Source: Verrucomicrobiales bacterium (GTDB taxonomy: Bacteria > Verrucomicrobiota > Verrucomicrobiia > Verrucomicrobiales > DEV007). Taken from it: a DNA stretch of 56,289 bases. Positions 1-56,289 of the stretch are shown one piece after another. How positions within the stretch are numbered: position 1 is the stretch's first letter; every line of letters begins with the position of its first letter. A model generated the notes under the pieces. That model searched no databases. It was not told where the DNA came from and saw nothing but the letters and a program-made list of their open reading frames with translations. Where the stretch lies: contig JARGPH010000017.1 in the NCBI GenBank assembly GCA_029213065.1, forward strand, positions 4,632-60,920. Direction: 5' to 3'. A program made the position numbers and the translations under genes.

Positions 1-1
1 T

Positions 2-331
2 GAGGATCCCGAAAACTACGAGGGTGGTGAACTTTGTGTGGAGGACACTTACGGTGTTCACAGCGTGAAGCTCCCCGCCGGTTCGATGATCCTGTATCCT
101 TCGACGAGTCTACACCATGTCACTCCGGTCACGAGTGGATCGCGTCTCTGCTCCTTCTTCTGGTTGCAGAGTATGATTCGCGACGATGGGCGTCGTTCAC
201 TCCTCCTTGATCTGGATCTGGGAATCCAGCGTCTCGGGAATGAATTGGCGGAAAGCAATGTCGCTCAGGAAACGTCGGTGCAATTGACAGGGGTTTATCA
301 CAACCTTCTCAGACAGTGGGCTGAGATGTAG
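2..331 (+). CDS. PKHD-type hydroxylase (Fe(II)/2-oxoglutarate dioxygenase), C-terminal part
   Basis: The reading frame is open from the first bases of the window, so the 5' end of the gene lies outside; 109 residues plus the stop are visible. They match the end of the YbiX/PiuC-type PKHD hydroxylase family: a GGEL strand followed by VED, the segment HSVKLPAG, then [13 protein letters not shown], which carries the distal iron-ligand histidine, and a downstream Arg (SGSR) that would hold 2-oxoglutarate. The family's FFW.QSM segment also follows. Members are cytoplasmic Fe(II) dioxygenases often linked to siderophore or TonB-receptor loci; no such partner can be seen here because the window starts inside the gene. 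The family call is firm, the substrate unknown. Confidence 0.85.
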
Positions 332-391
332 TCAGCCAACCATTTCTCTTGGTCATTCAACCGGTTTTGTAGCGCCGGATTGGAAAGAGAG

Positions 392-427
392 CCCGGGATT
401 CACTTCGATGTGAATCCCGGGTTTTTC
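392..427 (+). terminator. Rho-independent terminator
   Basis: A perfect 12-bp inverted repeat (392-403 pairs with 410-421) closes a 6-base loop, TTCGAT, and is followed by five T. It lies 61 bp after the hydroxylase stop. The TPR gene on the other strand ends at 518, so the hairpin may also stop that transcript, although the T-tract is on the plus-strand side. Confidence 0.85.
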
Positions 428-517
428 CGTTCAAGAAAGGGGCACCTCTATTCGGAGCTCAGGCCTTCTGAACCGGCCTCACGGCGATCGGCTACAGGGT
501 CAGAGAAGGCCAGTGAC

Positions 518-1927
518 CTAAATTTCAAAGTAGCGGGCTCTGATTTCGGCAAGCGCTTCACGGCACTGGTGCCACGAGATGAGAAGTGCCTCCCTTTTCT
601 CGAAGGCTTCCGTTCCGATATCCTGAAAGCCCTTTTCCTGCAGCTCCGAAATGCCCTGCCATAACACCTGAACCGCGACTTCGTGACAGGCCCCGACGTC
701 AGCAAGGTGGTTCTCATTCTCATCCGAGAGGAACTCCATGAGGTAATCGGCGAGAAAGTGGGGGGAGTGTTTCAAGTAGGCTTCTGCACCACACCGCATC
801 AATTCGCCGAGCATCGCTTCACCCGGAAAAAATCTTCCGATGTTCTTTCTGACTTTCATGACGATTGAGAGTCCTTCCTCTGCAATGTCTGTCACTTCGA
901 GATCCCCGGGAGTATTCCCCTGAAGGAGTTCCAGGGATCGGCAGAGCGAGATCCGCGCGGTGATTCCAAGGTTTGCCAATTCAAGATCAGCGATTTCGTT
1001 TTCGCCAACCAGCGTTAGTGCCTCCCGAGCTTCTGCGACTCCGGCTTCCGGGAAATGCCCGCCGAGTTGTAAGCGAGCTCTGCTCAAATTCGTGAGGGCG
1101 ACAGCGAGAATGCGTTCAGTCTCAGGAATACCTTTCTCCGCTCCAGGTCTCAGTTTTTCAATGGCAGTTTGATAGGCGTCAATTGCATCGTCTTGATGAG
1201 GGCGGCCATATTCACTCGTGAGATCAATATAGGCGGCTCCGCGGTTCATCCACGCCAGAGCCATGCGTGTCCGGAAAGCGGGATTCTCATCGAGGTTGAA
1301 CGACTCTAAAATTTCAGCGGCTTTACCGGTCGCTTCAAGCGAGAGGTTCAAGTTCTCTTCGCCCCCGAGACGGGAGAGGGCGTCACCCCGGTTCAACCAG
1401 GATGCGGAAAGGCCCCACTGATCAGAAAGAGTCGGTTCGGGGGTGTTCTCGCGAATGGAAATGGCTTTGTCAAAGTGGCCGATGGAGCGCTCCCGGGCCT
1501 CCTTCGAGTTTTCTGAAAGAGCGGAGAGGCCGCAGCAGGTCCAGAGGTTTGCAATGCGTTGGCTGACCGACTCATCGTCGTTGCCGGCAGCCTGAAGAAT
1601 GCGGATCGCTTCCCCGTAGGTGGCTTCCGAGGCTTCGAACTTCCCGAAGTTTCGTTCGACGTGGCCTTTGACAGTGAAAACGGCGACTTCAAGGTCCCTC
1701 AGCCGCGGCGGAGGCGGCGTGAGTTGCCTGATTGCCGCTAAATCTGTTTCCAGTGTCGCAATCTTGTCTGCGAGCAATGGCAGCGACGCAGGTGAGGCCT
1801 CAACGAGAAGGGCCTCCACTTCAATGATCTTGTCAGCGAGTGCTTTCTGATATTGTTCAGTCAGGGTGTTCTCCGCGCCGGTTTGCGCAGGTTCCCCGGA
1901 TTCGCTTTCTTCTCTTTCGTCAGGCAT
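518..1927 (-). CDS. TPR-repeat protein of unknown function
   Basis: A 469-residue protein without signal peptide or membrane segment, so probably cytoplasmic. The first 25 residues are acidic and Ser/Glu-rich. The rest is almost wholly helical, with helix pairs of the TPR type, such as GKFEASEATYGEAIRIL, SWLNRGDALSRLG, AWMNRGAAYIDL and NLSRARLQLGGHFPEAG. There is no catalytic domain; TPR proteins usually act as protein-interaction scaffolds. It stands alone on the minus strand, diverging from the secretin-N-like gene at 2152 across 224 bp in which I recognise nothing. The ATG at 1927 is the only sensible start. The fold call is fairly safe, the role unknown. Confidence 0.7.
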   Translation of the reverse strand: MPDEREESESGEPAQTGAENTLTEQYQKALADKIIEVEALLVEASPASLPLLADKIATLETDLAAIRQLTPPPPRLRDLEVAVFTVKGHVERNFGKFEASEATYGEAIRILQAAGNDDESVSQRIANLWTCCGLSALSENSKEARERSIGHFDKAISIRENTPEPTLSDQWGLSASWLNRGDALSRLGGEENLNLSLEATGKAAEILESFNLDENPAFRTRMALAWMNRGAAYIDLTSEYGRPHQDDAIDAYQTAIEKLRPGAEKGIPETERILAVALTNLSRARLQLGGHFPEAGVAEAREALTLVGENEIADLELANLGITARISLCRSLELLQGNTPGDLEVTDIAEEGLSIVMKVRKNIGRFFPGEAMLGELMRCGAEAYLKHSPHFLADYLMEFLSDENENHLADVGACHEVAVQVLWQGISELQEKGFQDIGTEAFEKREALLISWHQCREALAEIRARYFEI

Positions 1928-2151
1928 ACTTGGTGCTCCTAATTGAATTGGAGAACCATACTCGCAATTGGGATTTTTTGGTCTGCGAACTTCATCCGGA
2001 GGGGAGAAAAATGCATGTCCTCTCGGTGCCCCGGAGATGGTCCGGGAAAAGCCTGTTCAGATTGCGCTATCGCAGGCATAGCCTCTGTAGACAAACCTTT
2101 TACAAAAACAGCATTCAACCGCGAATGCATTGGTGATAACGTGGACTCCAG

Positions 2152-3120
2152 ATGCGAAATTGTCCGTTCATTACACTGTTTTTGTTTTCTATTCTCCTTG
2201 AGGTCACCCATGCCGCTCCTGATCCTCTCTCGTTTCGACTTGAACAGGTTGAATTCGTTGATACGCCGCTGGCCGATGCGGTAGCCTATCTGCAGCAACG
2301 CAGTGCTGAACTGGATCCTGCGAAGCGCGGGATCAACATCGTTCTTGATCCCGGGGTGGAGTTGTCCGCCACGACTTCGCTGGCGTTGAGTGACGTTACC
2401 GTTGGCGTTTGTTTGATCTGTCTCGTGGAACAGGTCGGCGTCGATTACCGGCGGGATGCGCATGCTTTCATGATCGTTCCGGCAGGAGAGGGGGAGCTCG
2501 CGAAAAAGGAACTCGAACCACAGGCGAACTACGCCAATTCGGAGCAGGCGTCGAGGGCGCGGGCGCTCTTGATGACACAGATCGAGTTTAAAGAAGCTCC
2601 TTTGCGCGATGTGTTGCAATTTGTCTCGGCCAAAAGCCGTGAGGGAGACTCGCAACACACGGGGCTGAATCTGGTAGTTGATCATCGGGTTGATCAGGAT
2701 ATTCCCGTTACCTTGCGACTCAATCAGGTTCCGGCTTCAGCGGTGCTCAGTTACGTTGCGCGAGTCACTGGAATCGAAATTCGAATCGAGTCGTGGGCGA
2801 TCATGATCGAACCTCCGGGAACGAAATTTTACCGCGAAGCGCGGATCAGAGAAACCAAAGCAAAGCTCGCGGCCGGCAAAAAAGGTCTCACGAGGAAACG
2901 GGGAACAGCACCCGCGCTGGGAACGCCTCCGAACGATCCCCGGTCACCGGCCCATCCTGACTATGTTCATTCCGCCGATCCCGATGTGAGCAAGCGAACC
3001 AATGCTCTAAACAATGTCTATAAATGGAAGGGCGGTAAATGGAGCTTCGTCCGCTATGGATCAGGCGATGAGGAAGAGGGCGGGCTCAAGACAGGACCCC
3101 TCGGCGCAAGGAGCCGTTAG
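2152..3120 (+). CDS. Secreted protein with two secretin/TonB short-N-terminal-like domains
   Basis: 322 residues with an N-terminal signal peptide (cleavage near THA/APDP, residues 20-21). Two copies of one motif follow: about residues 28-108 (VEFVDTPLADAVAYLQQ, INIVLDPGV, then FMIVP) and about 143-222 (IEFKEAPLRDVLQFVS, LNLVVDHRV, then IMIEPPG). Each resembles the STN/secretin N domain that precedes the pore in GspD/PilQ proteins. No secretin pore domain follows; the tail is basic and Pro/Gly-rich (TRKRGTAPALG region). Stand-alone proteins of this kind are common in Verrucomicrobiota but of unknown role; an envelope-assembly or binding role is possible. It is monocistronic. Confidence 0.6.
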   Translation: MRNCPFITLFLFSILLEVTHAAPDPLSFRLEQVEFVDTPLADAVAYLQQRSAELDPAKRGINIVLDPGVELSATTSLALSDVTVGVCLICLVEQVGVDYRRDAHAFMIVPAGEGELAKKELEPQANYANSEQASRARALLMTQIEFKEAPLRDVLQFVSAKSREGDSQHTGLNLVVDHRVDQDIPVTLRLNQVPASAVLSYVARVTGIEIRIESWAIMIEPPGTKFYREARIRETKAKLAAGKKGLTRKRGTAPALGTPPNDPRSPAHPDYVHSADPDVSKRTNALNNVYKWKGGKWSFVRYGSGDEEEGGLKTGPLGARSR

Positions 3121-3292
3121 AGTGTGTTTAATAAAGGCGGGGCGCATGCAATGACAAGCGAACCGCTAATCAACGCTGATTTCCGCTGATGTTGTCTTGC
3201 TCAGAGATAATAGCAGAAGATTGGATCAGCGCAGATGAGCGCCCATCAGCGGTTTTCAAACCGTGAGACTGCCACGCTCCGGCCTGAGACCA

Positions 3293-3323
3293 AACAGGGT
3301 CAGGTCGATGACCTGACCCTGTT
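3293..3323. terminator. Long perfect hairpin between convergent genes, possible terminator
   Basis: A perfect 14-bp inverted repeat (3293-3306 with 3310-3323) closes a 3-base loop, GAT. It lies between the plus-strand gene ending at 3120 and the minus-strand gene ending at 3350. There is no true T-tract on either side (CAAATTT on the plus strand), so termination is likely but not certain. The AACAGGGT arm recurs in the hairpin at 48175-48207. The preceding 3160-3255 carries degenerate copies of words like GCTGAT and GCGCAGATGA without an ORF. Confidence 0.5.
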
Positions 3324-3349
3324 CAAATTTATTACTGAAGGTGAAAGGA

Positions 3350-4702
3350 TTACTCCTTGTCGCCGATGCCGGAGATCTGAGTGACTCCGGGAACTGCCAC
3401 TGGATTTGGCTCGTAGGCCTGATCCCACTGCATGCCGCCTTCGTCAGGAAAGAGGTCGTCACCGGAGGCCATCGCTTCTTCCCAGGTTACCTGTTTTCCG
3501 GTGTGGGCAGACATGCGGCCCATGATCGCCATCATGCTTGAGTGGATCATGCGCGGGCCGTCGTTGATATGGTCGCCGCTGCGGATCGAGGCAAAAAATT
3601 CATCGTGCTCGACCTGATACATGTTCGGTTCACCGGAGCGCGGCTTGCGGAAACGCCAGAGGAGCTTCCCGTCGTTGTCTTCGATGTAAGGATCCGGTCC
3701 GCGCCCCATAATTAGGATTCCTTTGGTCCCGCGAATGTAGTCGGCATTCTCATTGAGACAGCCCGGGGCCTTTCTTGACGCAAGGTGTGCCCAGACGTTG
3801 TTGGGGTATTCGTAGGCGACGTGATAGTGATCGAAGATATTGCCATTCCCGACCTGTGGAGCAGCGAGGCCGCCGGTGGCACGACAGCTGATCGGGCTTT
3901 GGTCGCCCATGACCCAGCCGATTTTATCGACACTGTGAACGGCCTGCTCGACGAGGCCTCCGCCTCCAAGCCAAGTATAGTTATACCAGTTGCGAATCTG
4001 CCATTCGATATCAGTCATTCCGTCGGTGCGGAGTGAGGGGTCGAGGTGCGGTTTGGAGTGGCCGGAATAATAGGTCGCGTAAATGCTGGTGACGTCACCG
4101 ATCATGCCTTCGTCGATCGCCTTTCGAATGGCCTCACGACGGCTTACTGAATAGCGCCAGCAGAATCCGGCCACGATGGATAGAGGTTTTCCCTCAGCCA
4201 TCTTGAGTGTTTCATAAACGTGGCGAACCCCGGCGGCATCGACGGCCATGGGCTTCTCGGCAAAGACATGTTTGCCTGCTTCGATCGCGGCGCGCAGGTG
4301 GAGCGGGCGGAACCCCGGGGTGGTGGTGAGAAGGACAACGTCGACGTCTGAATCGAGGACGCGCTGGTAGGCATCGAGTCCGACGAACTGACGCGCTGCG
4401 GGGACGTCGATTTTGCCTTCGAGGCTCTTGTTCTTGTTGAGAATTTCGAGAGACTTGTCGATTTTTTCCTGAAAGACATCGGCGACGGAATGGAGGACAA
4501 GATTGTCATCTGCTGAGAGTGCCTGAAGCGCCGCTCCGGTTCCGCGTCCTCCGGTTCCGATGAATCCGACCTTGAGCTTTTTGTCTGGATCAATGGCAGC
4601 TCCTTTAGCTGCTCCGGCGAAGGCTGTGGTCGCAGCGGTGGCCGCTGCCGTGGTGCGAATGAATTTTCGGCGATCAACTTCCGGGGCGTTTTTGTCAGTC
4701 AT
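3350..4702 (-). CDS. Tat-exported Gfo/Idh/MocA family oxidoreductase
   Basis: 450 residues. The N-terminus has a twin-arginine signal (DRRKFIRT, residues 10-17) and an Ala-rich hydrophobic stretch, so export in folded form is expected. A Rossmann nucleotide-binding motif, VGFIGTGGRGTG, sits at about 45-56, and the family's EKPMAVD motif follows at about residue 150, with the alpha/beta C-terminal dimer domain behind it. Exported members are greatly expanded in Planctomycetota and Verrucomicrobiota and are thought to oxidise or reduce sugars or cyclitols with tightly bound NAD(P); the substrate cannot be read from sequence. It is monocistronic, convergent with the gene before it. The ATG at 4702 gives a complete Tat signal. 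Confidence 0.9.
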   Translation of the reverse strand: MTDKNAPEVDRRKFIRTTAAATAATTAFAGAAKGAAIDPDKKLKVGFIGTGGRGTGAALQALSADDNLVLHSVADVFQEKIDKSLEILNKNKSLEGKIDVPAARQFVGLDAYQRVLDSDVDVVLLTTTPGFRPLHLRAAIEAGKHVFAEKPMAVDAAGVRHVYETLKMAEGKPLSIVAGFCWRYSVSRREAIRKAIDEGMIGDVTSIYATYYSGHSKPHLDPSLRTDGMTDIEWQIRNWYNYTWLGGGGLVEQAVHSVDKIGWVMGDQSPISCRATGGLAAPQVGNGNIFDHYHVAYEYPNNVWAHLASRKAPGCLNENADYIRGTKGILIMGRGPDPYIEDNDGKLLWRFRKPRSGEPNMYQVEHDEFFASIRSGDHINDGPRMIHSSMMAIMGRMSAHTGKQVTWEEAMASGDDLFPDEGGMQWDQAYEPNPVAVPGVTQISGIGDKE

Positions 4703-4885
4703 AACAGTGGATGTATTAAGTTAGGGAAACACACCAGAAGCGTCGGTTCGGAGCAAGGAGAAAGCGACTACGTGATCAGGTGGCGCGATTCGGAAGAGGT
4801 GAGATAGTTGGTGCAATTCCCCGATTTGTTCCATAAAGTTTCGCCGATGATATTTCGCCTAAAGCGCTTCGACGGATCGCAGAAA

Positions 4886-6037
4886 ATGAGAGTGGTTTTG
4901 CTTGGGCTCTGCCTCAGTTTCGGTATTGCCTCGGCGCATCAGGTCTCTTCTGTTTCTCTGGTTTCCCGTCTCGATACGGAGAAGAAGACCTATCATCTCG
5001 ACATCGCAATGGAAGTGGTTCCCAGCGAAGATCAGGCTCTCAACGATGAGATTTCCCCTGAGGATGCCGCGAGGGAGTTTGCGGTGGAGTATTTAAATGT
5101 TCTTTTTGATGAGGAGGAAGTGACTCCGGACCTCGATATTTCAATCGAGAAGACGAGTGATGCCGACACACCGGAAACGCTGCAGCGGAAGCAGGTGCTC
5201 GTGAATCTGCGGGGAACCTTTCCCGACGAGGCAAAGGAGTTTTTGCTCTACCTCGATCCTACCTGCCCGATGGCGGTGATCATGGTGGTGATTAAAGACG
5301 ACAAGCCCTCGCGCCGGATGCAGGTGGTTCTCGCGGGGGAATACAGTCGCCCCGTGAACATTCAGCCCATTATAGAAGGGGACCCTTTTCCGGCCGGAGA
5401 GGCCGCAGAAGAGGATGCGATTCCCGCCATTTCGGAGCGCCCTGAGGCCGGGGCTATTCCAGCGGATGATGCGACGCAGTCTGAGAAAGCGCCTTGTCCT
5501 TTCTGCGCCGGTTGGTCGTCATTTTTCGCTGCAAGCTGGCTTCCCCCGATGCTGGTCGTTGCTATTCTGCTGCTGACCTTGAAAGGGCGTGCCGTCTTCC
5601 ATCAATTGGCGGTTCTGCTCATTGCTCAGGGAATTTCGATCGCTCTCGCGATGTGGCAGGTGATGCCGACTTTTTCCTGGGCTCTTGTTGCCGCTGCGGT
5701 GGGACTGATTATTCTCAGTCTTGAGGCCGTGTTTCATCATGAACTGAAATGGTGGCGTTTGGTCGTTGTTGCTCTCGGCGGGATTGCGGCTGGTCAACTC
5801 ATTGCGATGACTACCGGATTCTATGGTTTCTTTGGAGGAGGAGAGGGGATCAGCCTCGGCGAAGTGATTTTGTTTCTTCTCGGTACTGAGGTTGCGTTTT
5901 TCGCGGTGGGGATCATTGCCGCGGCGATTCTCTTTTTTCTGAGCCGGAAAAGCTGGTATCGAAAGGCGGTCATCCAGCCGCTCGCGACGGTGATCACGGC
6001 TTACGCATTGTTTCTTCTTGTCGAGCCGTTTTTGTAG
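4886..6037 (+). CDS. HupE/UreJ-like integral membrane protein with a periplasmic N-domain
   Basis: 383 residues from the ATG at 4886. An upstream TTG at 4808 and an ATG at 4847 are in frame, but 4886 gives a clean signal peptide ending ASA/HQ. A soluble domain of about 190 residues follows, then a CPFC motif just before the first of six or seven membrane helices. The start HQVSSVSLVSR and the last two helices (WYRKAVIQPLATVITAYAL, ending LVEPF) resemble HupE/UreJ-type proteins, which handle nickel, cobalt or related metals. The family's usual His-rich GxDH membrane motif is not visible, so the metal link is doubtful. It is followed by the RND efflux genes 113 bp on. The family call is tentative. 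Confidence 0.55.
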   Translation: MRVVLLGLCLSFGIASAHQVSSVSLVSRLDTEKKTYHLDIAMEVVPSEDQALNDEISPEDAAREFAVEYLNVLFDEEEVTPDLDISIEKTSDADTPETLQRKQVLVNLRGTFPDEAKEFLLYLDPTCPMAVIMVVIKDDKPSRRMQVVLAGEYSRPVNIQPIIEGDPFPAGEAAEEDAIPAISERPEAGAIPADDATQSEKAPCPFCAGWSSFFAASWLPPMLVVAILLLTLKGRAVFHQLAVLLIAQGISIALAMWQVMPTFSWALVAAAVGLIILSLEAVFHHELKWWRLVVVALGGIAAGQLIAMTTGFYGFFGGGEGISLGEVILFLLGTEVAFFAVGIIAAAILFFLSRKSWYRKAVIQPLATVITAYALFLLVEPFL

Positions 6038-6150
6038 AAACAGAGTCGAAGCGTTACCACTTCGAAAGGTGGGGGCGGAGGAATGCCCGCTAATTTTCGG
6101 CAAATTTCCTGATCGACAAAGCGCGAATTTTGAGGTCTTTGTGAGACGTC

Positions 6151-7605
6151 GTGAACGAAACGCAACAACAGCGCCGGGGTGAGATCCGGGTGAGAGCTCT
6201 CGTGTCCTGTGGACTCGTTGCGGGGATGCTGTTGTCCGGTTGTAAAGCGTTGCAGCCCGATTCGGCAGATGCGGGAGCGATGGTCGGCAGTCTTCCCGGC
6301 CAGTGGACGGGAAAGGGGCCCGCGATTCCCAATGATGCGGTGATTGGATGGCTCGATGATTTTCACAGTGGCACGCTGACCTCACTGGTCACTGAAGCGG
6401 TGGGAAACAGCTACGATCTCGCGGCGGCGCGGACCCGGGTTCGTCAACTCGAAGAGCGGGCGAAGATAGCCGGAGCGGACCGTCTCCCCACGCTGGATGC
6501 GGGCGTTTCGACAAGGCGTTCTCAGAATCTTCGCGGCGCTTCGTTCCAAACCGTCAGGGCCAATAACTTTGAATTCTCCCTCGATGTCGCGTGGGAGGTG
6601 GACCTGTGGGGGCGCATCAAAGACCTGCGTGATGCGGAACTCGATAAGCTGATCGCGGAGACGAATGTGTATGAGGCGTCACGGCTTTCGCTCGCAGCGA
6701 ATGTCGCGAAAACGGCGTTTGAGATTGTGGAATCGAAACAGCAGATCGCTTTGTCGCGGCGCAATCTTTCCAGTCTTAATACGAACCTGCAGATCCTCGA
6801 TGACAAACTCGAGGCGGGTGATGCGGATGATCGAACCGCACTCGATATCAGTCTGAGCCGGGCTGACCAGGCGCGGGCGAAATCGAGTATTCTCGCGGAA
6901 CAACGTCAGCTCGATTCATCGAAGCGCGTACTCGAGACTTTGCTGGGTCGTTATCCTTCGGGAGCGATCGACGGCCTGAGTTCCCTGCCGAGTATGCCGA
7001 GAAAGGTTCCTGCGGGATTGCCCAGTGAATTGCTCCTGCGCCGTCCTGATTTGCTCGCTGCCGAGGCTCGTGTCGATGCGGCGTTTAAAGAACTCAGTGC
7101 GAGTCGGAAAGCGCTCCTGCCCGCAGTTCGGATTTCGGGTGGTGCGGGAACGTCGACGACGGACGAGTTCGGCGATCTTTTCGATATCCAGAATATGGTC
7201 TGGAATATTGGTCAGAACCTGACGAGGCCTCTGTATCAGGGCGATCGCTTGCGGTCGAATATCCGGCTCGATCAGCACGAGGTCGACGAGCTTGCCGCCA
7301 ACTACGGGGAGACCGCGTTGACCGCTTTTCGCGAGGTCGAGACCGCTCTCGCCGGCGAACGCTATCTGGCCTCTCAGTATGAGGCCCTTTCTGTCGCGGC
7401 CCGGGAAGCCCGCCGCGCCGAGCAGCTCAGTCTCGATCAGTATGAGAAGGGAATTGTTGATATCATCACTCTCCTCGAGAGCCAGCGTCGCTCCTTTGAT
7501 GCACAGAGCGCTTATCTTGCTCTGCAGCTGCAGTTGTTGACCAACCGTGTCGATCTCTATCTGGCATTGGGTGGTGATTTTCACCATCCATTGGTGGTAA
7601 AGTAG
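6151..7605 (+). CDS. RND efflux outer membrane lipoprotein, NodT/OprM type
   Basis: 484 residues, GTG start at 6151; no ATG lies upstream of the lipoprotein signal. The N-terminus has basic residues, a hydrophobic core and a lipobox, LLSGC (Cys31), so it is a lipoprotein. The rest shows the family's duplicated outer-membrane-efflux repeats: WEVDLWGRIKDLRDAE in the first half and the classic LLLRRPDLLAAEARVDAAF in the second, ending in a coiled-coil stretch (SLDQYEKGIVDIITLLESQ). Trimers form an outer-membrane channel with a periplasmic tunnel. The adaptor and permease follow (gaps of 102 and 21 bp), making a complete tripartite pump. The exported compound is unknown. Confidence 0.93.
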   Translation: MNETQQQRRGEIRVRALVSCGLVAGMLLSGCKALQPDSADAGAMVGSLPGQWTGKGPAIPNDAVIGWLDDFHSGTLTSLVTEAVGNSYDLAAARTRVRQLEERAKIAGADRLPTLDAGVSTRRSQNLRGASFQTVRANNFEFSLDVAWEVDLWGRIKDLRDAELDKLIAETNVYEASRLSLAANVAKTAFEIVESKQQIALSRRNLSSLNTNLQILDDKLEAGDADDRTALDISLSRADQARAKSSILAEQRQLDSSKRVLETLLGRYPSGAIDGLSSLPSMPRKVPAGLPSELLLRRPDLLAAEARVDAAFKELSASRKALLPAVRISGGAGTSTTDEFGDLFDIQNMVWNIGQNLTRPLYQGDRLRSNIRLDQHEVDELAANYGETALTAFREVETALAGERYLASQYEALSVAAREARRAEQLSLDQYEKGIVDIITLLESQRRSFDAQSAYLALQLQLLTNRVDLYLALGGDFHHPLVVK

Positions 7606-7707
7606 GTTTTCAATCGTCTATATTGACGAAGCTTCCCACTTTCCTGAAATGCGTATTCTCACAAACATTAAAACCTTGTTCCATTTGCGGGGTTAAACTG
7701 TCGATCT

Positions 7708-9060
7708 ATGAAGTTGTTGGTTCGTATCCTTGGCCCCCTGATTATCGTGGCCTGTGCTGTCTTTCTCGCGAGGCACTTCATACTCACGAAGCCGGAACCA
7801 CGGACCTTTGAGGCCCCGCCTCAGGTGACTGCGGTGGAGGCGACGCGGCTCAAGCCAGAGACCTTTCAGGTTTTTCTGGATACTCAGGGAACGGTGCGTC
7901 CGCGGACGATGAGTAATTTGATTCCGGAAGTGAGTGGCCGGATTATCGAGATTTCCCCGAATTTTCGCGAGGGTGGATTCTTTGAAAAAGACGAGGTGCT
8001 CGTCCATCTCGATCCGCTCAACTACGAGACGGCAGTGGTGATTGCGGAAAGTAATCTCGCCCAGGCGAAGACCGCGCTGCGCGAGGAAGAGGTGCGGGGT
8101 GAGCAGGCGGTGCAAAGCTGGAGACGTCTCGGAAAGTCGGGGACTCCCAGTGATATGGCAGCGAGAAAGCCCCAGCTGGCTGAGGCACAGGCTAAATTGC
8201 GAGCCTCGGAAGCGGAAGTGATTCGTGCCAAGCGCGATCTCGAACGAACCAAGGTGAAAGCGCCCTTTGCGGGACGTATCGTCGAGCAGAGCGTTGATGT
8301 CGGGCAGTTCGTGTCCTCCAATACTCAGTTGGGTCGGGCTTTTTCCACCGATGTGATGGAGGTTCGTTTTCCGCTCACAAACAAGCAGCTTTCCTTTGTC
8401 GATCTCCCCGAAGCCTATCGTGGCGATAATGCTGACGAGAAACAAAACGCTCCCGAGGTTCTCATCTCCGGACGTATCGGACGCGATGCAGGGCAGTGGG
8501 CTGGAAAAGTGGTGCGGGTGGACAGCTTGATCGATGAAGCGTCGCGGCAGCTCTTCGTCGTCGCCGAGGTGAATGATCCCTACCGTCGTCAGGATGACCG
8601 TCCCGTCATGCCGCTCAAGATCGGGATGTTCGTTGACGGCCTCGTCAAAGGGGAACTCCTCGAAAATGTGTTTGTTTTGCCACGCGAGGCGGTGCGGGTC
8701 GGTGGCGAAGTGATTCTCATCAACGAAGCCAATGAGATCCGCCGTCAGAAGGTTGTTCCACTCTGGTCGGAAACGGACAAGGTCGTGATCCCTGCCGAAG
8801 GCGCCGGTTTAAATCCCGGGGATGTGGTTTGTCTGACACCGCTCTCCTACCCTGCCAACGGGGCAAAAGTGCTCCCGACGATTGATGGCGTCAGCCCTGC
8901 GGTTGAGCAGCCGGGAGGCGGCATGATGGGTAAAGGTGGCAGGGGAAGAAAAGGAAAGGGCGGCAAAGGCAAAGGCAAGGGCAAGGGCGCTCCGGAGCCT
9001 GAGAGCGAACGCGCCGTCAGTAAAGAGTCGGTGAAAAGTGATTCCGGTGAGAAGTCCTAG
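7708..9060 (+). CDS. RND efflux periplasmic adaptor subunit with a Lys/Gly-rich tail
   Basis: 450 residues. An N-terminal membrane anchor (about residues 3-25) is followed by the membrane-fusion-protein layout: first half of the lipoyl domain (SGRIIEISPNFREGGFF), an alpha-hairpin of about 70 residues, the second lipoyl half (VKAPFAGRIVEQSVDVGQFV), then beta-barrel and membrane-proximal domains. It links the outer-membrane channel encoded upstream to the permease 21 bp downstream. After about residue 405 it ends in an unusual low-complexity tail made largely of Gly and Lys, then a Ser/Glu-rich end; adaptors normally stop before such a tail. The ATG at 7708 gives the full anchor. Confidence 0.93.
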   Translation: MKLLVRILGPLIIVACAVFLARHFILTKPEPRTFEAPPQVTAVEATRLKPETFQVFLDTQGTVRPRTMSNLIPEVSGRIIEISPNFREGGFFEKDEVLVHLDPLNYETAVVIAESNLAQAKTALREEEVRGEQAVQSWRRLGKSGTPSDMAARKPQLAEAQAKLRASEAEVIRAKRDLERTKVKAPFAGRIVEQSVDVGQFVSSNTQLGRAFSTDVMEVRFPLTNKQLSFVDLPEAYRGDNADEKQNAPEVLISGRIGRDAGQWAGKVVRVDSLIDEASRQLFVVAEVNDPYRRQDDRPVMPLKIGMFVDGLVKGELLENVFVLPREAVRVGGEVILINEANEIRRQKVVPLWSETDKVVIPAEGAGLNPGDVVCLTPLSYPANGAKVLPTIDGVSPAVEQPGGGMMGKGGRGRKGKGGKGKGKGKGAPEPESERAVSKESVKSDSGEKS

Positions 9061-9081
9061 CTCGATTCCAGACGTCCTGAC

Positions 9082-12000
9082 ATGATAGCCTTTTTTGCCA
9101 GAAACGGAGTTGCCTCAAATATCCTGCTTGTTGCGATTGTGCTGGCAGGTGTCTGGGCTTTGAACTCCGGCAAAATTCCTCTGGAGGTATTCCCCGAGTT
9201 CGAGAGCCGGAATATTACTATTTCAGTTGCCTATCGAGGCGCGACCCCGGAAGAGGTTGAGGAATCAGTCGTGATTCGTATCGAAGAGGCAATCTCCGAC
9301 GTCGAGGGGATCAAAGAAATGTTTTCCACGGCGAGTTCGAGCAGCGGGACTGTCACGGTGGAGGTTGACGAAGATGCCGAGATGCGTGACGTCCGCGATA
9401 ACATCGAGGCGCGGATCGACGGGCTTGCGGACTTTCCTCCGGGCGATGCCGAGAACGTCGTGATTCGCACAGCGGAAAACAGTCGCTGGGTCATCAGCGT
9501 TGTCGTCAGTGGTGACATGAGCGAGCGCGACCTGACCGAGCTTGGTGCGCAGGTGAGGGATGATCTGCTCCTCCTTCCAGAAGTGACGAACGCGGAGCTG
9601 CAGGGCAATCGTCCCTACGAAGTCTCGATTGAAATCGATGAGCGGGCTCTTTTGAAATACGGCCTGACGTTCAACCAGGTGGCCCAGGCGCTTCGGGCGT
9701 CGTCGATCGATGTTCCTGCGGGAACGCTCGAAACCCGCTCCGGTGAGGTCGTGCTCCGGACCAAGGGAAGAGCCTACACGCAGGCGGACTTCGAAAAAAT
9801 CACTCTGATCGCGCGTCCTAACGGAGCACGAATCACGGTGGGCGATGTAGCGAAGGTGAACGACGGGTTTGATGAGAATTTGTTTATCGCGCGAATGAAC
9901 ACGAGGCGTTGTGTCCTCGTTGCGGTGTTCCGCGAGGGCAACCAGAGTGCCATCAAAATTGCAGATGAGGTCAAAGCCTTCATGGCGGAGCACAAAGAGA
10001 GGCTTCCTGACGGTGTTGAAATCAGCTACTGGAGCGACTCTTCGAAAATTGTGAAAGGACGTCTCGAGACATTGCTCGACTCGTTTTGGAAATCGATTCT
10101 ATTCGTCTTCATTGTCCTCGCTCTCTTCCTCCGTCCGAGTCTGGCCTTTTGGGTGGCTCTCGGGGTTCCCGTCTGTTTCCTAGGTGCCTTTGCTCTGATG
10201 CCGTTTGTGGGTGTCTCGATCAATATCGTGAGTCTTTTCGGATTCATTCTCGTCCTCGGAGTCGTCGTCGATGATGCGATCGTCACCGGCGAGCATATCT
10301 ATACGAAGCAGAAAGAGATGAAGGACCCGGTCAAGGCCGCGGTGGAAGGGGCTGAAGAAGTCGCGCTTCCCGTCGTCTTCGGTGTCCTCACAACGATGCT
10401 GGCCTTTGTCCCGCTTTTCTTCCTGTCAGGATTCAACGGAACCTGGATGTCGCAGATTTCGACGATTGTGATCATGGTTCTCGCGTTTTCGCTGATCGAA
10501 TCAAAGTTGATTCTTCCGTCTCACCTCACTCACAGTCCGCGCCACTGGATGCGGAATATCGGGCAGTTCTTTCTCGGGGTGAAAGTCTCGGATTACCTTG
10601 CCCGGCTTTACGGTGGATTCTCAAAGTTCCAGACCGCGATAGCGGACAGCCTTTTGTGGTTTGTTAGAAAAGTTTATCAACCGGCTCTCAATTTTTCACT
10701 GAGGAATCGTTACTTAGTGCTTTCCTGTTTCGTCGCGATGCTCGTGATCCTTGTCGGAATGTTTCAGGGTGGAAAGATCAAGCAGGTGAGCTTTCCCCGG
10801 GTGGAAAGTGAGCGGGCCACCTGTCGTCTCACGATGCAGGAAGGGACACCCTTTGAAGTGACCGAGGGCTACATTCTCATGATGGAGGATATCGTTCTCG
10901 ATATGAAGAAGAAGCACGTCGGAACCGACGGTGTCTCTGTGATCGAAGATGTCTTTTCCAGCATCGGCGGGCAGGGTGTTTCCTCTTCCCGTGGGAGAAG
11001 TCGCACCGGACAGAATCATCAGGGGGAGGTGGTTTTTTACATCACGCCGCCGGAAGACAGGCAGTATGAGATCGGGACCCGTGCTCTCGCCGAGGAGTGG
11101 CGCACCGAGATTCAGAACCGCGGAGGGATTGTCGGAGCGAAGGAACTCTATTTCCGCGCCGAAATTGGACGGGGCAGAGATCCGATCGAGGTGCAACTGC
11201 GCGGCCAGGATGTCAAAGCGCTCACGAAAGCGGCCACCGAAGTGAAGGAGAAAATGGAAAGCTATGCGGGGCTCTTCGATATTTCAGACAGTCTGGATGA
11301 AAGCCGCGAGGAGATTCAGCTGCGGATCCGTCCCGAAGCCGAGCAGTTCGGATTGACGATGTCGGATCTTGCAAGGCAGGTTCGTCAGGCCTTTTTCGGC
11401 GAGGAAATTCAGAAAATTCAGCGGAACCGCGACGAGGTTCGCGTCATGATGCGTTACCCGCTGGAGGACCGGAAATCGATTGCCGCGCTCGAAGCGATGA
11501 TGATTCGAACAGGCGATGGGCAGGCGGTGCCTTTCTCGACGGTGGCGGAGGCGGTGATTGAAAAGAGTTTCCCGAGGATCGAGCGCTTTGACCGCAACCG
11601 GGCTGTTGAGATTAAAGCGGACGCCGATAAAGAAGTGGCTGACCTGACGAGTATTCGCGAAGACCTCGGTGCCTGGATGCCGGGCCTTCTGAAGAAGTAT
11701 CCCGGCGTTTCATTTTCTTTCGAAGGAGAGGCGAAAGATGAACGCGAGAATTCAGGGGGAATGAAGATCGGAGCGATTCTTATTATTTTCGGAATCTACT
11801 CGATGCTGGCGATTCCGTTTCGCTCCTATGTTCAGCCACTCATGGTGATCGCGGTGATTCCCTACGGACTGATCGGGGCGGTGCTGGGGCATATTCTGGA
11901 GGATTATTTGAAGGCGGATACCGGAGGGATGCCGTTGAGTTTCTTGAGCTACTTCGGGATGCTGGCGCTTTCCGGGGTGGTCGTGAATGACAGCCTTGTT

Positions 12001-12333
12001 CTCGTCGATTATATCAACCGTCGCAGGGCGAAAGGTGATTCTGTCTTCGAGGCCGTGAGCACTGCGGGAGCGGCGCGATTCCGGGCGATTATTCTGACTT
12101 CGGCGACAACTTTTGCCGGTCTCTTCCCCCTGATTCGAATGGAGGCGACGCAGGCTCAATTTCTCATTCCCATGGCCGTCAGTCTCGGCTACGGAATTCT
12201 CTTCGCGACGACGATCACTCTTTTCCTCGTTCCTATCAACTTTCTGATCATGGATGATTTGAAGAGGCTCTTCAAAGGTGCCTACAGTGATGACTCAAAA
12301 AGTGCTCAGGCAAAGGAATCCGCGACTGTCTGA
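9082..12333 (+). CDS. RND efflux permease (AcrB/MexB superfamily)
   Basis: 1083 residues, close to the usual length for AcrB-like pumps. Twelve membrane segments in two repeats are separated by two large periplasmic loops. The first helix is at about 10-30; the paired aspartates of the proton relay are in VVVDDAIV (Asp397-Asp398), matching AcrB Asp407/408. The second half repeats the pattern, with SGVVVNDSLVLVDYI in the equivalent helix. The porter segment YRGATPEEVEESVV near residue 50 is typical of the HAE-type group. It would use proton flow to extrude small molecules through the two preceding gene products. The 21-bp gap to the adaptor shows co-transcription. Substrate unknown. Confidence 0.95.
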   Translation: MIAFFARNGVASNILLVAIVLAGVWALNSGKIPLEVFPEFESRNITISVAYRGATPEEVEESVVIRIEEAISDVEGIKEMFSTASSSSGTVTVEVDEDAEMRDVRDNIEARIDGLADFPPGDAENVVIRTAENSRWVISVVVSGDMSERDLTELGAQVRDDLLLLPEVTNAELQGNRPYEVSIEIDERALLKYGLTFNQVAQALRASSIDVPAGTLETRSGEVVLRTKGRAYTQADFEKITLIARPNGARITVGDVAKVNDGFDENLFIARMNTRRCVLVAVFREGNQSAIKIADEVKAFMAEHKERLPDGVEISYWSDSSKIVKGRLETLLDSFWKSILFVFIVLALFLRPSLAFWVALGVPVCFLGAFALMPFVGVSINIVSLFGFILVLGVVVDDAIVTGEHIYTKQKEMKDPVKAAVEGAEEVALPVVFGVLTTMLAFVPLFFLSGFNGTWMSQISTIVIMVLAFSLIESKLILPSHLTHSPRHWMRNIGQFFLGVKVSDYLARLYGGFSKFQTAIADSLLWFVRKVYQPALNFSLRNRYLVLSCFVAMLVILVGMFQGGKIKQVSFPRVESERATCRLTMQEGTPFEVTEGYILMMEDIVLDMKKKHVGTDGVSVIEDVFSSIGGQGVSSSRGRSRTGQNHQGEVVFYITPPEDRQYEIGTRALAEEWRTEIQNRGGIVGAKELYFRAEIGRGRDPIEVQLRGQDVKALTKAATEVKEKMESYAGLFDISDSLDESREEIQLRIRPEAEQFGLTMSDLARQVRQAFFGEEIQKIQRNRDEVRVMMRYPLEDRKSIAALEAMMIRTGDGQAVPFSTVAEAVIEKSFPRIERFDRNRAVEIKADADKEVADLTSIREDLGAWMPGLLKKYPGVSFSFEGEAKDERENSGGMKIGAILIIFGIYSMLAIPFRSYVQPLMVIAVIPYGLIGAVLGHILEDYLKADTGGMPLSFLSYFGMLALSGVVVNDSLVLVDYINRRRAKGDSVFEAVSTAGAARFRAIILTSATTFAGLFPLIRMEATQAQFLIPMAVSLGYGILFATTITLFLVPINFLIMDDLKRLFKGAYSDDSKSAQAKESATV

Positions 12334-12376
12334 TTCAACGGGGTGTTCTGTCAGGGAAAAAAGCGGGATCAGGGTG

Positions 12377-12405
12377 TTGTCATAAGGCTTCCAACTGTGT
12401 AGACA
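12377..12405 (+). promoter_or_regulatory. Possible sigma-70-type promoter
   Basis: TTGTCA at 12377-12382 and TAGACA at 12400-12405 are 17 bp apart, 15 bp before the ATG of the large fusion gene at 12421. The -10 box matches the consensus only at three positions, so this is a weak prediction. Confidence 0.2.
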
Positions 12406-12420
12406 CTTTGGATCGTATTT

Positions 12421-15400
12421 ATGAAAAGATGTTACTCCCTTCAACGGTGGCCTCAATTGGCGGTCGCCCTTTCGATTTTGTCAGCGGGATTGTCACTGCA
12501 GGCGGCTGATCACCCAAGTGCTCAGTTTGTAAGGATTTCCATCCCGGGTAAGGGAAAGATCCTGACACTGGCAGAGGTTGAAGTGATCAGTGGAGGCAAA
12601 AATGTCGCTCCTCAGGGAAAGGCGACCCAGTCCAGCGAAAGCGCCGGTGGCAAGGCTGAACGCGGGATCGATGGAAACAAGGACGGGGACTATAACAAGG
12701 GCGGTCAGACTCATACCTCGCAGGGAAAAGACGCGAATGATCCCTGGTGGGAAGTCGATCTCGGAAGCGTGAAGGAGATTGAGAAGGTTCAGATCTGGAA
12801 TCGCAATTCCCTTCAGGAACGTCTTGATGGATTCACTCTCGAGTTGCTCGATGCGAGCCGGAAACCGGTTCTTTCACGCGAGGGGAACGCGGCTCCGCTT
12901 GGAAGCGTTTCCTATCAATTCGGTGGGGAAGAGACTGAAGTGGCCTACTACGGTCAGGACGGAAAAGCGCTTCCGGTTCCGGTAAGACCTGAGAAGGTGC
13001 CCGATGGCTACCGTGACCCTGAGCCCTTCGCTTTTCAAAAAGAGGACCAGATCGCGATCATCGGCAACGGTCTTGCGGATCGTATGCAGCACGATGGCTG
13101 GATGGAGGCCTTTCTTCAGGCCGCCAATCCGGATGCGGAACTGGCGTTCAGGAACATGAGTCTCACCGGCGATCGCATTGATCGCTACCCACGCAGCAAG
13201 GGGTTCATGGAGATGAACGATTACCTCCGTCACGTTCAGGCGGATGTGATTTTCGCTTTCTTTGGTTACAATGAATCGTTTGCCGGGCCGAAAGGCCTTG
13301 AAGCGTTTGAGAAAAAGCTCACGGAGATGATTGCGACTTACCGTGGAATCAAGTCGAACGGGGAGAGCTTCGCACGGATCGTTCTCTTCAGTCCCATTGC
13401 TCATGAGAATCTGAATGATCCCAACCTTCCGGACGGGAAAGGCAACAATCGTCGACTCGCGCTCTATTCCGCAGCGATGCAGAAAGTGGCGCAGCACGAA
13501 GGGGTTGCCTTCGTTGATCTTTTCAATCCGACAAAGGAACTCTACGCTGCTCAGTCAGAGCCGATGACCTTGAACGGAATTCATCTCAACGAGCGGGGGA
13601 ACTATCACCTCGGCAGAATTATCGCGAAAGCGCTTTCGGGTAAAGTGGTCGAGGACGAAGCGCTCCTTAGTTCGATCAAGGATGCCGTTCTCGAAAAGAA
13701 CTGGCATTGGCACAATCGCTATCGTGCCGTCGACGGGAATGATGTCTGGGGCAGTCGTTCGACACTGCGTTTTGTGAATGATCAATCCAATGCCGACGTG
13801 CTGATGCACGAGTTGACCATGCTCGACGTCATGACCGCAAATCGCGATCCTCTGATCTGGTCAAAGGCGAATGGAAGCGATTGGAAAGTGGACGACAGCA
13901 ATGTCCCTGAACCGGTCGAGGTCATCTCCAACGTGGGCGGTGGGAGCAAGAGTTCCAGTTCAGACAAAGAGGGGAATCTCGAATATCTCTCCGGGGAGGA
14001 GGGGATCGAAAAGATGACCGTTCCCGAGGGGTTCAAGGTCAACCTATACGCTGACGAAGCCATGTTCCCCGAGATGGTGAACCCTGTGCAAATGCAGGTC
14101 GATGGAAAAGGGCGACTCTGGGCTGCGGCCTGGGCAACCTATCCGAAGTGGGAGCCGCTTAAGGAAATGAATGATGCCCTGCTCATCCTTCCTGATGATG
14201 ACGGTGATGGGGTTGCCGACCGTTGTATTGAGTTTGCCAAAGTGCACAACCCGCTCGGTTTTGAATTCTGGAACGGAGGGGTCATCGTCACTTCCCAGCC
14301 GGATATTCTTTTCCTGAAAGACACCGATGGTGACGACGTCGCTGACGTGCGTTACGTGCTCTTTCAGGGCACGGGAAGTTCCGATACCCACCACGCTGCG
14401 AACAACCTTATCTTCGGTCCGGATGGTGGAATCTACTGGCAGAGCGGCGTCTTCCTGCAGCACAATCACGAGCACCCGTGGGGGCCTTCCCTCGAAGCGA
14501 ATGCCTCCGCGATGTATCGCTTTGATCCACGCCGCTATACGATTTCCTTTCATGCCGGAAACTCTCCGAACCCACACGGGACGAGTTTCGATGACTGGGG
14601 TTACATGTATGCGAACGATGGCACCGGCGGGCGATCCTATCAGGTGCGCCCGGATGGGGAGGGCTTCAAAATGTTTCCTCTGGTGACGAAAGAAGTGAGA
14701 CCCGTCGCGGCCGATCAGATCATCGGTTCCACCAATTTCCCGGACGAGATGCAGGGGAATTTTCTCGTCTGCAACACGATCGGGTTTCTCGGCTTGAAGC
14801 AGTATCAGCTTCACCGCGATGGCTATGAAGTGAAGACGGTGCAAAAGGGGAAGAAGGGCGAGCCTGACACGGAAGTAACCGTGAAATACGAACAGGGCGA
14901 AGTCTGGGGCACCCCCACCGATGAGATGCTCTCGAGCGCAGATAAGAATTTCCGCCCCACCGACGCGGTCTTCGGCGAAGACGGGGCACTCTATGTATCC
15001 GACTGGCACAACGTCATCATCGGGCACATGCAGCACAATATCCGCGACCCCCATCGCGACAAAAAGCACGGCCGTATTTATCGCATTGTGAATACGAAGA
15101 AGCCACTTCAGGAGCCCGTTGAGATCGACGGTGCCTCAGTTGCCGCCTTGCTGGAGAACTTTAAGCATCCGGTTTCTCATGTGCGACATCGCACACGGGT
15201 TGAACTGAGTGAGCGGAGTGCCGACGAAGTCATTCCCGCGGCGAAGCAGTGGGCCGCCACCCTTGACCCCGCGAAGAAAGAAGATGCGATTCCGCTGCTT
15301 GAAGCGCTCTGGGTGCATCAGCAGTTCAATGTCAGGGACCGTGATCTTTTGAAAGTGGTTTTGAGCTCGGTTGATCCTCATGCGGTCAATGGTGCGAAAA

Positions 15401-15930
15401 CGGTGAAGCACCACTGGGATGTGGCTGACCCGACCAAGAATGTGGTCACGAGCCCGATTGAGCAGGAGGAGGAGAAGATCGATATTGATATTCCGGAGCA
15501 CTTCTCGAAGGCGGAAGCCGAAGCCTACAAGCTCGGTGCCGAAGTCTTTCATCGGGATGCTCACTGCGTGACCTGTCACCAGGGAACCGGCGATGGGATT
15601 GTAAATATCTATCCTCCGCTCAAGGAAAGTCAGTGGGTTACGGGGAATGAAGATCGTCTCATCAAGTTGACTCTCAATGGCCTCTGGGGGGCGATCGAAG
15701 TCAATGGCGTCACCTACGATCCCACCAAAGGGGTTCCCCCGATGACGGCGTTCAAAGCGCTCCTCGATGACAACGAACTCGCCGCTGTTCTCACTTATGT
15801 GCGAAACACATGGGGAAATAAAGCGTCGCCAATCTCCCCTGATAAGGTGAAGGAGGTCCGCGAAGCGACCAAGGCGCAGCAGATTTTCTACAAGCCGGAG
15901 GAGTTGCTCAAAGCGCACCCCTTCGAGTAG
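12421..15930 (+). CDS. Fusion: discoidin-like + SGNH-like + membrane-bound dehydrogenase propeller + cytochrome c
   Basis: 1169 residues with a signal peptide (cleavage near QAA/DH, about 29). An F5/8-type-C-like sugar-binding domain spans about 30-170 ([20 protein letters not shown]). An SGNH-fold domain spans about 205-410, but its block I reads IIGNGLADR (215-220) where GDS is expected, and block V reads NGIHLN (385-390) in place of DxxH; block III GYNE (282-285) keeps its Asn. From about 530 to 900 comes the PVC membrane-bound dehydrogenase beta-propeller ([30 protein letters not shown]), and near the end a single heme site, CVTCH (Cys1049-His1053). Such proteins are exported and probably oxidise sugars, passing electrons to heme c. 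The catalytic SGNH serine seems absent. A terminator follows. Confidence 0.88.
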
Positions 15931-15950
15931 GTTTTCCTCTACCGATTTAT

Positions 15951-15984
15951 GCGGTTCCTGTATCTCGCGGGAGCCGCTTTTTTG
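15951..15984 (+). terminator. Rho-independent terminator
   Basis: A 9-bp stem with two or three G-U pairs (15951-15959 with 15969-15977) is followed by six T. It lies 21 bp after the stop of the fusion gene, before the convergent minus-strand gene ending at 16028. Confidence 0.75.
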
Positions 15985-16027
15985 TGCCGGTCAGGCCGAG
16001 GGGAACTCGCTGTGTGGGTTTCAGTGT

Positions 16028-16903
16028 TCACTCAGAATGCACTTTTTTCCAACCGCTGATCCAATCTTCGAGCGGGGGAACGTCGCCCTCGTTTTCTTTC
16101 ACGAATCTTTTGACCTGGGCAAGATCGAGGACGCCGACCTGAAAGTATTGCCGTTCCTGATTGGTTCGCGGTTCAAAATTTTCCCAGATCAGCGTGGCCT
16201 TCGACCTGTTCTCTGACCAGGTCCACTCATCGTTTGGATCAAAACTGACGAACTCCGTGTGGACGTCGTCGGCGAAGGTCACTTCGGCGGTGAGCTTTTC
16301 AATTTCGTCTCTCCATGCTCCACCGGTTCTGGTTTCGTAGATGAAAAAGGCATTCATTGAACTGTCTATTCCGGTGGGGCAATCATACTCGCGTTCGATG
16401 ATGACTTCCTCGCCTTCGGGAAATTCCACCTCAATCACATACCAGGCGTGTTTTTGAATGGAGCCGTCATAATTTTCGGTCTTCGGCTTATCCACTTTCT
16501 CGCGAAAGATTGATCCGTCCGGCTTGAGAATTTCTCTGTAGTAGCCCTCGACGAGTTTCGCCTCGACCGTTTCGCCATTGACGCGGCTCACGAGATTTTC
16601 AATCGGTCCGATGATATCACCGTCCATTTCTGACCGCGAGGCGTTGGGAAATCCCAGCTTCTGAATCGCACTGCCGCCCTTTTTGTGGCTGAGAAAGGTG
16701 AACCGGGCGATCACTTTAGTCTTTTTGACCCCGAAATGAATATCGAGATGCTCCGACTTCATTTGAATGATGCTTTCGGCTCCGGGTCTCCAGCCGATTG
16801 GTTCAGGGCCTCCCGCGCCATCGTTGAGGGCGGCATCATTGGCGTGGCTCGCGATGAGGCCATTCAGGATCAGGCTTGCGATGATAACAAAGCGATTGTT
16901 CAT
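16028..16903 (-). CDS. Secreted DUF4424-like protein
   Basis: 291 residues from the ATG at 16903; a longer reading frame begins at 17050 but would overlap the DUF2752 gene and lacks a signal, whereas 16903 gives a good signal peptide (LILNGLIASHAND). The mature protein is rich in beta strands and acidic residues: NDGAGGPEPIGWRPGAESI, then KSEHLDIHFGVKKTKVIARF, and later VIEREYDCPTGID. This layout resembles DUF4424 proteins, whose function is unknown; they look like periplasmic immunoglobulin-like domains. It is the last of three genes on the minus strand (18343 to 16028). The family match is moderate. Confidence 0.6.
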   Translation of the reverse strand: MNNRFVIIASLILNGLIASHANDAALNDGAGGPEPIGWRPGAESIIQMKSEHLDIHFGVKKTKVIARFTFLSHKKGGSAIQKLGFPNASRSEMDGDIIGPIENLVSRVNGETVEAKLVEGYYREILKPDGSIFREKVDKPKTENYDGSIQKHAWYVIEVEFPEGEEVIIEREYDCPTGIDSSMNAFFIYETRTGGAWRDEIEKLTAEVTFADDVHTEFVSFDPNDEWTWSENRSKATLIWENFEPRTNQERQYFQVGVLDLAQVKRFVKENEGDVPPLEDWISGWKKVHSE

Positions 16904-16965
16904 GTCGGCATGATAACACTGCTCCGTCCTGAAGAGAGCACAAAATGGAGTGCCGTGATCGGGTG

Positions 16966-17364
16966 TCACGGAAGAAAGAGAATCAGGTAGATCCAGTTTA
17001 ATGTCAGGATCGAAAAAAGGAGCAGGCTGAGCTTTTTGACGCTGATCCACCGGCGTCCCTCCCCGGGAGCTCGACCGCGGTAAAAGCGGGTAAGCGCGAC
17101 GATGAACCAGATCAGCACCGCTACGACGCCGAGGATGACGGCCGGATTGAACGCGATTGCTTCAAGGAGGTGGCCGTGTGAGAGCGATTCGAAGGCCCGG
17201 GTCCCGCCGCAGGAAAGACAGGGGATACCGAAGGTGTTCCGGAACCCGCAGGAGGGCGCCTGGATCGGACTGCGCTCATAAACTCTCGCGAAGCCAACCA
17301 GTGCGACAACGGCGAGGAAGGTGACCGTTGGCGCGACGAGAACTTCAGGATGCCTTCGGGCCAT
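16966..17364 (-). CDS. DUF2752 membrane protein
   Basis: 132 residues with three membrane segments. Between the first and second lies the DUF2752 signature: CGFRNTFGIPCLSCGGTRAF, with two spaced cysteines and the CGGTRA motif, then a helix ending HGHLLEAIAFNP. Its role is unknown; such proteins often sit near envelope genes. The start at 17364 lies 4 bp after the stop of the gene before it (17369), so translation is probably coupled. The next gene begins 62 bp downstream. Confidence 0.85.
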   Translation of the reverse strand: MARRHPEVLVAPTVTFLAVVALVGFARVYERSPIQAPSCGFRNTFGIPCLSCGGTRAFESLSHGHLLEAIAFNPAVILGVVAVLIWFIVALTRFYRGRAPGEGRRWISVKKLSLLLFSILTLNWIYLILFLP

Positions 17365-17368
17365 CGGT

Positions 17369-18343
17369 CTATTGTGGCGTCGGTACGATGAAAAGATGCG
17401 CCTTCACTTCTCCACTGTCGGAGATCGTTTTGATCGAGTCGAGGAGGAATCGTTTCTCGTCGAGCGAAGCATTATCAATGAGCTGTTTGCGAATGGCATC
17501 GAGCTTCAGCCGGATCGCGGAACGATCCACCGCCTGTGCTTCGAGACGGTAGCGGGGGAACGGGAGATTGGAGTGCTCGCAGACTTCGTCGTAATCCTTG
17601 AGGAGTCGCGCAATCCGCCCGGTATGGGCTGTCTTGCCATCGATATCGACGGCGAGAAGGTTGGTTGATTGAATTTGCTCACGGAGGGAGGAGCCTCTCG
17701 ATTCGGTGAGGTCGACGAGGTCCTCGATATTCAATTCCCCCTCGACGAGGTAGGTTGGCGCTTCCTCTATCAGCGTCGCCCGGGCCGGTGCGTAGAGTTC
17801 CCCTTTGAGGAGCCACTCACCTTTTTTCCAGTGAATATCGACTGACTCCATGGCCTGTGGAAAGCGTGCCTCGAAAAGCATCTGTGTGATTTTCTCAAGA
17901 TCGGTTTCCCGCTTTTCGGTCATCGATTTCGCAAATTCACCGAGTGCGGTCGTGAGCGACGTTTTCAGTTCGTTGAACCGGGCCTGCTCTTTTTCGGTTC
18001 TTGCGACAGCGTAGGGGGTGTTGAGCGAATGGTATTCGGTCAGGAGCACTTCCGCACTGCCCGGTCCGATGTTGTGTTTCGTCAAAATAGATTCGGCAGT
18101 CGGGGCGAGCGGGTCTTTCAGCCCTCTCAGTCGTTTCTTGAAAAAACCGAGACGCTCGACACTGAGGATCTCAATTCCCGGCTCCGAGCGGAGGTCAGCA
18201 AGGGCGCTTCTCCATTGAAACCCGCGAACGAGAAGGAATAACGTCATTCCGAGGATGAGCGCGGCGAGGCAGGCGGAACCGATCACATAGGTGGTCGATT
18301 TGGGGGTGCGTTTCGCAGGGCTGGCTTCTTCAGCTTCTTCCAT
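17369..18343 (-). CDS. Single-pass membrane protein with BON-like region
   Basis: 324 residues from the ATG at 18343 (an upstream in-frame start at 18496 would overlap the dehydratase gene). A short cytoplasmic segment (MEEAEEASPAKRT) is followed by one membrane helix at about residues 21-41, and the rest faces the periplasm. The segment LRSEPGIEILSVERLG, then LRGLKDPLAPTAESIL, recalls the region that comes before OmpA peptidoglycan-binding domains in some proteobacterial proteins. A stretch MESVDIHWKKGEWLLKGELY has a BON-like strand pattern. No OmpA domain follows. The last bases nearly touch the DUF2752 gene. Function unknown; anchoring or envelope integrity is only a guess. Confidence 0.5.
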   Translation of the reverse strand: MEEAEEASPAKRTPKSTTYVIGSACLAALILGMTLFLLVRGFQWRSALADLRSEPGIEILSVERLGFFKKRLRGLKDPLAPTAESILTKHNIGPGSAEVLLTEYHSLNTPYAVARTEKEQARFNELKTSLTTALGEFAKSMTEKRETDLEKITQMLFEARFPQAMESVDIHWKKGEWLLKGELYAPARATLIEEAPTYLVEGELNIEDLVDLTESRGSSLREQIQSTNLLAVDIDGKTAHTGRIARLLKDYDEVCEHSNLPFPRYRLEAQAVDRSAIRLKLDAIRKQLIDNASLDEKRFLLDSIKTISDSGEVKAHLFIVPTPQ

Positions 18344-18413
18344 ACTCCAGTCGATTCGAAACCCTATCCTAAACCCGCGCGGGAATCGAGAGTGTTTTTG
18401 ATTCGTTAACCAT

Positions 18414-20138
18414 TCAGAAAATATCAGGTTCAACGACGTCATCGCCGGCGTGCATGAACCGGAAATCACAGCCCTCCGGTGCCTGAGTAATCTCATCGGC
18501 GTAGAGCTGACCGTAACCGCGGCGATGGCGACGGGGGGGAGCGGTCCATTCCGCGAGTCGTGTCTGCAGTTCTTCGTCCGAAATTTTCAGCTCGAGGATG
18601 CGTTTTTCGACATTTACCTCGATGATATCACCGTCTCGCACGGCTGCGAGCGGGCCGCCAATCGCCGACTCCGGGGCGATGTGAAGAACGCAGGCGCCGT
18701 AACTGGTTCCGCTCATGCGGGCGTCGGAAAGGCGCAGCATGTCGCGCACGCCCTGCTTGAGAAGGTAATTCGGGATCGGAAGCATTCCCCATTCAGGGAT
18801 TCCCGGAGCGCCGATCGGACCGGCATTCTGGAGGACAATGATGTGGACCGCGGTGAGACCCATCGACTCATCGTGAATTCGCTCTTTGAGGTCGGCGTAG
18901 TCTTTGAAAACGACGGCGGGGCCTTCGTGGGCGAGAAGCTTCGGTTCCGCTGCTGTTGGCTTGATCACCGCTCCGTCGGGGGCGAGATTGCCGCGAAGAA
19001 CAAAGGTGCCACCAGCATTGGAGACAGGCTTATCTAGAGGACGGATCACGTCGTCGTTGAAGACTTCGGCGCCTTCAAGATTCTCCCCGAGGGTTTTTCC
19101 GGAAACGGTCAGGGCATCGAGTTTGAGTTGTGATTTGATCTGGCTGAGAAGAGCGAGAATTCCCCCGGCATCATAAAAGTCCTCCATCACATATTCCCCG
19201 CAGGGGCGGATGTTGGCGATCACGGAGAGCTGCTGCGAGATCTCATCGAACTGTTCGAGCGTCAGCTTGATTCCGGCGCGGCCTGCCATCGCGATGAGGT
19301 GGATGATCGCGTTGGTCGATCCGCCCAGAGCCATGTCGGTGACGATTGCATTGTGGAAAGCGTCCTCCGTCAGCAAGTCGCGCGGGATGACTTTATCCCA
19401 GGCGAGATCGACGATGCGCCGCCCGCAGGCCGAGGCCATTCTCGCGTGAGTCGAATGCACTGCGGGAATCGAGGTCGAGCCGGGAAGGCAGAGGCCCAGC
19501 ACCTCGGCAATCGCAGTCATGGTCGAGGCGGTGCCCATTGTCATGCAATGGCCGGGGGAGCGTGCAATTCCGTCTTCGAGCTCGTTCCAGCCGTCTTCAC
19601 AGAGATTTCCGGCCTGACGTTCCGCCCAGTATTTCCACATGTCGGTTCCGGAGCCCAGTGTTTCGCCGCGCCAGCAGCCTTTCAGCATGGGGCCTGCGGG
19701 GAAAAAGATCGAGGGAAGGTTCGCCGAGGTCGCTCCCATGATGAGGGCGGGGACTGTCTTGTCGCAGCCCCCCATAAGAACGACGCCGTCGAGCGGGTAG
19801 CATCGCATCGTTTCCTCCACCTCGAGGGCGAGGAGATTCCGGTAATACATGCTCGTTGGCTTCATGAAGCTTTCCGAGAGCGACATCACGGGAATCTCGA
19901 CGGGGAAACCTCCCTGTTGCCAGACGCCTCGTTTCACTTCCTCGGCGCGGTCGCGAAAGTGGGTGTGACAGTTGTTCATGTCAGACCAGGTGTTGAGAAT
20001 GCCAATGACCGGCTTCGCTTTAAAATCCTCGGTATCGAATCCCATCTGCTTAAGGCGGGAGCGGTGACCAAAGCTGCGCTGATCGTCCGGAGCAAACCAG
20101 CGGGAGCTGCGAAGGGTGGAAGGGTCTCTTTCTGACAT
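18414..20138 (-). CDS. IlvD/Edd family sugar-acid dehydratase (L-arabinonate dehydratase-like)
   Basis: 574 residues, the usual length for this family. The three cysteine motifs for the iron-sulfur cluster are present: NNCHTH (Cys57), GGCDKT (Cys125) and SPGHCMTMGTAST (Cys198). The N-terminus (LRSSRWFAPDDQRSFGHRSR) and the C-terminus (PPRRHRRGYGQLYAD) are those of pentonate and other sugar-acid dehydratases rather than the branched-chain amino-acid enzyme. It would remove water from an aldonate to give a 2-keto-3-deoxy acid in the cytoplasm. It stands 70 bp upstream of the BON-like gene and diverges from the SGNH-like gene at 20243. The substrate is uncertain. Confidence 0.88.
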   Translation of the reverse strand: MSERDPSTLRSSRWFAPDDQRSFGHRSRLKQMGFDTEDFKAKPVIGILNTWSDMNNCHTHFRDRAEEVKRGVWQQGGFPVEIPVMSLSESFMKPTSMYYRNLLALEVEETMRCYPLDGVVLMGGCDKTVPALIMGATSANLPSIFFPAGPMLKGCWRGETLGSGTDMWKYWAERQAGNLCEDGWNELEDGIARSPGHCMTMGTASTMTAIAEVLGLCLPGSTSIPAVHSTHARMASACGRRIVDLAWDKVIPRDLLTEDAFHNAIVTDMALGGSTNAIIHLIAMAGRAGIKLTLEQFDEISQQLSVIANIRPCGEYVMEDFYDAGGILALLSQIKSQLKLDALTVSGKTLGENLEGAEVFNDDVIRPLDKPVSNAGGTFVLRGNLAPDGAVIKPTAAEPKLLAHEGPAVVFKDYADLKERIHDESMGLTAVHIIVLQNAGPIGAPGIPEWGMLPIPNYLLKQGVRDMLRLSDARMSGTSYGACVLHIAPESAIGGPLAAVRDGDIIEVNVEKRILELKISDEELQTRLAEWTAPPRRHRRGYGQLYADEITQAPEGCDFRFMHAGDDVVEPDIF

Positions 20139-20242
20139 AAGGAATTTGTAGCGCGAACCAAAAGAATGGGAAGGGAAACTTTTGAGTAGTTGGCCGCCAT
20201 CCCGTCCTTGCAGATGATTGCATCAGTCGCCAACATGTCAGG

Positions 20243-21253
20243 ATGAGGAGAGCGATCCTGTTGACAGTTCTTTTGGGATGCCTGTTTGAGGCGAATGCGT
20301 TTGATCCGGCCCTGCAGGATGACTCGCAGGCGCTGGTGCGGCATTTTAAGAAGCCACCCAATCCTGTTGGGCCTGCAATCAAAGAGGGTTCCTTCGTGCC
20401 CAATGAGGGTGAAACGATCTCGCTGATGGGTGGGGCGGATGTCTACTTGATGCGGCAGTCTCCCGATTTGGATATCGCGATGCTCTCTGCATGGAAGGGA
20501 AAGAAACTCCGGGTTCGGAATCTTGGGTGGTCAGCGGATACCGTTTACCGTCAACAACGTCCGATGTATTTTTACACTGAAAAAGGTGACGATCGTGAGG
20601 GCAGTGTTCCCGATCTTCGTGAGAAAATTGATCCGGGAACGATGATCCTCATGTTCGGGAAAATGGAATCACTGGACGGAGAGGCCCGTCTTTCTGAATT
20701 CGTGACGAGCTACGAAGCTCTCGTCTCCGCGTTGAAGCGCTTTTCTGAACGCATCGTCCTCGTCGCTCCGATACCCTTTAGTGAGGCCGAGACACCAGCT
20801 CAACCCGGTGGAGATAGTCGCGAATTGGCTGAGGAAAGAAATGTCATCCTCGCGAAGTATACGGAGGCGATCAGAGCCCTCGCGGAAAGGCAGGGTGTCC
20901 GCTATTTTGATTCGGGTGATTACGAGCCGGGTGCTTTCAGCGGGAACGGGCTTTACCTTTCTGAAACCGGTCAAAGGCAGTTTGCGGTCAGACTGGCGAA
21001 GGAGCTGGGATGGAAAGGGGAGTGGCACGACGGGATTGAAGAAGAGGTTCGATTGAAGAATCAGTTATGGCATCAGTATTACCGGCCGACGAACTGGGCA
21101 TTCCTTTTCGGGGATCGCCAGAGTGTTCCCAGCTCGCGGGACAATGAAGACCCGAGCCGCCGATGGTTTGAAGAGGAAATTCAGGAGATCCCGTCGCTTA
21201 TCGAAGCCTCGGAGAAGCGCCTGTGGAAACTCACCGAAGGGATCGTGAAATGA
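20243..21253 (+). CDS. SGNH-fold protein with degenerate active site
   Basis: 336 residues with an N-terminal export signal; LLGC at residues 10-13 may be a lipobox, or cleavage may follow ANA at 19. The layout of an SGNH hydrolase is present, but block I reads LMGGADVY (63-66 in place of GDS), block II is RNLGWSADTV, block III is FGKMES where GxND is expected, and block V reads NGLYLS (235-240) in place of DxxH. It therefore lacks both Ser and His and should not act as an esterase by the usual mechanism. Its last bases overlap the start of the dehydrogenase gene (ATGA), so the two are probably made together. Confidence 0.7.
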   Translation: MRRAILLTVLLGCLFEANAFDPALQDDSQALVRHFKKPPNPVGPAIKEGSFVPNEGETISLMGGADVYLMRQSPDLDIAMLSAWKGKKLRVRNLGWSADTVYRQQRPMYFYTEKGDDREGSVPDLREKIDPGTMILMFGKMESLDGEARLSEFVTSYEALVSALKRFSERIVLVAPIPFSEAETPAQPGGDSRELAEERNVILAKYTEAIRALAERQGVRYFDSGDYEPGAFSGNGLYLSETGQRQFAVRLAKELGWKGEWHDGIEEEVRLKNQLWHQYYRPTNWAFLFGDRQSVPSSRDNEDPSRRWFEEEIQEIPSLIEASEKRLWKLTEGIVK

Positions 21254-23925
21254 AGTGTTTATTGACTAATCTAATCGCTGTCGTCGCTCTGGCATTCTCG
21301 TCTTCAGTGGAGGCAGTATCCGTGGGGAAGACTGCAAAAGACAATTCGGTCGAGGCTCAGTTGGAGGCTTTCAAGGTCCACCCGGATTTTGAAATCAATC
21401 TCTTCGCCGACGAATCGATGGGTATCGCCAATCCGATTGCAATGCACTGGGATGAGCGGGGACGGCTCTGGGTTCTTACGACCCTGACATACGCCCAGCT
21501 AAAACCCGGACAGGGACCGAATGACACCCTCGTGATTCTCGAAGACACCGACGGAGACGGAAGGGCGGATAAATCAACCGTCTTCGCTGACGGCCTCGAT
21601 ATGCCGATGGGATTCGCCCTTTATGAGGATGGCGTCTTTGTCGGCGAAGGAGCCGATCTCCTTTTTCTGAAGGATGAGGATGGGGATGACGTCGCCGAGA
21701 GTCGTGAAGTTGTTCTCACCGGTTTCGGGACAGGGGATACGCACCAGAACATATCCAATTTCACATGGGGGCCGGACGAGTGTTTGTATTTCAGTCAGGG
21801 CTTGCACTGTTATTCCCGCGTCGAAACGCCATGGGGAATTGTCAGAGGGGATACCGCCGGGTTCTGGCGATTTGATCCGCGCACCCTGCGGCTTGATCCG
21901 TTTTGTTTCCCCGCTCTCGCGAGCCAGAACCCCTGCGGCATTGTTTTTGATAAAGAAGGGTCGCTGTTCATCAAATCGAATAACAAGGAGCTCATCTTTG
22001 CGACGCCGGGTCTGATTCCGACAGCTCACCAGAATAATCTGGAGCCGATCGGTAACATCGGATCAACCCCCGGAAAGTCGATGGGCGGTGAATACGTGGC
22101 CTCAGCGCATCTCCCTGACTGGATTCAAAATCACATTCTCATCGCCGGTTACTATTCGCACCGTGTCAGTGCCTATCCGCTTGTGAAAGAGGGCTCCGGC
22201 TTCGCGAAAGTGGAGCCTCTTGAAATCCTCTCTTCCGAACACTCAAGTTTCCGTCCGGTTGAAATTCGAATCGGGGGAGACGGGGCTATCTACGTCGCTG
22301 ACTGGTTCAACCCTATTATTGGTCACTACCAGGCGTCCCTGCGGCACCCTGACAGAGACGCAGAGCACGGGCGCATCTGGCGCATGACTGCGAAAGGTCG
22401 TGAATTGACCCGACAGCTGCCGCTGTATCATCAGTTGCGTGTTAGTGACGTCCAGGACAAAACGCCCTATATGGGAATGGACGCGGCGATCGAAGATCCG
22501 CGTGCGAGGCTGCGCGCCATCGTTGCCGAGGCCGGACGGAAGGACGCTGAGGCGATGAAAGAAATTTTGAAAGCTCTCGATTATCCTCGTGATCGCTTTA
22601 TCGACTACGCACTGGAACAGTCGGTGCACGCTTTGGCTCCCTACTGGCTGCCTGCGGTGGAATCGGGTGACTTGCAATTCAAAGATTCGGAACACCTTGC
22701 TTACGCTTTGGAAACCATCGGTGGCGCTGATGCTCTGAAAATTGCTAAGCGCTCCTTCTCTGATGAATCGCTGTCCGATGAGAAGCGAGCCCGTTTTGCC
22801 TCAGTTATTGCGAAAACAGGAGGGCCTGACGACTTACGTTCTCTCATCAATCCGCAAACCAGTGCGGCGACACTGAAGGCGATTGCCGAGGCCTCGGGGA
22901 AGCGCCGCGTTCGGCCGCCGGAGGGATTCGAGGATGATTTGTTAGCTCTTCTCGGATCGCAGGATCAGGCAATGCAGGTAAGCGCCATCCGTGTGGCCGG
23001 ACTCTGGAATGTGGCGAAAGCATCCAGCGTGATTCGCGAAACGATGTTGAATCGCGAGGCATCTCCCGAGTTGCGGAACGCCGCCGTTAGGGCTTTTACT
23101 CAAATTGAAAAGGGGGAGAGCGTTCCGGATCTTCTCGGGTTGTGGAGCAGTGAGAATGAGGCGCTGAAAGCTGCGGTTATGGCGGCGCTGGTGGAGGTTG
23201 CCCCGGTTCGAGCTGCTGAGAAAGCGGCTGAATATCTTGTCGGAATCAGCACGGCTGAGAAAGCGAGCCCCATCGTGAGTCCATTTCTGGCGAGAGAAAG
23301 AGGCCCGCAGGAACTGGCTTCGGCATTGAAAACGGCCGGTCTCGGAAGAGAATCAGCGACTGCTCTTTCCACCGCAATGAGTCAGATGGGACGCGGAGAT
23401 GAAGCTTTGTCAGGTGTGATTCAGGACGCGATGGGAGTTGCCTCCGGAGCGCGGGCCTACTCGGCTGAGTTTGTGAAAGCACTCGCCGCTGAGGTGGTTG
23501 CTTCGGGAGATCCTGAAGCCGGCGGGAAGATCTATCAGCGTGCCGAGTTGACCTGTTTCGCCTGCCACCAACTGAAGGGAGTCGGCGGTATCATCGGGCC
23601 TTCGCTCGATACGGTCGGTGCGGGACTCACACCTGATCTCCTTATTGAGTCTGTCCTCTGGCCTCAGCGACAGTTGAAAGAGGGATACTTTTCCACTCTG
23701 GTTTCCACCAAAGGCGGGGACTCCTTCTCGGGATACAAGGAAAAGGACGACGCTGAATTCATCTACCTCAAAGACACCGCGTCCGGGGAAGTGAAAGCGA
23801 TTCAGCGCGCCGAGATTTCCAAAATTACGAATGCAGGTTCACTCATGCCTCAAGGCCTCACCAACAGCCTCAGTGATGAGGAATTGCGGGATCTGATCGC
23901 TTATCTGGCGAGTTTGAAAGGGTAG
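21250..23925 (+). CDS. Membrane-bound dehydrogenase/HEAT/cytochrome c protein (PVC-type CxxCH)
   Basis: 891 residues from the ATG at 21250, which overlaps the stop of the preceding gene; an in-frame ATG at 21223 would destroy the signal peptide. Signal peptide to about residue 22 (SSVEA/VS). The propeller begins FKVHPDFEINLFADESMG and contains calcium-like loops DTDGDGRAD and DEDGDDVAE. HEAT-like helical repeats fill about 410-740. The C-terminal heme domain has CFACHQ (Cys769-His773) and the family's IGPSLDTVGAG and NSLSDEELRDLIAYL motifs. It would oxidise a carbohydrate and pass electrons to its heme, in the periplasm. Its fused relative is at 12421. Confidence 0.93.
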   Translation: MKCLLTNLIAVVALAFSSSVEAVSVGKTAKDNSVEAQLEAFKVHPDFEINLFADESMGIANPIAMHWDERGRLWVLTTLTYAQLKPGQGPNDTLVILEDTDGDGRADKSTVFADGLDMPMGFALYEDGVFVGEGADLLFLKDEDGDDVAESREVVLTGFGTGDTHQNISNFTWGPDECLYFSQGLHCYSRVETPWGIVRGDTAGFWRFDPRTLRLDPFCFPALASQNPCGIVFDKEGSLFIKSNNKELIFATPGLIPTAHQNNLEPIGNIGSTPGKSMGGEYVASAHLPDWIQNHILIAGYYSHRVSAYPLVKEGSGFAKVEPLEILSSEHSSFRPVEIRIGGDGAIYVADWFNPIIGHYQASLRHPDRDAEHGRIWRMTAKGRELTRQLPLYHQLRVSDVQDKTPYMGMDAAIEDPRARLRAIVAEAGRKDAEAMKEILKALDYPRDRFIDYALEQSVHALAPYWLPAVESGDLQFKDSEHLAYALETIGGADALKIAKRSFSDESLSDEKRARFASVIAKTGGPDDLRSLINPQTSAATLKAIAEASGKRRVRPPEGFEDDLLALLGSQDQAMQVSAIRVAGLWNVAKASSVIRETMLNREASPELRNAAVRAFTQIEKGESVPDLLGLWSSENEALKAAVMAALVEVAPVRAAEKAAEYLVGISTAEKASPIVSPFLARERGPQELASALKTAGLGRESATALSTAMSQMGRGDEALSGVIQDAMGVASGARAYSAEFVKALAAEVVASGDPEAGGKIYQRAELTCFACHQLKGVGGIIGPSLDTVGAGLTPDLLIESVLWPQRQLKEGYFSTLVSTKGGDSFSGYKEKDDAEFIYLKDTASGEVKAIQRAEISKITNAGSLMPQGLTNSLSDEELRDLIAYLASLKG

Positions 23926-23970
23926 CCTCGAAGCTTGGTTAGAATATCGGCGGCGGTCGTGCCCCATTGC

Positions 23971-24036
23971 TGGAATGAGTTTCATTCCTCTACCTGAACG
24001 CTTGTGACGAAGGTAGAGGAACGAGAATTCGTTCCA
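23971..24036. repeat. Nested palindromic element (three stem-loops)
   Basis: Two arms of 25-26 bases (23971-23995 and 24011-24036) are imperfect inverted copies of each other. Each arm also folds on itself: GGAATGA with TCATTCC (23972-23988), and GGAACGA with TCGTTCC (24018-24035). The outer stem CCTCTACCT/AGGTAGAGG (23987-23995, 24011-24019) joins them. It lies between two convergent genes and may end both transcripts; the layout also recalls REP-type elements. Confidence 0.6.
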
Positions 24037-24066
24037 GAGGACATCGGGCCTTTGCGCGCCCTTTTT

Positions 24067-25989
24067 CTATGCCATCAGCTTTGCGATGATCGCGTCGACG
24101 TCGTAGACGCAGCCGCCCCAGGTTCCGCCGCTGACATTCTGCATTGCGGCCCAGAGGCGGGTGTCACCGGGGACGTTGGGAAGCGGCTTCAGCTTTTCGT
24201 TGGTTTCCCTCGCGGTGAGTTCATGGAAATCACCGGCATAATCGACCGAACCGGTCATCTCGCGGCAATCAATCTTCACTCGAATGAGATCGCCGTCCTG
24301 CACTTTTCCAATCGGACCACCGGCCCAGGCCTCGGGGGAAATGTGGCCGACGCAGGCACCGGTCGAAACGCCTGAGAAGCGTCCGTCGGTGATGAGGGCG
24401 ACGTTTTTGCCCCAGGGAAGGTGTTTTAAGGCGATCGTAAGTTGCGCCGTTTCCGGCATGCCGCATCCGATCGGTCCAAGGCCGATGAGAACGATGACGT
24501 CTCCCTCTTTGATCTTATCGTCTCCGGTGGATTTGACCGCTGCGATCGCGTCCGGTTCCGAGGCAAAGACGCGGGCAGGTCCCTCGTGAAGGTAGATGCC
24601 GTTCTCATCGATTTTTGAAGGATCGATCGCGGTGGATTTGATGACGGAACCCTCCGGGGTGAGGTTTCCTCCGGGGAAGGTCACCGTCGAAGTCAGTCCA
24701 CGGGATGCGGCGACTTCGGGTGACATGATGACATTGTCAGGATCGATTCCGTCGAGTTGAGTCAGCTTCTCGCGAAGGCGTTGACGGCGTTCTGATTTCT
24801 CCCACCACTCGAGATTCTCTCCGAGGGTTTTCCCGGAAACGGTCATGGCGTCGAGACGAAGCATGCCCTTGTCGCGGAGGTGGAGCATTACTTCGGGGAC
24901 GCCTCCGGCGAGAAAGACCTGAACGGTGGCGTGGTGCACGGGGCCGTTCGGGAGAGCGTCGACGATGCGTGGAATCTCGGCATTGACCCGTCTCCAGTCG
25001 TCGACAGTGGGGCGTCGCACTCCGGCCTGATGAGCGACGGCGGGAAGGTGCATGATCAAATTGGTGGAACCACCGAAAGCGGCGTGAACTGCGAGTGCAT
25101 TTTCGAAAGCGTCTTCAGTGAGGATGTCTTTGGTGTTAATGCCCCGGTTCTGAAGCGTCATCACCGCTGCGCCGGAACGTCTCGCCATGTCTCTCCAGAT
25201 TTCCGAGCCGGAAGGGGCGAGAGCCGAATGCGGCAGTGTCAGGCCAAGCGCTTCCGCAATAACCTGACTCGTTGCGGCGGTCCCGAGAAACTGGCAGCCA
25301 CCACCGGGGGAGGCACAGGCGCGACATCCGGCCTCGGCAGCATCAGCAAGGCTCATTGTGCCCTGAGCGTAGCGGGCCCCGATCGTCTGAATACGCCCGA
25401 GGTCTTCTTCGGTGTCTTCGCTCACGAGGGTTACGCCACCGGGGACGAGAATCGACGGCATGTCGTGGCAGGAGGCCAGTGCCATCATCATCGCGGGAAG
25501 TCCTTTGTCACAGGTCGCGACCCCTACGACCCCTTTGCGGGTCGGGAGGGAACGGATCAGTCGGCGCATCACGGTCGATGCGTCGTTGCGGAAGGGGAGA
25601 GAATCCATCATCCCGTCGGTTCCCTGAGTTCGTCCGTCGCAGGGATCGCTTACGAAGCCGGCGAAGGGAACGCCACCGAGAGAGGCAATGATTTTTGCTG
25701 CCTCCTCCATGAGCAGGCCCACTTCAAAATGACCACTGTGATAGCCGAGCGCCGTCGGTGTTCCGTCAGGCTGGCGAATCCCGCCCTGAGTGCTCAGAAT
25801 AAGGAAATCGCCGCCGTCGACTTTATCCGCGTCCCAGCCCATTCCGACGTTCTGGGTCCAGCCGAAAAGGTTGCCGCTGGGTTGGGTGGAGAGCTGTTCG
25901 GGGGAAAAGGGGAGCAAGCCGGATGGCCCCGGTGCGGTGGTGCGAAGAACGTAAATACTTTCGTCCTGAGAATCGAGAAGTGGATGCAT
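24067..25989 (-). CDS. YjhG/YagF-type sugar-acid dehydratase (D-xylonate dehydratase-like)
   Basis: 640 residues, slightly shorter than E. coli YjhG and YagF. The N-terminal segment SGNLFGWTQNVGMGWD and the block LGYHSGHFEVGLLMEEAA are diagnostic of the YjhG branch of the IlvD/Edd superfamily. Cluster-type cysteines are at 117 (SDPCDGRTQG), 160 (VATCDKG) and about 232 (SPGGGCQFLGTA). It would dehydrate a pentonate such as D-xylonate to the 2-keto-3-deoxy acid. The FAH-family gene lies 11 bp upstream on the same strand, making a two-gene operon that covers two successive steps of a Weimberg-type pathway. Substrate from sequence is likely but not proven. Confidence 0.9.
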   Translation of the reverse strand: MHPLLDSQDESIYVLRTTAPGPSGLLPFSPEQLSTQPSGNLFGWTQNVGMGWDADKVDGGDFLILSTQGGIRQPDGTPTALGYHSGHFEVGLLMEEAAKIIASLGGVPFAGFVSDPCDGRTQGTDGMMDSLPFRNDASTVMRRLIRSLPTRKGVVGVATCDKGLPAMMMALASCHDMPSILVPGGVTLVSEDTEEDLGRIQTIGARYAQGTMSLADAAEAGCRACASPGGGCQFLGTAATSQVIAEALGLTLPHSALAPSGSEIWRDMARRSGAAVMTLQNRGINTKDILTEDAFENALAVHAAFGGSTNLIMHLPAVAHQAGVRRPTVDDWRRVNAEIPRIVDALPNGPVHHATVQVFLAGGVPEVMLHLRDKGMLRLDAMTVSGKTLGENLEWWEKSERRQRLREKLTQLDGIDPDNVIMSPEVAASRGLTSTVTFPGGNLTPEGSVIKSTAIDPSKIDENGIYLHEGPARVFASEPDAIAAVKSTGDDKIKEGDVIVLIGLGPIGCGMPETAQLTIALKHLPWGKNVALITDGRFSGVSTGACVGHISPEAWAGGPIGKVQDGDLIRVKIDCREMTGSVDYAGDFHELTARETNEKLKPLPNVPGDTRLWAAMQNVSGGTWGGCVYDVDAIIAKLMA

Positions 25990-26000
25990 GGTGTCAGTGC

Positions 26001-26852
26001 TTAAACCTTTTCCACGGTATTGGTGAGAGTTCCAATACCATCAATGGTGATGGACACTTCGTCGTCCACTTGCAGCGTGAAATCCGAGTCGGGAACGATT
26101 CCGGTGCCGGTCATGAGGTAGGCCCCGTGAGTGAATTTGTTGCAGCGGAAGAGAAAGCCGGCGAGCTCCTCGAAGGTGCGCTTGATTTGATCGATCGCGG
26201 TCTCTCCGCTGAAAACCACTGATCCGCTGCGGGTGATCGTGATACTTATGCTCGTGTCAGGTGCAGCAGCTTCACCCACGACGAGGCAGGGGCCGAGCGC
26301 GCAGGCTCCGGTGTAGCTTTTTGCCTGTGGCAGGTAGAGCGGGTTTTCCCCTTCAATCGAGCGCGAGCTCATGTCGTTGCCGATCGTGTAACCGAAAATG
26401 TCGCCGGCGCTGGAGATTGCGAGAGTGAACTCCGGCTCGGGAACATCCCAGGTGGAGTCGTGACGAATCCCGACGTGTTCGAGATGCCCGCGGACGCGAG
26501 CGGCGGTGGATTTAAAGAACAGTTCGGGGCGCTCGGCGTCATAGACTTTGTCGTAAAAGACATCGCCTCCGGCGGACTCCGCTTCTTCCATGCGGGCGGT
26601 TCGACTGCGGAAATAGGTGACTCCCGAAGCCCAGACTTCCTGCTGGCCGATCGGAGCCTGGAGGGGGATTCCGCGATGCATCGGCTCACCATCGGATGCG
26701 GCCTCAAACGCGTCGGAAACGAACTGATGAGGGTGGGGGGAGCTGAAAAGGTCATCGAACGAGAAACCCGGTTGAACGAATTTAAAGACGCCCGGGGAAT
26801 CGGTGTTTTCGATGAAAACCGCTTCGTGACTGCGAAAGATGCGAAATGCCAT
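26001..26852 (-). CDS. Fumarylacetoacetate hydrolase (FAH) family protein, likely 2-keto-3-deoxy-pentonate dehydratase
   Basis: 283 residues from the ATG at 26852 (an upstream start at 26894 only adds 14 residues unlike the family). The FAH fold is recognised by YDAERPELFFKSTAARV, then IGNDMSSRSIEGENPLYLPQ and SYTGACALGP, with an acidic metal site spread over these loops. This subgroup includes enzymes that remove water from 2-keto-3-deoxy-L-arabinonate or -D-xylonate to give 2-oxoglutarate semialdehyde. That fits the YjhG-type dehydratase 11 bp downstream, which would make its substrate. The semialdehyde dehydrogenase that completes the route is not in this window. Cytoplasmic. Confidence 0.85.
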   Translation of the reverse strand: MAFRIFRSHEAVFIENTDSPGVFKFVQPGFSFDDLFSSPHPHQFVSDAFEAASDGEPMHRGIPLQAPIGQQEVWASGVTYFRSRTARMEEAESAGGDVFYDKVYDAERPELFFKSTAARVRGHLEHVGIRHDSTWDVPEPEFTLAISSAGDIFGYTIGNDMSSRSIEGENPLYLPQAKSYTGACALGPCLVVGEAAAPDTSISITITRSGSVVFSGETAIDQIKRTFEELAGFLFRCNKFTHGAYLMTGTGIVPDSDFTLQVDDEVSITIDGIGTLTNTVEKV

Positions 26853-26938
26853 AGCGCGATGATACCGAAAAGCGGGGAGTCTTCCAGCACTCAAGAGGAC
26901 GTAGTTGAGTGTTTCAGGGATTGCGATTAGGCTGAGAG

Positions 26939-27676
26939 GTGAATTCTCTGACCATACCCTGTTGGATCGCTGCCTTAACCCTCTTGAGTGCTACATTCGG
27001 GTTTGGTGAGTCGGCTTCGGTCGCGACGATCGATTCGTCAGATCTCGTTGAATACGAGAGCCAACCTGCGCCGGTTAAGGAACTGATCGATAAGGCTCTC
27101 GCCTTGACGAAAAAGAAGCTCTCCTACACCTACGGTTCCAATTCGCCCGCCAACAGGGGGATGGATTGTTCGGGGACGGTTCAGCACACCTTGAGCCTCA
27201 TGGCAGAGGGGAAGGTTCCGCGCAGTTCCTACGGAATGTATCACTGGGTCAAGGACAGTGGAAACCTCGTCGAAACGCCGGGCGTGACTGAAACGACGGA
27301 TTCTGTTTTCGCCGATCTGAAACCCGGCGATCTACTTTTCTGGGTGGGTACCGATGTCACCAAGGGGAGGGTTCCTCCGATTTCTCACGTAATGGTCTAT
27401 CTGGGAACCCTGAAAAAGGACGGTAAGGGCGTCGTCTTCGGTGCGAGCAGCGGGAGGCGCTACCGGGGAAAGCGCATCCACGGGGTAAGCGTTTTTGACT
27501 GGAAGGTTCCGTCAAAATCGAGCAAAGCCAAATTCGTCGGATACGGCCCTGTTCCGGGATTAATCAAGGAGGGTGAAGTCGCGGCAGCCCCTGCTGAGAC
27601 GGCTCCTGAGAAAAAGAAGGGGTTGAAATCGGCACTTGAATTTCTCTTCAAAAACCCCGACAATTCTGTCCAATGA
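26939..27676 (+). CDS. Secreted NlpC/P60 (C40) peptidase
   Basis: 245 residues, GTG start at 26939. The signal peptide ends near GFGESA. The catalytic Cys77 is in GMDCSGTVQ and the His150 in PPISHVMVYLG; the domain also has YTYGSNSPANRG ahead and the usual LKPGDLLFW strand between. C40 enzymes cut peptide bonds in peptidoglycan stems. The protein ends with an Ala/Glu/Lys-rich tail. Its stop overlaps the start of the glycine-zipper lipoprotein by ATGA, so the pair probably acts together in the envelope. It diverges from the FAH gene. Confidence 0.9.
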   Translation: MNSLTIPCWIAALTLLSATFGFGESASVATIDSSDLVEYESQPAPVKELIDKALALTKKKLSYTYGSNSPANRGMDCSGTVQHTLSLMAEGKVPRSSYGMYHWVKDSGNLVETPGVTETTDSVFADLKPGDLLFWVGTDVTKGRVPPISHVMVYLGTLKKDGKGVVFGASSGRRYRGKRIHGVSVFDWKVPSKSSKAKFVGYGPVPGLIKEGEVAAAPAETAPEKKKGLKSALEFLFKNPDNSVQ

Positions 27677-28008
27677 AGAAAACCCTCATCTTTGGCATTC
27701 TAGTCGTCTCTTCTCTTTCTTTCGTTGGTTGTACGCCAACTCAACGCGGCGCAGGCACAGGCGCTGCTGCCGGTGCTGCTATTGGCGCTCTAGCCGCTGG
27801 TCGCGGAAATCGCGCTGAAGGTGCTCTGATCGGTGGTGCCGTTGGCGGACTCGCCGGCGGAGCAATCGGATCGAGCCGTGAGCGCAAGTACTACGGCCCG
27901 CAGCATCACAACAATCACAGACACAATAATCACGGCTACCACAACAACCGCGGGTATAACGAGCATGATTACAACCGTCGTGGCAACAATCGCTATCGCG
28001 GATACTAA
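27673..28008 (+). CDS. Glycine-zipper lipoprotein with His/Asn-rich tail
   Basis: 111 residues. Lipobox FVGC (Cys20) after a short hydrophobic signal. A glycine-zipper region follows (about residues 26-66: GTGAAAGAAIGALAAG, GALIGGAVGGLAGG), of the kind that packs helices in membranes in SlyB/OmpA-associated lipoproteins. The last 45 residues are dominated by His, Asn, Tyr and Gly (HHNNHRHNNHGYHNN), which might bind metal. The ATG overlaps the stop of the NlpC/P60 gene. A terminator lies about 40 bp after the stop. Function is not known. Confidence 0.75.
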   Translation: MKKTLIFGILVVSSLSFVGCTPTQRGAGTGAAAGAAIGALAAGRGNRAEGALIGGAVGGLAGGAIGSSRERKYYGPQHHNNHRHNNHGYHNNRGYNEHDYNRRGNNRYRGY

Positions 28009-28048
28009 GACCTGAGATTCACTTCCCGCTTTACAGGGAAAATGATAT

Positions 28049-28085
28049 AACGGCCGACTTCTTTGTGAACTCGGCCGTTTTTTAT
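28049..28085 (+). terminator. Rho-independent terminator
   Basis: Stem AACGGCCGA (28049-28057) with TCGGCCGTT (28071-28079), 13-base loop, followed by TTTTTA. It ends the NlpC/lipoprotein pair and separates it from the dehydrogenase at 28108. Confidence 0.85.
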
Positions 28086-28107
28086 GTGTCCGGAGAGAAT
28101 CATATAA

Positions 28108-29019
28108 ATGAATATTGAACCTGGAAAAACGAGAATTGGCTGGATAGGAACCGGCGTGATGGGATCGAGCATGTGCGGTCATTTGATCAACGCCGGATTT
28201 GAAGCCGCTGTCTATTCGAGGACAAAGGAAAAGGCGTCGCCCCTCCTTGAAAAGGGGGCGGAATGGTCGGCGACGCCACGTGAGGTCGCAGAACAGTCCG
28301 ATGTGGTATTTTCCATCGTGGGTTTCCCGTCAGATGTGCGCGAAGTGATTCTCGGTGACGATGGTGTTTTGGCAGGATCTTCCGAAGGCGCGGTCATTGT
28401 TGACATGACCACGAGTGAGCCGTCCCTCGCCGTTGAGATTGATGAGGAGGCGAAGAAGTCCGGCGTTCACGCCATCGATGCGCCCGTATCCGGCGGCGAC
28501 ATCGGGGCTAAGAACGCGGCGCTTTCTATTATGATAGGTGGCGATGCCGCCGTCGTTGAGGCGCTTGCTCCCTGTTGGAATGCGATGGGGAAGACCGTCG
28601 TTCATCAGGGCGGCGCCGGAGCAGGGCAGCACACCAAAATGGTCAATCAGACATTGATCGCGACCAACATGATAGGGGTGTGTGAGGCTTTATTATATGC
28701 TCACCGTGCCGGGCTTGATTTGCCGACGGTTCTCCAATCGGTCGGTTCCGGGGCGGCGGGGAGTTGGTCGCTTTCGAACCTCGGTCCGCGGATCATGGAT
28801 AACAATTTCGATCCCGGCTTTTTCGTCGAGCATTTCATCAAAGACATGGGAATCGCACTCGACGAAGCGAAGCGGATGAACCTCTCGTTACCCGGACTCG
28901 CGCTGGCCCACCAGCTTTACCTCGCGCTCGAAGCGCAGGGCCATGGCAAAGACGGGACCCACGCTCTCCAGCTTGCGCTGGCGTCCATGAGCGGGATTGA
29001 TTGGGAGAAGCGGGGGTAA
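28108..29019 (+). CDS. NAD(P)-dependent beta-hydroxyacid dehydrogenase (3-hydroxyisobutyrate dehydrogenase family)
   Basis: 303 residues. Rossmann motif [13 protein letters not shown] (GTGVMG at 14-19) at the N-terminus; the substrate motif [14 protein letters not shown] (123-136); the catalytic Lys177 in [11 protein letters not shown]; the all-helical C-terminal domain closes the dimer. Members include 3-hydroxyisobutyrate dehydrogenase, tartronate semialdehyde reductase and related enzymes. Substrate specificity cannot be read here; a role in sugar-acid metabolism with the dehydratases is possible. Preceded by a terminator, so it has its own promoter. It converges with the sulfatase 13 bp away. 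Confidence 0.9.
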
Positions 29020-29032
29020 TTTTTTCGGTGCG

Positions 29033-30481
29033 CTACTTCTTCACAAACTCCGGATTCTCGACCGGAAGTTTGGCTTCCTGTTCGGCGAGCGCTTCGATCA
29101 GCCGTGCCTCCAGTTCCTTGACCTTGTCCGGGAGTTTTTCAGAGAGGTCGGTGTCTTCTGAAAGATCTTTGGCGAGATCATAGAGTTCATAGGTTCCGAC
29201 CCAGTGTTTGATCAGTTTCCAGTCGCCTTTTCGGATGATGGAGTAGGGACCGGGAGGATGGCGGTAGTGGGGAAAGTGCCAGATGATCTCATCGCGGTCG
29301 AGCTGCACCTTTCCGCCACTGATGAGGTGGGGCAGCAACGACCTGCCGTCGATAGGCCGGTCAGAGGGAAGGGGGACGCTCGCGGCGTCGAGAATTGTGG
29401 GGAAGAGATCAATCGAGCTCACCGGCATATCGGAGGTGACTGCGGCGGGAATCCTCCCGGTCCAGCGAACGAGGAGAGGAACGCGAATTCCGCCCTCGTG
29501 AGGGTACCCTTTTCCGCTTCGCAGGGGAGCGTTGTCGGTGGGATTGCCTTTGTTATCGAGACCACCATTGTCACTCGTGAAAATCACGAGGGTGTTCTCA
29601 GAGAGGTTCAGTTCGTCTAACAAATCCAGAATCGCACCGGTGGAATCATCGACCGATTCGACCATCGCGGCATACTTGGCGTTGGCTTCGGATTTGCCCT
29701 CTTTTTCATACCTGGCGGCGACTTCGGGAATCGCCTGGATGGGGGTGTGTACTGCGTAGTGCGAAAGCTGGATGAAGAAAGGCTCGTCTTTCCACTGGCG
29801 GATCAGGTTAAGCGCTTCGTCGCCCTCTCGATGGGTGAGGTATTCGCCTTTCTTGCGGCCGGGGAGAAAGGGGATGCCCTCACGAAGAGACTCGTGTTTC
29901 CCTTTTGGTTGGTTGTAGGGATCGAAATAGTTTGGTGGCTGGCCGTAGTCACAGCCTCCGAGATTCACGGTGAAACCCTGCTGGTTGGGATACCAGTCAG
30001 GATCGCCAAGGTGCCATTTTCCAATGTAGGCGGATTCGTAGTTCATCGCCGCGCCGAGTGCTTCCGCAACCGTGATTTCGTCGTGCTCCATCCAGAAAGG
30101 ATTGGGAGGGCAGAGAAGTTCGTTTTTCGGCGAGCCGACGTATTCGGTCGGGTTCGCGTCGGGAGTTCCCATGCCGCCACGTTGAAAGCGGGATCGAATC
30201 CAGTCAGTTACCCCGATGCGGTGCGGGTAGCGTCCGGTTTGCACGGCAGCGCGGGTCGGGGAACAGACTGCGCAAGAAGCATACCCGTTCGTAAACCTGA
30301 CTCCCTCATTCGCGATCCGGTCGATGTTGGGTGTTTTGTAGTAATCAGAACCCTGACAGCTCAGATCCATCCAGCCCATGTCGTCGACGAGAATCAAAAT
30401 GACATTCGGCGGTCGTTCCTCCGCAGTGACGACGGCCGTGGCGATCAGAGCCAGTGAAATAGATAAAAGAAAACGCAGCAT
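29033..30481 (-). CDS. Secreted sulfatase (type I, Cys-type)
   Basis: 482 residues with a signal peptide (cleavage near VTA/EE, residue 20). The metal-binding LVDDMGW (Asp33-Asp34) comes first, then the formylglycine motif CSPTRAAVQTGR (Cys73, Arg77), in full agreement with CxPxR. A further metal-site segment, FTSDNGG, is present, and the C-terminal region has the usual WHFPHYRH and KLIKHW segments. It would need a formylglycine-generating enzyme, not in the window, and remove sulfate from a carbohydrate in the periplasm or outside. The substrate is unknown. Confidence 0.93.
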   Translation of the reverse strand: MLRFLLSISLALIATAVVTAEERPPNVILILVDDMGWMDLSCQGSDYYKTPNIDRIANEGVRFTNGYASCAVCSPTRAAVQTGRYPHRIGVTDWIRSRFQRGGMGTPDANPTEYVGSPKNELLCPPNPFWMEHDEITVAEALGAAMNYESAYIGKWHLGDPDWYPNQQGFTVNLGGCDYGQPPNYFDPYNQPKGKHESLREGIPFLPGRKKGEYLTHREGDEALNLIRQWKDEPFFIQLSHYAVHTPIQAIPEVAARYEKEGKSEANAKYAAMVESVDDSTGAILDLLDELNLSENTLVIFTSDNGGLDNKGNPTDNAPLRSGKGYPHEGGIRVPLLVRWTGRIPAAVTSDMPVSSIDLFPTILDAASVPLPSDRPIDGRSLLPHLISGGKVQLDRDEIIWHFPHYRHPPGPYSIIRKGDWKLIKHWVGTYELYDLAKDLSEDTDLSEKLPDKVKELEARLIEALAEQEAKLPVENPEFVKK

Positions 30482-30623
30482 GGGTGAAAACGGTGGATGG
30501 GGCGGCGACTTCAGGATACCGCTACCGGGATTGTCATCTCCAGACTAAAGGGTGCGACTCGTGTTTCAAAAGGCGTGGTTGCGGTTTTGCTAATAGGATG
30601 GCAGGAACGATGAATGCTTTTCG

Positions 30624-31343
30624 ATGGAACTTACCGGAATGACTAACGAGGCCAAATACCAGCGCTGGATCGGGCTGCTCCTGATTGCGCAGACGCTGAT
30701 TCTGATTGTCGCTTCATTGAACCGCTTAACGGATTTCTCGTCGGGACCGGTTGCTGCAAACCAGTTTCTCCGGTGGCGGGATTTCAATCACCTCATGGTT
30801 TTTCCGCCACTGACCGTGTTGGTTGCGATCGGGTTTCGTCAGGTTCTTCTGAAGGTGGGGAAGACGCAGTGGGGCTGGGTTGATATCCTTTTTGTGATTG
30901 CGGTTTATTTTCTCGGAGCGGGCTACGGCGTTCACGAGTTGGGGAACTACCTGAGTTTTCTCGCCAAATCCCGGGACGCGATTGATCCGGTCTTTCGTGA
31001 AGTGATTCGCTACAACGATGACGATTTTTCCCACTGGGTATTCTTCGGAGCCTTCATCGCTCTCAATGTCGTGATGCTCTTGTGGCAGGCCGCTAATCCT
31101 TTTCAAACGCGCCTGTCGCTGATTGACATGGCGATCTGCATCATCAACGGGCTCGTGCTTTCCGCTGCGATTTTCGTCAACCTTTCGCGCGGCGACCTCG
31201 GGTTTGATCTCGTGGCTCTCTTAATTCTTGCAGTGACCGCTCTCGTCTTCTGGCTGAAGGACAAAAAGCAGCCGATGAATATTTATTATGTCGCAGGTCT
31301 CTGGCCGGGACTGATCGCGACGGCGATCGCGAGGATGTTTTAG
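30624..31343 (+). CDS. Polytopic membrane protein of unknown function
   Basis: 239 residues with five or six membrane segments, among them WIGLLLIAQTLILIVAS, HLMVFPPLTVLVAIGF, ILFVIAVYFLGAGYGV, WVFFGAFIALNVVMLLW and LVALLILAVTALVFWL. One loop contains HELGNYLSF and another YNDDDFSHW. I do not recognise the family. A second in-frame ATG at 30639 is an alternative start. It diverges from the sulfatase gene and stands alone before the repeat element at 31361-31664. Confidence 0.55.
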   Translation: MELTGMTNEAKYQRWIGLLLIAQTLILIVASLNRLTDFSSGPVAANQFLRWRDFNHLMVFPPLTVLVAIGFRQVLLKVGKTQWGWVDILFVIAVYFLGAGYGVHELGNYLSFLAKSRDAIDPVFREVIRYNDDDFSHWVFFGAFIALNVVMLLWQAANPFQTRLSLIDMAICIINGLVLSAAIFVNLSRGDLGFDLVALLILAVTALVFWLKDKKQPMNIYYVAGLWPGLIATAIARMF

Positions 31344-31360
31344 GAATCGAATCGGAGCGT

Positions 31361-31664
31361 AGATTGACGGAGTGAAGCGAAGTCAAAGTAGGAGCCGGAG
31401 TGCCGGCCGATGCAGCATGGGGTTCGAGCTGGAGGCTCGGGGAGAAATTAGCCGGTGGTGAAACGGAGTGAAACCACCGGATTACAGTTTGAGGTATCGG
31501 TGCGTCCCGGCAGGGCCGCGAGAAACGGGCTGAATTGGACTCGCTTCCCGTCGGCGATCAGTGCACTTCTGGCGCCACCTCCGGGGCGCATTGTGTATCG
31601 AGATGGGTAACCGGTGGTTTCGCGGTGCTTCACCACCGGCTAATCTCTTTGGAGCCTCCGGCTC
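31361..31664. repeat. Hairpin-rich intergenic repeat element
   Basis: This covers most of a 361-bp gap without a credible gene. Two hairpins have the same 8-bp stem, CCGGTGGT/ACCACCGG, and 13-base loops: 31452-31480 and 31611-31639. The flanks also mirror each other, so 31426-31484 and 31606-31664 form a long imperfect inverted repeat. A smaller hairpin, TTGAC/GTCAA at 31364-31386, shares the GGAGTGAA loop of the first. A minus-strand reading frame at 31448-31636 lies wholly within it and is rejected as a gene. It resembles a non-autonomous palindromic element. Confidence 0.55.
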
Positions 31665-31704
31665 TTCTCGTCCGGCGATCTGGCAATCCCGCAATCGAAC
31701 GCGC

Positions 31705-33027
31705 TTACGCGAAAATCTCGTGGGCGACTTTTCCGCCTTCGGGGCCGGTGAGGCGGTGCTCGCGTCCTGCGTGCTGGAATTTGAGATCGTTGGCAGGCAG
31801 GCCCATGAGGTGCAGGATCGTGGCGTGGAGATCGCGGAAGTGGACTTGACCGTCGACGGCGCGAGCTCCGGTTCCGTCGGTAGCGCCGTGGACGTAGCCA
31901 CCCTTGACGCCTCCGCCGGCGAGCCAGAAAGTAAACCCTTTCGCGTTGTGGCCGGTTTCATCTTTTCCATTACCGGGAGTCAGTCCGGGGCGTCCGAACT
32001 CGCCGCCCCAAACGACGAGGGTGTCCTCGAGGAGGCCGCGTTGATCGAGATCTTCGAGAAGGGCTCCGATCGGAGCATCGGTTGCGGCGCAGTTGGCTTC
32101 GAGATCGCGACGGTGATTTTTGTGCTGATCCCAGCTTCCGTGATTCACTTCGATAAAGCGGACTCCGGCTTCGGCGAAGCGCCGCGCGAGGAGGCACTGC
32201 CGGCCGAAGTCAGTCGACTTGCAGGTGCCGACGGGACCGGACTGCATTCCGACGCGGTAGCGTTCGAGGGTTGCCTTTGATTCGGTGGAGAGATCTAGAA
32301 GTCCCGGAGCCGTCATCTGCATTTTGAATCCCAGCTCCATCGACTCGATGACGCTTTCCAGTTTTGAATCGTGAGGTCTCGCCGACCTATGATTGTGATT
32401 CATGAACTGAGTGAAATCGAGCTGACGTCGTTTCACGGCGAGGGGAAGGTGACCGCTTTGGATGTTGTTGATCGAGGCGGTGTTCATGTTTTCCCCGTTC
32501 ACTCCGATGGGAGTGCCGTTGTGGATCGACGGGAGAAAGCTACTCGAGTAGACGGACGGTTTCGAGGTATTCAGGCTGATGAATCCCGGAAGATTCTCGT
32601 TCTCGGAGCCAAGACCGTAGTTGATCCACGAACCGAGACTGGGGCGCTCGCGAAGCCGGTCGCCGGTGTGCAGCTGGAGAAAGGATTGCGCGTGAATCCC
32701 GGTGTCGGCGTGCATCCCGTTGAGAAGGCACAGTTTGTCGGCATGCTTCGCGGTCTCCGGCATCAGTTCGGAGATGTGAAGCCCGCTCTCTCCGTGTTGT
32801 GAAAACTCATACACCGAGCCGGGATGGGGCTTCTTACCCGTTTGAGGTTTGTAGTCAAAGGTGTCGAGTTGGGCGGGACCACCGCTCATGCAGAGGAAGA
32901 TGACGCGTTTCGCGCGTGCCCGCAACCGGGGGATTGCTCCCGACTCGTTGGCGATAGCGGAGAAGGCGAGCGAGCCGAAGCCGAAGGCGCTTTGCCGGAG
33001 GATGTCACGTCGTGAAAAGGTGGTCAT
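31705..33027 (-). CDS. DUF1501 protein (Tat-exported, alkaline-phosphatase superfamily)
   Basis: 440 residues from the ATG at 33027 (an in-frame TTG at 33042 is less likely). The N-terminus is a twin-arginine signal (SRRDILRQ). It shows the DUF1501 pattern: [21 protein letters not shown], then LWINYGL-like and LPGFISL segments, [20 protein letters not shown], and [15 protein letters not shown] near the C-terminus. DUF1501 belongs to the alkaline-phosphatase/sulfatase superfamily and is nearly confined to Planctomycetota and Verrucomicrobiota; the reaction is not known. It starts 15 bp after the stop of the DUF1549/1553 gene, a classic pair. Confidence 0.92.
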
Positions 33028-33042
33028 GATAGAGCGGGGCAA

Positions 33043-35382
33043 TCAGTCGATGTAGCGAAATTCATTTGTCATAAAGAGGGCCTGTGCGAGAGCGGCCCAG
33101 GCGGACTCGTTTGAGCGAAGGTCGTCGGAACTGAGCTGAACGAACTCGAGCGCCCGGTAACGTTCCCCGGGGTCGGGGGCGCGCAGTAGCACCTCCCGGT
33201 AAAGGTTCTCAACGCGTCTTTCGTCGGTGGCGCTTTCCTCTTCGAGAAGGCGTTCCGCGAGGATTGTGGACTGCTCGATGACGAGGTCGTGGTTGTAGAG
33301 AAAGAGCGCCTGGCCGGGAATGGTGCTGACGGTTCTTTTGCCTTCGCTTTTGAGAAAACCGGGGAGGTCAAAGGCGGCGATTTCCGAAGGCATCGAGCCT
33401 CTCAGGTAACACAGGTAGATGCTACGGTGATTGGATGGTTCGTGGAGGTTGCCGCCGAGATTCACGAGAATGTCGCGGTGACGAATCAGAGAACCTTCAC
33501 CGGGACGCGGATCGAGTTGTCCGCTCACTTTTAAAATGCTGTCCCGAAGCGGTTCCGCGGCGAGGCGGCGCCGGCTGTGATAGGAGAGCCACTGATTCTC
33601 CGTGTCGGCGGCCTCGGCTTCAGCCCGTGGCTTGGCACTCAGTTGATAGGTACGGCTGAGAACGATTTTGCGAATCAACGCCTTCATCGACCAGTGGTTC
33701 TTCACGAGATCGATCGCGAGGAAATCGAGCAGTTCCGGATGAGTGGGACGTTCTCCATAGACGCCGAAATCGTTCGGCGTTGCGACGATGCCCTGACCGA
33801 ACAGGTGCTGCCAGATCCGGTTCGCGATGACCCGGGCGGTGAGGGGATTGTCAGGGTGAGTGATCCATTGCGCGAGTTCTGCGCGGCCGCTCTTGTCGGC
33901 GGGGATGGAAAGGTCTGAGGGGCCGGGAATCGCCTCCGGAAATCCCCGTGGAATCGGTGCGCCGAGCTTCTTGGATTCGCCTTTGATATTGAGGCGGCAA
34001 TCGGCTGGAGCTTTGCCTTCCTTTATCCCCATGGCGAGAGGGGTTCCCTTCGGCCAGGGCGGTGCGGGGATCGGTTTCGGCTTGCCGGTGTTCGATTGGA
34101 GAAGCACGACCGTTTCAACGAAGTCGAGAGGAGGAAAGCTTTTCGGAGCGCTTTCAAGGACGTGGAGGTCGGTGGGCGGGGCGGTGAGTCCTTCGTTCCC
34201 CGCGAGTCCCCACATTGTATTCGACGAGGTGAAAAATCCCGCCATGGCGTAGTAGTCCTTCGCCGAAACGGGATCGAATTTGTGGTCGTGGCAGCGGGCG
34301 CAGGCGATGCTGATTCCAAGGAGACCGTTGCCGATCACTTCGATTTGATCGGCGACGACATCCATTGCGAAATTGTCATTCATCGCCTTGGCAGGCTTGG
34401 CCCCCAGTGCGAGAAATCCTGTCGCAATGAGATTTCGATCACGCTCTTGAGGAGTCGAATGCGGGAGTAGGTCACCTGCGATCTGTTCTGTTAGAAACCG
34501 ATCGTAGGGGGTGTCGTTATTGAACGATTCTATGACATAGTCCCGGTAGCGCCAGGCGTGGGGGAAGGTGGGGTTCCGGCTGAGGCCGTCGTTGCCATTC
34601 GATTCCGCGTAGCGCGCGACGTCGAGCCAGTGGCGGCCCCAGTGCTCACCGAAATGAGGTGAAGCGAGGAGGTCATCAACCACCGTGGAAGTGGCCTTGT
34701 CAGGATCGAGAAGGTAGCTCGCGAGGAAGAGATCGAGATCAGCCGGTGTCGGCGGCAATCCGGTGAGATCGAAGTGGAGCCGTCGAAGCAACACCTCCGG
34801 AGAAGCGTCGAGAGCGGGGCTGAGCCCTTTGCTCTTCATCTTCGCGAGGGTAAAGTGATCGATCGGTTCGCGCGGCCACCCGGCCTGATCCGTTGCGGGG
34901 ACTTTCGGAGCCCGGGGAGGTTCCAGTGCCCAGAGTGATCCCTCCTCGTAGTCGCGCTTCGCGTAGTCATCTGAAAGGAGCGTTCCCGGTTCGCGGGGAT
35001 CGGGTGCGCCCATCGCAATCCATTTCACGAAATCGGCAATGACCGGTTCCGGCAGTGGTTTCTTCGGTGGCATCGCGAGATCGGACTGATGGGAGAGCGA
35101 CTCAATGAGAAGGCTTTCCCCGGGATTCCCTGCGATGACCGGCGGGCCGGATTCGCCTCCTTTGAGAAGGGCCTCCGGAGAATCGAGAAGCAGTTTTCCG
35201 CCGATCTTTTTTGAGTCAGCGGCGTGACACTTATAGCAGTTTTCGACGAGAGCGGGTCGGATCTTCTTTTCGAAAAAGTCGCGTTGCTCCGGCGTTATTT
35301 CGGCGGCAACGACGGGCAGGAGTGTCAGTCCGTGCGCGATGGCAGCGGCAAAGAGTATAGATGTGTAAGGGCGTAGCGACAT
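33043..35382 (-). CDS. PSCyt1-DUF1549-DUF1553 protein
   Basis: 779 residues from the ATG at 35382, which gives a signal peptide (VVAAE, residue 27); an upstream start at 35427 only adds 15 residues. The N-terminal planctomycete cytochrome c domain has the heme site [10 protein letters not shown] (Cys49-His53) and the [17 protein letters not shown] segment. Next come DUF1549 ([38 protein letters not shown]) and DUF1553 ([35 protein letters not shown]). The protein is exported. With the DUF1501 gene it forms one of the characteristic two-gene units of PVC bacteria, thought to act on polysaccharides but without known chemistry. Confidence 0.94.
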
Positions 35383-35520
35383 TACCGGAAACAACTGAAG
35401 AGTAATGATATACAACGTATTCGACAATTCGGTAGTTTACGCTATCGCGGTAGGCGGGGTGCCCCTGATGGCACGCTTCTCTGCTCGACCTTTTGATTCG
35501 AACCCCGTAGATTTTCCGTC

Positions 35521-36618
35521 ATGAGAAACCGTCTGAGCTGCCTTAAATTATCGATCGGAATCGGGATCATCTCGATTTCCTCCGGACTTTTTGCCGATAC
35601 CGTTGTTTACGTTTCCGAAAGTGGGGATCGGAAAATCGCAGTCTATTCGCTCGATGAGTCCAGCGGAGAACTCGCCCGTATCAGTGAGGTTGAGTTCGAA
35701 GGCGCGCCCGGTTGTCTCGCCGTGAACAAGGCGAGGACGAAGCTGCACGCTTCGATCCGGACGATTCCGGCATTCGAATCATTATCAGTCAGTCCTGAAG
35801 ACGGCAGTCTGCAGAAACTGGCAAGCCGGCCTGCACAGGGGAGTGCCGCCTACATCTACCTCGATGCGACGGAGAACTGGCTCCTTTCGGCCTGCTACGG
35901 CGAAGGGCTTGTTGCGGTATCGCGGGTAACGAACGGAGCGGTCGCGGGCGATCCGCAGAGTATCCTCAATGTGGGAAAGAAGGCGCATTGTATCCAGACG
36001 GATCCTGCAAACCGTTTTGCGTTCTGTCCTCAGCCGGTTGATTTGAATCAGATCGTGCAAATGAAGTTCGATGCGGAGGAAGGCGTTTTAACGTCGAACG
36101 AGCCGGCGGCAATGAAGGCAGGTGAGGGCGATGGTCCGCGGCATCTTCAGTTTCATCGCAACGGGAAGTGGGTCTACGCGGTCAATGAACAGGGCAAAAG
36201 TGTGACTCTCTGCGACTACGATGCGGAGGCGGGAAACCTCAGTATGCGCCAGACGGTGTCGACGGTGCCTGAGAGCTGGGACAAGAGCGAGGGGAGTTGC
36301 GCCGATATCGAGATCAGTGCGGATGGGCGATTTGTGTATGCCAGCAACCGCGGCCACAACAGCCTTGCGATGTTCTCCATCAATGAAGCGGACGGGACCC
36401 TCACTTCTCTGGGACAGGCGGCGACCGGAGAGATTCCGCGCTCTTTCAATCTCATCGAAGGGGGAGAAAATTTCGTCGTCGCAGCGGGACAGAAGTCCAA
36501 TGATCTCACTGTCTATCGTCGTGATTCTGAGTCCGGTTTGCTGACGAAGCTGAAGACCTACGATTGTGGCAAAAGCCCTGCCTGGGTCGTCGGGGTGAAG
36601 CTACCGGACACGGAGTAA
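35521..36618 (+). CDS. Secreted lactonase-type seven-bladed propeller (6-phosphogluconolactonase-like)
   Basis: 365 residues with a signal peptide (SSGLFA/DTV, about residue 25). The propeller blades have the Pgl/YbhE pattern: VVYVSESGDRKIAVYSLDE, GDGPRHLQFHRNGKWVYAVN, DGRFVYASNRGHNSLAMFSI, and the closing FVVAAGQKSNDLTVYRRD. The family includes lactonases that open sugar lactones. As it is exported, 6-phosphogluconolactone is an unlikely substrate; a periplasmic aldonolactone made by the dehydrogenases of this region fits better. It diverges from the PSCyt1 gene and converges with the regulator. Confidence 0.85.
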   Translation: MRNRLSCLKLSIGIGIISISSGLFADTVVYVSESGDRKIAVYSLDESSGELARISEVEFEGAPGCLAVNKARTKLHASIRTIPAFESLSVSPEDGSLQKLASRPAQGSAAYIYLDATENWLLSACYGEGLVAVSRVTNGAVAGDPQSILNVGKKAHCIQTDPANRFAFCPQPVDLNQIVQMKFDAEEGVLTSNEPAAMKAGEGDGPRHLQFHRNGKWVYAVNEQGKSVTLCDYDAEAGNLSMRQTVSTVPESWDKSEGSCADIEISADGRFVYASNRGHNSLAMFSINEADGTLTSLGQAATGEIPRSFNLIEGGENFVVAAGQKSNDLTVYRRDSESGLLTKLKTYDCGKSPAWVVGVKLPDTE

Positions 36619-36687
36619 AGGTTTCCGCGCCGGCGTGTAGAGGAATCTGTGAAGATTTCTCTCTCATCGATGGCACGAGGAGAGCGT

Positions 36688-37854
36688 TCACTGTCGGCTC
36701 TTCTTACGGTATGCGCCGGGAGTGATGCCGTAGCGTTCGCGGTAGGAAGTCTGGAGGTAATGCGTGTGGGTGAATCCGGCGAGGTCGGAAATGGCCTCGA
36801 TCGTCAAGTCGGTGTTCCGGAGAAGGCGGTTAACCTCCCTGAATTGAAGTCGGAGAATTTCCTCTTTCGTGCCCCGTTTTAAAGTGGCTTTCATGCGGCG
36901 CTCGAGGGTGCTCCGGGAGACGCGGAGCGCCTTTACGATTTCCGCGACAGTGATGCCTTCGAAGGCGTGCTCGCGGATCAATTTCACGGCGCGGAGCACA
37001 ACCGGGTCTTCGATGACGTACTCATCCGAGGAAGCACGCACCTCGATCCCTTTCGGTGGAATGAGAATGGATTCAGCGGGAACGGTTTCCCCCTGCATGA
37101 GTTTGTCGAGCAATCCCGCGGCGCGATAACCCACTGTTTCGCCGTCGAATTTGACGCTTGTCAGGGCGGGGGAGGCGAAATCGCAAAGCGTCGTTTCATT
37201 TTCACACCCGACCACGGCGACCTCTTCGGGAACGACGATCCCGGCACGCCGACAGGCGTCGAGGAGGCGCACCGCGAGCTGATCGTTCGCGGCAAAGATT
37301 CCGACCGGTTTCTCGATGGATTCGATCCAGGCGATTAACTCGGTCTGATGCGCCTCCCAGTCTTCCGGTGTTGTTTCCCCGTGGGCGGGAAGGCTTTCGC
37401 AGCCTGCTCCGGCCTGCTTGACCCGGGTGACGAAATTACTGACTCTATCGCGGAAAAATTGCTCAGTATCGAGGGTGTAAACCGCAAACCGACGGTAACC
37501 GCGGTTCAGGAAATGCTCGGCGACGGTTTCCCCGATGAGCGCGTTGTCCATTCCGACGAAGGGGAGGGTTTGATTGTATTTCGTGGATCGAAGCTCGATT
37601 GCAGGGACTCCGGCTTCGCGGATCGCCCCGGCCATCGCCGCGCTGTGGGTCCTCGTAAGAATACCGTCTCCATCCCAGTGGTTCAGCCACGGGGGAGGCG
37701 AGGACTCGAAGGCTCGCAGTTCCAGAAAGGTGGACCAGTGTCCGTGCCTCTGAATGTAGCGGCTCACTCCCGAGAGAAGATCACGCGTGTAGCTGCGACT
37801 CGTCTCCACGAGAATGGCGACCCGGGGGATGGTGGTTTTTGAGCTGGTTTTCAA
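36688..37854 (-). CDS. XylR-type transcriptional regulator (LacI-like sensor + AraC HTH)
   Basis: 388 residues. The first 270 form a periplasmic-binding-protein-like sensor (VAILVETSRSYTRDLLSGVS, FVGMDNALIGETVAEHF, VGIFAANDQLAVRLLDACR, VAVVGCENET). The last 100 are an AraC-type double helix-turn-helix (VAEIVKALRVSRSTLERRM, ISDLAGFTHTHYLQTSYRERYG). E. coli XylR has the same layout and binds xylose; PVC bacteria carry many homologues. It should sense a sugar and control nearby genes. It diverges from the DJ-1-like gene across 73 bp containing a candidate promoter and palindrome. Confidence 0.92.
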   Translation of the reverse strand: MKTSSKTTIPRVAILVETSRSYTRDLLSGVSRYIQRHGHWSTFLELRAFESSPPPWLNHWDGDGILTRTHSAAMAGAIREAGVPAIELRSTKYNQTLPFVGMDNALIGETVAEHFLNRGYRRFAVYTLDTEQFFRDRVSNFVTRVKQAGAGCESLPAHGETTPEDWEAHQTELIAWIESIEKPVGIFAANDQLAVRLLDACRRAGIVVPEEVAVVGCENETTLCDFASPALTSVKFDGETVGYRAAGLLDKLMQGETVPAESILIPPKGIEVRASSDEYVIEDPVVLRAVKLIREHAFEGITVAEIVKALRVSRSTLERRMKATLKRGTKEEILRLQFREVNRLLRNTDLTIEAISDLAGFTHTHYLQTSYRERYGITPGAYRKKSRQ

Positions 37855-37872
37855 GGTGACGAAAAACCTGAT

Positions 37873-37908
37873 GTTATCTGAACCATATCTGTACTGACAA
37901 GCTCGTCA
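37873..37908 (-). promoter_or_regulatory. Possible promoter and operator of the XylR-type gene
   Basis: Reading the minus strand, TTGTCA (37895-37900) and GATAAC (37873-37878) are 16 bp apart and lie 19 bp or more before the ATG at 37854. An imperfect palindrome, TGACAAGCTCGTCA (37895-37908), overlaps the -35 box and could be a site for self-repression. The prediction rests on these few bases. Confidence 0.3.
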
Positions 37909-37927
37909 AGCGCCGTAAGATGGGAGC

Positions 37928-38503
37928 ATGTCAGACTACATTGGAAAAGCCCTTATTGTGATTGGTGACGCGGCCGAGACGGTCGATACGCTCTATCCTT
38001 TTTACCGCCTCCAGGAGGCAAAAATTCAGCCGGTGGTGATCGCTCCGGAGAAGCGCCTTTATCAGATGGTGATGCACGAAGTCCGTCCGGGGTGGACGAT
38101 CACGAGAGAATGGGAGGGATACCAGCTGCAGGCTGACCTCGCTTTTTCCGAAGTGAATCCTGAGGAGTATTTAGGCATCATGTTTTCGGGAGGTCGTGCT
38201 CCGGAGTACATTCGCGAGGATGAGGATCTCATTAAACTGACCCGGTGGTTCTTCGACAATGACAAGCCGATCGCAAGCGTCTGTCACGGCGTTGAAATCC
38301 CGGCTCGCGCTGATCGTGTCAAAGGGCGTCGCATGGCTACGGTGGCGAAATGTCAGTTCGATCTCGAAATTTGCGGGGGCACCTACGTGAATGAGCCCTG
38401 CGTTATCGATGGCAATCTCGTCTCGGGTCGAACCTTTCACGACAACGGTCATTACGTGGGTCCGTGGATTAAAATGCTGGAGGATGCCGCAGCCGGAGCC
38501 TAA
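37928..38503 (+). CDS. DJ-1/PfpI family protein
   Basis: 191 residues. Beta-alpha start KALIVIGDAAETVDTLYPFY; the nucleophile elbow is ASVCHGVE with Cys119-His120, and the preceding loop has FSGGRAPEYIRED, with the conserved acidic residues. Members include deglycases, glyoxalases, chaperones and a few isonitrile hydratases; PfpI-type peptidase activity is doubtful. No signal peptide, so cytoplasmic. It starts 73 bp from the divergent regulator and is followed 27 bp later by the TIM-barrel gene, so it may head that operon. Confidence 0.88.
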   Translation: MSDYIGKALIVIGDAAETVDTLYPFYRLQEAKIQPVVIAPEKRLYQMVMHEVRPGWTITREWEGYQLQADLAFSEVNPEEYLGIMFSGGRAPEYIREDEDLIKLTRWFFDNDKPIASVCHGVEIPARADRVKGRRMATVAKCQFDLEICGGTYVNEPCVIDGNLVSGRTFHDNGHYVGPWIKMLEDAAAGA

Positions 38504-38530
38504 TCTTTTATCCTGACAAACCCCTGAATT

Positions 38531-39439
38531 ATGGATCGTCGTAAAGCCTGCCAACTGATTGGTGCCTCACTCGTTTCTCCTGCTGCCTTGAAGGCAGCGG
38601 AGTCCTCCTTTAAACTCCGCTATGTTCTCTCGTCGGCGATGTATGGCGATATGCCGCTCGAGAGTGTTCTCGCTGAAGTGGCAGTGACAGGATGCGAATC
38701 TGTCGATATCTGGCGCAAAGTTCATGCAACCCATCGTGAGCAGATCGATGAGATGGGCGAAGAGGCTTTTCAGGCGCTTCTTAAAAAGCACGACACAAAG
38801 ATGTCCGTCTCGACCTGTTATCCGCTGGGGCCGTTTAAGCAGGATGACGAACTGCGCTGGGTGAAGAAGAACGGCGGCGCGATGACCGTATGTGGTTCAG
38901 GCGGGATGGGGGAGAAAGATCCCGTAGGGGACGAGGCGAAGCGACAGGTGCAGGCCTTTTTTGAAAAGCTGAAGCCACATTATGAGCTCGCAGAGGAACT
39001 CGGGGTGACCATGGCGATTGAGAATCATAAAAACTCGATGCTCTCCTCGCCGGATTCAATTCGCTATTTCATCGAGTTCAATCCCTCGAAGAATGTGGGG
39101 ATCGCATTCGCGCCTCATCATTTGCATGACGCGATTGATGAAATTCCCGCACTGATCAGGGAGTGCGGGAAAGAGAACCTGCCCTTTTTCTATTTTCAGG
39201 AATATCACCCGTCTTCGAAGAAGAAAATGGCGAAAGAGGAGGAGCTCAAGCAGATGCCCGGATTCGGGTCTCTGGAATACGTCCCGATTCTTGAGGCTTT
39301 GCGCGAAGTGAAGTATGAGGGGCTTTCTGAGATCTTCATGCACCCGATGCCGCGTGGCATTCCTATGCTGGATACAGCCGAAGAGATATCCGCAGCGATC
39401 AATCAGTCGAGAGCGTATTTGACGAAGTGTCTATCCTGA
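38531..39439 (+). CDS. Exported sugar-phosphate isomerase/epimerase-like TIM-barrel protein
   Basis: 302 residues. The start DRRKACQLIGASLVSPAAL looks like a Tat signal. The rest is a xylose-isomerase-like TIM barrel (AP-endonuclease-2 superfamily): VAVTGCESVDIWRKVH, TMAIENHKNSMLS, VGIAFAPHHLHDA and GLSEIFMHPMP. Acidic and His residues in these loops would bind a metal. It probably isomerises or epimerises a sugar; the substrate is unknown. A gap of 14 bp separates it from the five-heme cytochrome gene. Confidence 0.82.
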   Translation: MDRRKACQLIGASLVSPAALKAAESSFKLRYVLSSAMYGDMPLESVLAEVAVTGCESVDIWRKVHATHREQIDEMGEEAFQALLKKHDTKMSVSTCYPLGPFKQDDELRWVKKNGGAMTVCGSGGMGEKDPVGDEAKRQVQAFFEKLKPHYELAEELGVTMAIENHKNSMLSSPDSIRYFIEFNPSKNVGIAFAPHHLHDAIDEIPALIRECGKENLPFFYFQEYHPSSKKKMAKEEELKQMPGFGSLEYVPILEALREVKYEGLSEIFMHPMPRGIPMLDTAEEISAAINQSRAYLTKCLS

Positions 39440-39453
39440 ATTCTGTTCCTGCG

Positions 39454-41568
39454 ATGAAGGTTCCCTCCTTAAATCCAATACAGCGACCCAACCCTGTCAG
39501 GTCGCTGATCATACCCTGTTTAGTCGGGGCCTTTTTCTGCTCCTTAGCCGATGCGGAGCCCCATGTCGTTGGGTTTGAACGCTTTCATGGAGGCGAGGCT
39601 TCGCTTGAGGGGGGCGCTATTTTGTTCTCTGAGTTGGGATGTGCGAATTGTCACGGCGGATCTCCGGTGAAGATCGCCCGCAAAGGTCCCAACCTCGCTG
39701 ATCTCAGTCAACGGGTTGATCGCGAGTGGGTCGCGGCGTTTCTGAATGACCCTGAGTCGGGACGCAAAGGTTCGACAATGCCCTCGATGGCCCACGGGCT
39801 CCCGGATGAAGATCTGGATGCGGTGATCGCTTTTTTGGGGACCGCGGGAAAGGGCGTCAAGTTCGGACGGAGCCGCCATGCCAATGCCGAGCGGGGCAGC
39901 GCCCTCTATCATGAGAAGGGCTGTATCGCCTGTCACGCGCCCACCTCCGATTTCAAGTCACCTCATGGCGATGGTGATGCCTTTGATTCCGCTCTCGCGA
40001 TATCCCACCCGGACTTAAAAGAGAAGACGAGTCTTGAAGCCTTGAGTTACTTCCTGAGTCGCCCGGGGAGGTATCGTGTCGACGGGCGGATGCCTCATGT
40101 CGCTTTGGATGGTCAGGAGGCGGTCGACGTCGCCGCTCATCTCCTCGATTTTCAATCGTCAGATCCAACAGGGGCGAAGCCGGTTGTTAAATGGCCGAAG
40201 ACAACGCCGGAGCTTGAGGCGAGAGGGAAGGCCCTCGTGGAGAAGATGAACTGCTCCGCCTGTCACTCGATTCCAGGGGTAAAGGCGACCGCGCCCGCGC
40301 CGGTGAAAGGTGACGGAGCTTCGCATTGCCTGTCCGCGAAGCCGGTGGAGGGCATCCCGCACTACGATCTAACTGAAACACAACGATCTTCGCTTTCGCT
40401 TTATCTGAAGTCTCAGAATGAAGTTAAGGATCTCGACGGGCATCTCACGCTTGCGGCGATGAACTGCTACGCTTGTCACGATCGTGATGGAGTGGGTGGT
40501 CCTACCGAAGCCACCAACTCATTTTTTGTCGGCAACGAGGGGCTTGGCGATTCGGGACGCCTTCCTCCGCCTTTGACCGGGATCGGGCACAAACTGCAGC
40601 GCGATTGGCTCGAAGGTGTTCTCGCGGGTAAGCCGGATACGCGCGTCCGTCCCTACGTGAAAACGGAAATGCCGTCCTATGGCGCGCATGCGAAAGCACT
40701 GGCCGATTGGTTTGCTGAGATCGATGCGGTGAAGGACGCAACGCCACTGGTCGACAGGACCGATGACACGGAAGCGGGGCGTAAGTTGCTCGGGATTCAA
40801 GGCGGTGTGAATTGCATCACCTGCCACAACTGGGATGATCAGAAGTCTCTCGGGATTCCGGCGCTCGATCTCAGTTCACTGGACAAGCGGCTTCAGCCGG
40901 AATGGTTTCGCAGTTACCTGCTCAACCCTGCTGAGTATCGTCCCGGAACCTTGATGCCGCCACTGTGGCCGGGAGGTCAGTCGAGTGTGAAGGACGTTCT
41001 CGACGGGGATACCGAGCGGCAGATCGGAGCGATTTGGAATTTCATCAAAAATGGCGAAGGCATTCCGGAAGGGTTTCCTGACCGCGCCGGAGGGAAGTTT
41101 GAGTTGATTCCGGAGGACAGGCCTGTCATTCAGCGAACCTTTTTCAACAAGGCCGGCACCAAGGCGATTCTCGTAGGCTTTCCGGGAGGCGTAAATCTCG
41201 CCTTCGATGGCAATAAGGGCGTTCCTGCTCTGGTTTGGAGGGGGCGCTTTTTTGATGCCTACGACACCTGGTTCACAAGGGCGGCACCATTCGGGGATCC
41301 GCTCAGTGATGAGGTTGATGCCTTTCCTCCATCGGAGACGGATGGACGGTTTCGGGGATACACCCTCGATGAGAGCGGTGACCCTACCTTTATTCAAATC
41401 CGGGGGGGCATCGAGGTGAAAGAGACTTTCAAAGTGAGTGACGGTAAACTGATTCGAACTGTCGCCTGGAGCGAGGGGGAGGCTCCTGAAGTGAAACATC
41501 CCGAGGGCGTCACGGTTGAAGAAGTCGCCGCAAAGAATTCAAACACCTACACTTATTCCTGGAAATGA
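39454..41568 (+). CDS. Exported cytochrome c with five CxxCH heme sites
   Basis: 704 residues from the ATG at 39454; a GTG at 39427 in frame would overlap the isomerase gene and extend the signal. A signal peptide (CLVGAFFCSLADA/EPH) is followed by five heme-attachment motifs: CANCHGG, CIACHAP, CSACHSI, CYACHDR and CITCHNW. Later Met-containing segments such as GSTMPSMAHG, GRMPHVAL and GTLMPPLWPGG provide probable axial ligands. The last 150 residues are beta-rich without heme. It could collect electrons from the dehydrogenase encoded next (ATGA overlap at 41565) and hand them to the respiratory chain. Confidence 0.88.
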   Translation: MKVPSLNPIQRPNPVRSLIIPCLVGAFFCSLADAEPHVVGFERFHGGEASLEGGAILFSELGCANCHGGSPVKIARKGPNLADLSQRVDREWVAAFLNDPESGRKGSTMPSMAHGLPDEDLDAVIAFLGTAGKGVKFGRSRHANAERGSALYHEKGCIACHAPTSDFKSPHGDGDAFDSALAISHPDLKEKTSLEALSYFLSRPGRYRVDGRMPHVALDGQEAVDVAAHLLDFQSSDPTGAKPVVKWPKTTPELEARGKALVEKMNCSACHSIPGVKATAPAPVKGDGASHCLSAKPVEGIPHYDLTETQRSSLSLYLKSQNEVKDLDGHLTLAAMNCYACHDRDGVGGPTEATNSFFVGNEGLGDSGRLPPPLTGIGHKLQRDWLEGVLAGKPDTRVRPYVKTEMPSYGAHAKALADWFAEIDAVKDATPLVDRTDDTEAGRKLLGIQGGVNCITCHNWDDQKSLGIPALDLSSLDKRLQPEWFRSYLLNPAEYRPGTLMPPLWPGGQSSVKDVLDGDTERQIGAIWNFIKNGEGIPEGFPDRAGGKFELIPEDRPVIQRTFFNKAGTKAILVGFPGGVNLAFDGNKGVPALVWRGRFFDAYDTWFTRAAPFGDPLSDEVDAFPPSETDGRFRGYTLDESGDPTFIQIRGGIEVKETFKVSDGKLIRTVAWSEGEAPEVKHPEGVTVEEVAAKNSNTYTYSWK

Positions 41569-43064
41569 AATCTCAACTAGTAGCTGTGTTAGTGGGTTGT
41601 CTCGGAGCGGGGGCTATTGCCGAAGCCGATGATAAAAAGCCGCCGTATGAACTCTTCGAGTTGATGACGGCGAGTTCACCGAGTGCCTCCCGTTCTGCCG
41701 ACTGGAGGCCCGGAGACGGGATCACGATGGAAGTGAGCGGGATGGCCTGGGTGAAGGGTTCGCTCGCTGTTTCGACCCGAAAAGGCGAGATTTGGATGAT
41801 TGGGAATCCGCTTTCGAAGGACAAGTCAAAGATCACTTACGAACTGTTTGCTTCGGGGCTTCATGAGCCGCTCGGCCTGACCGTCGATGGGGATGACCTC
41901 CTCGTTTCGCAGCGGGCCGAAATCACACGTCTCAAGGATACCAACGGGGACGGTGTTGCCGATGCCTATCTCACGGAGTGCGACGGATGGAACGTTTCCG
42001 GAAACTATCATGCCTACGCCTACGGTCCGGAGCGTGACGGTGCCGGTGATCTCTGGGTGACTCTGAACCTCGGAATGGGGAAGCTCGCCAACAATGCAAT
42101 CGGCTGGCGCGGCTGGGGTGGCACGATCGGGTCGGACGGAACCTTTCAGCCGAAGGCGCTGGGGATGCGCTCTCCGAGCGGGCTGGGAGCCAATCTCGAG
42201 GGGGACATGTTCTTTTCCGATCAGCAGGGAACCTGGATTCCGGCGACACCGATTTATCATCTCAGGGAAGGGGTTTTCTATGGCAATCAGGAGTCGACAA
42301 AGGCTCTCAAGTCGCCCAATGCGCCTTTCCAAATGAGTGCGATTCCCAAGGCGGGCATTCCCTATGCGAAAGCGCTCGAGAGCGTCAAAGAGTTTGTGCC
42401 GCCTGCGGTCTGGCTGCCCTACAACAAAATGGGGCGGAGCGGAACCGATGTGGAACTGATCGATCAGGACGGGAAGTTCGGGCCATACGACGGGCAGCTT
42501 CTGATCGGTGAATTTACGAACTCATCGATCAACCGGGTTTTTCTTGAGAAGGTGGATGGCGAGTATCAGGGCGCGTGTTTTCCCTTCATGGAGGGCTTTC
42601 CGGCGGCGGTGGTTCGTCTCTGTTTTTCTCCGGAGGGAAGCCTCTTTGTAGGGATGACGAATCGCGGCTGGTCCTCGCTCGGAAACCGGTCGTATGGTCT
42701 GCAGCGCCTCGACTACTCCGGCACGACGCCATTCGCGATTCAGGAAATGAGAGCGAAGCCGGATGGGTTTGAATTGCTCTTCACGGAGCCGGTCGATCCG
42801 AAAACGATTTCCGATGCCGCTCTGGAAATGAGCAGTTACACCTACAAATACTCCTCTGCCTACGGGAGCGATGAGATTCTCGTCGAAGAGCTCAAGGTGA
42901 GCGGAACGACCCTGGCTGACGATGGCCGGACCGTGCGGTTCAAGGTCGATAGTCTTCGTCCTCTATACGTTCACGAGCTTCGCACCTCGGGGATCAAAAC
43001 AGCAACTGGAACGGAACTTCCTTTTCCTGCGGCTTACTACACGCTGAACAAAATTCCGAAATGA
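41565..43064 (+). CDS. Exported PVC membrane-bound dehydrogenase propeller (no heme)
   Basis: 499 residues with a signal peptide (AGAIAEA/DDK). The sorbosone-dehydrogenase/PQQ-like propeller shows SGMAWVKGSLAVSTRKGEIW, EPLGLTVDGDDLLVSQRAEI, and the calcium-loop-like DTNGDGVADAY. Unlike the proteins at 12421 and 21250 it ends without a CxxCH domain; the last 120 residues are a beta domain (MRAKPDGFELLFTEPVDPKT). The five-heme cytochrome just upstream would supply the missing electron acceptor. Start and stop both overlap their neighbours by ATGA, so translation is coupled. Confidence 0.88.
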   Translation: MKSQLVAVLVGCLGAGAIAEADDKKPPYELFELMTASSPSASRSADWRPGDGITMEVSGMAWVKGSLAVSTRKGEIWMIGNPLSKDKSKITYELFASGLHEPLGLTVDGDDLLVSQRAEITRLKDTNGDGVADAYLTECDGWNVSGNYHAYAYGPERDGAGDLWVTLNLGMGKLANNAIGWRGWGGTIGSDGTFQPKALGMRSPSGLGANLEGDMFFSDQQGTWIPATPIYHLREGVFYGNQESTKALKSPNAPFQMSAIPKAGIPYAKALESVKEFVPPAVWLPYNKMGRSGTDVELIDQDGKFGPYDGQLLIGEFTNSSINRVFLEKVDGEYQGACFPFMEGFPAAVVRLCFSPEGSLFVGMTNRGWSSLGNRSYGLQRLDYSGTTPFAIQEMRAKPDGFELLFTEPVDPKTISDAALEMSSYTYKYSSAYGSDEILVEELKVSGTTLADDGRTVRFKVDSLRPLYVHELRTSGIKTATGTELPFPAAYYTLNKIPK

Positions 43065-44440
43065 TCAGGCTGATTTTCGTCGTCTCCTTTTTGCTGACCT
43101 GGCTGAATGTCAGAGCGGGGGAGAAGCCGAACATCGTCTACATCATTTCGGATGATCAGACATGGAGCGACTTCGGCTTCATGGGGAATGAGCGCGTTCA
43201 TACGCCAAATCTCGACAAGCTTGCGAGTGAGGCGGCGACTTTCGTGAACGGCTATCTCACCACGAGCGTCTGTCGGCCGTCTCTGGTTACATTGATGACG
43301 GGATTGTATCCCCATCAGCACGGGGTCCACTTTAATCACGGGCCTCCGGGTAACTCGGCTTACAACAAAATGACTTCAGTCCGTGAGTATCTCGAGACTC
43401 GCGAGAAGGAGTTCGAGTTGATTCAGAAAGTTCCCACGCTTCCTCGTGTCCTCGCGGAGCAGTTCGGCTACCGTTCTCTGCAAACGGGTAAGTTCTGGGA
43501 AGGGCATTGGCGGAATGGCGGTTTTACCGAGGGAATGACGACCTTTGAGGCTCCGCCTGCGACGCAGACCTACGGGGGGATCCGGAAGCTCGCGAGCGGC
43601 GATCTCGTCGCGCATGGTAACGGGGATTCCGGACTGCAAATTGGACGCGAAACAATGGCTCCGATTAAGGAATTCATTGTTGATTGCGAAAAGGAGAAGA
43701 CGCCGTGGTTGGTTTGGTATGCACCTTATTTACCGCACCAGCCCCATGATTCCCCGGAGCGCTTTTATGAGATCGCGAAGCGTCAACCGGGAGTGAAGGA
43801 AAACGAAATTCCCTACTTCGCCTCGATTGCACAGTTTGATGAAACGGTCGGCGAGTTGATCGATTTCGTCGAAGGAAACACTGACGTGAAGAATACGATC
43901 TTTGTATTTGTGTCAGACAACGGCTGGAGCCCGAGTGAGAAGGAGATGAAAAAGCACCCCGGCGAATTCGAGCACACGAAAGCAAGCAAGCGGGCTCCTT
44001 TCGATGAAGGTGTCCGGAGTCCGATCTTGATTCGATGGGACGGCCGGGTGAAGCCTGCAGTGCGTGAGGATCTCGTGAGCAGTATCGATATTGTCGCGAC
44101 CTTGCTCGCGGAGGTGGGAGCGAGAGGCGTTCAGTTGCCGGGGCGAAATATTCTAGAGGAGACGTTGGCTGAGAAGCCTGTCTTTGGTGAGATTTATCCG
44201 GGTGATGCGAAGCGACTGGGACAGCCGGGCCGTGAGGTCGCGTATCGGTTTGTGAGGGACGGCGATTGGAAGTTAATCGTGCCGGTTGGAGAGAAACCGT
44301 GGGGTGGTTATCTGAAGTCTCCCGCTTTATACGAGGTCTCGGAGGATCCCGCTGAGAAGGTGAATCAGATCAACGACCCTGAGGGGGCTGCGATCGCTGC
44401 CCGATTGGCTGACCTGCTCGACAGCTGGTGGAAGCCATGA
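43061..44440 (+). CDS. Secreted sulfatase with altered CxPxR motif
   Basis: 459 residues with a signal peptide (LNVRA/GEK, about residue 19). The metal site is IISDDQTW (Asp31-Asp32), the later FVSDNGW, and a His-containing LPHQPHDSPE segment. The formylglycine motif reads VCRPSLVTLMTG: Cys71 is kept but the residue five along is Leu75 where Arg is usual. It may still be matured or may be inactive. Its start overlaps the dehydrogenase stop (ATGA), so it is the last gene of the operon that begins at 38531 or 37928. It would remove sulfate from a sugar outside the cytoplasm. Confidence 0.88.
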   Translation: MIRLIFVVSFLLTWLNVRAGEKPNIVYIISDDQTWSDFGFMGNERVHTPNLDKLASEAATFVNGYLTTSVCRPSLVTLMTGLYPHQHGVHFNHGPPGNSAYNKMTSVREYLETREKEFELIQKVPTLPRVLAEQFGYRSLQTGKFWEGHWRNGGFTEGMTTFEAPPATQTYGGIRKLASGDLVAHGNGDSGLQIGRETMAPIKEFIVDCEKEKTPWLVWYAPYLPHQPHDSPERFYEIAKRQPGVKENEIPYFASIAQFDETVGELIDFVEGNTDVKNTIFVFVSDNGWSPSEKEMKKHPGEFEHTKASKRAPFDEGVRSPILIRWDGRVKPAVREDLVSSIDIVATLLAEVGARGVQLPGRNILEETLAEKPVFGEIYPGDAKRLGQPGREVAYRFVRDGDWKLIVPVGEKPWGGYLKSPALYEVSEDPAEKVNQINDPEGAAIAARLADLLDSWWKP

Positions 44441-44499
44441 GGTAATTCCACCTCCGTGAGGCTCCGGGGAGAAAGGCTCACGCCGTTCCTCTACGGGCC

Positions 44500-44640
44500 G
44501 TGGAAGTAGAGAAATCCGTGTAAATCTGATCCAATCTGTGAGAGCGAAGCGAATCTGTGCTTAAGAATTGCAGGAAATTTGGATTTTGCACAGATGGACC
44601 ACAGATTTCAGATGATTTTCACTGATCTATTCCTTTATCA
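44500..44640. repeat. Intergenic DNA rich in CAGAT/ATCTG words
   Basis: Between the sulfatase and the serine hydrolase (44441-44690) no gene is seen. Words such as AATCTGAT, AATCTGTG, GCACAGAT, CACAGATT and CAGATGA recur in both orientations. A related, more degenerate patch is at 3160-3255. It looks like a decayed dispersed repeat. Confidence 0.3.
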
Positions 44641-44690
44641 AATAGTCTCGTGAGGATTTCTTTCGATTAGAATGCGGGCAGGTTGCAACC

Positions 44691-45863
44691 TCAGGTCGAC
44701 GGGAGCGAAAGGCCGTCGTAGAGCGCGTCGACCATATCGAGCGACTTGCGATTCGGGAGAATTCCCGCCTCCATTTGATTCATGACGTAGGCGAAAGAAA
44801 GGCCGGACTCGGGATCGGCGAAGGCGTGAGAACCGCCGGCCCCCGGTTGTCCGAATGAGGATTCGTTAGGCCCGAAGATCGTTCGAATTTTCTTTCCGGC
44901 GGAATCGAGTGGATCCTTCATGAATCCGCAGGAAAAGGCAGTCGGTAACTTGAGAGTGAGGTCGTCGCCGGAGGTCTGCAAGCTCCGGGCTGATTCGACA
45001 ACTGAAGCGGGAAGGACCTGGACGCCATCGAGGATTCCGCCCTGTGCGAGAATCTGGTAAAACTTGGCGAGACCGCTCGCAGTTCCAACACCTCCGAGGG
45101 CGGGGAGCCCGATCTGGAGATATTCGAGCTTGTTGATGTCACTCAAAGCTTTCATTCCTGTAGGGGATGAGAAAGCAGCGAGGGAGAGCGAGTCGGGGTT
45201 GGCGAGTTCCTGATAAAAGGCTGCTTCCTCTGCAGGTGGCCGCATTACCTTTGGTGGAACCATCATCGCGAGCCGATTCATCACGAACATGGGAAGATCG
45301 CCGATCCAGAATTCCACTCTCAGTTTGGGAACGAGGACACCATTCCAGAATTTTCCGAGGGTGAGGCCGGAGGTGAGCCGTCGCACCAGCTCATCATAGA
45401 GAAATCCGATCGTTCTCGGGTGGTAGCCATGTGCCTTTCCGGGTTGCCAGAAAGGAGCCTGGGACTCGAGGGCGGCAATCGTATTGGTGTGGTTGAGCAT
45501 GTTTCCCCGGTTATCCGGACTGAGCGCGGCGAGCCCTGACTGATGGGAGAGAAGTTGCGCGAATGTCAGGTTCGATTCCTTCGCGGCGTGCAGTTCAGGC
45601 CAGATCTTTTTGACGGGATCGTTGACGCTGAGTTTATTCTCGTGCAGTGCAAAAAGGAGAGCGATCGCAGCGGGACCCTTCGTGGCCGACCAGACCGGAG
45701 CGATCGCGTCGTCAAACCAGGGCGTCGTCTTCTCTTTGTCCTGCCAGCCGTCACTCAATGAGAGAATCTCTTTCCCGTCTTTCCAGATCGAGACCGCCGC
45801 TCCCAGTTCGCCCCGTTCCTCAAAATTCGTTGCGAAAGCGGCTTTTAATTGTTCGAGGTTCAT
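44691..45863 (-). CDS. Serine hydrolase (beta-lactamase class C family)
   Basis: 390 residues from the ATG at 45863; a longer frame from 45968 would overlap the TPR gene. The catalytic Ser-X-X-Lys is VWSATKG (Ser59-Lys62). The second element reads HGYHPRTIGFLYDELVRR, an EstB-like YxN equivalent, and the third GAGGSHAFADPES sits near the C-terminus. There is no signal peptide, so it is probably cytoplasmic and more likely an esterase or peptidase than an antibiotic-resistance enzyme. It follows the TPR gene by 11 bp, so both are co-transcribed. Confidence 0.88.
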   Translation of the reverse strand: MNLEQLKAAFATNFEERGELGAAVSIWKDGKEILSLSDGWQDKEKTTPWFDDAIAPVWSATKGPAAIALLFALHENKLSVNDPVKKIWPELHAAKESNLTFAQLLSHQSGLAALSPDNRGNMLNHTNTIAALESQAPFWQPGKAHGYHPRTIGFLYDELVRRLTSGLTLGKFWNGVLVPKLRVEFWIGDLPMFVMNRLAMMVPPKVMRPPAEEAAFYQELANPDSLSLAAFSSPTGMKALSDINKLEYLQIGLPALGGVGTASGLAKFYQILAQGGILDGVQVLPASVVESARSLQTSGDDLTLKLPTAFSCGFMKDPLDSAGKKIRTIFGPNESSFGQPGAGGSHAFADPESGLSFAYVMNQMEAGILPNRKSLDMVDALYDGLSLPST

Positions 45864-45874
45864 TGAGCTTAAGT

Positions 45875-46348
45875 TTAAAGAATTTCTGACCGGATCAGGG
45901 CGAGATCCGGATCTTTCAACGCCAACTGGCGGTTGGCCGGTTTCATTTCGATCGATTGATTGAGCCACGTGAGCGCGGCCTGGCTTCTCTCCAGCGCGAC
46001 TTCGTAGCAGGCCAGGTTGTAGAAGTAGACGGGTTCTTCGAGAAGGGTTTTGGGACCGGATTGCAGGAAGTCGATCGCGTTCTGGGTTCGTCCCAGTGCA
46101 TGAAGGCAGTAAGCCCCCTGAATAAAGCCGGCATGATGCTCCGGATGTTGTTCCGAAAATTCTTCACAGAGCGTGAAGGCCTCATCGAGATCTTTCTTCA
46201 AGATCGAGATGATAATGTTCATCTCCTTTGCCTCCGGTGTGACGCGTCGCGCTTCAGACAGGCTCTCGATCGCGGCCGATGCCTCATCCAGCATCCCGAT
46301 ATCAATGTAGCCTCGTGCTTTGTCCAGCCAGGAAGGTTCGTTAATCAT
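45875..46348 (-). CDS. Small TPR protein
   Basis: 157 residues with four TPR-like helix pairs: SWLDKARGYIDIGMLDEASAA, DLDEAFTLCEEFSEQHPEH, AGFIQGAYCLHALGRTQNAI and YNLACYEVALERSQAALTWL. No signal or membrane segment. Probably a protein-interaction module; its partner may be the serine hydrolase encoded 11 bp downstream. It diverges from the Cys-containing protein at 46470. Confidence 0.75.
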   Translation of the reverse strand: MINEPSWLDKARGYIDIGMLDEASAAIESLSEARRVTPEAKEMNIIISILKKDLDEAFTLCEEFSEQHPEHHAGFIQGAYCLHALGRTQNAIDFLQSGPKTLLEEPVYFYNLACYEVALERSQAALTWLNQSIEMKPANRQLALKDPDLALIRSEIL

Positions 46349-46422
46349 TCTTCTTAACGAAACTTTACTCGCTGCGCTTTGTCAATTGCCGCCCGGCGAA
46401 CCGGTATCGCTAATCTCCACAT

Positions 46423-46451
46423 TTGACAATGGGAGGGCTCAGGAGTAGAAA
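46423..46451 (+). promoter_or_regulatory. Likely sigma-70-type promoter
   Basis: A perfect TTGACA at 46423-46428 is 17 bp from TAGAAA at 46446-46451. Transcription would start near 46458, just before the ATG at 46470. Confidence 0.5.
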
Positions 46452-46469
46452 ATCCCTGAATTCCCGAAA

Positions 46470-46904
46470 ATGGGCCACGGCATCGCAATCATCACACAGA
46501 AAGCTAAGCAGGGAGCGAAGATCGCTTTGTTGCTCGTGCTCGCTGTGTTGGTGTCAGGGGTTCTACCGCTTTTGGTTCAGGGGTATGCCTGGATCGATAT
46601 GGCGAGGAAGGCCGGTGGTATCCAGATGATTGGTGAAGTGGTCGCCAACGCCGAGCCCTGCAAAATCTGCTGTGCGGCTCAGGAGTTGCGGGAGAATTCC
46701 CGGGAAGGGGATGAAGCACCGCTTCCGGTCGAGCGCCTTGAGCTTTTGAAATCTCTCATCATGGACAAATCCGCGATCGACCTGCTTGCTGAGGAGGTCG
46801 GAAAGGATTCCGAAGTGAACTGGTTGCGCACCTTGAGAGCGCAACGCCCTTCCAGTTGCGAGTTCGCTCCCGCGACGCCACCGCCACGGGCCTTCGCAGC
46901 CTGA
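46470..46904 (+). CDS. Small secreted or anchored protein with a CKICC motif
   Basis: 144 residues. One membrane segment or signal peptide (IALLLVLAVLVSGVLPLLVQGYA) near the N-terminus. After it comes EPCKICCAAQEL, with three closely spaced cysteines, and a fourth in SSCEFAP near the end, which might bind metal or form disulfides. The remaining part is helical and acidic. I do not recognise the family. It starts behind a good promoter and is followed 156 bp later by the His/Met-rich barrel gene, with which it may be co-expressed. Confidence 0.6.
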   Translation: MGHGIAIITQKAKQGAKIALLLVLAVLVSGVLPLLVQGYAWIDMARKAGGIQMIGEVVANAEPCKICCAAQELRENSREGDEAPLPVERLELLKSLIMDKSAIDLLAEEVGKDSEVNWLRTLRAQRPSSCEFAPATPPPRAFAA

Positions 46905-47060
46905 TTCCCTGTCTGCAGCTTTCCTGCTCAGATCAGTAAGACCTTTTCCCGACGGGAAAGAGGCTCTGTTGCGCGTTTCCCGTTTGCGCCCTTTGAAACG
47001 GCCCTGCTCACCTCCGTGGGCTCCTTATATATTTTTAATACAAAAACCTTTTTTACGATA

Positions 47061-48152
47061 ATGTTTACTATTTCCAACACTATTAAACTGGCCGCAGTGG
47101 TCAGTGCTTTCAGTTCTCTCGCGGTTGCCGGAGACTACAATCCTAAAGCCGTCATCGACTCAAAATCAGTCTTTGAGGTTTCGGATTACGACTCTCACCG
47201 TGTCGACGCTCACGCGCCGATCGGAGTGATGGGGGATCACACTCACGAGGCGGGAGAGGTCATGCTTTCCTACCGTTACATGACGATGAAGATGGACGGA
47301 CATCGTGCCGGACGTGAAGAATTGACGAACCACCAGGTTTACAATTTCGGATACAGCGTCGCCGCAGAGGAGATGAACATGGACATGCACATGATCGGAA
47401 TGATGTATGCGCCGACCGATTGGTTGACGCTCATGACGATGGTGAACTTCGTGCAAATGAATATGACAATGACGAGCAACCCGCATGCCGCTCACGGTGG
47501 TCATGGCGGACACGGTGGCGGCCATACCGGCACCTTCGGTCATTCCAGCGAAGGCCTCGGCGACATCACTGTTGGTGGGTTGGTCAAAGTCTACGACCGG
47601 AACCGTCAGCGCGTTCACTTGAATCTCGGTTTCGTTCTTCCCACCGCTGAGGTGGATAAGAAAATGGGTGGTTCATTCCTCCCTTACGGAATGCAGCTCG
47701 GCAGCGGAACCTTCGATTTCAAACCCGGCATTACTTATCTCGGGCAGTCTGACCGCCTCTCGTGGGGTGCTCAAGTCATGGGAACGATTCGCCTCGAGGA
47801 TGAGAATGAGAGCGGTTTCGCTTTCGGTGACGGCGTCAATGCCACCACCTGGGTGGCGCACCCCCTGTCAGATGCTCTCAGCATTTCCGGGCGTTTGAAC
47901 TACTCATACTTCGAAGCGCTTGAGGGCCACTACAACGGTCCTCATGGACACTCGGCTCCCAATCATCTTCAGGCTAACTATGGTGGTCACACTCTCGAAG
48001 CGGGTGTCGGGCTGAACTACCTCTTCCAGGGCGGACTCCTTCAGGGACATCGCCTCGCTCTCGAGGTATTGACTCCGCTCTACCAGGACCTCAACGGTGT
48101 TGGCATGAACCGCGATTACAGCGTTGTTCTCGGCTGGCAGAAATCTTTCTGA
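47061..48152 (+). CDS. His/Met-rich outer-membrane beta-barrel protein
   Basis: 363 residues from the ATG at 47061; an in-frame GTG at 47016 would spoil the signal peptide (AFSSLAVA/GD). Amphipathic strands end with SVVLGWQKSF, with the terminal Phe that is recognised for barrel insertion. The first half is very rich in Met and His: YRYMTMKMDGHRAG, EEMNMDMHMIGMMYAP and AAHGGHGGHGGGH. Such patterns are typical of proteins that bind copper or silver. It probably belongs to the transporter (phenol-degradation MetA-like) barrel group. A hairpin follows the stop. A metal-handling role is inferred. Confidence 0.75.
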   Translation: MFTISNTIKLAAVVSAFSSLAVAGDYNPKAVIDSKSVFEVSDYDSHRVDAHAPIGVMGDHTHEAGEVMLSYRYMTMKMDGHRAGREELTNHQVYNFGYSVAAEEMNMDMHMIGMMYAPTDWLTLMTMVNFVQMNMTMTSNPHAAHGGHGGHGGGHTGTFGHSSEGLGDITVGGLVKVYDRNRQRVHLNLGFVLPTAEVDKKMGGSFLPYGMQLGSGTFDFKPGITYLGQSDRLSWGAQVMGTIRLEDENESGFAFGDGVNATTWVAHPLSDALSISGRLNYSYFEALEGHYNGPHGHSAPNHLQANYGGHTLEAGVGLNYLFQGGLLQGHRLALEVLTPLYQDLNGVGMNRDYSVVLGWQKSF

Positions 48153-48174
48153 TTCTGTTGGTTTGCCGGTGATT

Positions 48175-48207
48175 AAACAGGGTTCAATCGATGAGTTGAC
48201 CCTGTTT
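48175..48207 (+). terminator. Hairpin after the barrel gene, possible terminator
   Basis: AAACAGGGT (48175-48183) pairs with ACCCTGTTT (48199-48207), loop 15 bases. No T-tract follows. The arm sequence recurs in the hairpin at 3293-3323. Confidence 0.45.
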
Positions 48208-48233
48208 GATCGCCTACTCCGACGCGGGCTTTG

Positions 48234-50300
48234 TCAGGATTCAGGCTCCGTCGGGGAACCCTTCCATTTCCGGAAGCTGTTTTCCAGTGCCGTCTCCAGA
48301 TCGGCATCTCTTTTCCTTCCTGCGAACTGGACGGCGTAGTAGTAGGAGATTCCGCGCGAAACTTCGGGGGTCAGTTCAATCCTCCGCGAAAGCTCCGTTT
48401 CAAACTCCCGCCAGGTCATGCTGCGGTGAAAAGGGACTCCCTTGTCTGAGCCAACCTCTCGAAGCTCCCTGAGGTATGGGGGGATTTGAATCTCGCTCGA
48501 TGCGATGCGGGCGGACGAGCGGTCTCCCGGGAGTCTTCGCTTCTTCGTGATCTGAATCCAGAGCGCGATGCCAATGAGGATGACGGCAATAAAGAGGACG
48601 GTTATGAAGTTCAGAGAAAGAAATTCGATGATCCGGTCAAGGCCGCTTTCGATCCAGGGGCGGGTCGTCCTGCCGGGGATATCAAGGTCCGAAAAGTTGT
48701 GGTAGTCATTCACGTTCAGGGCCGTCACTTTCGCTGCTCCCGGAACTCGCGGGGCGGCCTCCTCCACTTCGGGGACGGTATCAAAAATGACCCAGCCTCG
48801 ATCGGAGGTCAGCACCTCGCTCCAGGTGTGAAAATCGCTGTCCCGGAAGGCAAAGAGGGCTTTTTTCCGGTCGACGGAACCACCGGTGTATCCATAAGCG
48901 AGCCGGGAGGGGATGCCCATGGTCCTCAGCATCAAAACGGTCGCGGCGCCGTAGTGCTCGCAATGCCCGGTGTGATCCCCGAAGATGAAATTCTCGATCG
49001 GGCTCATCTTTTCCGGTGTTGAGAAGGAGAGCGAGTATTCGGCTTTGCGGTCGAAGTAGTTTTGAATGGCATTCAGCGGATCCCCACGGTCGAAGGATCC
49101 CGTCAGTTTGCGAACCTGCGCACTGAGCGGCGACGGTGGCAGACTGAGATAGGGGCTGTTAGGCGGGAGGCGCTTTTCGAATTTGGTAATTCGTGAGGGT
49201 TTTCTGATCCCGGCCTCTGCGGTGAAGCGGAAGAGGGGAACCTCTTTCGGCGGGGAAAGCTGAAACCAGTTGTCGGCGAATTCGTAGACGGCGCTTGTAA
49301 GAATGGAGCGGGTCCCGGCCGCGAGCGGAAGACTCAACGATGCTTTTTGCTTGAGGAAAACGGAGTAGAGGTAGCCCCGGCCCGGCGGGGTGGCGAGCAG
49401 TTGCACTGTCGCGTCCTCCTCACCATCATCGAGATCATAGAGCCATTGACCGCTTCGCAGCGGGGCGATCACTTCATCGCTTTCAAAGCGTGTCAGGGTG
49501 GCGGTCCGGAAATAAAGCGGGCCTTTGCTCCAGTGATCGAGGAGAGCGGTGTCGTGCGGTTTTACAAAGAGTTGAACCTGGTGGTTGAAGGTCACATTGC
49601 CTTCGCGCGGGATTTTTCTCGAGGCGCCATCCATCGAGCCGGAGCTGCTTCCAATGTCAGTAGGGCGCTGGGGGGAGAGGTCCTCAGCGTCGTCGCGTTC
49701 GGCTCCGAAAGTCGACGCAAGGTAGGAAGTGCCTGCCACGGAGCCGGAGAGAATACCGGTGGCCACGAGGATGATCGCAGCGAAGGCCGCGAGGTGGGTT
49801 CGTGCTTTCGCGCCGGTGGTTATGATAAGTGATTTCAAGTAAATTGTCAGTGGCAGCACCGCGACGGGAAAGACCTGCCAGGCCCGGTAGTCATAGAGAA
49901 CCGTTGCCGACGCGCTCGCCGCGAGGATGGCTCCTCCGGCGAGTCCCGTTGCGAGTTGCGTTGGTTTGATGAGGCGTGGTTGAGAAGGCGCGGAAAGAAT
50001 CGCCAGCACTGCTGAGAACCACAGGAGAGCCATTCCGAGATGGAGTATCGCAGGCGTCTCCGCGCTCATGACCATGGCCTGACCCGACCGGAAAAGGTGC
50101 CATTCGATGACTCCGGCGGGAAGAGCAACCACGCTTGCGGCGATAAGCTGATGCGCCGGAGAGTGTCTCGTCCATCGCTTCGCGGCATAGCCTGTTAAGA
50201 CGACGATCGTGGAAAGCGCGAGGGGCAGGGGCGATCCCGAGAGCATCCAGGAGCAGAGAGATGCGAAAAGGAGGACGATCACTGAGTAGATTGCTAGCAT
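48234..50300 (-). CDS. Membrane-bound transglutaminase-like protein (TgpA/DUF3488 type)
   Basis: 688 residues from the ATG at 50300, which overlaps the end of the DUF58 gene; a longer frame from 50426 has no support. About six membrane segments cover the first 190 residues, as in TgpA. The periplasmic transglutaminase-like domain has the Cys in TGHCEHYGAATVLMLRTMG, the His in SDFHTWSEVL and the Asp in VIFDTVPE. One more helix and a cytoplasmic tail close the protein. It may cut or cross-link proteins at the envelope; the TgpA of Pseudomonas aeruginosa is essential. It is the last gene of the MoxR-DUF58-transglutaminase module. Confidence 0.9.
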   Translation of the reverse strand: MLAIYSVIVLLFASLCSWMLSGSPLPLALSTIVVLTGYAAKRWTRHSPAHQLIAASVVALPAGVIEWHLFRSGQAMVMSAETPAILHLGMALLWFSAVLAILSAPSQPRLIKPTQLATGLAGGAILAASASATVLYDYRAWQVFPVAVLPLTIYLKSLIITTGAKARTHLAAFAAIILVATGILSGSVAGTSYLASTFGAERDDAEDLSPQRPTDIGSSSGSMDGASRKIPREGNVTFNHQVQLFVKPHDTALLDHWSKGPLYFRTATLTRFESDEVIAPLRSGQWLYDLDDGEEDATVQLLATPPGRGYLYSVFLKQKASLSLPLAAGTRSILTSAVYEFADNWFQLSPPKEVPLFRFTAEAGIRKPSRITKFEKRLPPNSPYLSLPPSPLSAQVRKLTGSFDRGDPLNAIQNYFDRKAEYSLSFSTPEKMSPIENFIFGDHTGHCEHYGAATVLMLRTMGIPSRLAYGYTGGSVDRKKALFAFRDSDFHTWSEVLTSDRGWVIFDTVPEVEEAAPRVPGAAKVTALNVNDYHNFSDLDIPGRTTRPWIESGLDRIIEFLSLNFITVLFIAVILIGIALWIQITKKRRLPGDRSSARIASSEIQIPPYLRELREVGSDKGVPFHRSMTWREFETELSRRIELTPEVSRGISYYYAVQFAGRKRDADLETALENSFRKWKGSPTEPES

Positions 50301-51436
50301 CGTGTCCGGAGTTGCCTGCGGGTTCGCAGTTTGGGTTGAGATGCTGAGGAGAGGGATACTGAATCGAGGCAGGTGAGAGGCAGGCCGGTGGCGGTCAGAG
50401 TGGGTTCCCAATCGGCGAGCGGGCAATCACTGATCACGAAGAGATCATCGCATTGGTGGAATGAGGGAACCGCGGCGAGGAGGGATTCCGGAGAGGCGAG
50501 AGGGTGGCGGGATTGCAGGGCGAGTTGATCAATCGCTTTCGAAAAGCTTTCCTTGTCATCGAGGCGCTTCTGCTTGTCTGGCAGGATCTGATAGTGGACT
50601 TCGACGTCGAGAGAGCGGAAATGGAAGAGCAAGCCGGCAACGATCCGCAGGATCATCTCGAAGGTCTCCGGAGTCTCGATTTTCCCGGAGGGGGAGAATG
50701 AATGCACGAGGATACCGAAGCGGCGAGGGCGCGGCGACGGCGGTTCCGGCTCGCGGATGAGCAGTTCATCGCTTCGGATGCTGGCGGGCCAGTGGATCGA
50801 TTTGAGCGAGTCTCCCTGTCGGAATTCACGGAGGTATTTGAACTCGGCAGAGGGATCCGGCGGTGCAAACGAGGGGAGCGAAAAGTCGTCCTGAAGATTC
50901 TCGATGTAGCGTTTGAGATGGGGTGGAAGAAATGGCTTCGGGATGACGAGAAGACGCTGCGTATCGGTGAAGGCTGCGATTTTTTCCGACTCAAAAAAGC
51001 CCAGCGGCCAGGTAGAGGTCGCCCTCCAGTATTGTTTGCTGATCCCGCCGCGACAGGTGCGTTTCCCGGTGTACTGGAGCGAGCGGGTGTATCCGGGCGG
51101 CAGCGTCGACCTATCGTCGATGGCGCTTTCGGAAAGAGGATCGTGAAAGCTGAATTCCGGCAGCGGGAGGTAGGGGGCTTGATTGGAGAGGGTGCACTTC
51201 ACCGGAAAGCTTTCCCCGGCAACGCCGCGGCGCGGGAGGGTGCGGGTGAGGTCGAGTCCTCCGAGGGCGTGAGATGCCAAAAGCCTGCAAAGGCCCCAGA
51301 TCAATCCGGTGAGTAGGCCTGCCGCAAGCAGGAGCGTTGAGAACGTAACCAGTCCTGAGAGGATAAGGAGTCCGGCCCCTATCAATGCGCAAATCCCGAC
51401 GGGGCGTTGCGTGAGAGTGGGGCGCTGGTTGTCCAT
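50294..51436 (-). CDS. DUF58 membrane protein
   Basis: 380 residues. Two membrane helices at the N-terminus (ALIGAGLLILSGLVTF, LLAAGLLTGLIWGL) are followed by a cytoplasmic or periplasmic beta-rich stretch and the DUF58 signature LREFRQGDSLKSIHWPASIR, then a von Willebrand A-like domain (FGILVHSFSPSG). DUF58 proteins go with MoxR ATPases and transglutaminases in a conserved module of unknown exact function. Here the ATPase is 12 bp upstream and the transglutaminase overlaps its stop. Confidence 0.92.
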   Translation of the reverse strand: MDNQRPTLTQRPVGICALIGAGLLILSGLVTFSTLLLAAGLLTGLIWGLCRLLASHALGGLDLTRTLPRRGVAGESFPVKCTLSNQAPYLPLPEFSFHDPLSESAIDDRSTLPPGYTRSLQYTGKRTCRGGISKQYWRATSTWPLGFFESEKIAAFTDTQRLLVIPKPFLPPHLKRYIENLQDDFSLPSFAPPDPSAEFKYLREFRQGDSLKSIHWPASIRSDELLIREPEPPSPRPRRFGILVHSFSPSGKIETPETFEMILRIVAGLLFHFRSLDVEVHYQILPDKQKRLDDKESFSKAIDQLALQSRHPLASPESLLAAVPSFHQCDDLFVISDCPLADWEPTLTATGLPLTCLDSVSLSSASQPKLRTRRQLRTRC

Positions 51437-51448
51437 CCGGGAAAGGGA

Positions 51449-52405
51449 TTACTCGACGTGAGTGGTCTCGAGGATTTCTTTGAGAAGGAGCCGGGTCGTC
51501 TCCCGCTTCCGTGAAACGCTGTCGTCATCGAGATCGGTGTGTCGCATCTCGACGCGATGAATCACGCAGGGGAGAAAGGCGCGCTTCACGTCGTCGGGAT
51601 AGACCGCTTCGTGATCTTCAATGTAGGCAATTGCCCGCGCCATCCGCATGATCGCGAGGGCGCCGCGGTTGCTGATTGTCGTGTTCAGCTCCGTGTGATT
51701 GCGAACCGCATCGCAAAGCCGGACGATGTATCGCGCGACGCTGGAGGAAAGGGGGAGGGCGAGAGCTTCCCTCTGGAGCTCGTGGATTTCAGCGGTCGTG
51801 AAAATCGGCTCAGAGGATTTCCTCTCGCTTGCTGCCGCATCGACTTTGGCATGGTGCTCGAGGATGCGGCATCGCACCGCTTCGTCGGCGAGATCCATTT
51901 CGATGGCGATGAGAAAGCGGTCGAGTTGTGGCTCGGGCAGGGGAAAGGTTCCGGAGCGGTGGCGGTTGTTTCTTGTCGCGATGACCTGAAAGACTTCGGG
52001 AAGGCTATGCGAGACGCCATCGATCGTGACCTGGCCCTCGTTCATGCATTCGAGAAGGGCGCTCTGAATGCGCGGGCTGGTTCGGTTGATCTCGTCGGCG
52101 AGGAGAAGGTTGGTGAAGACCGGTCCCTCGACAAACTCGAAGGCTTCCCTGTCTTTCCGGTAGATCGAATACCCGGTGAGATCGGCGGGGAGAAGATCCG
52201 GGGTGAACTGGATGCGTTTGAACTGTCCGGAGACAGCCCCCGCGAGTGCTTTCGCGAGAGAGGTTTTTCCAACGCCGGGAGGGCCGTCGATGAGGACGTG
52301 CCCGCCCGCGATGAGAGCAGCGAGTAATTCGTAAGTCGCCGTTTCCGAGCCGAGGACTGTCCCGTTGAGCTGGCCTTGAAGGCTCTCCAGTTTTTTACGG
52401 CTCAT
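51449..52405 (-). CDS. MoxR family AAA+ ATPase
   Basis: 318 residues. Walker A GPPGVGKT (41-48), Walker B LLLADEINR (Asp104-Glu105), sensor motif VIATRNNRHRSG, and Arg finger region EPQLDRF. MoxR ATPases act as chaperones that help insert metal cofactors or assemble complexes. It lies 9 bp after the stop of argS on the same strand and 12 bp before the DUF58 gene. Cytoplasmic. The family call is firm; the client is unknown. Confidence 0.95.
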   Translation of the reverse strand: MSRKKLESLQGQLNGTVLGSETATYELLAALIAGGHVLIDGPPGVGKTSLAKALAGAVSGQFKRIQFTPDLLPADLTGYSIYRKDREAFEFVEGPVFTNLLLADEINRTSPRIQSALLECMNEGQVTIDGVSHSLPEVFQVIATRNNRHRSGTFPLPEPQLDRFLIAIEMDLADEAVRCRILEHHAKVDAAASERKSSEPIFTTAEIHELQREALALPLSSSVARYIVRLCDAVRNHTELNTTISNRGALAIMRMARAIAYIEDHEAVYPDDVKRAFLPCVIHRVEMRHTDLDDDSVSRKRETTRLLLKEILETTHVE

Positions 52406-52414
52406 TCCGGTGTT

Positions 52415-54145
52415 CTACATTTTCTCGGTCGTCCGGATCCCGAGCAATCCGAGACCGCAACGGAGGACTTGTCCGGTCAGTTCGCAGATTGCGAGACGTG
52501 TTTGACGGATGTCGCCTTCCTCTTTGAGGACGGGGCAGGCTTCCCAGAATTTGTGATAGGTCGTCGCCACTTCGTAAAGGTAGGCGGCGAGTGTGTTCGG
52601 ACGGAAATCATTGAGCACTGACGGAACCACTTCGGCGAACTGAGCGAGTTTTAGAATGAGATCTTTCTCCGCGTCGGCGGTCAAAGTCAGATTGCCGCCG
52701 GGTTCGAAATCCTTCCCGAGCTTACGGAAGATCGCCCGTGTCCTCACGTAGGCGTTGAGCAGATACGGCGCGGTGTTGCCTTTCAGGGCGAGCATCGTGT
52801 CCCAGTCAAAGATGTAATCGGTCATCCGGTACTGGCTCAGTTCCGCGTATTTGACGGAACCGATTCCGATGATCTCGGCGATCTCCGCCTTTTCCTCTTC
52901 GGGAAGGTCGGGATTCTTCTCGTCGATGATGACGCGGGCACGAACGACCGCTTCGTCGAGAACGTCGGCGAGCTGGACGGTGTCACCCGAACGGGTTCTC
53001 AGCATCTTGCGATCTTTCCCGAGAATGCTTCCGAAAGGAATGAATTCGAGCTCCGCTTTCTGGCCCCGCTTTTCGGAGACGAGGAAGATTTGATCGAAGT
53101 GGAGTTGCTGCGGTGCGCCGACGACATACCAGATCGCATCAGCTTTGAGCTCGTTGATACGGTAATCGATCGTGGCGAGGTCGGTCGTCGCGTAGAGAAA
53201 GCCACCGTCCGATTTGCGGATGATGGTGGGCTTGTCGGCGAGTTTCTCGACTTCGGGAAAGAAGACACAAATCGCGCCGTCGGATTCCTCCGCGATTCCC
53301 GCCGCGAGGAGTTCATCGACGATGGGGGCGAGCTGATCGTTGTAGAAACTCTCCCCGAGCCAGTAGTCGAATTTCACATCGAGGCGATCGTAAATTTTCT
53401 GAAGTCCGATTTTGGAAAGCTCGATGCAGCGTTCCCAGATTTTAAGATTCTCCTCGTCACCTCCCTGGAGTTTCACCAGCTCCGCTTTGCAGACTTCCTT
53501 CAGCGCTTCGTCGTCTTTGGTCTTCGCGTTGACGTCGCGATAGATGCGGAGGAGTTCCGGGATCGGATCGGTTTCGAGAGCGGTTTCATCGAGGAGGTTT
53601 TTCCATCCCCAGAGGATCATTCCGAACTGCGTGCCCCAGTCGCCGATGTGGTTGTCTGAGATCACAGTGTGACCGGCGAATTTGGCGACGCGGGTGAGGC
53701 AGTCACCGATGATGGTGCTGCGGATGTGGCCGACGTGCATCGGTTTGGCGACGTTGGGAGCCGAAAAGTCAGCAACGATCGTCTTCGGTTCTGCCGCCTT
53801 TTCAAGACCGAGTTGATCGGGATCGTTGAGAAGCGATTGCAAAACGGACTCGAGTGATTCCTGCGTGATGCGAAAATTGATGAAGCCGGGGCCGGCAATC
53901 TCCGGCTTTTCGGAAAGAGTTCCGCCGTCGAACTGTTCGATGATGGCCGCTGCGACTTCGCGGGGATTCTTGCGGAGTTGCTTCGCGAGGATCATCGCGG
54001 CGTTCGACTGGTAGTCACCGAACTGGCGGTTCTGTGCCTGGTCGATCTGTGCGTTGAATCCCTCCGGCAATTCACCGGCGAAATCGGTTTTTGAAAGAGC
54101 GTCGTTGAGTCTGGATGCGAGTTGATCCGCAAATGTCTTAGCCAT
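52415..54145 (-). CDS. argS: Arginine--tRNA ligase
   Basis: 576 residues, the normal length. An N-terminal tRNA-D-loop domain (FGDYQSNAAMILAKQL), then the class I signature HVGHIRST (137-144) for the adenylate, a GKDRKMLRTRSGDT stretch standing for KMSKS, and the anticodon-binding DALR domain near the C-terminus (YLYEVATTYHKFWEACPVL, LGLLGIRTTEKM). It charges tRNA-Arg with arginine in the cytoplasm. The MoxR gene starts 9 bp after its stop, so the essential gene heads, or is part of, the envelope operon. Confidence 0.97.
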   Translation of the reverse strand: MAKTFADQLASRLNDALSKTDFAGELPEGFNAQIDQAQNRQFGDYQSNAAMILAKQLRKNPREVAAAIIEQFDGGTLSEKPEIAGPGFINFRITQESLESVLQSLLNDPDQLGLEKAAEPKTIVADFSAPNVAKPMHVGHIRSTIIGDCLTRVAKFAGHTVISDNHIGDWGTQFGMILWGWKNLLDETALETDPIPELLRIYRDVNAKTKDDEALKEVCKAELVKLQGGDEENLKIWERCIELSKIGLQKIYDRLDVKFDYWLGESFYNDQLAPIVDELLAAGIAEESDGAICVFFPEVEKLADKPTIIRKSDGGFLYATTDLATIDYRINELKADAIWYVVGAPQQLHFDQIFLVSEKRGQKAELEFIPFGSILGKDRKMLRTRSGDTVQLADVLDEAVVRARVIIDEKNPDLPEEEKAEIAEIIGIGSVKYAELSQYRMTDYIFDWDTMLALKGNTAPYLLNAYVRTRAIFRKLGKDFEPGGNLTLTADAEKDLILKLAQFAEVVPSVLNDFRPNTLAAYLYEVATTYHKFWEACPVLKEEGDIRQTRLAICELTGQVLRCGLGLLGIRTTEKM

Positions 54146-54186
54146 CGTTGTTCTGAGAAAAAATCTAAAGTGTGAAAGAGAGCGAC

Positions 54187-54654
54187 TTAAACGCTCGAAG
54201 CTTTCAGGGAAAGAATATCGAGCAGTTCCTCTCCGCTCGTCGCATCGGCAAGCCGGTTGCGTGTTTCCGCGCTGTTGAGGATCTTAGCAATCGCCGCGAG
54301 CGTTTTCAAATGCATCGTGTATTGCGATTCGGGAACGAGGAAAAGGACCACAAAGTGGACCGGGGCGCGGTCGAGAGCGCAAAAATCGATCCCGCCGGTG
54401 GATCGGCCGAAAACGGCGACCACTTCACCGAGGTCTTTAATAAAGCAGTGTGGAATCGCGATTCCGCCACCGATTCCGGTGCTGCGCTGGTCCTCCCTGA
54501 GCCGGAGGGCTTTCAGGGTCGTCTCATGGAGCGATTCATCGAGATCCCCGTTTTCGACAAGATGGGCGACCAATTCCTCGATCGCAGGCCAGTGCTCGTT
54601 TGACTGCATTTCAGCAATCACACGATTGGATGTGAGTAATTCGGCGAGGATCAT
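54187..54654 (-). CDS. PTS EIIA protein of the fructose/nitrogen type
   Basis: 155 residues. The EIIA-fru/Ntr fold with the phosphorylated His69 in GGGIAIPHCFIKD, preceded by LREDQRSTGIGGG and followed by FVVLFLVPESQYTMHLKTLA. It accepts phosphate from HPr-type proteins; without a linked permease it is probably regulatory (PtsN-like) rather than a sugar transporter subunit. It stands 41 bp upstream of argS on the same strand and may be co-transcribed. Confidence 0.92.
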   Translation of the reverse strand: MILAELLTSNRVIAEMQSNEHWPAIEELVAHLVENGDLDESLHETTLKALRLREDQRSTGIGGGIAIPHCFIKDLGEVVAVFGRSTGGIDFCALDRAPVHFVVLFLVPESQYTMHLKTLAAIAKILNSAETRNRLADATSGEELLDILSLKASSV

Positions 54655-54793
54655 GTGGAAAAGGAATCAGATTTGGGAGAACCTTCGAGCGAGCATAAGC
54701 ACGAGCGAGGACGGATCAAGACACATTTTACGCCGTTGATGCTTTACAATCTGCGGTTCAACGCTCTGTTGGGAGCAATCTCTCTAATCAACG

Positions 54794-55276
54794 ATGACTA
54801 GTCGCGTTCTCTTTATCTGCACTGGAAATGTCTGCCGAAGCCCTATGGCAGAGGGGCTCCTTCGTGATTTGGCGGAAAAATCCGGGGTTGATATCGATGT
54901 CGCATCCGCCGGGATCGGGGCGATGGACGGAATGCCACCAAGTCGCAATTCTGTCATCGCGATGGATGAAGAGGGAATCGACATTTCCGATCAGGAAAGC
55001 CAGATGCTGACGCCAGAGATGGTGGAGAATTTCACTCATATCTTCGGAATGGGGGCAGGGCACATCGAGGCAATTCGCGCTTATTTCCCTGAAAGCCTCG
55101 AAAAAACCTTCATTCTCCGCGAGTTTGTCGCTGATGAAGGCTATGACCTCGAGGTTCCGGACCCGATCGGGGGCGATCTCGAAGAGTATCAAATCACCCG
55201 AAATCTCATCAAAGAGGCAATTCCGTCGATTTTGCGTTTTATCACGACCGGTGATCCCTCGCTACCACGGGAATGA
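54794..55276 (+). CDS. Low-molecular-weight protein phosphatase
   Basis: 160 residues. The P-loop CTGNVCRS (Cys9 to Arg15, CX5R) is at the start and the general-acid Asp123 sits in VPDPIGGD near the C-terminus. Members remove phosphate from protein tyrosine or arginine. It is monocistronic, with the first copy of the large repeat 28 bp after its stop. Confidence 0.93.
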   Translation: MTSRVLFICTGNVCRSPMAEGLLRDLAEKSGVDIDVASAGIGAMDGMPPSRNSVIAMDEEGIDISDQESQMLTPEMVENFTHIFGMGAGHIEAIRAYFPESLEKTFILREFVADEGYDLEVPDPIGGDLEEYQITRNLIKEAIPSILRFITTGDPSLPRE

Positions 55277-55303
55277 ATTGTCGGCCCATCCGCCTTGCGA
55301 GGG

Positions 55304-55431
55304 GGTAGGGAGAAGCGTCCCGGTGATCCGTTGTTAGCCTATCAGGAACTTTTGGGGCGGGCGATTAAAAGTAGATTTGGTCCTCACCGAGGCGAGCGGC
55401 GGCTCGACGGGGACGTCTCGCCCCACCATCT
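55304..55431 (+). repeat. Copy A of the RAYT-flanking repeat (diverged)
   Basis: About 128 bp. Its first 40 and last 45 bases match copies B and C at 56018 and 56158, but the middle is unrelated. The end carries a GC-rich hairpin (CGAGC/GCTCG). It lies just downstream of the transposase gene. Confidence 0.75.
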
Positions 55432-55457
55432 GTGAAATCTGAATCGTTCGTCGAAAA

Positions 55458-55952
55458 TTATTCGGAGTATTCATCTCCCGTTCGTGAATCAAATGAGATG
55501 AGATGCGGCCACTCCCCGGGTGACTTGCAGAAATTCTGTCTTACGGGGTTCATACGAATATAGGTCAGCTTCTCTTGTTTGCTTTTTTCACTCCTCAGTC
55601 GGTGATCGAAAAAGTCATCTTGCCACATCACTTTGCTGTTTCGCTTCAGGTATCCTTTCCAGGCTTTGAAAAGCGGTTTCATTTCACAGCCTTGGGGAAA
55701 GCTCATTACGGCGTTGATGTGATCCGGCATTACTAGAAAAAGATGGATGAACCATTTTGGATCCGGCATTTTATGATAGAATCGGGCTGCAGACAAAACC
55801 GCGTCGGCCATAGAATGTGGGTTCGTGTTGCGGTGGCATAGCTGAGGTTTCCCGGGAGGATCGCAATTAATGGTGATGAACCACGCTGAATCCCTGTCCA
55901 CCCAATGGGGAATGTCATGAGGGAGATTCTTGCGGGTCGGGAATTCAGCCAT
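55458..55952 (-). CDS. REP-associated tyrosine transposase (RAYT, Y1-Tnp superfamily)
   Basis: 164 residues. The start MAEFPTRKNLPHDIPHWV and the segment WFITINCDPPGKPQL are those of the TnpA-REP/RAYT branch of the IS200/IS605 family. The catalytic HUH motif is expected in VMPDHINAVMSFP, where the second His is Asn (CAC ATC AAC), so metal binding may be lost. The tyrosine segment is LTYIRMNPVR. Family members process single-stranded REP DNA. Repeat copies lie on both sides of the gene (A downstream, B and C upstream). The gene is otherwise intact, without stop or frameshift. Confidence 0.85.
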   Translation of the reverse strand: MAEFPTRKNLPHDIPHWVDRDSAWFITINCDPPGKPQLCHRNTNPHSMADAVLSAARFYHKMPDPKWFIHLFLVMPDHINAVMSFPQGCEMKPLFKAWKGYLKRNSKVMWQDDFFDHRLRSEKSKQEKLTYIRMNPVRQNFCKSPGEWPHLISFDSRTGDEYSE

Positions 55953-56017
55953 GTGGGTAGGATGACAAAAATCCCGAAGAATAAGAAGTTACTATTTCAG
56001 TTCCAAAACAAGAGGCA

Positions 56018-56149
56018 GGTAGGGAGAAGCGTCCCCGCTGATCCGTTGTTAGCCTATCAGGGCAGTCGTGCCAGCATGGAAGGGACATTTGGGCGTCACC
56101 GAGGCAAACGGCGGCTCGACAGGGACATCTCGCCCCACCATCTCCGTCG
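56018..56149 (+). repeat. Copy B of the RAYT-flanking repeat
   Basis: 132 bp, identical to copy C except at two bases. It begins GGTAGGGAGAAGCGTCCCC and ends CGCCCCACCATCTCCGTCG. Upstream of the transposase gene and in the same orientation as copy A. A reading frame (55905-56162) overlaps it and is not a gene. Confidence 0.85.
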
Positions 56150-56157
56150 TGGGGAGG

Positions 56158-56289
56158 GGTAGGGAGAAGCGTCCCCGCTGATCCGTTGTTAGCCTATCAG
56201 GGCTGTCGTGCCAGCATGGAAGGGACATTTGGGTGTCACCGAGGCAAACGGCGGCTCGACAGGGACATCTCGCCCCACCATCTCCGTCG
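56158..56289 (+). repeat. Copy C of the RAYT-flanking repeat, reaching the window end
   Basis: 132 bp, starting exactly 140 bp after copy B, so B and C form a direct tandem repeat. It stops with the window, and further copies may lie beyond. Confidence 0.85.

Follow-up and report, generated by a model that had tools for sequence, protein, structure and literature searches.

An SGNH-fold domain without the serine-esterase site, fused or coupled to a putative sugar-oxidising propeller in Verrucomicrobiota and Planctomycetota

DNA assigned to Chthoniobacter yielded Lac161_ORF7, a protein of TIGR02604-HEAT-cytochrome c type that was described as a putative beta-galactosidase and, once purified, hydrolysed lactose, according to the accessible part of the source (PMC5342196). 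In the 3-keto-glycoside route of LacABC and DUF1080 (PF06439), periplasmic sugar oxidation is tied to a DUF1080 protein, as far as the available text of that report goes (PMC9007349). The propeller of TIGR02604 frames is listed by Pfam as a domain of unknown function (DUF7133); the genome analyzed here has 26 such frames over the cut-off, 6 of which carry or adjoin an SGNH module. This module delimits a subset whose partners (lectin, 3-keto-disaccharide hydrolase, ThuA, sugar-acid dehydratases) are related to sugars, so that the substrate becomes testable. A general 3-keto glycan route is reportedly set out in a later paper. Searches for work on the SGNH-propeller pairing turned up no paper; several of them were broad and subscription coverage was thin, and the absence of such work from the literature is therefore not proven.

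Domain organization of the fused and split loci

The window (the whole stretch of DNA analyzed, 56,289 nucleotides) contains both arrangements. The original prediction read 12421-15930 as one polypeptide with discoidin-like, SGNH, propeller and CxxCH parts, with which the ORF and domain matches agree, and 20243-23925 as separate SGNH and propeller/CxxCH genes with an ATGA overlap, which is real at 21250-21253. The features are as follows.

12421..15930, + strand: protein A, a single chain of 1169 aa (ORF call, profile matches, predicted model)
12520..12915, + strand: F-type-lectin-like (discoidin-fold) domain, A residues ~34-165 (FBP32 match)
13015..13680, + strand: SGNH-like domain of A, P0001 (Lipase_GDSL_2 9.4e-12; model pLDDT mostly >90)
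13657..13995, + strand: helical linker between SGNH domain and propeller in A, part of it also at the B C-terminus
13996..15096, + strand: propeller of A, TIGR02604/DUF7133 (profile and fold match)
15532..15813, + strand: cytochrome c domain of A with CxxCH (PF00034 Cytochrom_C 4.5e-8)
18417..20138, - strand: L-arabinonate dehydratase (IlvD/Edd), divergent neighbor of B (NF009559, 946.6 bits vs. 882)
20243..21253, + strand: protein B, SGNH-like, 336 aa, signal-like N-terminus (ORF, profile, predicted fold)
21250..21253, + strand: ATGA overlap of the B stop codon and the partner start codon
21250..23925, + strand: partner of B, with propeller, HEAT_2 repeats and cytochrome c (profile matches)
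24070..25989, - strand: YjhG/YagF D-xylonate dehydratase, convergent neighbor of B's partner (TIGR03432, 1078.5 bits vs. 808)
26004..26894, - strand: FAA-hydrolase family protein adjoining the xylonate dehydratase (PF01557 3.3e-16)

Protein A opens with a hydrophobic, Sec-signal-like segment, followed in order by the F-type-lectin-like domain, the SGNH-like domain, the helical linker, the TIGR02604/DUF7133 propeller, helical repeats and cytochrome c. Its N-terminal domain matched F5_F8_type_C_2 in Pfam (2e-10), and its sequence relatives were FBP32 (E 2e-34), a fucolectin-related entry (4.4e-16) and lectin 1k12 (1.4e-10). FBP32 and 1k12 we take to be F-type lectins, which are by sequence comparison the nearest relatives of the ‘discoidin-like’ part. 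Its THT and NR...ERLDG segments align with FBP32, and these presumably correspond to the fucose-contact His and two Arg of F-type lectins. Whole-chain Foldseek matches for the SGNH domain of A included GDSL/acetylxylan esterases. GNG replaces GDS in its block I (13063-13071), block III reads GYNES (13264-13278) and block V TLNGIH (13567-13584). The propeller of A matched DUF7133 at 2.9e-63 and TIGR02604 at 175.9 bits (cut-off 122.2), and TIGR02603 was absent from the profile matches listed for A.

Protein B matched Lipase_GDSL_2 at 6.8e-7 (30.4 bits, slightly below the Pfam cut-off of 32.9), and its predicted fold is SGNH (Axe2, Z ~16; BT4096, Z 18.8); the alignment with BT4096 (7br2) covers 259 residues and its range reaches the C-terminal helices of B. 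The B motifs are GGA in block I (20429-20437), GKMES (20657-20671) and NGLY in block V (20945-20956). The open frame of the partner (21223-23925) opens with GTG 21223, and the internal ATG 21250, which starts MKCLLTNLIAVVALAFSSSVEA, precedes a signal-like segment. The partner scored 212 bits for TIGR02604 (cut-off 122.2) and 90.6 bits for TIGR02603 (cut-off 68.15), with Cytochrom_C also present.

The replacements originally named (GNG or GGA for GDS, NGIH or NGLY for DxxH) were thus read in A and B, while the broader claim that the catalytic residues are gone from both stood for B only. B is without all five of them: Ser, oxyanion Gly (Ala), oxyanion Asn (Met), block-V Asp (Asn) and His. In A only Ser and the block-V Asp (to Asn) are replaced; the block-V His (NGIH), oxyanion Gly (TGD) and oxyanion Asn (GYNES) are retained.

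Residues lost and residues fixed in the SGNH family

For the counts, 206 matches were reduced to 194 domains by removing those whose residues 21-140 repeated another's. The same searches gave 169 family and 25 general SGNH domains, divided by a 90-bit cut that was chosen after the score gap had been seen (92.3 above, 80.2 below). The 169 non-identical domains are chiefly from Verrucomicrobiota and Planctomycetota, and the sample leans to A (80/169 from loci fetched as A relatives). One member, L060, has a source record titled Proteobacteria. L121 (121 aa), counted as general, is the tail of a family member broken by an N run, leaving 24 true comparisons; it is also the sole ‘adjacent’ case among the 25. 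Rows with a gap at a column were excluded from that column's counts, and rows unreadable at Ser or His from the joint counts (169 to 164).

Ser, His and Asp occurred jointly in 0/164 readable family domains, against 15/19 comparison domains. The nucleophile position held Ser in 10/167 and Thr in 43/167. The GDS Asp position (n = 167) was N in 137 and D in 6, with GDS in 17/19 comparison domains; the block-V Asp position (n = 166) was N in 150 and D in 10, with the DxxH Asp in 22/25 comparison domains. The residue following the block III Asn was Glu in 156/168 family domains vs. Asp in 19/23 comparison domains. Such changes recur family-wide and are rare in the 25 ordinary SGNH domains, which by these alignments is beyond chance, and the residue loss is, on the same alignments, a family trait. 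Canonical Ser esterase activity is consequently very unlikely, as originally proposed. The accompanying expectation, that homologues would not usually keep Ser and His, was borne out for Ser and not for His, which was kept in 149/166. The oxyanion Gly (131/168) and Asn (138/168) were also frequent, falling to 59% and 53%, respectively, after 50%-cluster weighting. B is the sole domain among the 164 without all six hallmark residues. The family forms a large natural series in which the esterase site is dismantled to varying degrees, with Ser and Asp missing almost throughout, the oxyanion residues missing from some members and His from fewer, and a second set of residues is fixed; naming such domains GDSL esterases from a Pfam match alone is misleading.

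The nearly unchanging set comprises Glu31, Arg46, Asp53, Arg60, Glu87, Ser88 (153/168) and Asn145. It is partly general, with Arg60 in 8/9, Asn145 in 12/21 and Glu31 in 8/20 comparison domains, and some of the conserved residues (E31, R46) may be structural. Among B-like proteins (n = 36), R46, D53, R60, S88 and N145 were present in 36/36 and E31 and E87 in 35/36; Asn86 was replaced by Met in 34/36. R23, kept in 4/36, and T185 are the exceptions to this shared conservation.

For the tree, the 194 domains were reduced to 115 rows by omitting those ≥75% identical to a kept one, those <140 aa, and general domains with no readable residue in the Ser column. The family and the GDS enzymes were split with support 100/100. 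Changes per column numbered 1 for R46, 2 each for E31 and D53, 3 each for R60 and T185, and 6 each for R23 and N145. B fell in an 8-row clade (100/100) whose other members are fused save one split relative. Because this clade is mostly fused, and because the C-terminus of B retains part of the linker joining SGNH to propeller in A, the fused and split architectures are judged from sequence to be one family. B was placed as sister to L193 (98/94); both end branches are long (1.56 for B), so this relation may be false. An orphan status for B was considered and rejected: matches were found in 4/145 genomes of the phylum in a first search, and in 73/74 genomes of B's own family in a later one.

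Across 1146 A-like pairs the median dN/dS was 0.165. Of 31 B-like pairs, the 26 with finite dS gave 0.069-0.287 (median 0.198), none of them including the window's B. Values of ~0.2 argue for purifying selection in the relatives and against decay.

Partners of the domain and what it may do

The family domain was fused to a propeller in 147/169 cases and lay directly upstream of a propeller gene on the same strand in 13/169, which supports the earlier suggestion that the recurring pairing is a functional unit; six members had no propeller gene in the stretch read. Among B-like homologues (n = 35), the propeller gene was directly downstream in 27, as well as in L339 (whose open frame spans B), and directly upstream in 2 (L360, L363); it was not seen for L334, L335, L350, L361 and L362, several of which border the end of a contig or stretch. 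One planctomycete encodes ThuA, SGNH and propeller by three genes in tandem, matching the domain order of the fused proteins. A ThuA-like N-terminus was counted in 51/135, the reference for similarity being the N-terminus of L046; L046 scored 33.2 bits, slightly below the Pfam ThuA cut-off of 33.4; L119, L120 and L277 exceed that cut-off.

A 3-keto-disaccharide hydrolase domain (PF06439) was present in 9/9 scanned fused B relatives, which were picked for long N-termini, so that 9/9 is not a frequency. Four of them (L179, L183, L210, L269) are the scanned members among the six fused rows in B's clade, and the others (L184, L364, L365, L367, L369) are outside the tree. The other two fused rows of the clade, L266 and L273, reach the SGNH domain after 74-82 residues (within ~85), and the L368 frame begins with it; these short or absent N-termini leave no room for a 3-keto hydrolase domain. 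At the other end, among 96 fused proteins whose genes are complete at the 3' end, 28 carried cytochrome c, 52 cupredoxin, 12 both and 4 neither. Both dehydratases flanking the B locus are conserved at several B loci within the genus, and at least one of the two occurs at 8/12 B loci of ≥46% identity. This synteny is confined to the window's genus; L348 and L349, from other genera, are without it.

In fold, the predicted propeller of A came nearest to 3a9g, a PQQ sugar dehydrogenase (282 aligned, Z 25.6, rmsd 3.0), with other PQQ-type matches at lower scores (3das, Z 23.5; AA12 6i1q, Z 23.0), and DFPase-like propellers (Z ~24) and lactonases nearly equal the 3a9g score. A motif scan for the propeller DTHH/DTHQ site was noisy. 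From its fold and fusion partners, the propeller probably oxidizes sugars.

The explanation we prefer, to which we give about an even chance, is that the SGNH domain, rebuilt and no longer an esterase, is a module for sugar handling within an exported (periplasmic) sugar oxidase. This draws on the lectin of A, the 3-keto hydrolase and ThuA fusions, the dehydratases beside B and the propeller fold. The family, seen mainly in PVC bacteria, keeps the SGNH fold without the residues of the Ser-His-Asp mechanism. The lectin and SGNH parts would hold or present a saccharide or oligosaccharide, with the former active-site pocket as a candidate ligand site; the propeller would draw electrons from a carbon of that saccharide, and the fused cytochrome c, or a plastocyanin/azurin-like domain in relatives, would hand them on. 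At the B locus the unit would be split into two translationally coupled genes. Since the domain is nearly always on or beside a probable sugar oxidase, the fold was apparently converted to a helper role in sugar handling.

The original prediction assigned the fold to binding or docking. The fixed polar residues and the retained His leave room for new, non-serine chemistry besides, and the frequent His and Glu87 fit a catalytic site and a binding site equally well. A less likely but serious possibility is therefore that the domain is still an enzyme, acting on the propeller product by a serine-free mechanism in which His190 and Glu87/Asp53 would supply acid and base; the step might be, for example, the opening of an aldonolactone (internal ester) or 3-keto glycoside cleavage. 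Such a role would suit the conserved polar residues (R23, E31, R46, D53, R60, E87, S88, N145, T185, N187, H190), several of which are in or adjoin the old active-site blocks, and the 3-keto-disaccharide hydrolase fusions and adjoining aldonate dehydratases suit a product-processing step. However, His was found in 0/13 when the window's B was taken together with 12 homologues at ≥46% identity to it (7 being alignment gaps), R23 is rare in B-like proteins, and some relatives already carry a separate 3-keto hydrolase domain. We offer only tentatively a wider form, in which a new non-serine site (Arg/Glu/Asp/His) on the SGNH fold would process the oxidized sugar within a redox enzyme whose modules (lectin, ThuA, 3-keto hydrolase, propeller, cytochrome/cupredoxin) are exchangeable PVC-wide.

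That the fold is purely a docking or scaffold subunit, its conserved residues stabilizing the fold or an interface, is improbable for the family, since a scaffold has no need of the His, oxyanion Gly and oxyanion Asn that most members keep; the linker segment common to fused and split forms, and the continued pairing of B-like proteins with a propeller gene when B is without Ser, Gly, Asn, Asp and His, speak for it. For B itself, where the His and oxyanion residues are gone as well, a partner or docking role is most likely. That the domains are active esterases relying on an atypical nucleophile (in some, the Thr or Ser of block I; Ser88; or another residue) is very improbable. Thr and Ser together with the widespread Ser88 would supply candidates, and CE2 enzymes use a Ser-His dyad without Asp, going by the accessible text (PMC9487903), so the missing Asp is a weaker objection in the 10 members with Ser. 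None of these has the block-V Asp, however, and the residue at the nucleophile position drifts, with G, T, A, S, E and V all represented and at least 23 changes on the tree (rank 60 of 206 columns). A Thr nucleophile (GNT is common) was rejected as the main reading on this drift and the absent Asp. Decaying, functionless esterase remnants, to which the long branch of B and its loss of all six hallmarks might point, can hardly be credited given dN/dS of ~0.2 in both groups, though no B-like pair of >60% identity includes the window's B, and given near-invariant residues and pairing maintained across two phyla.

Comparison with known systems

Fold and block order (I, II, III, V) are common to the family and the SGNH/GDSL hydrolases (Lipase_GDSL_2; 1yzf, profile match at E 1.7e-12; Axe2; BT4096, 7br2); unlike the latter, nearly all family members are without Ser and the block-V Asp, and the domain is joined to a redox propeller by fusion or coupling. 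The propeller of A resembles PQQ sugar dehydrogenases (3a9g, 3das, 6i1q) in fold but not in sequence profile, where a search of solved relatives at E 0.001 returned no sugar dehydrogenase, just short propeller-repeat matches. Lac161_ORF7, compared by description only, has the domain order of the partner of B, and the accessible part of its source describes no SGNH part (PMC5342196). The LacABC/DUF1080 route has PF06439 in common with several SGNH-propeller relatives of B; its dehydrogenase is LacABC, and the available text mentions no SGNH part or TIGR02604 propeller (PMC9007349). With the PVC-type CxxCH proteins (TIGR02604/DUF7133; TIGR02603), A and B's partner share a TIGR02604 score over the cut-off and, after the propeller, a CxxCH cytochrome c. 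The differences are the SGNH module, which is on or beside a minority of such proteins (6/26 here), and the cupredoxin that often replaces cytochrome c in relatives.

Protein A, protein B and their structural models

SGNH-like domains were carried by two proteins of the window, A and B, listed here with the partner and neighbours of B.

12421-15930: protein A, 1169 aa; signal-like N-terminus, discoidin-fold domain, SGNH-like domain, helical linker, TIGR02604/DUF7133 propeller, helical repeats, cytochrome c domain
20243-21253: protein B, a 336-aa SGNH-like protein
ATG at 21250, overlapping the TGA of B: partner of B, a propeller/HEAT/cytochrome c protein
Flanks of B: L-arabinonate dehydratase and YjhG/YagF D-xylonate dehydratase
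Neighbour of B: FAA-hydrolase family gene

A match to FBP32 (E 2e-34) tied the discoidin-fold domain of A specifically to the F-type lectins. Mean pLDDT was 83.4 for the AlphaFold2 model of A (SGNH part mostly >90) and 74.1 for that of B. In structure searches, the whole chain of A recovered SGNH esterases and sugar-dehydrogenase-like propellers, and the model of B matched BT4096 (Z 18.8, rmsd 4.5, 259 aligned) and Axe2 (Z ~16).

Catalytic residues in A, B and their relatives

The roles of SGNH blocks I, II, III and V are set out in PMC9487903. The motifs originally predicted in place of GDS (block I) and DxxH (block V), GNG/GGA and NGIH/NGLY, were correct for A and B. The claimed absence of catalytic residues held for B, where all five are replaced (Ser by Ala, Asp by Asn, His by Tyr, Gly by Ala, Asn by Met), but was too strong for A, in which Ser and the block-V Asp are replaced and His and the oxyanion Gly and Asn retained. 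Relatives of A's domain were collected from 80 named loci, which added 86 domains; with A included (n = 87), Asn in place of the GDS Asp, Asn in place of the DxxH Asp, His190 and Asn86 were each found in 87/87, and the Ser position was occupied by Gly (72), Thr (8), Ser (4) or Ala (3).

A diverse profile (A2) was run against 194 Verrucomicrobiota genomes, 3 genomes of the named loci and 119 Planctomycetota genomes, with 90 bits or more as the cut-off for family membership. As read off the search listings, 8/194 Verrucomicrobiota and 18/119 Planctomycetota genomes held members. The pooled sample of 169 non-identical family domains was compared with 25 general SGNH domains; the named loci contributed 80 of the family domains, the genome searches 83, the window two and the rest of the window's genome four. 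Loss of the Ser-His pair in homologues was borne out for Ser (retained in 10/167 family vs. 17/19 general domains) but not for His, which was mostly kept (149/166 vs. 24/25). The block-V Asp was present in 10/166 family and 22/25 general domains, and Ser, His and Asp occurred together in none of the 164 readable family domains vs. 15/19 general domains. As the sample was skewed towards A, cluster weighting (50% identity) was applied, which put Ser at 9%, both His and block-V Asn at 83%, and the oxyanion residues at 53% (Asn) and 59% (Gly).

When 97 family domains and 18 general ones were placed in one tree, the two groups were split with 100/100 support. The Ser state changed at least 8 times among 96 rows. 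By column, a minimum of 23 changes fell on the nucleophile (rank 60 of 206) and 16 and 17 on the two oxyanion positions; R46 changed once, E31 and D53 twice each, R60 and T185 three times each, R23 and N145 six times each, E87 seven times and His190 nine times. These counts indicate that the nucleophile and oxyanion sites drift and a second polar set is almost fixed. Some residues of this set were also seen in general domains (Arg60 8/9, Asn145 12/21, Glu31 8/20), others were rare there (Arg46 3/22, Thr185 3/22, Ser88 4/24), and Glu87 stands where general domains have Asp (19/23).

A search with B over 74 genomes of the window's family gave a match in 73, and the B-like set comprised thirty-six domains, the window's B included. 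Block I was GG in 36/36 and the block III Asn was Met in 34/36. His was found in 16/29 readable domains, and in none of the window's B and 12 homologues of ≥46% identity (6 with Y, Q, G or D; 7 with alignment gaps). R46, D53, R60, S88, P127 and N145 were present in 36/36 and E31 and E87 in 35/36, with R23 retained by only 4/36. Decay of the SGNH domain is opposed by low dN/dS, both in B-like pairs (0.069-0.287, median 0.198; the 26/31 pairs with finite dS, none including the window's own B) and in 1146 A-like pairs (median 0.165, maximum 0.65).

Loss of catalytic residues is a trait of the whole family and no local accident, and canonical Ser-His-Asp esterase activity of A and B is very unlikely. 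Retention of His, together with the fixed charged residues, may allow new chemistry in the SGNH module; the additional losses of B argue that its module could work without any.

Pairing with the propeller

In 147/169 cases a single frame encoded the family domain followed by the propeller, and in 13/169 the domain lay directly upstream of a propeller gene on the same strand; a further 6/169 were without a propeller in the stretch read and 3/169 were cut by contig ends. None of the 25 general domains was fused to a propeller. Of the 35 homologues in the B-like set, 27 had the propeller gene directly downstream, to which L339, whose open frame spans B, can be added; two (L360, L363) had it directly upstream, reversing the usual order. 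In the remaining five, several of which lie where a contig or stretch ends, no propeller gene was seen. The linker segment NxxWHxYYRPxN...GDR, which follows SGNH in fused proteins, was retained at the C-terminus of B, and at planctomycete locus L277 ThuA, SGNH and propeller were three tandem genes ordered like the fused domains. The proposal that fused and coupled architectures form one recurring unit was thus upheld, the two being states of that unit.

At least 4 changes between fused and split were counted among 90 scored rows. B fell in an 8-row clade (support 100/100), the remaining members of which were fused except L193, its long-branched neighbour. Elsewhere in the window's genome, another separate SGNH-propeller pair was observed (L121, G000:C52), with a short N run splitting the SGNH frame, as was a 2245-aa frame (L119:3087 onward) that combines ThuA and an SGNH domain of GNS type with a match to TIGR02604.

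Sugar-related partners and comparison with known systems

The electron-transfer domain at the C-terminus was cytochrome c in 28 of the 96 fused proteins whose 3' ends were complete, cupredoxin in 52, both in 12 and neither in 4; a PF00127 match confirmed cupredoxin for two proteins. N-termini (135 with complete 5' ends) held a ThuA-like part in 51, a lectin-like domain in 63 and both in 43. PF06439 (3-keto-disaccharide hydrolase) was found in 9/9 scanned fused B relatives, chosen for long N-termini; L266, L273 and L368, too short there to fit PF06439, lay outside the scan.

Among the 12 B loci of ≥46% identity, 8 carried one or both dehydratases, and every one of these belonged to the window's genus; L355, a ninth genus member, had the FAA gene only, and L348, L349 and L334 (3.7-kb contig), outside the genus, had neither dehydratase nor FAA gene at the B locus. 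A lay within ~10 kb of B in L347, L352 and, by coordinates, G320 (G320:C8); proximity of the two architectures can thus be conserved within the genus.

Other genes of the window were as follows.

16031-17050 and 17372-18496 (-): two genes without Pfam or NCBIfam match at E 1e-4, also beside the B cluster in several genus relatives
29036-30481 (-): sulfatase by Pfam
31708-35427 (-): DUF1501 gene and, adjoining it, a protein with the planctomycete-type cytochrome domains PSCyt1-PSCyt2-PSD1
35521-36615 (+): PF10282 seven-bladed lactonase-type propeller, ~10 kb past the xylonate dehydratase
42953-44437 (+): sulfatase only by 28% similarity to that at 29036-30481

A and B are best read as carrying a sugar-handling module, derived from the SGNH fold, that belongs to an exported sugar oxidase. 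The PF06439 partners point to C3 oxidation and the aldonate dehydratases around B to C1 oxidation, neither being preferred.

The top match of A's propeller was PQQ-dependent sugar dehydrogenase 3a9g (Z 25.6, rmsd 3.0, 282 aligned), with DFPase-type propellers near it (Z up to 24). Carbohydrate-binding modules were described on some planctomycete-type cytochrome genes, the functions of which that source called wholly unknown (PMC5615132). DUF1080 proteins were proposed from fitness data to cleave 3-keto-lactose in the periplasm (PMC9007349), and a purified TIGR02604-HEAT-cytochrome c protein was reported to hydrolyse lactose (PMC5342196).
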